From Armillaria gallica (lineage: Eukaryota > Basidiomycota > Agaricomycetes > Agaricales > Physalacriaceae): a stretch of 64,000 nt of DNA. Below the pieces are notes generated by a model. The model was not told the origin of the DNA. It worked only from the letters and a program-made list of their open reading frames with translations, and did no database searches. Position numbers and translations under genes: made by a program. The DNA is taken from assembly GCA_037576215.1 (NCBI GenBank), contig JBANDB010000019.1, positions 875,501 to 939,500 on the forward strand, in the 5' to 3' direction. Positions 1 to 64,000 of this stretch are shown here, one piece after another. Positions within the stretch are counted from its first letter, which is position 1; the number at the start of each line of letters is the position of its first letter.

Positions 1-3000
1 TCATTGGGTTGTCAATTTGAAATGATTCGGTGAACTGTCCGAATGGCTTTGAGCAAAGACATTCAGAACGATTGTGTATTGCATAAGATCTGATAATTAT
101 CAGTATGGGTAGTTCGGTCAGAAAGTAGCATACTACATACTTGAATAATTGAACATCACCTGCCAGAGCTTGGGAGAAAGGGAAGCACTGCCTGTCCAGT
201 CCAGCTTCCGAGTGAATCGGGAGGTGGAGAAAGTGCACTGTTGATTGAATGGGTATGGCGAGATGAAGTTTATGGTAGGATCTAGTCCCTGTGATTGGTC
301 ACGAAATTGAACAGGGATCATTGTATATGGGACAGCTGGTCGAGAATGACATGGTAAAATGAGGATCATTTTGACCAGCATGGCACATGCCCATGAGTGT
401 GGCTTAAGTCCTTGAGTGAAGAGGACCCACCATTTTCAGAACGTGAGGCATGTGCAAAAGGTAGGTGCAGCAGCAGAAAACATCAAGTCAGAAGTAACAA
501 GAATATTAATTTCAAGGGTGACATCCAACTGGCGCAAGTTTAAAGGCTCAATGGATAAGTAGCAAGCAAGGGGGAAAAGGCATGAGAAAATGATGGCGGG
601 AGCCAGATCAGGCATGAAATTGCTTATCTCCTCGAGCCGCAGATTTAGGGGAGTCAAGAAATTTGGCCAACGAATCTAGCCAAGAGAGAACGTTCCCATG
701 GGTTTCCTCTCTTGTCACCAGTGTTCACTATGTAGCACTGAATTTCAGCACTTCAGTTGTTCGCGTCATCCTCGAGAAGAATATGCAGGAATTGACATAC
801 CAGATAAGATTGTGTGTCTCACTTGAGGCTTTTACTGACATAGAAATTGCAGTAATTTTGTGGACAGGGATGGATAAGAGAGGGATGATGAAGAGCGATA
901 CCAGTGCATTCCCGTGTCCTGGACAGATAGAGGGATTGACCTTCTGATGGTTTTCATTCTTCACAGATACCGGCTGCCCCCTTATCGTCGCTATGAAGGT
1001 CATTGCACAGGCCAGGAGCCAACATCAAATCGACGACACTCAAGGATGCTGCGAAGCTCTGGACAGATAGTCTCGATAGTCTCGAATTTGCTGACAAATG
1101 TGTGTGTGTTACCTTCATTTATAAGGAAATGCACCCAGACTGATCCCATTTCTGTAGTGGGCTATCAGTCGACACCATTCTCCTCGACTTTGGCCAACTC
1201 GTTGTCAGTGCGTTCTGTCCTTACTCTGATGAACACTGACATCCCTTCTCTCGATATTTCACAACATGAATGTGACCAGTAAAGATCTCATTGGATTCTG
1301 TACCCATGCCAAAGGCAGTTCCCAATCCCCGAAAAAGCAGTACAGGACTGTATTCATTTCGCTTACGCTGAGGAAGACTAATCGCAGTACATCTGGTACA
1401 AATATTTGCCGTATGGACACAAGAACACAATAGATGGGGACAAGGCTGCACAACAAAGTCAGCTTCGAATGTGATGGCTTCGTAATGAATCATTGTCAGT
1501 TCACCGTTATTACCTGATTGTGCTTTTACTGATTCTGATTTTTTGTATAGCAGACCTGTGTAACTGTCGCACATCTCTTCAGGGAGTGGTCATGACCGGG
1601 ATTCGAACCAGAGGCCATCCCAATTTTGAAGTCGCTGAGGACTTGCCTAGTGACTTTACCTCCTCTTCTCCAGTTGAACTTGCGTACATTCAGAGTCCAG
1701 CTTTGGGTGTTTCCCTGTTCCCATCAAGTATCTTCAAGCTTGCAAGGGTGTTTGGGAAGCCCTGCTCTGCTCATGGACCGGACCAATCCTTCCGACTCTC
1801 ATACAGCGGCAATGCCGCACTGCCTATGTGATCCACTTGATTCGATCTGCGTCCTCCCTTCTTTTCAAAATCGTTGACCCAGAATCACCAGGCTCTTCCC
1901 AAATCTCTTCTGTGTAAAAGGAATAGCGCTATCTGACTCCTCCCACTTGTATACCTACTACCTCTCCCAGTGAGCTCCACCTTGTGATTTTTCATCGCTT
2001 TCAACCCGTGAACTCGTTTGGATCACCACTGTCTGTACACAATTTCTGGAGATCATCGTCTCTATCATGGCTGAATGGTGTAAGCTTGGGCCTGCACACT
2101 GTAATATCTGTCCAAAGACATCACATCTCCTCGATATGCATTCAGCTATCTCGATCTCACTCCTACAATGGCAGTCGAGTAGCTTCTCTTCCAAAGATTC
2201 CTCACCCTTATAGCATGCGAGGAGGTCAAGATGCTCCGAGGGCAGCTCCAACTTTGTTTCATCACTACGTATTGTGCTCCAGCATCCAAGACGCATGGAA
2301 CAATGAAGGTGCTGCAAACTGTCGCGCATAAGTTTGGAGGCTTAGCTGCTGCGCGATATGAGGAGGATTTGTCGACCACACTTTGAACCTTGCCCATCGG
2401 CCCTACATAAGCTTGCAGCTAGCGAGCGTTTCGATATTGTGGTCGCTTGGCCATGGACTGGGATTGCAGTTGGATGAGGAGCCTGTGGGGGTATGATTGG
2501 GTTTGGGGTACGTCATTGAGTCGGTGCATTTGCATCTTTTGCTAATCACATTGTGCAAAGGATTGTCTTGAGCATGGATGGTGCTCATGGCTTGATGGCA
2601 AGTTGTACGGTGTTCACTCCATCCTGTTTTGTGGCTGTTTCTTTCTGGAGAAGCATAGCACTGTATAAAGTGTGTCGCCCATGGGTGCACCCAGGAACCA
2701 GTCCTTGTGCTGAAGTGTGAGATTAACTGTTCTTCCAGTCTACAAACTTGATCATGAGCACCTGAGCTACCACGTTGCCTACATTTCTTCATCTGTTACC
2801 ATCATCACCCTCGACAGCGACTCAACTTTCTCTAACACACACATTGACAAGGCCTTTAACAAAGACCGCAAAGAAATCGCAGTTCTGCTAAGGACACCCT
2901 TAATTGTCTCAACACAAGCTCGTCAGGATTTAGTGACTTGCCAGAAATATTGTTCATGGTCGACAATGCTGAAATCACACAGACACAGCAGCAACAGACT

Positions 3001-3100
3001 AGCCAGGTTGCTACTCTGCTACTCAAGGTGATACAGGCAATACTTTGCATTCTACTACACCGCTTCATCAGCCTGTAGCCACTTCTACTTCTACCTAGAC
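1..3100. other. No recognisable gene
   Basis: Open frames here are short (under about 130 codons), lie on both strands over the same DNA and show no motif I know. No splice-site pattern links them into a longer product. The only structured item is a tRNA-like stretch at about 1589-1654, listed separately. Either intergenic DNA or decayed coding DNA is possible. Confidence 0.5.
1589..1654 (-). other. tRNA-like sequence, probably a tRNA relic or SINE head
   Basis: On the minus strand there is a canonical Pol III B box, GGTTCGAATCC. A D-arm-like stem (aagtc paired with gactt) lies upstream. The ends, gtcacta and tcatgac, pair at about five of seven positions. A convincing anticodon stem is missing, the T stem has a mismatch, and the total length of about 66 nt is short for a tRNA. 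It is best read as a degenerate tRNA or a tRNA-derived SINE head. Confidence 0.25.
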
Positions 3101-3123
3101 TGCTGCAACAATCGCTCTCATCG

Positions 3124-3756
3124 TTGCATCCCACTTTGACAGCTGTATGCAACGTATCAATTGGCAGCTTACAACCAGCAATACCAGCAGCATTATTGGC
3201 CACCATCACGCTACATCGAACATGTCGTCTTTCCACTCTGGTCTTCACCATTCCAAACAGTTTTGTAGGATGCAGTTATAACGACGCATCTGAGTCTGGA
3301 CACCTCTTCCTGAGCACCACTCCACTGCTCCCTATGCCAGCCTTGCTCCCATCAGGGGCTATGTGGCTTGCCCGTGGACCTGGCCATCAGCCTCAGAGGC
3401 AGGAAACCTTGGCCCGTGGCCCTAGCATGATGAGGCCCATCTACGGCATCAATGTTCCCCTTCGCCACCACAGACAAAGTCCATGTCTAATAGTCCACAG
3501 CAGTTACATCTATAATCCAAACAACGACAACACATTTACACCCTGCACACCATCCTTCTCTGACGTTCCCCAGCCCAGTACAGATGTGGCGGCTTCCAAA
3601 TCCTCCACCACGCCCTTCCATTTCACATCTGCCACGCATACTGCTGCTGTGTTCTACTACCGAGGCAAGGAAATTCACAACGTAGGGATCGAAATATGCA
3701 TTAACTTCAATCTTTCAGAACAAGAGACAGCGCTCGCGTGTAGTTACACCTGCTAA
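3124..3756 (+). CDS. Hypothetical 210-codon ORF, low-complexity
   Basis: This is the longest open frame in the first 12 kb. The product is rich in Pro, Ser, Thr and His and has no recognised domain, signal peptide or membrane segment. A short internal duplication, with two ARGP-containing segments about 15 residues apart, suggests low-complexity expansion. The reverse strand is open for only short stretches. It could be a non-coding frame kept open by base composition. I do not recognise a family and call it a gene only tentatively. Confidence 0.2.
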   Translation: MHPTLTAVCNVSIGSLQPAIPAALLATITLHRTCRLSTLVFTIPNSFVGCSYNDASESGHLFLSTTPLLPMPALLPSGAMWLARGPGHQPQRQETLARGPSMMRPIYGINVPLRHHRQSPCLIVHSSYIYNPNNDNTFTPCTPSFSDVPQPSTDVAASKSSTTPFHFTSATHTAAVFYYRGKEIHNVGIEICINFNLSEQETALACSYTC

Positions 3757-4239
3757 TCTGGCGGAAGAGTTTCAAGCGTGCATCGTATAAGAAACATTAC
3801 TTGAGCTGGGGATGTTACAGGTGACTCATCCAATTGTTCAGACCATCCATATGATGCTGACATATGTATATACTACAGCTAAATTCATGAATGACATACA
3901 CAATGAAATGAAACCAGGATGAAAAGTATTTAAGGATGTAAAGGAATGCAGCTCAGACGTTCTATGTACTTCATCTTCAAATGTATGCATCTTTTAATAC
4001 CTTGCCAAAAGCTGGGTCTAGGAGTTTGCAGGGTCAGGACTTTTGAAGCAAATAAAGAGGGAGTCGACCACTGCTTGAGTGAGTCACAATCTTGTGAGTG
4101 GCGAGGGTGGAAGGCATGTCTGGGGTCCACTCATGGGTGCATCACTGGTGAGTGCTGACCGCGTCCCTTGCGTGCCGCTGTTGAGTCTCTTTTGTGTCGT
4201 GAGGGAATCGCTTGCGTGTCGCCGAGGGACTCAGGGGTG

Positions 4240-4700
4240 TTATATATAAAGAAACTTTCTGAAACACAGCCAGTCATTGTCTTGGTGTTTCCTTTGTTGT
4301 TTCTTGAGGTGTTTCTTCGAAGAAACACCTCAATGAACACCCATTGTAACACATGGCATGTTTCATTCTGTATTTGTGCACACAAAGACTCTTTAAAACA
4401 CACCCAGAAACAAAGCAAGTAAAAACCAGATATATCTGGTCACATAAACACGTGATGAAAATGACTGACCTAATGACAATATGTCCTTATTTGAGTGTTT
4501 CATGAGGAAAATACCGGCAGAAACACAGAATTAAAGATTGGAGGTAAAACCAATGGTATTTTGTTACGTTTTTACTGTACGGTGTTTACTTTGGAAAAGA
4601 TCTATGTAAACACATGCCGGTGTTTACTAGCAGTCTTTGAGGCAAAAACACCAGCAAGCCCCAGCAGTGCATCTCCCCTTCTTTTGGTGGGGCATCATGA
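4240..4700. repeat. Cluster of GTGTTT/AAACAC motifs in both orientations
   Basis: About 16 copies of TGTTT or its complement AAACA occur in roughly 460 bp, many as GTGTTTC, GGTGTTTAC or GTAAACAC. Some pair head to head: GTAAACAC and GTGTTTAC are separated by 6 bp near 4606-4628. The repeats are not evenly spaced, so this is not a simple tandem array. It could be a foldback-type MITE or an array of protein sites; GTAAACA resembles a forkhead-type motif. No coding function is seen. Confidence 0.5.
4304..4333. repeat. Perfect 30-bp palindrome
   Basis: The 30 bases equal their own reverse complement. The centre is TTCGAA and each half carries GAGGTGTTTC. It sits inside the GTGTTT/AAACAC cluster and has no spacer, so it can form a cruciform or bind a symmetric dimer. 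The symmetry stops at the next base on each side (c on the left, t on the right). Confidence 0.85.
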
Positions 4701-5142
4701 AAATAGAGTGCATTTATCCTGCTGATACTTTCATTGTCATGTGCCCACTCCCATCCCTACATCTGCTATCCATGCCCTGTATTACTCCCTATACTACCAG
4801 CACCATCATTATGGCCTTACTACCCCCATTTTAGACCACAGGGAATATAGTGGTGAGTTCTGTTTCATCTAATGAAACCATTGTCACTGTCAAACAGCTG
4901 TTGATGCCACCCAGCTCTCTTTTCTGTCACCCACCAACAGGCTCAGTCCTGCATGCACCCAATGGAGGACATTGAAGACATCTAAGACTATGACTGCCTA
5001 GCCACCAGAGCACCTGATGTTGCCTATCCCCATCCAACATTTGGCCCTCCTGAGCCAACCAGTACACACATACACCCCGAACTTTTGCATCCCCCATTAT
5101 TTATGTTGGGGTCACAAATACAGGTTGTGTTATACCTGCCAG

Positions 5143-6421
5143 TGTTGATATGCTGTCTACATGTTCACACCTAGATTTTGCAATTTTATAATAATACTAT
5201 TGCATATCTATCTTACATTAGTGATACTCAGAGGACTATAGCTGAGGCTTCAAGCTGATAGTTAGACTAGTATGTGACTAGTAGAGTCAGGACTTAGATG
5301 TGATACCACTAATGGGTTACATCTACCAGCCAGCCATACTAGTAACTTGAATGCTAACAGGGCTAAGTAAATATGGCCACTAGTGGACAAGTAACATGAC
5401 TAGCACACCAAACAAGAGGCAGAGGACACAAATCTTGTGAAGTTTGGTCACTAGTGGACTGATCTGGGCATAAACACCTAAGTCAGGTTAATTAGTCACA
5501 TGGCAATCTTGAAACAGGACTTAGAAATGAATTAGCAATGGATTAATCTTGCAGCAGATCTGACTAGTGCAATACAGATCTATTACAATCGGCACTAGTA
5601 TAGCCAGGCTGCACCTTCAATCATGATTGATAGCTGTTACAGGCACGCTTGCCTGGCTAGTCATTTATCCTTGGCACTAGTGGAGCGTTGCTGGGCCCAG
5701 GACATGGAATACAACTGCTAGCAGAGCTCCTAGGCTCACTAGTCAGCAAGCAACTGTTTCTAGACTGACTATTGCATGATTATTCACCATTATTCATGAC
5801 TAGCCAAGAAATCCTTATCAATAATACCCCTCTAGTCAGTTATTTATATCTCAATTGTACCTTCTTTGTCAGTATATAAGTAGTGAAATAGGCACACACA
5901 TGGCTCAGGCAAGCCACCCCTGCAATTGTGACCTACTAGTCAGTATCTAGTGCCCCAATTAAAGGCTTTTGTGCTTAACCTCGATGAAGCGGCTGCTAGT
6001 CACTAAGTTACCCATAGCATTGAGTGAATAGAAGTGTCTTAGAGCAATATTTTGTGTCCTGCAAAGGCCAAGAGTGTTTTGAAGTTAGTTCAAGCAAGTT
6101 CTCAAAGTTTAAAGTATTATTCTTAGGCCAAGAGCACCACTAGTCTGCCTAGAAAGCAACTAGTAAAGTGTTTATTCACTTGTAAGACATTATAGGGCCA
6201 AGAGAGCCACTATTTTGAAGCAGTCCCAGTCAGAGCAAGCACAGTAGCTCAAGTTGAGTCACTCACTATTCATCCAATTGTGTCTTACCAACCCTGCTAG
6301 TGTGAGTAGTATGCTTGTATAGCTCACTAGTAATGAAATAAAACATCTTTAAACAACTTTCCTTGATTATTGAAGTCTGCAGAGTGCTTCTATCATACTC
6401 GAAACACCCAAATTCAATACA
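5143..6421 (+). mobile_element. LTR-like repeat, copy A (5' LTR or solo LTR)
   Basis: This sequence is about 80% similar by eye to the reverse complement of 22251-23570. It has LTR organisation: a TG start (TGTTGATATGC), a TATA-like box (gtatataag near 5873), an AATAAA signal near 6337 and a CA end (TCAATACA). A possible primer-binding stretch, TTGGTGATAAG, follows at 6422. Similarity to copy B continues about 95 bp past the CA end, so both copies keep a little internal sequence. No gag, protease, reverse transcriptase or integrase motif follows. The termini are inferred because no same-orientation partner LTR or target duplication is visible. The repeat is full of CTAGT/ACTAG motifs. Confidence 0.6.
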
Positions 6422-6429
6422 TTGGTGAT

Positions 6430-9400
6430 AAGTGTAGAGTTAGTGATTGGTTTAGTGTTGATGGTGTTCATTGCCAGCCTCTAGTCCATTTGCCACTCAC
6501 TGTTACCAAGCACATCAGTGATACATATGATGAGGGATATGGTAGATTGCCCCAACCAGGAGGGAATCAGGGCAATGACTGAGGTATGAGAGGGACATCA
6601 GCAACAGGGGAGAGTACAGTTGCATGTTAGCAAAAAACTGGGGGAACACCCTACCCCCCAGCCCTGGCTGTATATCTGAGCTTCAATACCCTGGATATAA
6701 CCACAAAGTTGTTTGCTCAAAATTGTGGTTATAACCTCAAGGCTCAATCCAGCCTCAGCCTGGAAAAAAATCTGAATGGGGTGGAAATTTTTTTTACTAT
6801 TCAGCATAAATTCTCTCTTTTTTCTGCACTGATTTCTGATCCTATCAATTATCTATTTTGGACAGTATGTCAGAACATTAGCTAATCACTTATAAAAACA
6901 CAGCCACCCCATAAATGGGTGGGTTGGGCATTGGCTCAGGCAGCACCGAATTCCACGCCCTCCCACTTATTGCCTAGCTCTGAAAAAATTTGTACATACC
7001 CAAAAAATAATCTATGTGATACTCACACCACTTCCATGCCCATTCGCCATGTATGTTGGCTGGATGCAACTGCACACGCTTGGATGTGCTGACTGTGGGA
7101 GCATATCATTTCCAATCAGGTAGTGGAGAAAATTTTTCAAAAGTGGGACATATTTCACTGCATTCTGGCAGTCCATTACATTGTTTTTAACCATATAATG
7201 TATTTTTAAGCTGCACTTTAGCTTCTCATACTTCACATAATTCTATAAATTATCAGTTGTGCGAGAACAGTAGTATCTCTTCAGTTTCGGACTTTGCCAA
7301 ACTAATCTCAGTCGGCCAGCAGCTTGCACTACTTGGAATTTTAGATACTTGAGTAATGCTATCCCTCAGAAATATAATATGCAGCTTTTATTCATATTAT
7401 TATATTTAAAAATGAGCTCTTTCATCATACAATGTCTCATATGCACACATACACATTAATTATCATACCAAAATCACCTTGAATGCATCTTTTAAAGGGT
7501 ATTCCTCTGGTCCACATCCAAATTTGAGTAAAGTATCCATAAAAGTGTAGTATACATCTATGTTGAGTACTATAAGCTCATAAATCTACCTGCCCTGATA
7601 CAATGGAATTTTAGTCAGATGAAAATAAACTAGACGAGAGCATGATGTATAAGTCTAACATGTTTCATGAGCAATGAAGTGAACTATGAGGTCCATACAA
7701 GCAGATCACATGGATCGGACACTTCATGTCAATAATAGCATCCATACTATTGCATATCCCACCCATGCAATATTTGTAGAAAGTATGTAGCACTGCATAC
7801 AAATATATATATCATTGAAAATGCCCTCAAATGCTAGATAATTGAAGTAAAGTTGATATTATGACCTGTTACAAAGGTCCAGGAGACTAAATATCATTTA
7901 TGTGTACCATTTATACCTGTAATATTGTGTGCTGATGGTTTTCGGAGCCTCGGAGAGTGTGCATCGAGCAATATAGGATCCTGAGGATGTGTTCTGCTCA
8001 CTCGATCACCCAGATCATACAACCACGCAGTGATCGAGTGGCTGTATGGTATGTTTCATTCTTTTATGGAATGGTGAATTCTCCAAGTTCAATAACCTCA
8101 ACTCACTAGAAGGATTCTCTATTGGCACCCATCTGGAGGCTAGAGAACATAATAACTGCAAATGAACCTCAATCACAATGACGATGACCCACAGGCCAGT
8201 GACGATGATGATAGGAGAAGCAGAGGAGAGTCCCAGTACAAAGGAAAGGTGGCAGAGAACAGGACAAGACTTTGGAACTGAGAGGAGGAGGCTGCAAAGT
8301 GTAAGGAGGAAGGAAGGGTGTGAATGAGAGAGTGGGATGATGAATGGACCATCAATGTCCAACAATGACAGTGGCGGCAATGCCTCTTCAGACATCAACA
8401 CTACTCCCATGCATGCGATAGAAGACACCAACATTATGCTGATGTGAGCACCAACAATCCTGCCACTGCTGTCCCTGCCCAAAAGCAACATCAGCTCATA
8501 CCACCTGCTCCAGGCCTCCAATCAGGCCCACTTTTTATGCATGCCCCATTTTCGACATGGGATATCATGACTATTAGACCTGTTTTTCCCACCAATGATG
8601 CCATCACCACTGACAGCGACGATGACACCTGATCCTCATTCCTGCCTGATCCTGGACCCCACAACTGCCGTACTTCCACCATCAGAGCACCATACCCATT
8701 TTTGACACTGGGGAATCTAATGGTGGTCACCACCCTCACTGGAGAATGCAGGAATGGGCTGGAGAGGGTGGGCAGGAGGGCAGGATGGAGATCAGGTCTC
8801 TGATGGCCAACAAAAAGTGTGACCAATACACTCTTTCAGGCATTGATGGCATGTTGAATGCACCTACTATCACAGAGTTATGACCACCATGATGCTCACT
8901 GCTGCCTCCCCACCCTCTCCCAACATCATGGACCCCTGGGCCACCGAACCCACCTGCCTACCCCGTACTGCATATCTTATGATGCTACACCATATGCTGT
9001 TCATGCTCAGTGACTGAGCTCATCATCGTGCTGCCCAGCACAACAGTGTGCATTTTTTATTTATTCTGTTCTATCTTTACCTACATGTGTATCGATAGAT
9101 TTGCCAATAAAATGTACCTTTATGGCCCAGTTGTTATGTCATTTGTCTTCTGGTTTGTGAGCTCTTTGGTTCAAAATTCAAATCCGGAGTATGCAATTTG
9201 TATTGATCATTTTTTGAGTCCTGGCAAAAATATTGACATCTAGACCTGTCACCTGTGTTGTCGAATCCAACTAATGCTTTGCGTGTGAGGTCTGGGTAGG
9301 CTTGGGGAAATGGTTGAACATATTTTTTATATTCAAAATCCTTTTTTATGCACCCATACTGTGAGCATAGGTGCAGAAAATCAAATAAATATTATTCTGA

Positions 9401-12150
9401 CACTCACACTGGCCAGAATAGGATTTAGCAGTATATGACCAAGCATGCACATCATAGCAGCACATTGCCTAAAAGGGCCCATGGTTATTATCCATGAAAT
9501 AGGCATCTGTCATTGTGGTTATAACCATACCTTGAAACTAACTACTACAGCCATGAGTGCTGCTCTGGCTCTTTCAGCTTCTGCTGCATTACAAGGGTGA
9601 TGAAAAAATCACCAGTGAAACAGGTGCCCTGGTTTGTTAGATTGGGGGCCAATGCATCCAGTAGGCTGTTGGTAAGTCCATCCCACCAGGTATTCCAGCT
9701 ATCACAATGTACTCACAATTCCAAGTGATGGTTGTACATAGATAGTCTGCAGATTGTCTCTGCTATGCTTTGGTAAGGCTGATTCTCGTATATTATAAGA
9801 TGGAAGTGAGCCTTTTTTGCAGAGCTCCAACTTTGTGTGACCTTTAATATCTAAGGGAGAGAATCAGACACAAGATTAAGCTTGAAATGTAAAGTCTCAA
9901 GTAGTTGGAGCTGCTGGAGAGTAGGCACAGTGTCCTGCTCCTCACCATTAGCTATGATAAAGTCAGTGAAGACATACCCAAGTTATGTGGATATGAATAT
10001 ACCTCTGATAGTTAGGTCCTCCACAGATTCACTCTAACAGTCCCATATGTCTTCCCATACTGAGAAATTCTAAATGAATATGAGTCACAGTGTTGATGCA
10101 TAGCTTGAATCCAAACACTTTGTCAATGTCTTATCACCATGGAGGGTCACATAAGAAGGTATATTGTCCTCAAGGGTACCAGCTATAGCATCTATAATCC
10201 TCTCCAATGAAGAACTAGATTAATCCTCTTGGTTGTATATAACCAGTTCATCAAGGACTGTGCTATACTTAGGGACAAGTGTCAAACCCATAGTCAAGAA
10301 TCTATGATCTTCCCTCCAGCTGTCAATGTCATCAAATGGTTCAGATACCGTGGTTGCCTTTTCATTGTCAGATACATCTATATAACAAGACCATTTGTAA
10401 CTTACAATAAACAGGACTGACACTCTATCCAATGTCAAACTACTGAGCCATGACCTGTTGTTGCAAAGGTGGTACAACCTAAGAGCAACCTGCAGTACCA
10501 TCTCCCAAACTCACAGAGTTTCTACTGTGTGAGATAGGCAGTATAATAATGGCCAAACCCTGCACTTGATCATTGTCACTTCCTTCAATTACATCAACAA
10601 ATGCAGGAACCATCTGTCTCATCTCCTGGTTCAACCGTGGTGAGTGAAAAGTCCTTGTCAAGGATGTCCTGGTATCTAATGTCAATCTGGTATCCAGGAA
10701 GTTCTGATATAGATTCACTCAGAGTGCTTTTGACATCAGAAGAAGAGGATGAAGACATGCTGAATATTAGATATGAAGAGCATGTTCAATGAGGAAAATA
10801 GAAGACAATGTCTGACATCTGATTGCTGATGGTCCAGAAGTGTATACCCTTTCTGACTTAAAAGGTGAATTTGTATTGTTGAACTCAAGACTGATTTCAG
10901 GTGACAGTCCTCTGCACCATTGGATACCTGGAAATGAACCCCAGATAAGAATCTACCAAATAGACGTGCCAAGTAAAACATTCTTAAACATAGTCAAAAC
11001 CAAAATATCTCAGTGCTGTCATGTGAAGTCTCCAATGAGAGCATACAGTAAGTTAGATAGCTTATATATTGTAGATGATATTTACTTCTTGCTTCAGTAC
11101 AAAATAGATTCAGATTTGGCTATCCTGCCAATAGTAATTGATACTACAACAACCTCAAAGTTCACAAGACATGCTTGTTGCCAACAAAATGTTTGTATAG
11201 ATATAGTTGACTTCAATGATGTCATTGCCAGATCCAGGTACTGGCTACTACTCTGCCTGTATGTCAACACAGACATCAACAAAAAGTGAGACATTTCCTT
11301 TTACAACACAGCCTTGTGAACTGCTAATTTGATTCGTGACTTTAAATACTACTGATCAGCAAGTTCATATAAAACTAAAAATAATTTTCTATTATTAACT
11401 TTCTTGCAACCAAAATGCCTTCTTACAGACGAAGAATGTAAGAAGATTGCCAGAGAGAGAAAAGCAGCTCAATGATACTGTGTACAATTCTCGATGTTGT
11501 TTAGAAAACATGTTAACTATTAATTCATATGGCTTCTGCAAAGGCATGTAACATCAATTGGAGACTGTCTGACAGTTTGCTCAGTATATTGGAACCAAAA
11601 CCAAATACTGAAAAACAATGTGCAAACATAGCACCAGCCAATATTTGATCTGCAAAACAAATCACAGCAGACAGTGGCAATGGTTCACTTGCCCAAAAAT
11701 GTCTAAGACCAATAGACTTGAGTTTTATCCTTTACATGCCAAGTAATCCATCTGAACTTATTGCACTTCTTCATTTGTGTCATTATGAATGTAAAGCTTC
11801 TTTGTTTCAATTCATGCATGCTGTTGATGCAGTAATGGAGTCACATTGGCCTGCAAGGTATAAAAACAGTGGGTGCTATTGAACTTCCACATGAGGATAC
11901 TGTCTTATTTAATAGTAGCTTTCAATATGGCTGCCAGTGCAGATTACTATTTCCCACTTGCAACAATAATACACCCTAAGACAGGAGAAAGAGAGAGATG
12001 CATTGTATGCTTGTGTCATTATAAATAACAGAATGTTCTGAAGTTTTCCCTTGGTTAGACTAATAGATGACTTGGACTATGACCCAATGTCTGAGCTGGA
12101 GTTGACAATTACTGTGTTGCTTAAAGGCACCAGCATTTTATCTTACTTAA
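6430..12150. other. AT-rich stretch without a recognisable intact gene
   Basis: Open frames are short and on mixed strands. Frames at 8015-8521 (minus) and 8444-8632 (plus) overlap and show no known domain. Minus-strand frames between 10220 and 10981 look protein-like in places, for example a run of acidic and polar residues encoded near 10600-10740, but adjoining pieces are in different frames with stops between them. A plus-strand ORF at 10840-11289 (149 codons) is also unrecognised. A short inverted repeat with arms CACTCGATCAC and GTGATCGAGTG lies at about 8000-8040. This is probably decayed mobile-element DNA. Confidence 0.4.
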
Positions 12151-12231
12151 GATGGTCCATTTTCCTAATTCATTTCTTATAGCCACATTGATTGTAGAAG
12201 AGGTGGAGACATGTGATGGTGAACATGAGGT

Positions 12232-14787
12232 TTGGTTAAAATTTCTCTATTTGTGCACTCACAGACTAGCACTCTACAGAACATGTTGGCCCCACTTAAA
12301 TGTGCTGAAAAAAACTGTGATCTACAAGCTTATCTAGAGGAGATAGGAAGATATGTCACTTGTATCCAACAAGCTCCATCTATCCTGTTTGATGATAGCA
12401 CATATCAACATATTATTGAGGCTGGATACTCTAAGGTTGTTAGGCCACACCACCACAGTTGGAAAAAATACAAAGTGGGCAAGAGCCAGCAATACAAGGA
12501 GATTTGCTCAGTGTTAATTGATAATATTGTTGATGTTGCAGGGATTGGGCCACATTCCACTTTTGTTGATCTCAGATCTGGAGTTGGAAATGTCTGCAGC
12601 CAGATTAGCTTGAAGACTGGCTGTAGGTGTTACAGTGTGGAGCTCCAGCAAATCCTGCTCAATTGGCCAGAGCTTTGTTGGAGCAGATACATGTCTTCTC
12701 TTATATATGTGGATACAAACACAAAGGACAGGTCAACTTACATCATGGAGATATGAGGACTAATGGTACCACTATGCCTCCCATCAGAGAGGCAGATGTC
12801 ATCTATATCAACAACTTCAAATTTGAGCCATCTTGTATGTATATTTTTCTGCATTTGTTTTACATTTATTTTACTCAGACACAGTGAATCAAGAGATCAG
12901 GCAGATTTTGGCTGCAAGTAATCTATATGATGGGATCAAAATCTTTGCATTCGAGCTGCTAGCTGTAAGGCATAGCACAGATGCATCCACAGATGCATCC
13001 AGATCTGTCCTGCAGATATTAGGGTACCTGATAGGTGAAATCCGCATCTGTGGGTGTGGCTGTGCCCAGATATCTGCATCCATGGCATCCGCACTGCAGA
13101 TATCTGTGTATTGTAGCTAAAATTTAATCTTCACATATTGTCAGAGGTATTGGTCCGTTTGCTCTAAGATTTGAAGCATGCATTCCTCACTATGAGGTGT
13201 CTTCAAACACTATGTTCAATTACTTGAGGGTGTCCCAATTTCAAGACAGAAAAACCAAGCAGAAATGTGGTATTTATTTCCCTTATATTTAGGCACACAG
13301 GTTCATGGCACCTTGTACTGCTAGCAGAAGGTTATAGTTGTATTCTACAACATCTAAAATATTAGTAGGCATAAATTTGGCCCAACCCATCAACAATTAA
13401 TAGCCAGAAATAGGAAGAAAACATGTATATAAAATTGTCTAAATTTCTGATTGCTCCAAGGGAGTGCCTGAATGTCAGCCCAGAACACTGGGTAGGGAGG
13501 GAGGGTTAAATGCTGGTTACAAAAAAATTTATATGACCCCCCAAATTTTTGATGTTTTCCTGTCCAAGGTAAGATAAAATGGCCTTTGTATATTGAATTT
13601 ATTCAATTCTTCATCATCTTAAGCAATATAACCTTAGAATAGTGATATCCAACTAATATTACACTCATTTAGGTTGGAGCTGACCTGCAACTGATATTTA
13701 GGCACATATTATGATTTATTGTCACATTATATAGGATAGAATGATACTTGGTTAATATGAAGGACCCTCATCAATATATAAGTCCAAAGAGCATGAAATT
13801 AGCATTAAAGAGCAATGACAGCCTGATATTGCCAAATTCGCAGCTAAGGCCGAGTCTGGCAGCTCTGGCATACCCGATATGGTATATATGACATCATAGT
13901 GGTCATGTGACAAGGAGGGAGGGTCCAGCGAAAGCCTGAAATAATTTAATCAACCCTATATATTTATTAACTTTTTGGAACCCCCTTGGATTGCTTCCTG
14001 CAGGCCTAGGTAACCTCTGATGGCAAATCTGATGGCAGATACAGATTCCATGACCTCAAAAACATTAGGCCACACCAACAAGGTCAACCTCGCCATTCAA
14101 ATGAGTGCTGGAAAAAGAAAGTAAACATTAATAAAAGATCAACAAAATCTTCTATCACTTCTCATGGGACAGGGGGTCATCTGATTGCAAATCGGATGGT
14201 GGATTTGAATTCCCTGACCTCAAGAACATTAGAATGCCTCTGTTAAGTTAGTCTTGCCACCCAAACAACTGGCAGAAAATCAAGAAAATATCTGTTTACT
14301 TACTGTGGGCCCAGGTGAGCTCGGATCACAAATCGGGCAGTGGAATTGGATTCCCCAACCTCGAAAACCCTAAGACAACTGTTTTTCAAATAGCAGTTGA
14401 AGCATCTGAAAATTTATACAGAACATCTGTGGATATAGCCAGTTACTGAAGCCATATCCACATCCGGCAGATCCAGATGCCACAGATCCAGATATCTGGG
14501 CACAGCCACATCCACAGATATTTTTTCAGATATCTGTGGATCATCCGGATCCATGTTATGCCTTAGCTAGCTGCATTCACAGATATGGACTTGACAACCA
14601 GAAATGTAAAGTTTATGCTCTGTCATGGTTGGGAATTGTTGATGCTAACTTTGTCTCTTAGTGGGACAATATCATGAACTTCTCTTATGTCAAAAAAGCA
14701 CAGCAATGTCCTACTTTGACTGGAGAGTATGTGCAATGGTCCGACCAGATGATTACTCTGCATCTTCACATTGTGGACAGACAATGA
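12232..14787 (+). pseudogene. DOT1-type histone H3K79 methyltransferase copy, interrupted by a hAT-like element
   Basis: DOT1 proteins methylate lysine 79 of histone H3 using S-adenosylmethionine. The SAM-binding core is clear: FVDLRSGVGNV at about 12562-12594 (consensus DLGSGVGN), then a NPAQLA segment and ADVIYINNFKFEP at about 12793-12830 (consensus ADVIxxNNFxF). A 44-bp intron (12835-12878) leads to VNQEIRQIL...DGIKIFAF. A 1600-bp element then interrupts the exon. After it the frame resumes as AFTDMDLTTRN, a 56-bp intron (14606-14661) follows, and the end reads LHLHIVDRQ, matching the DOT1 closing motif YLHTVDR. One frameshift of about one base lies near 12645. The first conserved Gly of GSGVG is Arg (LRSGVG). 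The N-terminus is unclear; coding probably begins upstream of 12232. This is a duplicate copy rather than the functional host gene. Confidence 0.75.
12966..14565. mobile_element. Non-autonomous hAT-like element, 1600 bp, with 8-bp target duplication
   Basis: The element starts TAAGGCATAGCACAG and its other end, reverse-complemented, starts TAAGGCATAACATGG. The tip fits the hAT consensus YARNG. Both sides carry the identical 8-mer GCTAGCTG (12958-12965 and 14566-14573), the target length expected for hAT. About 100 bp inside, both ends carry a near-identical stretch around GGCTGTGCCCAGATATCTG, and the palindrome AGATATCT recurs several times near each end, like subterminal transposase sites. 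No open frame resembles a transposase. The element sits inside a DOT1 exon. Removing it with one target copy restores the DOT1 frame exactly. Confidence 0.85.
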
Positions 14788-14799
14788 CATGAAAACAGA

Positions 14800-16950
14800 G
14801 CATGAGAGTTTGATTGTATAGTGACAGAAAGACAGATCTCTCAGAGCCAAAAGAAAGAGATAAGGAGAGTAGCAAGAAACAATGGTATCTGATTGTATTT
14901 GCATGCAAAAGCTTATACAATGTTTTTTTAGTAATTGTACTCAATTAATGAGGGGTGGTAAAGTGTCTATCCCCTCGTATATAAGTTTTTTGGATGCACA
15001 TTTGATATGAGCTAATGAGCAGTCTCCAAACCCAGTGAAAAGATGATAGAATACTGATGCTCTCATCAGTGCAGATAGTACTACCTGAACACATATTTCC
15101 AATATGTGATCAAGATTAATGGCTATGCCAACTGACTATCCAAGTGACCAGAATCATTCTTTGGGTATCCCTTTCGATTCCACACCATGGAGAGTGTTAC
15201 AACTTATTCATTTTCCTTATCTTATCTTCAGCGCCTATCCTATCTTATCTTATCCATAGGCACTCGGACCAGTCTACATGCGGTGATGGGCCTAAGACTT
15301 CCGTGGCAATGGCAACACCAACTCGGAATGAGATTGGTTAATTATCATAGTAACATGGCAATCAAGGTGATCATGTGTGTGAGTGGTCCAGGGCACCTCT
15401 GTGCAGTAGAACAATTCCTCTATATGCAAGAATACACTGCGACTTTAAGTCTGCGAAGTAGTACTGCTTGGTAGTTGAGTACTAAATGCTATGGCTTCAA
15501 GCCGGTAGGGATCTCTCAAAATGAGAGGGAACGAAAATGGGTATGATGTTCATACCACGAATCTGTATGAGAAAACGTGCTGCAAGACTAGAAAACATCA
15601 CTCGACAGTAATTGGAGCAGGGTGAACGATGGAGAATAGACTAAGCGGTCTGCAATAGTCTATGGGTGAGCGAGGCGATGAGAAAACGGCATGGGGACTG
15701 CGAGTGGCGAAATAAATGTGGAACGAGGTGCTGAGGGTGGACTGGCGAGAGAAAACGTGGAACTATGAAAACTAGTGGCAATACTGGTCCTATATGATGC
15801 GAGGGTGCTGAGTCAATGTCGAAACTTGTCTGGTACTGAAACGATCCTATCCTATGTCAAACTAACCTTCAAGTCCACTCGGGGGACTGATACTATACGA
15901 AAACTTGCTGAACTGATCCTAAGTCTGCTCTGAGACTACCCAAGTGGGCGACGATAACGATGGCAAAAGTGAAACTGTAAAAACTCCAATGGTGCGAAAG
16001 TGAAACAATGACAGCTTATAAAAGATAACGGGGGCAAGGTATGGTGCGGTGATCATGTATTGGCACAGTATGAGCGTGCACCAATAGTGTTAAGAGTGAA
16101 GAGCACGTAGCAAAGGACTCTTCACAGTTAAAAACTGTGGGATAACTCTGGTGAGCTCAAGAGTCGATGTGCAATCAAGAATATGCTGGTGCAAACGATA
16201 TATTGCTATAGAACAGTGAATAAACATTGTTTACTGGCAATAGACTAGAGTGTGACGATAATTGACATAGTCTGGGGTCAACTAGAGATGAACTGCCCTG
16301 TAACTACATTTTCTAGCTAGTTTTTATAATACAAGTATGAATTTATAAATAGAGTAAATACGCGAGACTTAGTAAGGCTGTAAGGCCTTGGCTTTGTAAA
16401 AATCAGAGGAAACATATGGTACTTCATTTTCTAAAGTAACAGCAACTCATCGACGTTGCTGTGTATGGATGCGAACCATATGGTTTTGCTGAGCAATGAG
16501 CGGATTGTTAGGTGCTGTTTAGCTGTGGATTACTTGGGCAATAGTTGTCGTGCTGAGGAGTATGCGTGGAGTAACGTTTTCTTGAGACCTTGGCGAAGTA
16601 ACAGCCTTAGTAAACACGGTCTGTAGTTGCCGTAGCTGAGAGGGTACTCGCATCTATCACATCATTTTCATTAAGTCATCAATGAGTGTGTCAACTAGTT
16701 GCTTCAGAGTGATGCATCAATTCCATATTGGGATGATTGTCAATCGAAGGTGCCTTGCCGTGATGAAGTATGGCAATTATGATGCGTGGCAAGATGGGAT
16801 GGATAACAAAGCGTGTAAGGAGGGGTTGCCATAGGATGAAAGTGGTATCAGTGGGTGTGCAATCATTGGTTTGCTGAAAGGCCATTGAAGGGATAGTAGC
16901 GTTAATTAGCAGGGAAAATCTGCAAATTCTGAGCGTACAGAGCCTGGAGG
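14800..16950. other. No recognisable gene
   Basis: Only short frames of under 100 codons are present on either strand and none shows a known motif. From about 15490 to 16650 the plus strand is purine-rich, with many short GAAAAC or GAAAC words, but no ORF or terminal repeat could be defined. The Helitron fragment of the next entry ends at about 16950. Confidence 0.4.
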
Positions 16951-16954
16951 CTCA

Positions 16955-19480
16955 TCAGCATGCATCCAGAAACTCCTTAATCTCATCATGATCCTGAACC
17001 TCTAATGTGGTCCTGTCATGGCCCTTGTAGATGTATTTATGGATATATTTGATGGCCTTGACAGAAACACAAACCTCCACATTGATGTGACAGTTATATT
17101 TTGCACTAAGATAAGGATTGTATGGGACAATATCACAGTTGGTATAGACAGTATGGGTTTGACCACACATTTTAACATACTCACAACCATTGTTAGGACA
17201 TGCCAAATTGGGATATCCATCATTGGTGAATTCAGTGTGCTCATTGAATTCTTTTGGAAAGTTCTTTGTACACTGACCATCAGGCCCCTTGCAGCAGTGA
17301 TCACATGGACCATGGACCATGCATCTGGTAACAATCTCATAAAGAACTGGCTGAGTAACAGGGTTAGGAATCTGGGCACATGAGACTGAATCAGCATCAG
17401 CAGGTGTGTGAATCTTGTCTTCAGGATCCAGAAAAATCAGAAGATGCATATGAGGGAGTCCACGCTTCTGAAATTCAATAGTATGCACCATAGCCCTGAC
17501 TTTTCCAAATATTCCACCCTTCTTTATTTTATCCAGTAAAGCCTCCTTCTTTAACTGGAAAACCTTGGCTATAATATCAGGTCGATCCTCCACTTTCTGA
17601 TCTGGTCCATCTGTATGCTTCAGAGCCTCAACAATTTCTGGCCACTGTGGGTTTGCTGTCATTGTAAGAAAGATATCTGGCTTCTGCAAAGCTCTACAAA
17701 TTGCTATAGAATCCTGATACAACTGATACATTGCATAGGGACTGCCAGTGTGTGATGATGGTAGGACAATACACTGGCCAGAGTCTTGCAATCCATCTGC
17801 ATTAGTAGCTGCATCCACCACTCCCTTATACAGATCTGCACAGATAGTTTTCTGATTGTTCCAAACCCAGTTGAGATTACTTTGTTCAATTGAAGCCCAT
17901 GCATCCACAATATACTGTTGGTAGAGTGGTTCTCCTCTATACAATGGTGCATTTGGTTCAATTCCTGGATGATCATAGAGGCAGTAAGCATAATACATAT
18001 GCTGAGTAATCTTTTTCTGTTCTCTATGTTCACTTGTTTCAGTCTCTTCCAGCAGCATATGTATATTCCAACCCAATTCTCCATGTGGAAAAAGAAGAAC
18101 ATAATGAAGAGATTGATAAGTTGGATGAAATTGGCTAATGTGCTTGAGAGAATGATCATGCATACGTAAAACAATGTCTCAATCATTTTGAACAGGCTCA
18201 GATCCATCTCCAGGAATAATAGCAGCCAACTCATTTACTGTTGGAAGATTATACCATTGCCCATCAGTACCATCACCCACATGCAATCATACTTCAATAT
18301 TTAGATACTCTTCATAGGGCTTGTTCTTCATAATGAGATATGCATGACGATACAAAGCTACATATAGATTCACATCCTGCAATAAATCTTGTAGTTGAGA
18401 CATGATTTCAGGATTTAAGTTAGGATTGCAGCAATTACACATACTCAATGCCTCTGCTGGATCATGTATATACAGCTGTGCATAAGACAATTTCCCTTCT
18501 TCCTTAGGCAGCAGAGATCCCATCAGATGATGAAGCTCGCCAGATACATGAAAGCAGTATGGTCCTGAAGAGTTGGTAATTGCCTTATCAACTTTTACAG
18601 CTACAGATGTAAATGCCAATGCTGCATTATACTGTCTAATATCTTGTAAGAAGGCTTTTGACAATGGATTGTTGCCACAAAGAAGATTTTGAAGAATGGC
18701 AGGAGCAGGAAGAAGAGGAGGTAATTTGACCTGCCCTTGTAGACAGCATATCCCAAATTGCAGTGTAACTCTTGACTTATGCTTAAGTCATTCATCATTC
18801 CAATGTAATGCTCCACAATATTCACAAATGCAATTTCTACTTCCAATATCATACTGAGCATACACCTCAGCATATGGACGTCTTGCCAGAGGAAGTTGTA
18901 CAGGAATAGCATGTGGTGGTTGATGCTGATGTGGTAGGGGTAAAGGTGGCTGCAGAGGTGGTGACTCTCTTATAGGTGATGGTGATTGCTGGTGATGCTC
19001 AGCAGAAATTTCTTGGTCAATATTTTGTGGTGGCTCAGTATGTGGAGGATGAATTTCAATAGCTCTCCCTCACCCATGTCCTCAACCACCACCACATCCA
19101 CAGCCTTGTGGACCTGCAGGAAGCTGTGGAACAGAAGTACTATCAAATGCAGATGACTGCCCTTCAGAAGCTTCACTATGTAATTGTCTACGATGTCTAC
19201 CTCTGGTGGGAAAAACAGGCAGAGATGGTACTACAGGCATAGGATGTTCACGTGGACAATCTAACTGAGATGAAATATGGGTCTCTGGAGGTATATTAAA
19301 ACATGGAAGTTCAATATTAGGATCAGGACCTGGCCATGGTGATCAATCATGACGGATAAAGGGGGAGGTCATCTGAAGGTGCTGAAGACGATCCCGCCCC
19401 TGTTCTGCACGACGATTCTGCCCCGGCGTAACCAGAGCCGGAAAATCGAAATGATCATTCTCTCTAGTAGGAGTAGATGG
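16955..19480 (-). pseudogene. Helitron Rep half: N-terminal helicase-like and rolling-circle Rep domains, no helicase
   Basis: Helitron transposases join an HUH-type Rep nuclease to a PIF1-type helicase. The reading order on the minus strand is: an N-terminal Arg/Glu-rich segment (RRAEQGRDR near 19400), a proline/histidine-rich linker, a zinc-finger-like CEYCGALHW (about 18800), FTSVAVKVD and the SGELHHLMGSLLP region, then HPTYQSLHYVLLFPHGELGW. The Rep domain follows, with the metal-binding HMH of RGLPHMHLLIF and the catalytic tyrosine motif YIHKYIYKGHD. The frame stops just after this and no helicase domain follows. TGA stops interrupt an otherwise continuous frame at 19343, two sites near 19075-19083, 18788, 18287 and 18179. 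Several sit where Helitrons have Arg (e.g. NDxDIVLR). It is inactive. Confidence 0.8.
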
Positions 19481-19894
19481 AGACCTATTAAAAGAAAGTC
19501 ATGAGCACTGATCTTAGAAAATTAATAGTGGTACATACATCACAGATATATGGAGAGGTGGAAAATAGTAGCAATTTTGTATGAGAAAGAGGCAAAGACA
19601 CCTGCAGAGAAAATCAGAAACAAAAACTTCAATCAAAGATTGATAAACAGTACTGTAAGAGATCCCAAAAATCCTTATTATATGTAAAAGGGCTGTAATG
19701 CTTGCTTGAGATGATACACTGTGAGGGAGAGAGTGGAACAGAGCAGAGGGTAAGAAGGGAAGGGGACAGGCATGAAGCTGCACTATAGCAGCATGGTGAA
19801 GTTCGAACTCAGCTGGAATGGGCTGGGCCTGGCAATGGCCGGAAATTCAAAGTCTGCCTTATTATGTCATCATTGACCTGTATTAATATATAGA

Positions 19895-19982
19895 CAAGCC
19901 TATGCCCCGTGTCTTCGTCACGATTGCCAGACCCTCATACCTCGGGTCCTGGCAACCTGACTGCGACACAGGGCTTCGGCTT
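19895..19982. repeat. Long imperfect palindrome (about 38-bp arms)
   Basis: The segment starts AAGCCTATGCCCCGTGTC and ends GACACAGGGCTTCGGCTT. The arms match at roughly three quarters of positions around a short centre near CTCATACCTCG. It lies about 400 bp beyond the N-terminal coding end of the minus-strand Helitron. It could be a small foldback element or a terminal hairpin of another element. No target duplication was found. Confidence 0.5.
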
Positions 19983-20745
19983 GTTGGGGCCTGCCCCAAA
20001 CCTGGCTTTTTACTAAGATATGTTCTTGAATCTCTGTTATTTGTTTAGAGCTACTGCAATGGAGCAAATTGCTTTCTATGAGTGCTATAAAGCATTGTTC
20101 TGATACTTCTGTAAGCCATGTAATAGATGGGTAGGGACTCTCATGATTTAGGTGATCATTGTCAATAGCTCTAAGCTGTCACTACTGGCAGGAGAGAGAG
20201 ATATATATTCTGGTTCTTATATCCCTGACTCAGATATCTGACATGGTGGGCTGCTATAGTCATCATTTGAACTCTGATAATTTCTATAAGACTTACATCC
20301 ATTGACATTCAACTTGTTGCTCAATCATTGCTCACTGCTTGATACTTGCATTGTTGCTATAGCATGGATAAGTAGTCTCAGTTGAAGCTCAGTTAGGAGC
20401 CAGTCATGTTAACAATGTGCTGTGGAGAGAGTAGAGGCTTGGTAGAGGCAGCAAAATTGAAACTTACCTGGCCTGTGCCATGGTATGGCAATGGTCATAT
20501 ATGACATGGTAACTGGGTAAGCATGTCATAGTTGAATTGTTAAAGTCAAAGCCCTCTGAAGCATCTCACATGCTGTTATCCCATCTTCTTGCTTGTCATT
20601 GCAACAATTCACTTCTTAGACATTATGACTATTAATTCATTTCCATGTTTTAGTCATTACTTATATTTATGGATGTGCATCGTACCATTACAGATACAAC
20701 TGTAGACCATATAAAATTGTTGGCCACAGTATGGTACAGTTGATG

Positions 20746-22012
20746 TCATATCTGTACTGTGTCCATACTGTTGTCTGTAGTCTGTTGTTTCTCTGGATAG
20801 TCCTCTCTCTTGTTAGGATTGAACTTATACTTGAGGTCTGGAATGAGTGGAGTCGCTTTCAAGAACTGGCATACAGTTTCATCGGTTTTCTCCTGTGCTA
20901 AGTATAGATTTCTTAATTCTAGTTCACGAGAGCATGCATCATTCAATTCTATAGTGAAATTGTCAATACTAGTGGCTAGTGTGTACATATAGCCACCTCG
21001 ACTGTCAATTTCATTCTTAAATTCTTCAAGTTCTTTCGGCAGTGTACTAGTCTCTTCTGTGACTTCAAATTTCAAGGGTGCATGGTCCTTAAGCTCATAA
21101 TCCTCCAAGTTAGGATAGACTTTGTCTCCGAGTTGCATGTCTCACCTTGATAACCAATCTGGGGGGGAAAGTACTATCTTTTACATGTGGAAGGGTGGAA
21201 TGAAACATCAGAATGTCTTCTATCTATTGATTGATAGTGGCATCCAGTCCTATTCCTGCTACTTCACATTGGTTTCAACCACTAAGTTGCAAATTCCAAT
21301 GAGCCAATATTGACAAGCTTTCAATGCTCGCAATAGTCCATATGACTTGCGCTTAGGTTGTGAAAACCATGCTTTTCATTCATTCATAGTGTACAATTAA
21401 AAGATTAAGCTTATGAGTGTATGCTAGTTGCTATATTATCACATAATTTAATGTTACAATTGAGCTGAAAGCTCAAGACAGTGATATAGAACTTATACCC
21501 AATGGATACTTTATAATATCATCATCTTTAATGCTATAGCCAAAGAACAAGTGCCTGATTTGCACTGTAGCATCCTCCACATTGACAGAGTTATTGCTAG
21601 GGCACTTCACATGATTTCCTGCTCCTTGACTAGCCATTTTTTGGGTGCTAGCAGAGACTAAAGTCCTACTAGTGGTTTGATATGACTGTGAGTTCAAAAG
21701 TCCAGGGTATACTATTGGAGCATCACTTCCAACAGTGGAAGAAGATGTAGGGGTTTCCATTGAAGAACCCTTCTGACTATCCAGCACATCTACAGTAGCT
21801 GGCACCGCTTCCTGTTCTGCTCTATCGGAAGAACTAGCAGAAAGTACAGTCATGCATTGTGTTGGTAGAATTATACCAGTACTGGACAGAACAGTTGTTT
21901 CCTTCAAAGGAAATACTACAATCATTCTATGAGAGGACTTCAGAAATGAACCACCAAGTAGCTGTTCTGAAGCCCAAGTGTGCATAAAGTCTGAGAATCC
22001 TCCCCCACACAT
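20746..22012 (-). CDS. Two unrecognised ORFs just inside LTR-like copy B
   Basis: Two minus-strand frames, 21473-22012 (179 codons) and 20746-21138 (130 codons), run in the same direction as LTR-like copy B and begin about 240 bp inside its 3' end. The first is Ser/Thr-rich, followed by a segment RHLFFGYSIKDDD. The second is acidic and helical-looking. The position would suit the 5' (gag) part of a retroelement, but I see no CCHC knuckle, protease, reverse transcriptase or integrase motif. The ORFs may equally be unrelated. The frames between them are closed. Confidence 0.25.
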
Positions 22013-22250
22013 AGTTATACTATGGCAAGGGTCAGAAAGATGATAGTATGCAGGCTAGGTCAAATAGTATGCATATTTAACAAGACTGGTGTCAAATAAA
22101 AGTCTTAATTCAATGAGATTATCAAGTCTGAAACTCCCTCATGGTGGGCTCCAGATGATGTGCTCAGTGACAGCAAGTGGCAAAAGACTAGTGGGCAGAA
22201 ATGATCACCAACTGACACTAAACCTCTCACAACTCTACACTATCACCAAT

Positions 22251-23570
22251 TGATTGAATTCAGGTGTTTCAAGTATGATAGAAGCACTCTGCAGACTCAA
22301 TAATCAAGGAATGTTGTTCAAAAGACATTTTATTTGTTACTAGTGAGCTTTACAAATGTATTACTCGCACTAGCGGGGTGGGTAAGACACAATTGAATGA
22401 AATGTGACTTGTTTTTGAGCTACTGCACTTGCTGGGACTATGACTGCTTCAAAATATTGGCTCTCTTGGCCCTGTACTACTTCCTACAAGTGATCAACAG
22501 TTGCCTAGTTCGCACTCTTGGCTTACTAGTGGCACTCTTGGCCTAGAAACTGCTCCTTACAAGTGGTAACACTTGACTAGTTTGCACTCTTGGCATACTA
22601 GTGGCATTCTTGGCCTAAGAATAATACTTTAACTTCGAGAAACTGCAAGATCTACTTTGGAGCACTCTTGGCCTTTGCAGGACACAATAGAAGACTCAAA
22701 GGGACTTCAATTCACTCAATTCTATAGGTGACTTAGCAACTAGCAGCCACTTCGTTGAGGTTAAGCACAAAAGCCTTTAATTGGGGGCACTAGACACTAG
22801 CTAGTCACTTGCAATTGCAGAGATGGCTTGCCTGCTGTGCGAGGGACTATTCTACTACTTATATACTGTAAAGTAAGGTACAAAGCGACACAAACAGCTA
22901 TACTAGTGGGGTATTATTGGTATGAATTTCTTGGCCAGGCCCAAAATATTGTGCATAAGTATGCAACAGTTGGTCTAGAAGCTGCTACTGGACAACTAGT
23001 GAGCCATGGAGCTCAGCTAGTGGTTTGATTTCACATTCTTGACCCAGCAACATGCCACACACCCTCATGCTCACAATCGTAGTAGGCCATGATCAAAAGT
23101 GCAGCCAGGCTATACTAGTGCCGATTGTAATAGATCTGATTGCACCAGTCGGATCTGGGCATAACATTAATCTGTTGCTAATTTATTTCTAAGTCCTGCT
23201 TCAAGATTGCCATGTGACTAGTTAACCTGACTTAGGCATTCCTACCTGATTGGTCTACTAGTGACTGGACTTCACGAGATCTGTGTATTCTGCTCCTTGT
23301 TTGGTGCACTAGTCATGTTACTCATCTACTAGTGGCCTTATAGTAATTAGTCCAGCTAGTATTCAAGTCACTAGTATGGCCAGCTGGTAGATTTGACCCA
23401 CTAGTGGTATCTCCTCTAAGTCCTGGCTTCACTAGTCGCATACTGCTGTAACTATCAGCTCGAAGCTTCAGCTATAGTCCTTTTATTATCACTAATATAG
23501 GATAGATATGCAGATGTATTGTTACAAAATCGCAAAATCTAGATGTGAACATGTGGATGGCATATCAGCA
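22251..23570 (-). mobile_element. LTR-like repeat, copy B, inverted relative to copy A
   Basis: On the minus strand it starts TGCTGATATGCC and ends ...TTCAATCA, followed by ATTGGTGATAG. A TATA box (gtatataag, near 22860) and AATAAA (near 22333) match the positions in copy A. Overall it is about 80% similar to copy A by eye. It differs by extra copies of a module like GGCCAAGAGTGCCACTAGT. The shared sequence extends about 90 bp past the CA end into internal DNA. Copies A and B point towards each other. The divergence suggests two separate insertions rather than the ends of one large element. Confidence 0.6.
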
Positions 23571-23599
23571 TGTAACATGAAAAAAAGACTTTGGAAAAC

Positions 23600-24940
23600 A
23601 GCAGGACATGGTGGAAACTCATCAACAAGTGCCAGCAGTTGAAGATGCATGGTTATAGCAGGCAGCCATGCAACAATAGTCACTTCTGATGACATCAATA
23701 GGTGTTTGATAATTGTCATGTAACAAGCTTGAGCATCTCGGAAAAGAGACAGACAACTAACAAGTCACGACTCACCAGGATGCTAAGCTTTGTTTTGTTT
23801 GCAACCTCCTTCTAAGTGTACAGTCCATTATAAGTCATCAACATGTATGTTTTAGGCCATGAAACTTGCTGAGCCAGAGACTGCAGCACTGACATGCACT
23901 GTTGGAAAAGATTGTGATAGACAGCGTTGAGACAGAACTGAAAGCCTGATGATATTTGAAACTATGATCATTGGCAATCCACATCAAGCAGCCAGACCCT
24001 GTCACCTCCATTTCATCGGGGAATCCATTGGAAGACTTGCCCTCCTTCTGACACAGCCTTCAATGTCTAAGCATGAACTGATCTTAGCACCAATCTTCAC
24101 AGGTTCATTCACCTGCCCATGGATGGCTGCACCAGCAATCCAAGGCAAGAATGTTGTCACAAATGTACTTATGTATTTATCAGTCCTGTAGCCTTTGCCA
24201 TATTGTGGCCATCAATTCCCTCAACATTTGGGCATCTCCTTCTTTCTCAGAGTGCTGAACACAAATGTAGGTCATAGCATGGTGGTTTGCAGTTGTTAGA
24301 TTACCTTGATCAAGTAGCTCATATGTTTTCTAGAATAATTCTCCCTTCCACTAGGTAAAGCTAATCTCATCTGCACAGGGAACATCAGAAGAGCCACTGA
24401 GATATCTAATATAACCTTCTGCAGCATGCTAAGTTGGCTTGGACTCAGCAGTTATCAAGATGGCCCCTTGGATTGTGCATATATTCTTATTGCATAAGCA
24501 AGCAGACAAGAGGAGAAGCAATCAGTAGACCTGTGTATCATCTTCAAATTCTGGCAACCATCAATCATGGCAAATATGATTTCTGTGAGTGCTGTGGTAA
24601 ATCATGAAAGCATTATGGATTGTGATTCTTAAGGTACCTCAGGTGGCAGGCTCATTGTGTTGGATAATCTTGCCACCCAGTTGGAGCTGACCTCAGCTGC
24701 TCAGGTAACATTGCCTTGCTACCCCATCTTCAACACATTTTGAAGAGTCAATGGCTCAGAATAGTATGTGCAGGTTGTGTACATTGACTTGCCTTATTGT
24801 GCTACTTTACTTTATAAGTCATTAGGAGTACTATGACTTGCTGTCTATGTGGGGTTTGTGATGTCTGTTTGGTGCAAGTCCAGATTTGAAACATCCAGTC
24901 TCATTCAGTGTCAAATTTACAATTAAGAACAAGCAAAATT
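23600..24940. other. No recognisable gene downstream of the OrsD gene
   Basis: This stretch follows the stop of the minus-strand OrsD gene. A minus-strand run near 24050-24190 is open for about 45 codons (including TTFLPWIAGAAIHG) but ends in stops. A helicase partner was looked for; no Walker A motif or DEAH box was found. Confidence 0.35.
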
Positions 24941-24953
24941 TCTGAATCTATGC

Positions 24954-27900
24954 TTAACAAAGCCCAAGGAGCTCCATTGCAGCATTGGTCACATCACTAG
25001 TTTGAACTCCTTTATGCTCCAGTAAATAGACCCTTGCACTAAATTCTATCCATAACTGTGTCTCTGTATCTTTCAATTTACCCATTGCCTTTCTGTGTTC
25101 CACAAGGAGGTGAGCATTGCTTATCAAACCTTTGCTATCATTTTCATGATCCTGGTCAGCTTTAAGAACATATTCAACCTGATATTATGAGCATTGCATC
25201 ATTGTAGAAGACTTTACTGTCTTACCAGGAATGCTGCATATGCAACATCATCAACATTTAGACCACCCAAGGGAGGCATAGAGAGTAGCCATGGGCTTCC
25301 TGGTCCAAATAAGATGATATAGGTAACTTCACATGCAAGCTTGGTCTCAAGAAGTTCAGCTCCATTCACCTAGCAAGCAAACAGAGTTCTGAGCATAACA
25401 ATGAAATTAAAACTTTAGACACTCACATCCAAACCTTCCATAGGGTCATCTTCACCTTGTTGAAGCCAGGCTAAATATTTCCAAAATTTTTGGGTATCAG
25501 AAGACTCCCAGTTAACAAAAAATCTTGCACAATGTAGGGCTGAGATATTGAACTCCCCAGTAGCAAACAAATGAGATCCTCAAACCACCCTCCTCCATAG
25601 GTCACTTGGTTGTGAAAGATCTAATGCGGCATGCCATATGTCTGAAACAAGTAAACAAGAACCACATTCTGCCTGGTCTATATTTGCAAATGCAGGAAAA
25701 TGTAGGCCAACTGTATAAGGCCTCAACTCTCCTTCCTGCATGGAAGATACAATGGCTGTTGCAGAATTTTCAGGGCCCTTGAATAGTGATGGAAATTTCT
25801 CATGAAAAACAGCATGTGAAATTTGCCGCAGGGTGGCACCAGTCACTTGAATCTGAAAAGAATCCAAGGTGTATTTTATTAAGGCAGCATCAATCTCAGG
25901 GCCCTTCCAATTCTTCAAAATCTTTCCAGACCACTTGACACTAGGTGCCCAGATAAATGCTGAGTATAAATCAATAGCCACAGATATTGACTTAGGAACT
26001 ACTGGGGATAGAACTGCAAGCTGCATCCCAACTGGCCGAAGTATGCAGAAATAAATGGCCAAGAGCTGGGTGATCATTTTTGGAAATGCAAGAAGTGTGT
26101 CTGCAAAGGAAACACCTGTCTGTTTTGCTTTGGGATTTGCCAGAATAAACTGACGACAACTAGGACCAGTGAGAAGATAGAGGTTGTGTTTTCCATATTC
26201 AGGAAAGCTGTCATATTTCAGAGTTCCAACTTGGAAACTCCGAAAGGATGGTCCTGCAGTGAGGTGGAAAATAACAGCAATACAGGCAAGTATCTCCTGT
26301 TCAGTCAAAAACCATTTCTCCAGAGTTGCCTTGTTCTCCATCTTTAAACAATTAGCTATGCTATTCTGAAACTGCTGAAGATGCCTATCATTCTGAGGCT
26401 GTTTATGAATGGCCTCTGGAGAGAAATTGTCAGAGAGTATATCAATATTGAAGTCACCGCAACCAAATGAGGTTTTAGAAATTTGAAGCATCTGCATTAT
26501 TAGGGCAGGCAGTACTTCTTTGCACAGGTCCTGGCAGAGTGACAACCACCTTGTCATCTGAATGATCAGAGGCTCTGTAAAGGAGTCCCTGATTGTATAG
26601 GTTTGTCCATCATGGGTAACATGGAGCAAAGAACTACCAGTTTCAGTTTTCCTGGCAGCTATGGTGATATTATAAATCACCCTTTTGAGTCACTTGAATG
26701 GTGTGTTTTGCATCACTGTATTTGACAACCATTCTCTTACTTCTTGATGGATATACCTAAAACATGTATTTTCAACTGAGACATGTCTTATAATATGAAC
26801 TTACTGTGTGATCTGCATGTTAGTTGCTTCACTGCCTTGATCACCTGTATTAGAGTTTGACTGCTCTGTAATTAACTTCTTCAGACAATGTCATGGCATA
26901 TGAATGAAGAAGGTTTACCTTGATTCAAAAGGATATTACTTTCCTCTAGCAGACCTATGCCTTCCATGTCACTTGGGAGACTGTCTTCTTCACCAGAACT
27001 GGTGTCATTCTCTGAGTCTGAATCACTATCATCAACAGATGGCTGGGTTGCCTCAATATCTGATGATGAATTGATGTGGGGGGGCCAAGATATAAATTTT
27101 GCAATATTCATAGACTGAAGTCTTGCAACATGAACAATGATTGCCTGAAAGGTCCACTGCAAAGCAGCACATTCAGATCCCAGGCTTTTGGCAGTAACAT
27201 ATTGTCCTGGGCCTGCCAATGACATCAATAGAAGTGCTTGATCTGTTGGACATGCAATCAACATGCTTGAGAGATCTTCTGATGGTTGAACAAGGGCATC
27301 AAAGACTGCATGCATCAGCTCTAGTAGTTGGGTCAAACTTGGTTTGCCATCAGAGGCAAGGAGGAATTTATAAAGATCAGCTGCACACTGGAGCTGGTTT
27401 TTGGCTCCTTGCAATACAAAGTTCCCTAAGCCCAAAAGGTTATTAGATTCTTTAGCTTCCATGTACCGAACCATGAGTGCTAAGGTGGAGAAAATTGGAC
27501 GTCAATATTTTAAAATTGTTGTTGCAACAATATTACTGAATTTCCATTTGCTTCTGTTGACTAATCAGTTAATATTCCATGGGATTCTAGTGGATATAGC
27601 CTACCCTTTGGTAACCTCCTTGTGTACCTGAGGAGTACATTTCTCAATATATAAAGTTGCTGCTTGGAAATAGTGAACACACTCTGTATATAGGACACAC
27701 AGACCCTGTTCAATAGACCCTTTGTTTGGACTGCTTTGTCTTGTAGGCAATGATACCAAACCTCTCAGAACATCTATGGAGGCTTCATCCCCAAGTAGTG
27801 TCATGTAACTTGGCCAGCCCAATTTATCCAGCCAAGGAGCTTCTGAAACCTTCTCTTCAACCTGCTCAAACTCAAAGTTTGGATAAGTGGGAGCAGGAGG

Positions 27901-29423
27901 ATCAGGAATCACCATCCTGCCAGTGTTTGTGGAGGTGTTGGTGATACAGAGAAAAATAGAGACAGATGACCCAGACCTTGGTAAGATCTGAAGCTTCTGA
28001 ACTTTTATTGAATTCCCATGTGAAGTGTCCCTTGCATGCTGTGCTCTATGTGACTCATGAAAATGGCAAGCAATATTAGTTTCTTTACGTTTCTCTTTGG
28101 CTGCAATCAAGCTAAAATGGGAGCATTCAGGACATTTGAAAAACCAGTCAATGACTGACTTGTTGGGGACATCACCCACAACTGGTACTGGATCAGAAAT
28201 TGTGGAGGGAAGAGCTGAGAGAATGGTCTTGGAAGACTGTTGAGAATCAATCCTATGGCTAGTTGTGATATGTTCAAAGATAGCATCCCATTTTTCTTTT
28301 AGCAATAAGGACCCACCACAGTATTTTTGAAGATCTGAACCATGATGATCCTTCATGTACTTTACAAGAAGATTGGCTGGGATTATACAACCACCATAGA
28401 GAGAGGGACAGACAATAGCATTAAGTTCATCTGAATAGATGAGGTTGAAGGATTTCAGAACTTTGCAACTGCTTGGGTGTGCTGTGTGATCGTTGTTAGG
28501 GCATTTAAATCCTTCTCCAAAGCTAAAGTCATGCCCAGTTTTCTCAGGAGCTCTAGGCGGAATGACAACTTTTTTCAATCTTGGACCACGTCCAGTGATC
28601 TTTTTAGAGATGGAGCGTTGGGAGGTTGGTCTTCCACAATCAGTATAGCTGATATCAGTCTCATACCCATCTAACAGGTCGATGGAGCCTTCAGAATCAC
28701 TGGAAGAATGACTATCAGCAGCATGAGCTTCAGCCTCATCAGACTTGCCCTCAGGGCTTGTGATAGAAATGCTGCTATCCTTAGAAATCCGAGGGTTACT
28801 ACCACTTATTTGTGCTCAGAGGTGATACTTTATAGGTCGTAGCTGCATTGACAGGAGAATCAAAGCATTGAAGTGATGAATAATTTACCAATAAGTGTAC
28901 TGACACATTGAATAAACATAAATTGACACACCAAAGGTCCATGCTGGGTTGCTTCCCCAGCAGGGTTACCTGAAAATGTGAACAAAATTAGCACCTGTTG
29001 CAAGGCATGCCAGTATTTGTCTTACCATCAGCTTGCAACTGCTCAAGAAGATCACTGGGATCATGGCTAACAGAAGGCAGAAGGGGTGTATTGACATTGT
29101 CTTCAAAACCACTTTCCTCAACCCCATCATCCTCCTTATTGGAGCTGGAAAGAGGTGAGCCATTATCAGGGTGCCCAAAAAGGCTAGTCATTGAAGACTC
29201 TGAACCATGGCCAGGGTCTGCATATTTGTTAGCACCTGTTGAGAGGCATGCTAGTGTTTGCCATACCTTCAGCTTGCAATTCTATGTCCACAAGGTCACT
29301 GGGATCATGGCCAACAGAAGGCAGAAGGGGTGCATCATCATCAGCACCTCCAAATAGACAGTCCATTGAAGAGTTGGAACTATAATCAGGGTCTGTATTC
29401 TGCAGTTGCAAAGGACTTGACAT
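24954..29423 (-). pseudogene. OrsD-domain zinc-finger protein with a recombinase-like C-terminus, copy 1
   Basis: I recognise this as the fungal OrsD (DUF3505) C2H2-like family. Its molecular role is unknown, and it is often in mobile or subtelomeric DNA. Start at 29423 (MSSPLQL), with short acidic exons repeated in tandem. The OrsD region lies in 27601-28578: CPNNDH, then FKCPECSHFSL followed by HFHESH, a Cys2-His2 pattern. An intron (about 27480-27600) leads to ACPTDQALLLMS and an Asp/Ser-rich linker. The exon 25580-26692 contains ILRPVGMQL, NWKGPEID and TGATLRQISHAVF. The tail, through two short introns, ends MELLGLC at 24954. TGA stops occur at 26690-26692 and 25580-25582, with open frame continuing on both sides. 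At the position aligned with Tyr in copy 2, this copy has Cys (ALHCARFF). Confidence 0.65.
28988..29393 (-). repeat. Tandem exon-plus-intron duplication in the OrsD gene 5' region
   Basis: Two blocks (28988 to about 29190 and 29231 to about 29393) share AGCACCTGTTG, CAGCTTGCAA and GATCATGGC(C/T)AACAGAAGGC in the same order. On the minus strand they encode PLLPSVSHDPSDLLEQLQADG and PLLPSVGHDPSDLVDIELQAEG. The copies include the putative splice donor region, so an exon and part of an intron were duplicated together. The upstream block is shortened by a small deletion. Confidence 0.7.
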
Positions 29424-29726
29424 AGAGATGCTGACAGTGAACAATGGCTTAAAGTGTGGTACGCTGTGGAAGGACAGTGGAAAGGACAAGACTAAGCACA
29501 GCCATTGTTCTAGCAACTTCCAAATGCCTTCACATTCGGAACGGAACGGCTGTATGGCATTGTGTGATAGAAGCAACAGCACCCACAGTATGAAGGGCGA
29601 TCACAAGATCCCATCAGCCTTCGGACTGGTACACAGGAAACTGCCACCATGCATATTGGGCCTCTTCAGACAGTGGGCCTATTGTGTTTTCCTACTGCCT
29701 TGATTCCATGAACTCAACTGAAACTT

Positions 29727-30008
29727 TCAGATGCAGTCACAATTTGGGGCATTTGCTAAGTCGTCAATGAGGTAGTTTAACCGTATCAATCTGACAAGAG
29801 GGGACAGGCAATCTGAAACAGTTATTTGCACTTGTTCGGCAGGAGTTTTCAGCACCTCAACTAGCCTGTCAACAATTGTAGAGATGCGTGTTTCAGAGGG
29901 ATCAAGATGGCAGGTGACACAACCGAAAAGGATGACGACCGCTTCTGTTAAATAATCGCCACCTTCGGTAGATGGATGCCTGTGGAGAAAGAACAGTTCA
30001 TGAGTCAC
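29727..30008 (-). pseudogene. Fragment A of translation regulator GCN1 (HEAT-repeat region)
   Basis: GCN1 is a very large HEAT-repeat protein that binds ribosomes and helps activate the eIF2-alpha kinase GCN2. The frame encodes EAVVILFGCVTCHLDPSE and VDRLVEVLKTPAEQVQ, then DCLSPLVRL, all typical of the central GCN1 repeats. Only about 60-70 family-like residues are present, ended by unrelated sequence at both sides. The frame is open and similarity is high, so the piece may be recent. It sits just upstream of the OrsD gene. It cannot be the functional gene, which should encode more than 2500 residues. Confidence 0.7.
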
Positions 30009-30009
30009 G

Positions 30010-31480
30010 CAGAGTTGACTAGATGCATTCTCACCTCGTACTCCCCTTCACGCACTCCAGCTTGATGACTGTGCTACAAAAGCATCATTGTTCTAAGCTT
30101 AACAGGGCCTAACACTAACCAAGATCTAACCGTAAGCAAGGGTCAACTAAGTCGTTCTCACAGGAAAGTAAAAGTGATGCTCACCGGGATACTTCTCAGT
30201 TCTGTTGGCTCTCGCTTCCAAATACCCACGACAGAGACAGGTACACAAAGGTCCTAGGTGATGAGTATCAGTAGCCAGTACTCCCTTATATAGCTTGACG
30301 ACATCGAGAAGATGTTGCTGGTGTCAGGCATATGCAAGTCAGAACCGCCGGCTTTCATTCACCTCTGTTGCATTCATGTCCACCTATCCCCAGCATTAAT
30401 CAGGTAATCGTAGTCATCGCACTGCCCGGAATCATACCCAGACTACCACAGAAGAAGATTTTGGTGAAGGTTTGGCAGAATAGAGGGAGTGGGTGATGTT
30501 GATAATGTAAAAAGGTGTGAAAAATTGATGTAAACCTGACATCAGGCCGGTCCTGACGAAGGAAAGAGTATGCCCACGTGTTGCTTCTTTTGTACCTCTT
30601 TGAGCAAGATATTACTGGTGTTGCGGGCCCTTCTCTCTTATGAGCTAGGGCTTGATGGGTGGCTCTTTGAACTACCAGATGAAGAGGGAACCTCGTCGTT
30701 CAGTTCAACCTGCCCAACATAAGGCACGCTATTTGTCAATGAAACGATTGCGTTGATAGTTCAGGGAGAGACACGACGATGGTGGAAGCATGCGTGGCAC
30801 GGGAGCAGATATGGTGCAAATATCACTGTCTGAAATTGTGAATACCGTATGCGGTCGCCCTGGTATGTACGGACATGTGCGGTGTGCAATGTATGGTAAA
30901 GGATAAAGAGGTCGAAATTTTGGGTTTCTGAGCTGTAGCCAACACTGAAGTGAGCTGACGAGGATAAACCTACCATCAGCGGTGTAGAAAAATAGATGAC
31001 TACGCACCTCCTTGTTGATACGTGGACTCTGTCGCGATGTGCGCACACTGTGTGTACACCGCGCCTGCTTCCCAAATCTCGTCGGTGGGAGCCGAAACCT
31101 CGGAGAGCGTGGTCTTGTTGTAGTTGCTGGACACTACACACCGGAATCTGTCTCGGACAAGAGACTGGGGAGATGTGAGTTCACAACGAGAGTTAGCGTT
31201 CTGGTTGCCACTCACGAGATCCTTTGCCTCACTATAGGTCTTTGGTGCCTCCTTCAAATCTCTCTTGGATTCATCGCACGATGGAAGATCTGAGGAGGCG
31301 GGTGCCCGACCTTTGACTGATTTGGTATCAAGGCTTATTGCACAGTGTGATGGACTCGACGAATTTACAGGGATGGATGAGAAAGTCGATCGGAGTCTGC
31401 CCGAGCTAGGAGAGCCTCACGTGGTCCCGTGCACATGAATTTTGGCCTTGACAAGAGTGGATTTTTCGAATTCGAGTCAG
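30010..31480. other. No recognisable gene
   Basis: Overlapping frames of 60-126 codons occur on both strands at 30729-31293. None has a known domain, and the overlap of several open frames points to base composition rather than coding. Probably an intergenic or decayed region. Confidence 0.35.
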
Positions 31481-31483
31481 ACA

Positions 31484-31680
31484 TTGTATGTTGAAACTCT
31501 GGCCAGGTTACCATCTACATAACTTGGTGAGCTCCTGATCGATTTCCTTCGTGCCGGGCTGCTTCCTTACCTTTCTTACTCCCAGAAACAGATGCAACAA
31601 AGCCCGTCTGCATAGGACTATGCGTTACCAAGGTATGCAATTTCGAAGCTATGGCCAGGTAACCATCTGCCATGTGCTGG
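31484..31680 (+). repeat. Dispersed copy of the 150-bp exon-intron repeat
   Basis: This contains CCAGGTTACCATCTACATAA, GTGAGCTCCTGATCGATTTC and CCCAGAAACAGATGCAACAA in the same order as the tandem array at 53041-53390. The unit looks like exon end, short intron (GTGAGC...CCCAG), exon start. A second partial repeat of the exon end (AGCTATGGCCAGGTAACCATC) follows at about 31650. Confidence 0.75.
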
Positions 31681-32144
31681 TGGCCAGCATGATGCAGATC
31701 CCAACTCCTCGCGAAGCGGAAACTAGGGAACTCTGTGAGTTTTGGAAGGAGTATATGCACAGCACACCCTTAGATCATCCGGTAGTGAATCCATCGAACG
31801 GCAGGAAGTGTGTGTCGAGTTTGCCGAGCTTGAAGACTGCTACGGAGATTGTTGTTGGCGGCGGTGAAAGGAAGGGAGGATTTGAGGATGCGGTGATGGC
31901 TCTGAAAACGCTGGGAAATCTGACCAAGGGAGGGGTCCAAGGGATTAAGGGCCAAGGAATGATGCATATCAGTCCCCCGTCGCTATCAACGTCAACCGAT
32001 TCCTCCACCTCCGCATCATCAGCCACCGCTAAACCACGGTTTTGCGTATGGGTTTTCTCTTGTAGGAACAATGGGCGAGGGGGAAAGCCCGGATTTCAAG
32101 CGGGTCTTGACACCGCTGGGAGGTTCGAAGCGGGTGAGCAGTGA
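31551..32144 (+). CDS. Hypothetical 197-codon ORF overlapping the dispersed repeat
   Basis: The first 40 residues derive from the exon-intron repeat. Downstream comes PREAETRELCEFWKEYMHST, which looks like genuine protein sequence and resembles a motif I associate with uncharacterised basidiomycete proteins. Then follow a basic Gly-rich part and a Ser/Thr stretch. The splice pattern is uncertain, so the true product may start or end elsewhere. No enzymatic motif was seen. An antisense frame at 31775-32071 is probably a shadow. Confidence 0.35.
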   Translation: MPGCFLTFLTPRNRCNKARLHRTMRYQGMQFRSYGQVTICHVLVASMMQIPTPREAETRELCEFWKEYMHSTPLDHPVVNPSNGRKCVSSLPSLKTATEIVVGGGERKGGFEDAVMALKTLGNLTKGGVQGIKGQGMMHISPPSLSTSTDSSTSASSATAKPRFCVWVFSCRNNGRGGKPGFQAGLDTAGRFEAGEQ

Positions 32145-32659
32145 TGAAACTGACGATGGAGGCATGGGTGTGATCATGGCGAATGACTATATGAACGCTA
32201 CAATGTGGCATATTAGACTACCTTCTTTGTTCTTCTTTGCTTTGATACTGTTATGTTAGATACCAATCGTTCTGTTGAAATATCCAAATAATTATTTGAA
32301 GGTCTTCTACTTACGTGCTGTGTGAGCATGTATGAAGGTCGCGATGGAGGGAAAAGGATGGGGACGGGTGACGCTGGGGTTTGGCTTCACCTCGCACAGA
32401 ACGCTCGCTAACCGAGAGACGAGACGACTGCAGAGTTGAACTCGCACACTTCAAGAAGCAGCAAGTCATGCATACGGGGGTGATCTCCGTAGATGTGCAG
32501 ACATCCCCCGCGCGTCAGGCGCTGGTCATCCCACCCTTTTATCACATGTAAACGACTACATCCACTGCTATTAATACTTTCCCTCCTCCGCGCGCCCGCG
32601 ACACTAGCATCAAGCCTAAGGGGGCTTGTTAGTGTGTAGTCAAGCATTTAACAAGTACA

Positions 32660-34180
32660 TCGTACATACCTTTAATCTAGCCTGCTCTTTCTTCGAGTCT
32701 TGATGGCTTCGTACCTGTAGAAATAGTCAGTGTAATCATTGCAAGGCGCGTCAAAGGGATCACCTGCTAAAATTCTACAAGAGTCGTTTAGCCTTGTTCA
32801 CGATACCCCTCGACTCGCTCGGCCGATGTCATACATCTAGAACGGTCGTAGTGATCAGTATCGGCGCATTTGTTGACTCGAGAGACCCCTGAACTCACTG
32901 TAGAACACGTGTAGCCCATCAGCGAAAGCTAAGGGTATGTGTTAACATTATTGAATCGATTCGGGGTGAACAAAACTTACCTTGACTGTTACTTTCCATG
33001 CACAAGTCTAAGAGAATACTTGCTGAGATGCTGGTAACTGAGCATCCAGCCTCATTCACGACTCCTCTTAACGCGCTCCTCTCGTACTATACATCTAGAA
33101 CTGTCGGCATCGGCGCATTCACGGACTTGCGAGCTATACAAAGGGCCTATCATGTCGACGAAATTATTGGTTGGGCTCGGGCTGAGCAGAATACACCTCG
33201 ACTGCTCTTTTCCGTGCTCAATTCTCATGGACACCTAAAACTACTCGTTCTGATTCGCTATGGCCGGTTCAATAAGCATCCCCAATTCTTGGGCTAAACG
33301 TTGTGGTCAGCCTCGAGCACCATCAGCAATGGCATTGACATACCCTTCACATTAACGGCCGCACATCTCTAGAAAGCTTAGATTGATGTAAGCATTACTG
33401 AACGGATTCGAGTTTAGGAAAGAAAGCTTACCTCTTTCCGTGTCCTATTCAAGCTTTTAGCTAAAACCAAGTGTTGAAGCTCTTGACAAGCAGTTTCTGC
33501 ATTGCGAGACTGAGCGTCATGGTTAGAGACAGGCACCACGCGCAAACTAAATAACATACCGTACGCTTAAACGACCGTATATCTGTTCACCACAATACCC
33601 AAGCTGTAGGGTCATAAAAAGCCGTTGGATAAAAGGTAAACTGTAGACGGTTAGCACAGTCAAAGGCACCAGCGCATAACATACCTGATATTCTTTGCAC
33701 CGCATACCTGTATGTTTCATATAGTCACCCAGATCCCATACCCCACCTGCTATCCCAAGGGGGTGGCCAATTCCATCCCAACACCGCAATATTGGAGAAG
33801 CGGAATGTAACCTTAAGAATGTCAGTACAGTTAAACGTAACGGCAATACTCCAGAGGAAGTTTTTTGAAGCCAATAAGTCTCGAACTGAACAAACACCTA
33901 ACATGTCAGACAGGTTAGCAAGCGAAAGACGCGAGAGAAAAAATTGCACATACCATTGACAACCTGGCAGGCTAACTGCTCCTCACCGAGTCTATGAAGG
34001 GCGCAAGTCAACAATGAAGAATCACTAGTAGGTTAAAGGGAAACCGCTCACCGTTGTGGCCACAGTCAAGGTCAATGATGGAGGGACGATTCCAAGCCGG
34101 AATTGTCACACCAGGTGGTAAGTCACGTATCAACAAAGGCACGGGACCTTCGCCTCTAAACTGAAAACAAATGTACGGCA
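32660..34180 (-). CDS. Intron-rich hypothetical gene, minus strand
   Basis: The minus strand shows a series of good splice donors and acceptors about 50-150 bp apart (GGTAAG or GGTATG donors near 33953, 33690, 33557, 33430, 32985 and 32680). The best exon, about 34050-34165, reads GEGPVPLLIRDLPPGVTIPA then IIDLDCGHNG. Two further exons follow through introns at about 34045 and 33950, giving LACQVVNG and VCSVRDLLASKNFLW. I do not recognise the family. The 3' half contains repeated segments (see the tandem repeat), so the gene may be partly decayed. The exact start and stop are not established. Confidence 0.4.
32770..33440. repeat. Degenerate tandem duplication
   Basis: TACATCTAGAAC(T/G)GTCG followed by ATCGGCGCATT occurs near 32832-32872 and again near 33090-33117. 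Another pair, ATTATTGAATCGATTCGGG (near 32950) and ATTACTGAACGGATTCGAG (near 33393), is also followed by a conserved CTTACC. The order is kept, so one block was duplicated and then diverged. Confidence 0.5.
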
Positions 34181-35784
34181 ACGAGAGAAGGATGAGAAAA
34201 AGGAAGAGAGGAAAGAAGAGAAGGAGTTGAAAGGAATGGGATGGGAGGGGATGATGGAGTCTAAGCCAAAAATCACCCCGGCTTTTATATGCGAACGGGA
34301 GGCATGCCGGCAGACTTGGAATGAGAAAGAAGAACGAGAAAAATCACACGTCAAGAAACACACAGAATACCGGGTGTAATAGTGCTGCGTTGCTCGCTCC
34401 CGATTAACAGAATGTTTATTTGTTGTCCAAGGGTGGAGGCTGTTAAATCCTTTTGTTTTTTCGTGGATACTGCTTCCTCGGTACAGCAGTATACCGGCAT
34501 TCGGATATTGGACACCTGACTTGAAACTTGGAAGGTTGAGAAAAAGTCCGAGACGTTGGAGATAGCAAATGTCTGGCCAAGTCGATGCTGGATTTCACGT
34601 ATTCTATCTGAAGGCTCATGTTAGTATTTGCAGGATAGAGAGGTCATACCCATGCACAGAATATGTATATTCAGAATTAATCTATCTAGACAAGTCAAAA
34701 ATTGGCCGGAAAAGGAAGAGAGACGAACTTACAAGAAAGATGAACACTTATTTTGATGTCTTTCAGGGTTGCATAATATCAACCCAGATATGATATGCGG
34801 GCATCATAGACATCATCCTCAGTGCTCAAGCACTGTCTAGGCAAAATCGGCGGTGATGAGATTGCATCGAAATGAAAAATAAGAAAATATAATCCACCTT
34901 TGACATGTACGACACCTCCAGGGCATTGGTAGGCGTCTCAAACTGGGTGTAATTCACAGAGGGATCAATGTTGAAGAACTAGAAATTAAACGCTGGAATC
35001 TTCCATATCAGCGCGTGTCGTGGGGACCTTGTATCCACTAGGTCAGCTGAATAATGATACCTTGGCTTTAACACGTCCCTGAGTCCGAGGTACATCAAAA
35101 ATTCGAACGTGTTGAATTATCGAATTTACACACCTGTCTTGTTTCCCGTTACATCACTGCCATCGTTACTCAGAAAACACCAAGCGCAGCAATATCAAAA
35201 CAGTTCTGAAACATGTCCGGACTTCCGGACGCTTTGGGAACCTTGCCAGACGAGTGCCGAGGTTTACTAGTGCTCATAATCAGTGCATGCACACAGGAAA
35301 TCAGGCTAAATGAAACACTCACAATCAACAATTGAATGTACGAATCCAAACTAAACTTTTCCAGTCGATCCTGGTCACACTAAAGAGAGAAAAAAGATAC
35401 TGGCTTACCAGAGCTCGATCGACTAACAGCGGAGCCACAAAGATGATATATGTCCAACGAGAAAAGGTGACGACGATGATAACAAGGCGGGATAGGGAGC
35501 TGACAGAACTTCACCCACCATTGATGGCGTTGTACACCCCATCGAGAATGTCTCCCGCTATTCCAATCAATAGCGAAGCACAGGTGAACACGACGGTCCC
35601 TGCTTGCCGCCGCTATGTATCCAGTCCCCATGCATCATATATGGAATATGTATAGGAACACATCACGTCGTCTTCGCTGCATGCCCCTGGTAAACCGAGC
35701 CATCACCGTATCCCGCTCCCATCCCAAATAGAGAGCAATAATCTGACAGTTGTACATCCACTGTTACAGCCAAGTCGCGGAGAG

Positions 35785-36114
35785 ATGATGATGGATATCG
35801 ACTTTACTCGCAGTCTGTCGAGTGTGCATGTTCTTGGTCATGAGAGCTGTGTGAATGAGGTAGCGACTAACCCGCCTCTTCCGTCGCTGGCTATAACCCA
35901 CCCAAAGCTTCCATGGCCAGTGGTCATTCAGAGGTCGGGCGATCGAGAGTGGGTCGCTGTCGCTGACGTTGTCGAGACACTGGCACGCTCCATGCATATG
36001 CGACCCCATGATGTCCGCGTTGGTGTCGTCGTTCCTCGAAAATCAGAAGGACATGTGTTGAATAAGTCGCAGCATGTCAGACAGAGTAAAGCGAGGGGTT
36101 GTTCACCAGCCTAG
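35785..36114 (+). pseudogene. DUF6699-like fragment
   Basis: The frame encodes EVATNPPLPSLAITHPKLPW, then VVIQRSGDREWVAVADVVETL and SMHMRPHDV. This matches my memory of the basidiomycete DUF6699 family, whose hallmark is a PPLPSLxIxHPxLPW motif followed by TVxDVLxxL. The role of the family is unknown. The N-terminal strand region is only partly preserved (DFTRSLSSVHV in place of DLRxPPSxV), and the C-terminus after VGVVVPRK does not look like the family. It is probably a truncated copy. Confidence 0.5.
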
Positions 36115-36119
36115 ATTGG

Positions 36120-37490
36120 CATATTTGAGGCAAGACATGGTTTATGGGACTATGCACCATAGAAGGCGACAGCTGGGAATTACTCATTGCGTAGGATGCG
36201 TGGGTCGTCCTATGTGACTGTCGGGACATTTATTCAATGTAGCTGTGGACTAGAACATATGCACTGCAACCATGTATCAGCTACAATCAACAGACAACAG
36301 CAAAGGACTACCTCTGGAATAGCCAACATTGATGTGGTGTTGTGTATGAGTGGAAGCACATGAAAGAGCAATGGGGAGCGACAGCTACTACCCTAGGAAA
36401 GATAGGGTTAGGGTTACAATTCCAACCGTGCACGGTCGACCAGCCCAGACACTCCTGGGATGCATGCTCCAGTCGCTGAAGGCGCTCCATGAATCGTCCT
36501 GAAAATACACATCACTGCTATCCTGGCGAGGGACCATGAAGACCGTAATACATGGTTCTTGGGAGTCGACAACTCGGAATATCAGTCACAACATCGTCTG
36601 AGTCATGAATGGAGTTAAACCAAGCTTGATGGAATACTAGGCTCAATCGAAATACTGTGCTGAAGATGTTTCCTCAGCTGTGGAAAGTTGTCAGCTTGTT
36701 AAGAATGAAAGACGGCAATTTACTTACACAGAATATGATACGAGAGCTCTACCTGCTGTTGTAAACAGCGTATGTCACAGAGAGAGCTGATTTCCCAAGT
36801 CGACAACACTCAAGGCTTGGCTTTGCATAGTGCAACACGAACATACACAAAGGTTTTGCCATAGCTCTCTTCTTGAGCCACAAGAAATTGGAGTAGCGGC
36901 TACAAGCTAGAATTCTCGAATTGAAGATCAGAACAAAGCTCGAGGAGGAATGAACAAAAATGATGGGATGCTGATGAAGCGGTTGGAGAAAGGCAGTGAC
37001 GGGCTTGAGAGAGGGAGCACAGAAAGTTGATCTGCTGCTCGATGTTGAAGAGACATGGTCAAGGTGTTGAAAGGACCTGACACTTTAGACGTGCATCACA
37101 AGCAGTATGTATTTGACGACGTTTTGAGGGGGGCAGGGTTACAAGGTTGAGAGCAGGAGAGAATGAGAGTAAGGCTTTATTCGATGCCAATGAGACTAAC
37201 TCTGCTCATTCAAGTCGATGCAGAAAAGACCTGATCTGCTAAGTTGTAGAATTGAGTGGGACTGGTGCCAGGACAAAAAGGCGACATGGAGGATTCGGGT
37301 TGAATACCCCGACAACAAAGGACTCAATTGTGTCAACACTGGTTCCACGTAACGCTTGCTCACCTAGAAAGCACCATCAGATACCCTGCACAAATGGACA
37401 TCTCAAAGTGCTGGATTGAGCAGACTACAAAACAGCCACCATGAGCACTTGAGTTTTCATAATGGTACACAACACTCACTCTATGCTGAA
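36120..37490. other. No recognisable gene
   Basis: Short frames only, on both strands, without a known motif or a consistent splice pattern. Confidence 0.35.
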
Positions 37491-37614
37491 ACATGAGTAC
37501 AGCATCTCCTCGTAGCATTTCCTCTGTCGCTGCAGTTGCTATGGCTGTCACGACCACTTTTGTCGCTGACAGGAGAAGCGGCCCTCGTCTACCAACAGCA
37601 CTGAGTCGTCCCGA

Positions 37615-37977
37615 ATGTGGACTTGCTACGATGGCAGCATGTTTGGCTGTTTGGCTATTGCCATGCTTGTCGTCATCACATTTTTGGTGCTGAAGGTTCC
37701 ACAACTGAGGGCTAGGGCACTGCGCTGGGAATCAGTGGGGGATGACTGTGATGTGTCGCTTGGAACACCAAGTGACGGGACCAATTATGAAGCCAAAAAG
37801 AAGGAACTCTTGAGTGATGTGGCAGGGACAGCGCTTGCTAGGGAGACACAGGCATGGAACGTCGTTCCGGTGGATGATACCGTGTTGGTGGAAGAAGGGT
37901 TCAGTCGAAGAAAGAAACTCGTTGTCAGGGAAAGTGTACAACAGGCTACACTACCGTTATGCCAGACAGGTATATGA
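37615..37977 (+). CDS. Hypothetical single-pass membrane-like ORF
   Basis: The 120-codon frame has a hydrophobic segment near its N-terminus (GCLAIAMLVVITFLVLKV) followed by a hydrophilic, acidic tail of about 85 residues. This would suit a small type II or tail-oriented membrane protein. An upstream frame at 37493-37693 overlaps it in a different phase. No family is recognised and no splice evidence extends it. Confidence 0.25.
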   Translation: MWTCYDGSMFGCLAIAMLVVITFLVLKVPQLRARALRWESVGDDCDVSLGTPSDGTNYEAKKKELLSDVAGTALARETQAWNVVPVDDTVLVEEGFSRRKKLVVRESVQQATLPLCQTGI

Positions 37978-38334
37978 GTGCTGACTCCGTTGTATAGCCA
38001 GTAAATTTCTGTACCTGCTAATGCTTTCCATCAACATCTCCCTTTCATCACATGTTCTTCTGGGTCTTACTTCTTCACCATCGATGTTGTATGTCAAAGA
38101 TCACCATTGGAAGCTTTGTCTCTCACTAGAATATCTGTCAGATATATATATAAGTTCAAGCAAACTGTACTGACCTTGATTCTCATGTTGACTACTTGAC
38201 TTGATCGTGTCTTATCGATTATCCCAGACCTTGGTCTTGGTTGGTGAAGAATATAGTTACGCTGACATCGAGTCACATAGGATGAATATTCTGACGGCAC
38301 TGGGCGCCGTTTCCAATAAGGTCAGGCATCGTCG

Positions 38335-39215
38335 TATGAGAAAGTCAGACTACTAACATTCATGACCTCCGTGAGTGCTTGAAGTGCATTGCCAGAACTC
38401 TCTCCAGGCCATCAAAGAGCTTACAAAAGTGTATGAATAGTTTCATCAATAGTCTTGGATCCCATATGCTCTTGAAACATATCGAACACTTTGGCTGCCG
38501 CAGAGTGAAGATTGGCCTCATCATCGACCAAAGAGACGCGAACCATGGATATGATGTTATCTTCATAATCTTCTCCTTGAGTGTCTGTAGAATTCTCCCT
38601 ACACGACAAAGAAAATCAATTTCTAGCAAGGTTCACATCGAGATGGCTTACATAATATTTCCACTCAGGATGAAGCAAACACCTTCTCTGGTTCGTGAGT
38701 CGGTTGAGGTTGCCTTGCCTTTGAGAATTGTCATGATTTCGCCTGCGATATTTTTACCGAACTTGTGACAAATCTCTGCTATTGTACGGCCAGAAGTCTG
38801 TAACGTTGTAAGTAAATGCTGTGAACAGCAAGGATATAAGGAGTCAGGACAATGATTTGGCTGATCAGGTCAACAAGAATCTCCAGGACTACGAGCAGCT
38901 ATAAGTAAAACATCTAAATAACCTAAAATATTCGTTGTACCTGTTCAGGGAGTGTTGTTCACCAATGCCTTGCAGGTTGAATTGATGATTGACGAATGAC
39001 AGAGACACCATCTTGACGAACAAGATAAAGTTCAGCCAGAAGCCTATCATGTCTTTCGACACCAAGGAATCCAACCAAAGCACAGCGTGAGCTCTCTGCA
39101 GTGCCAGCATCGGGGATGTCTTCCTCATCAAGATCAGAAGTCTTTCCTGAGATACACGGCAGGCAATAAGAAGGAAGGAGATGATTTTTAGGTTATTGTA
39201 TGTCCTCAAGCTTTG
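38335..39215 (-). pseudogene. Fragment B of translation regulator GCN1 (later HEAT repeats)
   Basis: Read on the minus strand in order: EEDIPDAGTAES, GVERHDRLLAELYLVRQDGV, SGRTIAEICHKFGKNIAGEI, TDSRTREGVCFILS, an intron at about 38600-38650, then NSTDTQGEDYEDNIISMVRV and AAAKVFDMFQEHMGSK, and finally GESSGNALQALTEVM. This order and spacing match the part of GCN1 around the eEF3-like region. Frame changes occur near 38950 (ARHW then stop) and a TAA follows IHTLL at about 38421. The rest of GCN1 is absent. It covers a different part of the protein from fragment A, 9 kb away. Confidence 0.75.
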
Positions 39216-39219
39216 GGCT

Positions 39220-41800
39220 GGAACTGGCTACGGAAAGACAAACAGAACAGATTCGAGAAGCTGCCACTGTGCAATCTTGTCGACATGACAAGAGTATCGG
39301 TCAATACAGCATTGCTGTTTCGCTTGTATCAACAGTCGCCCTCGAGCTATTGATTCTATCAGCTCTCTGCTCAAAAGACCTGACTATAATGCACCAGGAC
39401 TCCCATCAGAGTAGGAGCAAGTCATTGCAAAAGGTCTTCCATCGTGTTCTAAGTCTGTGTGGAGATGCGAGCCCAGCAATGGGTTTAATCGCACAGCAGC
39501 TGAAGATATGCTGGAGATAAAGCTAATCAGTGCAGGGCAAGGGAGGATGACGCTCAAACTCACCATTTTGCTCTAATATCACTGCACCGCTACCAGACAG
39601 TGCCACGCCCATAGTACTTCAGGATGAGTAGTCATTGCATGCAGGTGATGATAATAGAGGTAAAAGATGGAAGCTGGGGAAATGCACAAACAGCTGACAA
39701 CATCAACACAGCATAGCACCTACTTCTTTGCTGCCATCATGTGGTAGCCATTATTTTTTTTGTTTTTTTATTTCGTATTCAGTGCTGAAGATCAGTTTCT
39801 CTAGGTGCACTCCATGGTTCTTGCCTCTGCTACTGCTGCCACTGCCGATGGCTCCCCCATACTCTCTCCTTCTCTTCCTGTTTTCACTGATGATGCACGC
39901 AAAACCATGGTCAGGTGTTCCCCATGCTGTTGAATAGCTGCTGACTCTTATCTAGTTTTTACTGTATTGTTCTCATCACGAGCATATTCATTTCCTTGTG
40001 CTACTGGCAGCCCTTCTCGCTTGACACACCTCTGACAAACCCGTGGGCGGAAAATATCACTACTTACAGCCACGTGCTTACTGCCTCGCTCTCATCTCTA
40101 CTGCATCGTGCCCAAATACCCACCACAATACATGCAGTGGATCGCTGCTGGTGTGATCTATCCTCTGGTGCCTTTTTTGAGCCATTTAATATGTCCTGAT
40201 GGGAGCACAATACCGTTAATTGACTCAAGGATGACCTGGAGTGTCAATGGAAGGCAGAATCTGCTAATGCGACCATCATTGCTCAAATGAATCAAGACTT
40301 TTCGCCATCAGATACATCACGCAGCATCATGGAATCGATATGGTCCATGGTTACCTGCAGCTCCTTGGTGTCAAGTGATCCTCCCCCAGCGGTAGCGGAC
40401 ACAATTACAAATGATTATGCAATGCCTGACACAAAGGCTAAACATTCGCTATTCTGTCAACAGTATGACTTACAGGGGTACGGCGTAGACATGACGATAG
40501 ATTTCAGTTGGTCATACAAGTAATACAAAAATACTTATTCTGCTTCTCGTTGTGAATGATGGCATGTATATAATGAAGGACAATGGCACACTGTATTGTT
40601 AGTAAAATTTTGTTAGAAACAGCTTGCCTTACATTGAAGTCACTAGCGGCGACCCATCCACATTAGAACTCAGGTCCAAAGGTACTGTAGTTGAACTTAA
40701 CTGAATATTGCAGCTGCATGACAGTCAGCATCTGTCACACACTTGTCACACATTGTCACACAACAGCTTGCTGCCTTACACCATGTACATTCAACGGTTT
40801 ATAGGGTTAGCGAGACAGAGAAGTATTTTTCAGGGACTCGTACACCCCAGGTACATGTTATCACGGTTATGCCTCCAGTATGTATTGTCTGCCTTCCCTT
40901 CGTTTTCCCATTCACTCACCCTTTCTCCAGATGCGAGCATAGGCTCACAATGTCATGCTGCTGGAGACAAGCTGGCTAGGTATGCATCATCATCTTTCCA
41001 ATTGATTCCTCATTGACTGACCCTCTTCCCAGACATGAACAATGTCAATGTTGGGTTGGCTGGGTATGTGCAGATGGAGGGAAGCTGGTTCACAAGCTGT
41101 ATATTGGCAGTGCGGAGGCTTACACACATGGCTTTAGCAGACATTGATTGATGCTGAGGGTGGATGGAAGATGGGAGAGATAGGATGTGCCCGAGGTAGG
41201 GACGTCTCTGAAGGCAGAGGTATGTCACTCTGGTGCATGGATGGCTTGTAGGCTGGTGAGACACTTCATAGGTGTAAACCAGGCATGTGGGTGTGAGGAA
41301 ATAATGATGTGCAGAACATCTTGATGTCCTGACCAATGATGTCCAATGCACCCAAGTACATTCTTCTGTAGAGTTGCGTGCTCACCTTCAATACCCAGCA
41401 TATCAGTGAATGAGGTCGAAGGTTAGGAGGTCACAGTGTGCACAGTATACTGGCACAGCATACCGTCTTGCAGCTCCGCAGTGGTGTGTTGAGTGATCGG
41501 TGGACACGTGCACATTAGGGGTGCGAACACAGATGCTGGTTGATTCTAGTCTCATTCTTGGTACATACTGTGCATTTTGTATTCACTGTGAGTACTAATC
41601 TCATCCTTCATCATTAGATGCATTTCCAGCAAAGGCCACTCCCCTTCTTCTTAGCAAGATACATGTTCATGCCTGTATCCATGGGCACGCTTTCACTGCC
41701 TGCAACACCTCAAGGCCTCATTAACATTTCTGAGTCCATGACTTTGAATTGATACAAATCTTTCTTTCATCGTGTTTCCTCTCTGAATGCCCAGAGTTTA
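39220..41800. other. No recognisable gene
   Basis: Plus-strand frames at 39728-39937, 39996-40199, 40287-40523 and 40708-41016 are short and unrelated to families I know. A plus-strand run beginning ATGGTTCTTGCCTCTGC near 39811 gives MVLASATAATADGSPILSPS, which could be an N-terminus, but no continuation is convincing. Confidence 0.35.
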
Positions 41801-41829
41801 ACAACATTGATGTATGAGCTGCAGACTTT

Positions 41830-43285
41830 GGCGCTATATAAGCTGAGATTTTTCTTTGGGCACCCTGGCGAACCTCCTCCGACTTCAGTGGAGCTTTCTC
41901 ATGGCGCTCAGCTTGAAACTGCCACCTGCTGTTCTGTTGCAGATTGTCAGAGCCATCTTGCTCGATGCGGATACACAGACCGGTCAATTGCTTGTCATAC
42001 AGCACTTGCTGAGGAGCTCTGAAAGAAGTGTGGGCTTGCCACTAGTTAGTATACTTCACCTTCTCTGGTCTCACACATGTACTCATTTATCCTCATCATC
42101 AGGCTCTCCTTATAAATGTGCTCTTACTCTGGACGAGGCTATAAACACAAACCACCTGTCAAACGTGACAGGGCTCACCTCTGACTCGGGCCCCTTCACC
42201 TCTAACTCCTTGTGTGTGCTCACTCCTGAGCTTGAGCAGGGTCCATACTATGTCCAGGGTGAATACATCTGCTCCGATATGAGTGAAGACCAGACTGGAG
42301 TGACTACATACGTGGATATTGAGCTAATTGATGTATCAACCTGCGAGCCCTTAACTGGTGTCTATCTTGATGTTTGGCATTGTAACGTGACTGGTGTCTA
42401 CACCGGAATCATCACAGATAGCAATGGTGATTCCAGCATTGAGAGAAATTGGGCAAGTCAGCAAAGATTTAAATTCTCCTCTTCTGACATTTGCTTTGTA
42501 GAATATGACCTTTCCTGTGTGGTATCTAGCAAATGAATGAAGAGGGATATGCTCAGTTCAAGACTATATTCCCAGGTATATCTGTTCCCCAACCACTGTT
42601 CTCTTTCATGGACTGATGGCCTTCAAAGGACACTACTCTGGACAGACGACCAACTTCCATATGATGGTTCATGAGGATGGAACCGTCTTCGATAATGGTA
42701 CCTTCAAGTCGGACGGTAACCAACACATTGGTAAGCCTTGCGATATATATTTCACTTCCATCCAGTCACTAAAGCTACCACAGGCCAAGCATTCTTCAAA
42801 CAAGATCTCAGCACCGCTGTCGAGGCAACCACTCCTTATTACACCAACACCATTTCCATCACACAGAACTAAGATGATCATGTATTTGTGGCGGGTGTTG
42901 TACCTGACAGTGGAACTGGTGTCGACCCAATCTTTGAGTATGTCTACCTCGGCGACGATCTATCAGGCGGTCTCCTTTTGTGAGTATTTTTCATTGTCTT
43001 CCATCCTTGCTGTTACTGATGCTTGTCACACAGCTGGGGTACAATTGGTGTAGATCTCACTGCTAGCTATGAGTCTTCTCCTGGAGGTTATCTTACCAAA
43101 GCTGGAGGTATCATCAACTCCAATACTACTGCCATTGGTGTCAATGGAAGAGCGCCTTCTGGCCGCAATGGCACTGACATTAGCTTTGATGGAGGAAATA
43201 GTGCCACCATGACTGACAGTGGGAATAGTATGAGCACTGACAGCAGCTCTACCGTCCAGTTTCTCTGCACTTGTTCCTTGATCTA
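41830..43285 (+). pseudogene. Extracellular intradiol ring-cleavage dioxygenase, decayed
   Basis: These secreted fungal enzymes open catechol-type rings next to non-heme Fe(III). The N-terminal module is present: GHPGEP, then CSVADCQSHLARCGYTDR. A TGA at 42020 (EEL*KKCGLATS) is followed by an intron (GTTAGT...CATCAG, about 42041-42100). The catalytic module follows: CVLTPELEQGPYYV with the first Tyr ligand region, VYLDVWHCN, then FKGHYSGQTTNFHMMVH. Family members have THIHVM here, so the first His ligand is Asn (TNFH) while the second His remains. Later exons read AFFKQDLSTAVEATTPYYTN, a TAA stop (about 42868), FEYVYLGDDLSGGLL, and a terminal Ser/Gly-rich tail. Loss of one iron ligand plus two stops means it is inactive. 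Confidence 0.75.
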
Positions 43286-43289
43286 ATTA

Positions 43290-45010
43290 GCCTTATTCAG
43301 TATAAGAGCAGTAAAAAATATGTATCATCAGTTAAAGATTTTAGTAGACTATTTGTTTTGATAGCCCCAATGTTACTGACAATTGTATCTGTCAGCAATA
43401 TTTGTGCCAGACACTTTGACACTTCTCCGATGATGGGGAAGATGTGGCATTTTATACAACAGATGTCTGAGAAGCTCGTGCAGAATGACAGATGAAAGAA
43501 GCAGGTATGGATCGGAGCAATGGGCTATGTTCTGAAGAATTCGGTGGCAAACGAAATGTCAGTGCTGGATTGTAGATACGTAATCTCTTGAAACGATCTC
43601 CGTGGTACACCTTTGCTATGTGGTCATCGTTATTCACTGCAGAGGCTGAAGAATTTACGTGAAAGATACCCTTAATGTGGTTGGAAGTTAAAGAAACAAG
43701 TCAACATACAGTAATGCCTGGTCCCAAACTAAAGGATTATGATGATCTGTATAACACACATGAACATACTATCTTCCTTTAGGTATAACAATTGACGTAC
43801 AATAAGTTGAGCCCTGAATGCGAAAAACTGAGCTTGTGCAAGACACAAAGCTACCGTGCAGGTGTGAACTCTTCCAGCCACTAGCTTAAGCGCATCATGA
43901 TGATGCCAGCCAACTCTGTTAAAAGACATGACTGCTATTTGTGGGTGCTGATAAATGGCAACACTTGCTCCAAGGCTGCACTTCAGAACCAAGGATTTGC
44001 TGAAGAAAGCTGAGGGAATATAAGTGCAGCATGATGGGTCACTGGCGAGAGGAGATTTGGGAGAGACATATCCTGGTCTTGGCATTTTTCAGACAATGTA
44101 CAATTGCTGAGGAACATGGGCTGCCCCATGGAAGAAGATCCCATCAATCGCACAGACACATTATGTAGACACACGAGAATGTGATGCTATGGCACCACCT
44201 GTTCCAGTCTATCAAAACAATCATCTTGACCCTGGTCCAACCTAAACAAGTGCCAGGACAGCAAATGCTCAAAGCTCTTGAACACCGGTGGCTAGGCAAA
44301 GGAAGATGGCAGAGGGGGGACACTGGGCGATGATGAGAGGATAGGACGAGGAAGATGTGTTTAGAAGAAGTGCAGTGGTACTATTGCTAGTCAACTATCA
44401 CCAGAAGTGAACGTTCCTGGAGATGTTGACCGTTCCGAGTCTGGAATGTTTTGACATTTCCTAGATGTGTGGTCTGCGGTGCTAACTTGAGGCAAAGCGG
44501 TGTAACGAGCTACCTGCTAGGGCTCCAGCTAGCAGTTCTGAGAAATAGTCCTGGTAGCATTCCTTATGAGCCGCACCACAGAATTAGAATGGAATCACTG
44601 CCATTCCAAGCATTTTGCTAATGCAGCACTCAAAAACGATGGCAGCCAATGAAGAGATTATCCTGGTCAAGAGAGTCAGATTAGGTGGTGGCGAGTATAG
44701 CATAGAATAGGTACACTACAAGAGAATCAACTAGCAGCATGTCTATAGATGTAAATGTATTGCACGAAGTTGTGATGGTAGTGGTAGGAGATCAACGAAG
44801 ATGCCGGCAGCTTTCTGAATATCCCGAGCGGAGATGGCGGTGGAATCTTGTTTCGTGACCTTGTTGACTTTCCTTCGCTCCACCAGCATTGCCAAAAGTT
44901 GTACTTCTGTGAGCTTCTGTGCAATCAACTGCTTACATCCGGTCTGACTATCCATAAAGGCCACAATCATGAATGATGCACTCAACATGGCGGCGTCCTC
45001 TTGAAAGAGA
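43290..45010. other. No recognisable gene
   Basis: Minus-strand frames at 43729-44085 and 43983-44174, and one at 44743-45084 that looks protein-like (VERRKVNKVTKQDSTAISAR), have no known domain. The last overlaps the start of the plus-strand OrsD gene. Confidence 0.35.
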
Positions 45011-45013
45011 GCT

Positions 45014-48000
45014 TTGGATGCTCCATACCAGGAGAACCATCCTTCCAAAGTCCAGAAACAGGATACAGGCAAGGAAAATTGCAATCCTCATCAGTCAAAT
45101 AGAGTTAAGGCAAGGGCAACAAATCAAGCCCTTCCTTCTCGGTGCCTTGTTTTCTCGCATGTTGAATTGCCCACTTGTCTATGCCATGCTGAGAAACCCT
45201 CCACTGTTACTCCATCGCTCCCAGAATCTTACGGCCCTCCAATTGGAACTGTGTCGGCCTTCATTTCTCGATGCAACAGACAAAGTAGGGCTACTGCCAA
45301 TGGGCAGTGCCAAGTGTTGTCCTTCTTTGGTATCTTCTGCTTTCAACAGATGGTAATCTGTATACTCCACAGATATGCCTTCCATGTCATTCCCTTGTCT
45401 CTCCTGGCACATCATCTTAACCGTGATCACAAGTTCTGTGTTCACCGGGGCCAGAAAGACAATTCGGACACCACCGTGAAGAGAACAAGGGAAGTTATAT
45501 TGCATGAGATTGTTCAGCATGTGTCAGAATGTTGCACTCTGTCACTTTTACAGTCGCCCAAGGATGTTGTTGGACATCTTGATGTAAAAGAACTATTGCT
45601 CCCACCCTCTAACCTTAACATGGCAACTCATCGACCAACGACATATTCCAAAGAGCCCAAGAAGAGACCAATCCAGGCTGAGCAGAGGTTTCTGTGCCCA
45701 TGCTCCTCCTGCAATTGACTGATTCCTCTCAACCATGGAAAAGGATCAGACCGCAGTGAACTTGTTTGTCATGTCAAGGAATTCCACCAAGCAGACACCA
45801 AGCTCTTGACTACAGCACAGGATGGGTGCGTGACTGTGAGGTGGACGCAGCACATCTATATTGCCACAGAAGGAACAGATACTTCCTTCACTTACCTGCT
45901 GCTTCCTCCTGACTGGAGGCCCAGAGATAGTGTTTCATCAGATATGTCTTCCGTTCTTTCCAGACCCAAATTCATTGATACTGCATGGACAAGACAGATC
46001 AAGTGGGACTCATACAGGACTGAGCTTGGATGCTTCAGCCCTGGTAAGCTTTCAGAGCTTATCGCAACCCCAGCATTGAAGCTTGTACCAACGGAACCTG
46101 GTGAACATCAGGCCATAGAGCTTGGCCTGTATCATCTCAAAAAAACAGCACTGGCCTACCTCTTACAATTCCATGACATGGTAACCACCATTCCAGAACT
46201 GACAGAACTTGTTGCATCCAAGTGAGTCTTCATGCTGTTCTCTTACCTATTCAATGAATCTACATTACTTTGATTCAGATTGCATGCACGTTACAAGCTT
46301 TACTCCACACTGAGCTATTATAAACCCTGCTCAGTTCTTGTGTCAACTATTGCAATGATGATGCGATATTGCCTTCACCTTTGTAGAACTCCAGGCAAAA
46401 GACTGCCTGGGATGGGTCACTTTGAGCTCCAGTGTACTCCAGATCAAGATGCTGCTGCGAAGAACCTGTATGATCTCTTTGTAAACTCCGGAGGCTTGCC
46501 TGGTGAACAGGATATCCAAAGCAGATTTCATATGCTTTGCATATCCCTCCTCAGCTCATGCACTGCTACTGATTCAGTCATTGCCTGCCCCACTGATCAG
46601 TTGCTATTTCTGTATGGGGTTCAGTCAGGACAGATGTGGTGCAACCCTGCTGAACTATCACCGTTGTGGCTCCCTGCAAGTTGCCCTCCAGGCCATCTTC
46701 ATCCACATGGCCCAAATGTCAGCCAGTTGTACTACAGCTTATACCTCTTGGCCTACTATCATAGGACAGTCTGGAGATGTAGATCTTGACATCATCTTTC
46801 CTGATGAAATCTCTGATGGTCTATCTTTAGAGGATCAATCTGAAGGTCTGTCCAATGAAATCTTGGAAAGGAAGTATATTGACATATGTAGACCACCCAT
46901 ATCATCATTGGGAGACCCTACAGCCACCTCAAGCTTTCAAGGTGTTGAAGACAATCACCAGGTAATCATTTATTTATCTTATGTGAAACAAATCTTCTTA
47001 CCATCACTTGCAGTTTTGCAACTAAGCACATATCCCTTATCAAACCACAGACATCAGAAGGCATGATGAATCCATTCAGCCGCTTGAAAACTCTGAGTTC
47101 TATTCTTTACAAATCTGTGGAGAGTGCAAAGTGTGCAACGGTCACTAATGTTGGATGTCAAATCAAAGTGACCTACCTGGATGGGAGCTTGACTGGGGTC
47201 AATCTAGACAAATGGGTGCAGGGTGCCATCATGGGTCTTTGTGAACTAAAAAACTCTATTTCAGACCTTTGCCCACCTGGTTTTTCATACAAATTGTTTC
47301 CCTTTCACAGGCTACGAGATGACTTTGGATGTGGTGGTCTCTTCAAGCAAAAGCACAATGTGGAGTGGTTGGATCCTCTTCGTCAGTCAATCTGGACCAA
47401 CTTGATCCAACAACTGGGACTATACAATAAAGGAAAGGTGCAGGTGGATTTATGTCAGCAATGGTTGGAGAAGGAGCAGACTGTTTTAAAAGCACTTGCT
47501 GTTGTGTTTTGCCTAACTTGTGGCATTAGCCCTGGTCAACATCAGTTCCGAGTATGCTTTGACAGTACATTGACGGAACTATGTGACATTTGGTTGCTCC
47601 ATACTGGTCAGATCATTTGGGTTAATCATTTTGCCAGACCCAAAGGTGATGATATCACACCTGCAGTGTTTTCTCTTCCAACTGTGGTCACACCTATTAT
47701 TATGTTCTACTTGACCATACTCAGACCTATTTCCTGCAGAATTTTCTCTCTACTTGCTCGAGATGATGTCATTCATTCCAAGGAAATTTGGTCTCATTAT
47801 CGTCATCATACAGATGGCTCCTACTATTGGAAGGGGCCAGAGATCTTGAACCCCATTGTCAAGCATACCAAGGAATACCTGGATGAACCATTGACTCCAG
47901 CTGAGATTCGCCACATCATGCTACCAATTGTCAGGCATTATTGTTCCAGTCTCATCATGCAGACAATGAATTCCATTGTTGACAAAGCTGCACAGCACAC

Positions 48001-48728
48001 CAGCTTTACATCTCTCAATAATTATGGCCATATTGGAATGCTTCCACCTCTCCCACACCAACCATTTTATCATGCAAAACAATCAGTGACCTTAAGTAAT
48101 ATTTGGCACAGCCTTTTAGGTCTTGGGCCAGTGGAGGAGAGCTGGGGCACTTGTATGAATGTTTTTGGACTCCATTCTTCACATGCTCTTCTCAGGCATA
48201 ATGGCCTGCATTATGCTAGAGATGCAATCAAGGCTTATGGACCATTGTCAGATCCAGAGCTGATGAAGAAGATTATCACCACCCAACCTTTCATTCATGA
48301 GAGGACAGGTGAGTCAAACTTGTAAGTCTTCCAGTTTAGGCTAACCCCATACAAGGAGATAGCAAAAATATTTTTGGTGATGCCATTCTCATCCAAGTCA
48401 CCCAGTTGATACTGCACAACATGCAACTTCAAGTTCTGAATAGAACTCAGTGTACTACTGAAGATGTGGTGACTGCAATTTCCTTGGTCAGGTTTCACTT
48501 TTCAATGAAGCAGACTGTTACTTATTGTCTCATGCAAAGCAGATCGTGCGAAGTCTGAATGAAAGGATTACTGGTTCATTTGTGGATCTAACAGTATTGG
48601 ATATTGACAGCCTGTCACATTACTTCAGTATTCAATCTCACTTCACTGCTGTTGTGGAGACCTTCAAAGGGGAGCATCCGGATGGGTGGGAGATGTTTGT
48701 GAAAGAAGTTCTTTGTACTGTCTCATAG
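45014..48728 (+). pseudogene. OrsD-domain zinc-finger protein with a recombinase-like C-terminus, copy 2
   Basis: A diverged homologue of the minus-strand gene at 24954-29423. The zinc-finger region contains FLCPCSSCN followed by HVKEFH, split by a TGA at 45716-45718; the same frame then continues to 46221. An intron (about 46221-46279) joins to YKLYSTLSYY and ACPTDQLLFLYG. A frameshift near 46625 moves coding to the frame with LQVALQAIFIHMAQ. A further intron ends near 47050. The long exon (47063-48310) holds ILRPISCRIF, YYWKGPEI, LTPAEIRHIMLPIVRHY and LHSSHALLRHNGLHYARD. A final exon follows (about 48497-48728). The arrangement of Arg, an Arg/His box and a terminal H...Y resembles tyrosine recombinases, but this is inference. 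The start is uncertain. Confidence 0.65.
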
Positions 48729-48739
48729 ATTAGATGGTT

Positions 48740-49420
48740 TAGTGTCAAAGATGCTGTAGCAGTATATTTCTGTTCCTCTTTAGCCCATCTATCAACAGTC
48801 TATGGTCTTTAATTTAGCCTCTTGTTTGAGCTTTCAATTTTCATTTAGCTTTTCCCTGTGAGAAGGACCATATGTTAGGTATCTCTGGACAATAATGCAG
48901 AATATTGTGATGGATTAAGAGATCTCTTGAGATTGCAAGAGGGTAGTGTTAGAGTTTGAGCACAGGAGGGCACAAGGACACAACTCATTTAGCCTATGTA
49001 CATCAACATGAAGGTAAGCAGTAAAGAAGAAAAAGGAATTAAAAATGGTAATGAAAGGTACTGCTGGGTATGGCCAATGCCAGTACTCTAATACTCTATA
49101 TGTCATCAAGAAAGACACCCTAATGCAAAAGACATAGTAAAATTTACAACTGAAAATCAACCTATGTTTCTCCCCACAATGTGCCAATCTTGAAAAGCAG
49201 ATGTTTATCTTGAACAATTTCAGGACTAAAAGGAGAGTTAGTTTTGATCAGCCAGAAAGAAAACATAAGGCTGAAAAATGGAGACTTACATTACATTGGG
49301 AGAGTGAAATCCTATCACCACAAAATCATGTTTTCAGATCTGAATATTGAATACAGGTTGGCTATAGAATGGGAGAGTTAGACAAAGCTGACCTATACCA
49401 GGATTGAGTACTTGAGATGC
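48740..49420. other. No recognisable gene
   Basis: This AT-rich stretch lies after the second OrsD gene. The only frame above 90 codons (48915-49217, minus) is hydrophobic and unrecognised. Confidence 0.4.
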
Positions 49421-49426
49421 CTGCCT

Positions 49427-49965
49427 GGAATATGGTCCATCTATATCAGATACAATATCCAACTTTGTAGAAATGATCCACAAAGTACCATTCCCAGTAT
49501 TAGTTGCAAGAGATCATGTTGGTTCAAATGATCATGTGACCATGTCATATAGTCAAGTAACCCCACAATGTGCACTTTTGAATGTATTCACAAGAAACAA
49601 ATTGTATCAAGTACCAATCTGTTTAATCTGCAGGGATAAATTATTGAAAAGACCTAAGACATTGATCCATTTGTGTAACAGCCATGTCTAAGGTCAATGA
49701 GTGTGGGAAGGCTATTACAGAAAAGGATTGATCTGTTGGTCTTTTCAATAATTTATCCCTGCAGATTAAACAGATTGGTACTTGATACAATTTATTTCTT
49801 GTGAATACATTCAAAAGTGCATGTTGTGGGGTTACTTGACTATATGACACGGTCACATGATCATTTGAACCAACATGATCTCTTGCAACTAATACTGGGA
49901 ATGGTACTTTGTGGATCATTTCTACAAAGTTGGATATTGTATCTGATATAGCTGGTCTATATTCC
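49427..49965. mobile_element. Foldback element: two 228-bp inverted arms and an 83-bp spacer
   Basis: Bases 49427-49654 are nearly the reverse complement of 49738-49965. The arms have equal length and only a handful of mismatches. The outer ends read GGAATAT and ATATTCC. Each arm, read towards the centre, encodes the same peptide (HKVPFPVLVARDHVGSNDHV, then LYQVPICLICRDKLL), so the arm sequence itself may be coding-derived. Just outside the right arm, ATGCATGTAGTGGGGTTAC resembles a piece of the arm. No clear target duplication was found. It could be a foldback MITE or the product of an inverted duplication. Confidence 0.7.
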
Positions 49966-50517
49966 AATGATTCTTAAACAAAAATGCATGTAGTGGGGTT
50001 ACAGCAGGGATGGGATGACAGTTAAACATGACATTCAGGCCTGTCACTAGTGATGGCATCCTCAAAGCAATAATCATCTGCTCTTCAATCATAAACTTCC
50101 CCAAATTACTCCTTGTCCATTGCCTGCAAAGTAGAATAGAAGTCCATACAAAGCATGTAGAGCTTCCAACATAGAAATTGAATCTGACATGTCTTCTGAG
50201 GAGTCGGAGCCCAAGGTTCTAGCAAAATGCATCAAGGCCAATAAAAAGGTAACTTTCTTTTACAATGATGTTCAAATCACTCAGCGTAACTCACATTGTT
50301 TCATGATCAGAAAACAACAGCTCAGGCTACTGACATTCATTCTATTTGCAAATTGAAAGACAGGACAAGTGAAGAGGCTGATGATGACAAGTACTCCTGA
50401 TCCTGAATCACATCATGGGCCAGTGCACACCTAGGCCACCAGGAGACTGGGATACAAAAAGTCTCATCATTCACATCCGTCCGTCTTGTGTAGCTACCAT
50501 TCTTATAAACTTATAAG

Positions 50518-51713
50518 GTTGTGCCCAGATCACTCCAAACTCTGGAATCCTTCATTGAAGAATATGGACCAATCTTCACACTGTGCTCAGGCTCCAAAGT
50601 TGCTGTTATCATTGGCAGACGACATGCTGCCTTTGACATCATGGGTGCAGCTCTCACTGATAGGCCGAGGTGGACTGCTGCAAGTGAGATGATTTTGGGT
50701 GGGATGAGGTTACTTTTGCTGCAGTCTGGAGAAAGACTGAGGAAGTTTCTAAAGTGAGTAAGAGATAGAGGTGATTTTGGAGAGGGCGCTAATTATCTGG
50801 GCAGAGCATTACATACACGTCTCCAAGCAAAGGCAGCTAAGGACTACGAGCCTCTGCAGATGCACTATACCTCAAATCTCATGAGGAATATTGTGGGGAA
50901 GCCTGCAAAGCATATGGATTATGCTAAGGAGTGAGCATGTTCAATATTCTCGTGCTGCTTGGCTAAACTTGTGTTTGTCTTGCATAGATATGCTGCATTG
51001 TTTATCCTATCTATGGCCTATGGTAGAATGAGGTCTGTAGCTGTGAACAAACCAGAGATAGTCACGGTTGGACGATCCCTTAAGCGTGTAGGCTCTGCCA
51101 TGAGACCAGGGGCATATATGGTTGATGAGTATCCTTTCTTGCCATAGGTTTAGCATGATCATTCCTAACAAGTGATGCTAATTGAATAATCATACTAGAT
51201 GCCTCCCCTGCTACCATTGTGAGTTGCATTCATGGCACGATGAAGTGCTTTCATTGTATCAAAAGCAAATAGCAGGTGTCGAAGATAACATGGCGAGCAT
51301 TTTCTTTAATCTTTTTTGCCTATGGTATTAATCCTCGACTTGATTAGGATACGGGACAACCATGCTTTGCAAAGAATCTCCTCAAAAGCCAGACCAAGCT
51401 CCAGCTCAACCATGATGAGCTCGTGTGCCTCGCCGGTACGATGTTTGGCATGGGATCATTACAACCACGGCTAGTGCGATCAGTGTGGTGATTATGGCTG
51501 CTGTGTGTTTTCCGCAAACACAGACATGGGTGCAGGAGGAACTCGATATTGTTGTTGGTTGTAAGCGAGGTGAGTTTTTTCCCCTCGTGTCACAGAGAGA
51601 GCTTCCGAATTAATGAAGTTGATTCAAGTACCAACTTTTGATGACTATATTGATTTGCCTCGGATTTTGGCTTTCGTGCTGGAAAGCTATCGGTGGAGAC
51701 CTGTTGGTGGGAG
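50518..51713 (+). pseudogene. Cytochrome P450 pseudogene, 3'-truncated
   Basis: Fungal microsomal P450s oxidise lipids, secondary metabolites or xenobiotics using heme and NADPH reductase. Exon 1 (50518-50755) encodes SFIEEYGPIFTL, VIIGRRHAAFDIM and DRPRWTAASEMILGGMR. A second exon encodes LHTRLQAKAAKDYEPLQMHY, and after an intron (GTGAGC...GCATAG) the next reads YAALFILSMAYGRM and RPGAYMVDEYPFL. The I-helix is split by a frameshift near 51465: LAGTMFGMGS in one frame, TTASAISVVIMAAVCFP in the next. A later piece, RILAFVLESYRWRPVGGG, holds the ExxR motif (ESYR). The frame ends there: the heme-binding FxxGxRxCxG region is missing. The N-terminal membrane anchor is also not seen. It resembles the large agaricomycete CYP clans near O-methylsterigmatocystin oxidoreductase. 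Confidence 0.75.
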
Positions 51714-51719
51714 TGGTAG

Positions 51720-52610
51720 ATTGATGCTCTCACCCTCTTTATATATGTGCTCATAGGATATTTCAAAGGATTTTCTCATTGAGCATCTAGGGATATTATT
51801 TGGGTAAGCTAACCAACAGGCTCAAGATCTGTTCAGACCTGAAAGCACGCTAGAATTGCGCCAGAATTTGACTTGAGCAAGATTTTGGCAAGATTTGTTT
51901 TTTAACAGCTGCGAAAAATGACTAGATTTTCGGTCATATTATTAATATTCAAGCATGAGCTTACGGTGATGAGGTTCCAGAATTCCATGTCTCAAAAGGG
52001 TGAAGCAAAGAAAACTCTTTCTCAATATCGAACTTTGTGAAGGCATGGAAATTGTTATGTTATTTAGTCTCCGGCTTGATCGGTCCGCAAGGGTTCGACC
52101 CGAACGTCCACAGTATCTACGACTTGCCTGACGATGTATAGATCTACACCATAGTGTTTCCCACTGTTCCTGATATACCTCTTATCTGCTAGATGAGGAT
52201 TTCCTAGCCCTGCGATCCTAGTCACTAAAATAACAGACATGTAACGGTCCAGCGCGATCACAAGGCTACACATTGTCTGGACAAACATATTCAAGCTCGA
52301 CATCATGTTGAAGGACTATCTGTTTCCCCTCAACGATTCAGATCTCGAGTGTCGCACGCTTCATGCCTACTGACTCCCGTTCCGCTGGCTCGCACATTCC
52401 TTTGATGGGTTTTATTGGATCACCTGGTTCCAAAATCAAATTCCTACCAGGATGACAACACAAATTCCAAAGGAATCCAGCCAGTGCTGACAATATGGGA
52501 CATGGTGCGTGGGCACAAGTGCTAAGAGTGGTCACCAAAAGGCACGATATTCACTAGGGCGAAGCCGAATGCGGACCCAGAATCTGAAGCGGGCATGACA
52601 GTGTCATTGT
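51720..52610. other. No recognisable gene
   Basis: A plus-strand run near 52060-52130 reads GLIGPQGFDPNVHSIYDLPD and looks protein-like, but neighbouring exons could not be found. Minus-strand frames at 52064-52306 and 52338-52538 have no known domain. Confidence 0.3.
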
Positions 52611-52619
52611 GAGCTCCTG

Positions 52620-53089
52620 TCACTCTCATGGATATTATCTAACATGTATAGGTTGCAGAAAATCGTACTTCTGCTTCTAGACAATAACGGGATGCTGCAC
52701 GAAATCCATTCCATTGACACCAACCTCTGCCCGGTCAACATGACTGGCATGTCATGGCACTCGATAACGATGCTTCAAAGACGGTGATCCATAATTGGAA
52801 GAGCGATGACCACGCCTACCTCGACAATGTAGGCAACATTCAGCACTACCACTGCCTCCAAGGTCTCTTCACCTCGACGACCATCCTTGTCGTCCGCATC
52901 CGCTCCATCACTCTTTACAACTCCACCTTCACTCGCATAGCCACACAGTCCTTCGGCTGGGTCGATGGCGCCAGGGTGACATCAACCTCCATCCGCATCC
53001 ACTCCAAGAGCAACAATCCCTGGGCATCAGTGCTGAACTCACCCAGAAACAGACGCCACAAACCCCGCCTGCATAGGAGAACACGTTGA
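52620..53089 (+). CDS. Hypothetical coding fragment upstream of the tandem repeat
   Basis: Two adjoining plus-strand runs look protein-like: RLQKIVLLLLDNNGMLHEIH from about 52653, then, in another frame from 52754, DNDASKTVIHNWKSDDHAYL, GNIQHYHCLQGLFTSTTILV and FGWVDGARVTSTSIRI. I do not recognise the family. The frame change near 52754 may be a frameshift or a missed intron. The 3' end runs straight into the 150-bp tandem repeat, whose exon-like part may once have been its next exon. Confidence 0.35.
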
Positions 53090-53390
53090 AGAGATATACA
53101 ACGTTGGAACTATACCCAGGTTACCATCTACATAACTCGGTGAGCTCCTTATCGATTTCCTTTGTGCTGGGCTGTTTCCTTACCTCTATTATACCCTGAA
53201 ACAGATGCAACAAACCTTGTAAGCATTGGAGAATGCGTTGAAGAGATATATTTCGGAGCTATGCCCAGGTTACCATCTACATAACTCGGTGAGCTCCTTA
53301 TCGATTTCCTTCATGCTGGGCTGTTTCCTTACTTCTATTATACCCAGAAACAGACGCAACCAACCCCGTCTGCATAGGACAATGGCTCTG
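53041..53390 (+). repeat. Tandem exon-intron repeat, about 150-bp unit, 2.3 copies
   Basis: The units begin ACCCAGAAACAGACGCCAC (53041), ACCCTGAAACAGATGCAAC (53193) and ACCCAGAAACAGACGCAAC (53342), so the periods are 152 and 149 bp. Each full unit has a coding-like part (about 75 bp, ending CCATCTACATAACTCG) and an intron-like part from GTGAGCTCC to a pyrimidine-rich stretch ending in CCCAG or CCCTG. The middle unit has CCTG in place of CCAG, which removes its acceptor. A related copy lies at 31484-31680. Confidence 0.8.
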
Positions 53391-53399
53391 CTCAATGAA

Positions 53400-54720
53400 T
53401 TGATTGAAGCTCTGGTATGCTGTCAATTATGCGGAGCTCTTTTCTGGTAAAATTGATTGTCATCAGAACCCAATGGCGTGGATTACCGCCACAAAGAGAG
53501 ATCATCCAACGTGTCATCGCCAAAAGCGATTCTTTTGGTCGGTTATTAGCCTTGGAATATGTGCATATTTATGTCCAAATTCATCGCTAGTTTTCTTTTC
53601 ACTCACTGCCACCGCTCTATGGTTCCAAAGTACGTCTTCACCACCGAAACCATCCTTCTCCTCCATGAGTAGTCCTAGTTCTGATTTGCGGTCTGCTTCG
53701 TTTCGGTATCGCGGCATCAGATGCTGTAAGAAACTATTCGACTACACTTTCCTCCGTGCTGGAAATGGATCTAAGGTGGGCAAAGCAGATATTCTGTCTC
53801 TTTTTCTTTCTCTAAAATCGTACAGAAGGACTCGCAGTGGATAAAAATGGCTCCCGCTCGCCTTGTCTGCCCTTGCGTTGAATGTTGGTATAAAAAATGT
53901 CGTCATTTCTAAGAAAATTCGCGCGAGCTTTAGGGTGCTCGTAGAGGTACGTTGAACCCATCACTATTTCTAAATTCCGACCTAAACGTTCTTTTGTTGC
54001 CAGGTGTCATTGTACGATGCGGGGTCGTTATTTTCTGGTACCAGACGGTGGATGCAATGTGGGAATACGAGTCTAAGAGGATGTGTACGCTCCAACATGA
54101 ACATGCATTCTCTTTCTTTGAGTTACACTGTGTCCTTACCCTCACTGGTCTTATCCATGCTGTCAAGGGACCGCAAAGTTACTGTGGGACTACGACATCC
54201 CTGTCTATAAAAAACTGGGATGTTACTACTGCACCGTCAACAACCACCAAGTTGCAGCAACCAGAAAGCGAGCAGAACTGGCGGAAATTTTCTTGGCGGA
54301 ATCTACCAGGCACTGGTCTCGAGGTAGAGTATATTTAAGTCATCTTTACTCGATGCCATCGCCTCATTTGTTTTAAGATTCAGAAGACGATGTATACCTG
54401 TGTCTGGCTGCATATAATGACTTCCTCTATCGCGACAATCACCGACACCTTCCCATATGCATGTCTTGTACCACCCTGATCCGTTTCACGGCAACCAACT
54501 CATACGGGACTGTTCAGTCATCCGCGCCAACTAGTGACTCTGAACTCTGCGATGTCCAGTTTCAAAATGCCAGCCAGCTTCCCCCCAGGACAAGGGCTCG
54601 ATTGTTGGCAATGGGAAAGGCTTTTGCCGCCAGGGTAGCAGCACAGAGGAGTTAAATGAGCTGGAAGATTTCAGCTTCAACACAGGCCTTTCAGACGAAA
54701 AGAGTCCATGACAACAAAGG
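53400..54720. other. No recognisable gene; possible remains of GH35 5' exons
   Basis: Frames at 53404-53844, 53952-54338 and 54461-54655 have no clear domain. They precede the recognisable part of the GH35 gene and lie on the same strand, so decayed 5' exons are possible, but I could not match them. Confidence 0.3.
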
Positions 54721-54729
54721 ATAGTACTA

Positions 54730-56345
54730 CGGCGGAACTGCGACCTCCTTGTGTACAAGAATCCGGGATGTTCCTGTTTCAGCATGGATGGATTGTATTC
54801 TTGGGATCATCAAAGAGACGGCCCCGTATCATCACCGAAGGAGGGCCTGTTATTGGTGAGTGCATCCCTGTTTTGACGCGCCTTATTCTAATTCCATGTT
54901 CTGTCAGCCATACAGATTGGTCTGCTTCTTGTAGTGCGAAGACAACTGATGCTAAATCGCTCCCTCAGATAACGAGTCTCTCAAAGCGTCGGTGGAGAGT
55001 ACTTTGCCGAACTTGAAGAAGTCTATCGCAATACAGGCATTGTGTTACCCTTTACCTACAATGATCCAGGAGAAGATCACAACTTTATCAATGGGACTGT
55101 GAGTTTGTTTTGCCAGCTTTGAAAGGAAGGTCTACCCCTCATACGACTACGGAGCTTCCGTAAGTCTGGTTTTGTCCAACTTTGTTCACTAGAACTCAAA
55201 CTGGTTCAGATAGATGAAGCGCGACAATTGACAACAAAATATGACGAGCTGAAGAGACAAGGCTTGTTCGTCCGAAGCTCTCCGGAATTCTACAAGACAG
55301 ATTGGATTGCTGACAGTTCCACGGGACTTTCAATACTGTCGTCTGATGCGGTCTTTGCGACTCACCTTCTCAATCTTGATACACATGCTGGGTTCTACAT
55401 CGTTACACATAATGATTCCACATCAACGTAAGGGTTTCATTCAAATAGCAAGTTTTTCGCTCATAACTTATGAATAGTGATATCACTGACTTCGAGATCA
55501 ACGTTACTACAGCAGAAGGCGACTTCCAGATCCCGATTATCGCCTCAGCAGTCACACTCAGCGGACGACAATCTAAAGTCATCATGACCAATTATGCATT
55601 GGCTCATCACGACTGTTGTATTCCACAGCGTTAATCTTTTTCGCTGGTATCATCGATGGCAGAGACGTTCTCTTCATCTATGGTGACACCTCCCAAGCGC
55701 ATGAGATCGCATTATCGCTCACAGGCCGCTCCTTCTGAAAGGATTACGATACTTCATCATTCCAAGCCACGCTCATGCCAAGTTCCGTTATTACAATCTT
55801 CTCCTTCCCTACTGGGACTCAAGGCCTAATGACGGTCTATGACTCTGACTCTGACACTGTCGCCACCTTCTTGGCACCTGTCATTCCTGGAGATGCCAGT
55901 GATTCACTGCGCAACTTTTGGGGTCTGGGGACGGACCAGTCTGTCCTTGTTGGTGGACCATATCTCGTACACTCGGCTAGCATAACAGGAATGGAACTTG
56001 CGTTGAAAGGCAACCTCAACACCAGTACACCGTTGAAAATCATAGCTCCTACTGTGATCAGCTCTGTAACATGGAATGGTGCTGCATTGTCTGTCAATGC
56101 GTTCTCATCCTTGACGGTTATCGGAGGTCTAGTAGGAGAACTTATGTTATCATCCACATCTGTTGACATCGCAGTGACTCCGAGATTGGAGAGATGGAAA
56201 TTCTGAGACAGCTTGCCAGAGATTCAACCAACATTTGACGATTGTTCGTTTGTCATTGCGAACCATACCACGACCAACATCCCTTGGAAACCATATTATT
56301 CCGACAGGACAATTTTGTACGGATGTGATTACGGGTTGTATGTGC
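54730..56345 (+). pseudogene. GH35 beta-galactosidase, broken and 3'-truncated
   Basis: GH35 enzymes are secreted hydrolases that remove terminal beta-galactose from plant polysaccharides. Recognisable pieces in order: LGIIKETAPY (about 54810), ITEGGPVI with an intron then AIQI plus a possible DNE (the acid/base Glu region), EYFAELEEVYRNTGIVLPF and TYNDPGEDHNFINGT at about 55000-55097. Next come RSSPEFYKTDWIADSSTGLS and DTHAGFYIVTHND (55228-55431), INVTTAEGDFQIPI and VTLSGRQSKVI. The 55775-56206 frame encodes the next domains (VLVGGPYLVHSASITG). A TGA at 56204-56206 splits WKF*DSLPEIQPTFDD, and the frame reaches ILYGCDYG before turning into unrelated sequence. The N-terminal barrel strands and the C-terminal third are missing. 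It needs several frameshifts to be read. Confidence 0.75.
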
Positions 56346-56349
56346 AAGG

Positions 56350-56815
56350 GGCTAGGATCAGAACAGTGCAAAAAACTATAGACAATGGGCTCACTTGCCG
56401 CGATTGCTGTTCTTAACCATAGTAGTTGACTGGAATGAAAAGAGAGCGATTGCATTTTGTTCTTTACGGTCACTTCAAGTTTTAGGGGAAGACTGGGGGT
56501 AATCAACAAGCGCGTGATGGAAGTTATGTAAGCATAAGTCGTCACCCAGTCTTTCGCATGACGCGCTTATTCATCCGATTTCAGTCTTTCGCCCTACCGT
56601 CCAATCCTTGTGAATTTCTGATGAAAAAACTGCATAATCCTGTCTCTCAAGCAATGAACTCGTGCCATTTGACGATGGCATTGCTGTGGCAATCTCTACT
56701 TCCTCCCTAAACTTTTGCTTGATCTCGGCCACAGGCTCTTCATGCAGGAATTATTAGTCTCGATGGATAACCTGAACATCTAAGCTAGGCTGCAAGCGAG
56801 TCTCTTTTAACTTTA
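56350..56815. other. Intergenic DNA between GH35 remnant and F-box gene
   Basis: No gene was recognised. This should hold the promoter and first exon of the F-box gene, but no convincing start codon with a donor site was found. Confidence 0.4.
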
Positions 56816-56821
56816 TTCTTC

Positions 56822-57980
56822 AGCCCTCTCGAATTAGAGAGCATGATTCTCGATAACCTCGAAGCCCAGGACCTCGTTTGCTATGCCAAGACTAGCCGTC
56901 TGGCTTTTGAGCGGGTATCCGACTTTATCTATAGTCGTTATTCGGTCTGCAGACTTTTACGGAAGTTTTCAAGACGGAGGAAGGATATCGTCGGTTTCGA
57001 GAAGCGCAGACACGATTTGGAGTCTTAGTCTCAGGATCTCAGGTTACTGGTCTCTTTGTCAACGGTGCTGAACTTTTCAAGGACAGCGACCTGGATGTAT
57101 ATGTCAGTGTCAAAGGAGAGAGGGGATTGGAGGCCGCGTTGGAAGGTGCAGGGTACAGGCTCTTTATCGACGCCACGAAGCATGGAGATGTTTCTCAGAT
57201 GGAAGACAGCGAACTGCTGCTTGCTATGCTTACGGATCAAATGATTCTTCTTACGAAATACGTGGACAGTGCGATTGCCTCAGTGAAGGAGTATCATAAC
57301 GAGGATGGAAAGGTCATTCAAGTAATCGCATCTCACGGCCCACCTATGGACATCATTGTCGGCTTCCACTCCGGTATTTCTCTTTCACTTTTCATGGTCA
57401 ACGGCATCTCTTCTTACCTTTGATCACAGCATGCGTCATGAACGTAATCGGTTATAACTTTGCATATTGCCTTTACCTGTTCATGACTGTCTGCGCCAAG
57501 GAGTCTGTTGTTCACATCGGCAGCGATATGAACTCCATTCGGGCTCGCGAAAAATGGCAGAATCACGGCTGGGAAATGGTCAAGGAAAGCACGTCTTTAC
57601 GCCACCTTGATTTGCGAACCGTAAATCGGTTTGTTGGCGATCGTTACTGCTGGCGTTTTCCTTGCGAGAGGAAATTGAAACTCTCAGATATTAGCGCCAA
57701 CGAGGCGAGTTGTACAGTGGATGTCCTTGGCGGCCACAGCTGGCAGCTGCTTTATCCCCACGACGATGACGAGGGTTTCTATGCAATATATACTTGGCTT
57801 ATGTTTCCGTCATTTGCCCAGTACATGTGTATATCAAACAGGATCATGCGCAAGCTGGAGACAGTAATGCTTTCATGGTATTTGCCCAACAACAATTATG
57901 TCTGTCATAGCAGGTTTACTGATAAGAAAACAGGTCTGAAGACAAGTTTGCGAAGTACGTTCAGAAAGCTCTGACTGAAC
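56822..57980 (+). CDS. F-box protein with SDLDxYV motif (agaricomycete family)
   Basis: F-box proteins recruit targets to SCF ubiquitin ligases through SKP1. After an acceptor site at about 56821 the exon begins PLELESMILDNLEAQDLVCY, an F-box-like helix pair. Next, in another phase, come TEEGYRRFREAQTRFGVLVS and ELFKDSDLDVYV, then KVIQVIASHGPPMDIIVGFH. An intron (about 57374-57427) joins to CVMNVIGYNFAYCLYL. This second part recalls agaricomycete F-box proteins whose GxxxSGSxxxxxF...SDLDLYV segment resembles a nucleotidyltransferase site. That function is unproven. The phase change near 56945 means either one missing base or an unrecognised splice. The 3' end has one or more further introns (57780-57935), and the spliced frame may run to about 58170 rather than 57980. 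No start exon was identified. Confidence 0.55.
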
Positions 57981-58297
57981 GTCGGGGTAGAACAGGTACA
58001 TTATCCTTCATGACTCCTTTCCTCGCGCGAAACTTACGGGTCATCGAAATGTCATCAGTAACGAGTTTTCCCAAGCAAAAAAGGCAACCAAGGCCCTTCC
58101 CTCCCCCCTTTCTCTATTCTTTATCCCCTTTCGCTCTTCTAGCAGTCTCGTATCTTGTCGTATTGGCTAATTGAATCAAACATGATTATCTCATACGTAT
58201 CAGGTGTCGTCCATAATATGTTCTCCGATGACCTTTAAAATCTATATATAAACAGCTTCTTTGACCAGAACCGCTACCTCCCCTCATTCAAGACATC

Positions 58298-59447
58298 ATG
58301 TCCCTTCCTTTGTATCAAGCGAACAACGCGATATCTGTTGCAATTCAGTCCGATCATTTCAGTACGTATTCACTTGCGTTCTCCTTCATGCTGTCAGATT
58401 TATATCTGGGTTTAGAAAGCTCATTTCAAGAAATCTCTGCAAAACCCAGAAATTCCCCGAACCAACTGAGTAGCTTTGACTCGATGGAGTCCATCGTCGA
58501 AGCTTTCATGACGGATTACGAATCTTCCAACGACTTCATCTTTGTCGCAAATGCAAATACTGGGGAAGAAGAAGTATTCCAGCTCCACGGTGTCGTGTCC
58601 GAGACACGCTTACCTCCCGTTCTAAAAGGAAATCGGTATGTGACGAAGCCCAAAGTACGACTATATTTTCATTTGTCATACCTTCAAGGTCAGGATGAAA
58701 AGTCTAGTGCAGACTGTCAAGTTGATCAGCATCGACGATGACGAAGACTTTCGGACAGCTGGACATGCTGCCTCGAGAATGCTTGAATTTCTTCAAAAGT
58801 CGACCTACGCTTCCGTCCAAGCACCCTATGCCGTTCAACACGGGATCGCTCGAGAGTTCACAGCGGTTAACCGGCTTCTTACACCCAGCCATTCCGCATT
58901 TCCTGAAGACTTCATCGATCTTCCATTGACATACGACCCCGGTCAGACGCTTAAGAGTAGTATCGACGAGGGGAAATTCGCGTTTACGAAGGACAATCAG
59001 GTAGCCTTTAATAAACTAACTTTGGACGAGGGCAACGAGTAACTCTTTTAATCTTACATGATTTAAATTTACTGCTAATCTTCATTCAATTTACGACGTA
59101 CCGTGCACATAAAGCCAGGGACCTTCCGTCCTGGGCAGATCGTCAACGTCGGAGTGTCCTTTCGATTAATCAAATCTCAGAACTCTTCGCCGATGCGCTT
59201 TATAGCGCATCTAGACTCGGTCTCTTTATTATCATGGGGAGCAAGAAAGGTAAGTTTGTTGAAGTGCTATCTTTTCGAGGAATTCACCTATTTTCAGATT
59301 CTCGACGACCATCGCTTCCAGAAAAGTGCTCTGACGCGTGGTCTGCAGGCAAAGCGACAGCCGTTCAATGAAAAGCTGAAGGTAAAAGGGAATATCTGTG
59401 AACCTGTGCCATCCCAGGCTAGTTCTTCTTCTATGCTTAGGGACTAG
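58298..59447 (+). CDS. Conserved agaricomycete protein of unknown function, five exons
   Basis: This is the best-preserved gene here. ATG at 58298 (MSLPLYQANNAISVAIQS). Introns: about 58361-58396 (GTACGT...GTCAG), about 58636-58694 (GTATGTG...GGTCAG), about 59000-59120 (GTAGCC...AAAG) and about 59250-59298 (GTAAGT...TTCAG), all giving in-frame joins. The central exon has VQTVKLISIDDDEDFRTAGH. The fourth begins PGTFRPGQIVNVGVSFRLIK, followed by FIAHLDSVSLLS, which I associate with uncharacterised agaricomycete proteins whose C-terminus describes a short conserved domain. The last exon is basic and Ser-rich, ending MLRD. No stop or frameshift disrupts it. No catalytic motif was seen. AATAAA-like signals follow within 70 bp (acaataaac at about 59510). 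Confidence 0.65.
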
Positions 59448-59632
59448 GGACCCCGTCTTCTTTTGAAACAATCAAAGCAGATATTCTGGGAATTTGTACA
59501 ATAGTTTACAATAAACACCATTTCCCCCTCTCCCTCCCTCCTGTGCCATCCCCCTTTTTCGTTTCATGTGTTCTGAGCACCTTCGTTGCATATACAAAGC
59601 CATGTCACATAGGATCGTGCATCTGGCTGAGT

Positions 59633-60361
59633 TCATATCAAACTATACAGGGTGATGTGGGTGCGACCGGCCTTAAGTCTCCCTAGGTCTGTCATAGATA
59701 AGTCTATGTTTTCTAACATTCCATTGTTCATCTGGCTATCATACTGATAAGAACTCATAGGTAAGAAAAATCTTACAGTAAAATGACTCCCTGTGTAGTA
59801 GATGACACATGCAAGACAGTAGAACACATTCCCGCCTAACAATGGTGTACAAAGTTCTAATGATATTCTCGTCGTCTCAGCACACTCACCATACAATTGT
59901 AGATAGATTAGAGGAGGAGGACTCGCAAAGACCGCACCTGTTGACATATAACCACTGCAAGAAGCGGTGTGACCTTCCCTCTCTTCTCTCAAAGCTTCCA
60001 CAATTCGGTGGCTCGAATGAAGAGCATAGCCATTCAGACAGGCGTACAACCATTGCTGTGTCGACCCCGAAGTTTTGCTACCCTGCATATTATCCGCATC
60101 CCTCCACGCATGTGGGCCGCAGATTCCCATGAAGGTCGAAGCAGCCTGCACAACCAGCCTGTTACAGCCTTGACTGCAGTAGCAAACCGGTACGACGCTG
60201 TTTTTAGCCGGGTCTGTCAGACAATCTAAAATGTCCGTCACAGCTATCATCTCCTCTCCATATCGCGGGAAAAGCTCCTGGGACTGTCTCGTTAACAAGT
60301 CCCGGATGATGTTTCTCATCGCATTCATATGCAAGTTACTGGTACGAGTCTGCTCAAACAT
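59633..60361 (-). CDS. Ulp1/USP-like ORF of basidiomycete mobile-element type
   Basis: The 242-codon frame is open throughout. Its N-terminal half has the helical segment NAMRNIIRDLLTRQSQELFP and a Cys-rich VPVCYCSQGCNR. The C-terminal half has YCLACVIYYTGSHFTVRFFL, then SSYQYDSQMNNGMLENIDLS and LYSLI. This recalls the C-terminal papain-fold module found in many basidiomycete element-encoded proteins, where a GSxHFTxR box carries the catalytic His and a WxYDG-like segment follows. The matching Cys motif would lie upstream in a longer protein, so this is likely a C-terminal piece. It sits 145 bp past the 3' end of the Helitron helicase on the same strand and may travel with it. Confidence 0.4.
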   Translation of the reverse strand: MFEQTRTSNLHMNAMRNIIRDLLTRQSQELFPRYGEEMIAVTDILDCLTDPAKNSVVPVCYCSQGCNRLVVQAASTFMGICGPHAWRDADNMQGSKTSGSTQQWLYACLNGYALHSSHRIVEALREEREGHTASCSGYMSTGAVFASPPPLIYLQLYGECAETTRISLELCTPLLGGNVFYCLACVIYYTGSHFTVRFFLPMSSYQYDSQMNNGMLENIDLSMTDLGRLKAGRTHITLYSLI

Positions 60362-60505
60362 ATTGATATCAAAACATCATGTTAATAAATCACTGAATGC
60401 TGAATTCCTCTTAAACTTTTGCCGCCACATAGATGGGGACGAATGGAACAGATAGTAAAGTCCCATACATATAACATCATATGCACAAGACCAATTCTGA
60501 GCATC

Positions 60506-63500
60506 CTAGCTACAACCGAATGAAGGAACTGACGACAATCTTTGTCCGTTCTCAACAGCTCTCCTTTTCTCTGGTGCGTCCATAGTTTTCAGACCTATTT
60601 CAGATGAAATGCATCTCCTTTTTGCCTGGCTCTTAGGACGGTCTTCCGGTGATTGAGACAGCTTACGTTGACGCTTACATGGCCCCATATCCTTATCCTG
60701 GTTTTCTTGTTTCCTTTTCGTTATTTCTTTCAAGCCATAATCTACAGGATAAGGATTCTCTTGAACAGGAAAATTTTTCATAGATCCCCGCTGAAACCCG
60801 TGAGTAATCAAGCTGTTCCACGCAATATCTCCGATTTTACTCATCTCATCAACAAGATCCGGTGGCAACGGCTTGTTAAGGTCTTTCAATCTAGCTCTGC
60901 TAGCAAGATATAAGTCTCCACGTCGAGTTGCACGTGAAGCAGCAATGTAAGTGGCAAATCCTCCTTCATCAATATACGCAATCACGCTCGTCATTGTCTG
61001 TCCCTGTGCGACTTGGCCCATACAGGCAAATCCTCCCTGAAACGGCATCTGCTCACGACTTATGGACACGTTTACTGTCTTTCCCTGCGCGTTAACGATC
61101 TGCTGCTTAAACGACCAAGTCACCGACATAATTGGAAAGCAACACCGTGGCAATCCCGGCAATTCGACATTGGAAGAGGGAAACTCAGCAACGGCATATT
61201 TTGCATAAACATATCCGTATTGGTCCTTTTCTGTCTCCATGTGGCGAAGGAATCCTTGTGCACCATTTGTGATCTTTAGATCTGTTGAGATACTGTTTGA
61301 ACGCAAAATTACAGGCATCCCTATATAATAAGACAGGCATCCAGGTAATGCCCCTTTATTCATCAAACTCGATACATCCCGATCCAAGAGATCTCCACGG
61401 TATTCCTCAGGAACCAAGTGACCGTGAATCTTGTCTAAAGCACAGCAAGTTATCAACTTCTTCCCTTCAGAATTACTCTTTGCCTTATAGCAGTTTATAG
61501 AGTGGCGCAACAAGTTTGTTCGGATAACCGCTACGGCTTCTACTCCTTCCATATCAATTCCTTGTGGTTCTTCAGTTGACTTTATCACCCTGGTATTAAA
61601 CAATTCGACGTCCTCTGGAGTACAATGCCATAAACGCAAACGCTGTACTGCAGCCCCATACTCTGGATCCTTCTCCATACATTTCTGCTCTTTCAAACAT
61701 ACTGCGTCTGTCAAGGAATTCCAGATCATACGTCCAAGGCGCTTATTTAAGTTACAGTCGTCAATCGGAGTTTGTTCCTTCACTCTGGAATAGACGGGAG
61801 AACCTCGTATGGGGGGAAATTGATATAGATCACCGGTAAAGATTACTATCATTCCTCCAAACCACCAATGAGGTCTCTCCTTAGCGAATCAACAACGTGC
61901 ATCTATCTCTGGCAATATAGCTTGATCTAATAGAGACACCTCATCTATCACCAATACCTCAACGTCTTTGAAATTCTGATGAAGTTTGTTCCGACTTGTT
62001 ACAGACAACGATGTTGTGAAGGCATCTCTCCCATCCATTGTCTGTGTACTGTGCTGCGAGAGTTTGTCTGGAACCTTCAAACTGAACGCTTTATGAACGG
62101 TCATGCCATCATTGATAGCGGCTGCAGAACCTGTCGGTGCAAGGAACCATAATGCATGTTTGTCCCCACAATGCTCCATTACGGACATTAATGCCCTAAT
62201 GACATGTGTTTTTCCCGTGCCTCCTGGACCAGTTAAGAACATGCGTATTGGATACAGTTCAGGGCCATTGCTAATTTCCAACGAACTTGCAACTTTCCGG
62301 CAGAGGTACGTCTTCGTCACAATTCTGAATGCAATATCCTGTTCGTGGTTCTGCTTGAACTGCTTAGAAGTCTGAGACACGAGCTGATCTATGTCAGTGC
62401 ATTCCGAAGTATCTGCCAAGGTCTCACAAACTGGACGATTTGAGAACCGGTTCACGAAGGTCTTTATCAGTTGCAGTTTCTGGAACTTCAGGAGCGAACT
62501 GATGTGAAGCATCTGCGGCATTCAACCTAGAGGTATTTATAGCACTCTCACGATTTTTAATCTCGGCCTGCCATCTTTCTATGAGCAAACTCGTGATCTT
62601 CATACCATTGAAGGTGGTTTCCCGATTTGTGTCAGATTTTTCAGTGGGACGGAACCAGTTTGACTCTGTTAATCGGAGCAGATCGTGAATAGCTTTAACT
62701 TCCCCGGAAACATCCATCCCGTCGGGCTCTGGTAATTCAAGCAAGTCATCCAGATTTTCACCAAAAACCTTTTCTAATAAAGCAGATTCTTTGAGCATCG
62801 CTCGGCGCTTCCTCATAGATTTGGCCTCGCGTTCATCTTCGCACTCGTGCAACACCTCCCAATTACACATGCATTGTTTGGCCCGTGTTGAAAAGACGTA
62901 GGAATCGAAAGTCTCAGAAACGGAAGCTCCCTCTACAATGAGTGGACTGTTTTTATGGAAAGGCTTGAAGTGAGCATAAATGCCTTATAGCATTCATCAT
63001 GGATGCGAGGTAGACGATGTCCAACCATTTTAAAAACAACCTTGCTCATGTAGCTGTCCTCATTGGCCGTTGTATGTTCGGCAATTTCATGGGTGTCAAA
63101 CAGTCCAAAGTCACTCAAAAATGGGTACTGTCTCATCTTGTCAATTCTTTCTCCTGTCATGTACTCTGACAGTACTCCACTGTCTTTAGTTCCCTTTTGA
63201 ACTACCTTAAACCTGGAAACGAAATCATAAAAAGAGACAGCTCCTAGCTCCATACTTCAGTTCAAATACTCTTCCAACTGAGAGTGATGATCTAATATTC
63301 CTCGCCGGTTGATTCGCACTGCATGAAAGGTCGCCTCTGCTTCCTCATCGTCTGTATCATCTCGATTGTACAGCCACCTGCGCTTAACGTACTGCATCAG
63401 CATTCCTGACATCATTGGGACGGTTTTATGAGAACAAAAGACCTCGCGTTGTCCTCTGACAATTTTGGCAGCTTGCTGTGCATGTACTTGATGTTGCTTT

Positions 63501-63660
63501 GCTAGCTGGGACAGACACTTGTGCAAGACAGTTCGAGCTTCTATATGGGTGTAATAGCGTGTAAAAAATCAGGTGGGCGCAAGTTGAATTTGTCTGGTAG
63601 CAAGTTACTTTTAAAGTACGCAAGTTCGTCTCCCCCTACAAGTCAAGTCGTTTTCAATGG
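60506..63660 (-). pseudogene. Helitron C-terminal half: PIF1-type helicase, no Rep domain
   Basis: The helicase half of a fungal Helitron transposase unwinds DNA for rolling-circle transposition. From the N-terminal side: FKSNLLPDKFNLRPPDFF, a lost T in a poly-T run (about 63563), YYTHIEARTVLHKC, then MMSGMLMQYVKRRWLYN (cf. the SYLMxWGD region) and LEEYLN. A TGA at 63257 precedes SMELGAVSFYDFVSRF. A frameshift near 62972 interrupts LFKPF-type sequence, and another lies at about 62430-62520. Next are Walker A GPGGTGKTHVIRAL (about 62225), Walker B VLVIDEVSLLDQ (about 61950), a TGA at 61889 (C*FAKERP), then FTGDLYQFPPIRG and a helicase C-terminal region with GFACMGQVAQGQT and AASRATRRGDLYL. The last 100 residues are basic (KRKQENQDKDM, CKRQRKLS) and may be a nuclear signal. 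No Rep sequence lies upstream; the fragment ends near 63660. Confidence 0.8.
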
Positions 63661-63664
63661 AAAT

Positions 63665-64000
63665 ATACTTGCCGGCGCTTGTTACTACCAGTAACAACAC
63701 TAACACCAACACCATAGATGTCAGGATAGGGTCCGGGGACCGGTTTCGGGACAGGAGTCACAGACTGTCGTCGGAGTCAGGACGATGTGGCTCATTGGGA
63801 CGGTATTATTTCAGCGCTTAAAACGAGTCTTTCCTCCGTGCGTGGTCGGAACTGCTTCAGCTAATTCATCTGATTTACCTATTTCAGAGTTCTTCATCTC
63901 CGTTTCAAGCGACGAATTCATATTCATTTCCCTTTGGTGTCTGGTCTTTAATTTGGAGATTCCTTAGTGATGGGCTATCCTTGTGGCTTCGAACTCAAGG
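63665..64000. other. No recognisable gene
   Basis: This lies upstream of the Helitron helicase remnant. It includes a short ACAACACTAACACCAACACC repeat near 63690 but no known motif. The window ends here. Confidence 0.4.

What the first reader, a model, noticed from the sequence alone, without database searches (positions are those of the whole stretch)
12958..14573. hAT-like element caught inside a DOT1 exon with exact 8-bp target duplication
GCTAGCTG flanks a 1600-bp unit with TAAGGCAT termini fitting the hAT YARNG rule. Joining the two sides with one target copy gives an uninterrupted DOT1 frame (FAFELLA then AFTDMDLTTRN), and the next intron also splices in frame. The insertion therefore hit a coding copy that was otherwise nearly intact, and the event is precisely datable relative to the gene's decay.
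Basis: seen in the sequence. Interest (0 to 1): 0.75.

Follow-up and report, generated by a model that had tools for sequence, protein, structure and literature searches.

The report
Nested hAT transposons interrupting DOT1-like gene
In a honey-mushroom-type fungus, a short 'jumping gene' that cannot move by itself landed inside one of seven copies of a histone-methyltransferase-like gene, and a second, smaller one landed inside the first; this is ordinary transposon activity, shown by uninterrupted copies of the landing site elsewhere in the same genome.

Summary
GCTAGCTG (12958-12965, 14566-14573) brackets a 1600-bp insert with TAAGGCAT...ATGCCTTA ends. The other six copies of this DOT1-like gene in the genome lack the insert and hold the target once, exactly in four, with one base changed in two. 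Of 34 termini pairs of the family, 21 have perfect 8-bp duplications and 4 have 7 of 8; 0 of 1122 mismatched pairings reach 7. A 5432-bp element with the same ends encodes a protein with the hAT dimerisation domain.

'Nearly intact gene' is partly right: no stop, but a private frameshift at ~12646. It is not the fungus's main DOT1, intact elsewhere. 'Precisely datable' fails: host unit and insert do not differ measurably in decay.

New member of a known kind. More interesting is the dispersed ~6-kb DOT1-carrying unit with one common right-hand boundary.

The parts
12958..12965 (.). left target-site duplication GCTAGCTG of the outer element
   Evidence: single copy at the same place in six other gene copies
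14566..14573 (.). right target-site duplication GCTAGCTG of the outer element
12966..14565 (.). outer non-autonomous hAT element, about 1060 bp of its own sequence, interrupted by the nested element
   Evidence: relatives mostly 1.05-1.1 kb long without the middle piece
12966..12982 (+). left terminal inverted repeat, begins TAAGGCATAG
14549..14565 (-). right terminal inverted repeat
13046..13089 (+). left subterminal inverted repeat (44 nt, 91% complementary to 14476-14519)
14476..14519 (-). right subterminal inverted repeat
13449..13456 (.). left duplication of the nested element, GATTGCTC
13457..13988 (.). nested 532-bp hAT-like MITE, ends CAAGGG...CCCCCTTG
   Evidence: independent copies among L029-L039; end pattern 121 matches against 0 in control
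13989..13996 (.). right duplication of the nested element, GATTGCTT (7 of 8)
12262..12834 (+). DOT1-like exon with the PF08123 core; 1-base deletion private to this copy at about 12646
   Evidence: 3' limit read by eye
12879..12965 (+). DOT1-like exon up to the insertion
   Evidence: limits by eye
14574..14605 (+). rest of the interrupted exon
   Evidence: limits by eye
14662..14787 (+). last DOT1-like exon with stop codon, matching the C-terminus of A. solidipes P0123
   Evidence: limits by eye
9558..15199 (+). truncated copy of the dispersed DOT1-carrying unit

Best explanation
A non-autonomous hAT transposon of about 1060 bp was cut and pasted by a transposase supplied in trans from an autonomous hAT element with the same ends. 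An 8-nt staggered cut at GCTAGCTG, in an exon of one dispersed DOT1-like gene copy, was filled in to give the duplication. A second hAT-like MITE (532 bp) then inserted into the first and made its own 8-bp duplication. Shown: ends, duplications, empty sites, relatives, the nesting, and a hAT-type protein coded in an element with the same ends. Inferred: mobilisation in trans, the staggered cut, and that any transposase is or was active here.
For: Exact 8-bp duplication. Six of six other gene copies are uninterrupted with a single target. 21 of 34 family termini pairs have 8/8 duplications and 4 have 7/8; control 0 of 1122. TIR pattern 79 against 0. L067 (5432 bp, duplication 8/8): a hand-joined exon model matches PF05699 Dimer_Tnp_hAT at 50 bits, cut-off 21.4; of its 7 listed homologues 5 carry PF05699, one is named AC transposase and two hAT family dimerization protein. 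The window element shares its first ~142 bp at 75-78% with L067, L068 and L069, and 24-49 bp at the other end. Nested family: of 11 fetched loci, 9 have both ends, with duplications 8/8 in 5 and 7/8 in 4; control 0 of 90.
Against: Only the ends, not the body, are shared with the long elements, so which autonomous element mobilised this family is open. 9 of 34 pairs match at 6/8 or fewer (L010, L014, L017, L018, L022, L066, L070, L071, L074); recombination or decay could explain them, untested. Separate exons scored below the Pfam cut-off (best 13 bits for PF05699, cut-off 21.4); the significant match needed guessed exon joins. The homologue search scored only the 7994 candidates sharing most words.
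Confidence: 0.96

Rival explanations
1. The 1600 bp are one single element.
For: One outer pair of ends and one outer 8-bp duplication.
Against: Relatives L009-L028 lack the middle piece, and that piece exists alone elsewhere with its own ends and duplications.
Confidence: 0.02
2. The stretch is an intron or exonised segment of the gene, not an insertion.
For: The gene has other introns.
Against: Six other copies are continuous in the DNA at the exact point; two predicted proteins of other Armillaria species also run across it (P0123, P0124), though a gene predictor could splice out an insert.
Confidence: 0.01
3. The ends belong to another superfamily with 8-bp duplications (for example P element or KDZ/Zisupton type).
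For: 8-bp duplications are not unique to hAT (recalled).
Against: The long same-ended element L067 matches the hAT dimerisation domain; the TAAGG start fits the recalled hAT end rule.
Confidence: 0.03

Closest known systems
MarorhAT-10 (autonomous) with MarorhAT-4/-11/-12 (non-autonomous) of Marasmius oreades, PMC9674265 (12 of 14 passages shown)
   Same: A mushroom hAT with a transposase and shorter relatives that share terminal repeats, lack the transposase and are taken to move in trans
   Different: Those elements were seen moving; here only past insertions are seen. Sequence relation was not tested.
Ds elements of maize Ac/Ds, PMC3260210 (start of abstract in the listing)
   Same: Non-autonomous elements sharing terminal and some subterminal repeats with the autonomous one, varying in size and body
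   Different: Another organism; no sequence comparison made
hAT element that captured histone H3 in Pseudocercospora fijiensis, PMC6710886 (abstract and outline)
   Same: Fungal hAT, an amplified chromatin gene, inactive copies beside an intact original
   Different: There the gene lies inside the hAT and copies were inactivated by RIP; here the hAT landed in an already dispersed DOT1-like unit, and RIP was not tested
TET/JBP-coding DNA transposons of fungi, PMC12730594 (12 of 20 passages shown)
   Same: A DNA-modification enzyme gene carried by mobile DNA in fungi
   Different: No transposase was found in the DOT1 unit; the word DOT1 does not occur in that paper's main text

Membership tests
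hAT superfamily | 8-bp target-site duplication | tested here: met
   8/8 in the window; of 34 family pairs 21 are 8/8, 4 are 7/8, 9 are worse; control 0 of 1122 at 7/8 or better
hAT superfamily | short terminal inverted repeats of the recalled YARNG type | tested here: met
   TAAGG start, 17-nt TIR, pattern 79 against 0; the YARNG rule itself is recalled or from the finding
hAT superfamily | hAT transposase in an element with the same ends | tested here: met
   L067 exon model: PF05699 at 50 bits, cut-off 21.4; homologues include 'AC transposase'. Model joined by hand; single exons were below cut-off
hAT superfamily | that transposase acts on this element | not testable with these tools
   needs an experiment
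Non-autonomous (MITE/Ds-like) element | no transposase of its own, many similar copies of one size | tested here: met
   relatives mostly 1.05-1.1 kb; no reading frame of 150 aa or more inside the insert
hAT (nested 532-bp element) | 8-bp duplication and CAAGG start | tested here: met
   11 loci fetched, 9 with both ends: 5 are 8/8 and 4 are 7/8; control 0 of 90; L032 and L033 gave no pair
hAT (nested 532-bp element) | transposase-coding partner with the same ends | not tested
   121 end matches counted, no long elements fetched
Helitron (for the DOT1-carrying unit) | TC start, CTRR end, A-T target, no duplication (recalled) | tested here: inconclusive
   no duplication seen at C20 and C19b, but ends GGAATG... 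and ...CAAGT do not fit the rule

The most novel reading that the evidence does not exclude
The interrupted gene is itself cargo: a ~6.2-kb mobile unit has carried a DOT1-type histone-methyltransferase-like gene around Armillaria genomes, with one identical right-hand boundary in every copy that reaches it and a gene that stayed under coding constraint between moves. Odds lowered from 0.3 to 0.25 on re-checking: the 42-bp motif at that boundary recurs elsewhere, but in the C11/C5/C7 repeat similarity runs on past it, so there it is not an end.
Probability: 0.25. Interest if true: 0.5.

Novelty: new member of a known kind. Interest (0 to 1): 0.27.

Why it matters
The insertion has six natural empty sites in one genome, which fix the ends and target duplication of a hAT-type family of this Armillaria-like fungus and link it to a coding element; a second family comes with it. 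The wider point is that a DOT1-like gene has been spread as a repeat, most copies broken, the window copy nearly emptied of CpG, while the real DOT1 stays intact: possibly a further case of a chromatin-enzyme gene riding with mobile DNA in fungi.

Tried and rejected
Single-element reading: rejected. Intron reading: rejected. Precise dating: tried three ways without result. (1) CpG kept in the window copy at sites that are CG in at least one other copy: DOT1 unit 4 of 84, outer element 9 of 104, nested element 2 of 24; Fisher p 0.39 (DOT1 vs outer) and 1.0 (outer vs nested); with stricter site choices also not significant, on few sites for the DOT1 unit. Some of those CGs may be gains in the other copies. 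CpG observed/expected looked different (0.06 left and 0.13 right part of the unit, 0.22 insert), but starting levels differ, so I did not use it as a date. (2) Terminal branches 0.050-0.064 (DOT1 unit) and 0.046-0.055 (outer element) overlap; the nested element's 0.115 only shows that no close relative was fetched. (3) Distance without CpG columns: window unit to other units 4.2-8.3%, window outer element to its nearest fetched relative L009 3.6-5.5%.

Helitron origin of the DOT1 unit: PF14214 has 148 listed matches, a lower bound. By eye, seven places with the boundary motif outside the unit (C4, C5:5635800, C7, four on C11) have none within 10 kb, but the C20 unit copy has one about 2.5 kb beyond its left end and the window has one beside its truncated end; the ends do not fit the recalled rule. 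Left open. F-box/LRR nature of antisense frames in the unit: a by-eye idea; four frames of L059 gave no Pfam match at E 0.1; dropped.

Papers. I saw only the listed rows (for example 15 of 794; 1 of 1; 2 of 2) and the passages or abstracts named above. Nothing seen there describes this element or a DOT1-carrying repeat in Armillaria; that is no proof of absence in print.

Full report
What was checked. The window is contig C19:875501-939500 of an unnamed 86.0-Mb genome in 28 contigs. The host's intact DOT1 is closest to an unnamed protein (96%) and, among named ones, to Armillaria novae-zelandiae (89%). The DOT1-like gene of the window, searched with the C20 copy, has six hits; the four with names are from Armillaria gallica, A. 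solidipes and A. nabsnona (two). I take the fungus to be an Armillaria; published A. gallica assemblies of 79.9-87.3 Mb fit (PMC10204328, passages). This is inference.

The insertion. GCTAGCTG stands at 12958-12965 and again at 14566-14573, directly outside TAAGGCAT and ATGCCTTA. The window's gene copy is one of seven copies of a unit on contigs C19 (two), C20, C3, C5, C14 and C1, alignable pieces of which are about 84-93% identical in DNA. When the left flank (12200-12965) and right flank (14566-15199) are compared separately with the other six copies, both run up to the same point and overlap by the target. The 8-mer is exact in C20, C19b, C3 and C1; in C5 and C14 its first base is changed. 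So 6 of 6 other copies are natural empty sites. Two predicted proteins of other species, P0123 (A. solidipes) and P0124 (A. nabsnona), also run across the point.

Two elements, not one. Searching the genome with the 1616-bp stretch gave 90 matches, a lower bound. They fall mainly into two sets: pieces from positions 1-498 and 1032-1616 that adjoin each other, and pieces from 499-1031. The outer element is thus about 1060 bp, and relatives are mostly 1.05-1.1 kb. The inner one, 13457-13988, belongs to another family with CAAGGGGG...CCCCCTTG ends; its own duplication reads GATTGCTC/GATTGCTT. Of 11 fetched loci of the inner family, 9 had both ends, with duplications 8/8 (5) or 7/8 (4); L032 and L033 gave no pair; 0 of 90 mismatched pairings reached 7/8. 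Its end pattern occurs 121 times against 0 for the reversed control.

Why hAT. The TIR pattern gave 79 matches and 0 in the control. Of 36 loci examined, 34 gave a pair of ends: 21 with 8/8, 4 with 7/8 and 9 with 6/8 or fewer; among 1122 mismatched pairings none reached 7/8. Four pairs of ends 5.4-6.1 kb apart were fetched: L067 and L068 have 8/8, L069 7/8 and L066 1/8. Single exons of L066, L067 and L069 scored below Pfam cut-offs, but a hand-joined exon model of L067 matches PF05699 at 50 bits, cut-off 21.4. It has seven listed homologues, five with PF05699; one is named AC transposase and two hAT family dimerization protein. The window element shares its first ~142 bp with L067-L069 at 75-78% and 24-49 bp at the other end.

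The gene. The exon matches PF08123 DOT1 at 50.3 bits. The genome has nine PF08123 matches: the intact host gene on C6 (L058), the seven unit copies, and a weak one on C17 that shows no DNA match of 80 bp or more to the unit. The window copy has a 1-base deletion at about 12646 that none of the other six shows, and DLRSGVG where C20 has DLGSGVG; C19b has the same, C5 and C14 have the R with further changes. Measured against P0123 by tblastn, the window copy has no stop in its exon pieces but changes frame once; C20 shows no stop or frame change in its exon pieces; C5, C14, C3 and C1 have stops, and C19b changes frame. Pairwise dN/dS in a 121-codon stretch is 0.27-0.46 for the six pairs with the window copy and 0.27-0.79 over all 21 pairs, which suggests some coding constraint in the past; the sample is small and CpG change was not corrected for. 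'Nearly intact apart from the insertion' is fair for stops and wrong for frame. Whether the frameshift came before or after the insertion is not known.

Dating. Private changes of the window copy in the two flanks are 24 transitions and 8 transversions plus two 1-base gaps. CpG is almost gone in unit and insert alike: kept 4 of 84, 9 of 104 (outer) and 2 of 24 (nested), no significant difference. Terminal branches and non-CpG distances overlap too. What can be said is an order, by parsimony: the unit's copies separated first (six lack the insert), the outer element came second, the nested element third.

The unit that carries the gene. C20 and C19b share positions 941-7120 (C20 numbering, with internal indels), and the six copies that reach the right end stop at the same base (within one base for C14) after ...CCTTTCAAGT; the window copy is cut off earlier. 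Unrelated DNA follows in the five copies read there (C20, C19b, C14, C3, C1) and in a fragment on C6 (L084). About 42 bp of that end recur at C4:198593, with no further match in the 601 bp fetched, and in a repeat on C11, C5 and C7; in that repeat, however, similarity continues past the motif, so there it is not an end. A shorter pattern has 15 matches in all, 0 in the control. The left end is found in two copies only. No duplication is visible at C20 or C19b, and the four other frames tested have no Pfam match. A mobile origin is possible, its class is open, and segmental duplication is not excluded.

Verdict. Ordinary and well supported: a non-autonomous hAT element with a second hAT-like MITE inside it, in one decaying copy of a dispersed DOT1-like gene.

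Noticed in passing
9558-15199: The DOT1-like gene lies in a dispersed unit of about 6.2 kb (7 copies, alignable pieces about 84-93% alike in DNA) with the same right-hand boundary in the six copies that reach it.
   Followed up: partly
L083, L078-L082: About 42 bp at the right boundary of the DOT1 unit recur on C4, C11, C5 and C7; on C11/C5/C7 similarity continues beyond the motif.
   Followed up: partly
15283-16955: A repeat 89% identical to one lying inside the C3 copy of the DOT1 unit (L060), close to the truncated end of the window's unit.
   Followed up: no
16955-18178: Helitron_like_N reading frame on the minus strand (192.7 bits); the genome has 148 listed PF14214 matches.
   Followed up: partly
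25580-28815 and 45005-48325: Two clusters of long reading frames on opposite strands that look alike by eye; the three frames tested have no Pfam match above cut-off.
   Followed up: no
60506-62521: PIF1-helicase-like frames by eye; the one tested has only a sub-threshold Pfam match (13.8 bits).
   Followed up: no
L071, L072, L073: A 327-bp element, nearly palindromic, with TAAGGCATAG-type ends and duplications of 6/8, 7/8 and 8/8.
   Followed up: no
14016-14373: A 53-nt direct repeat in three copies inside the outer element (62% and 81% identical to the first).
   Followed up: no
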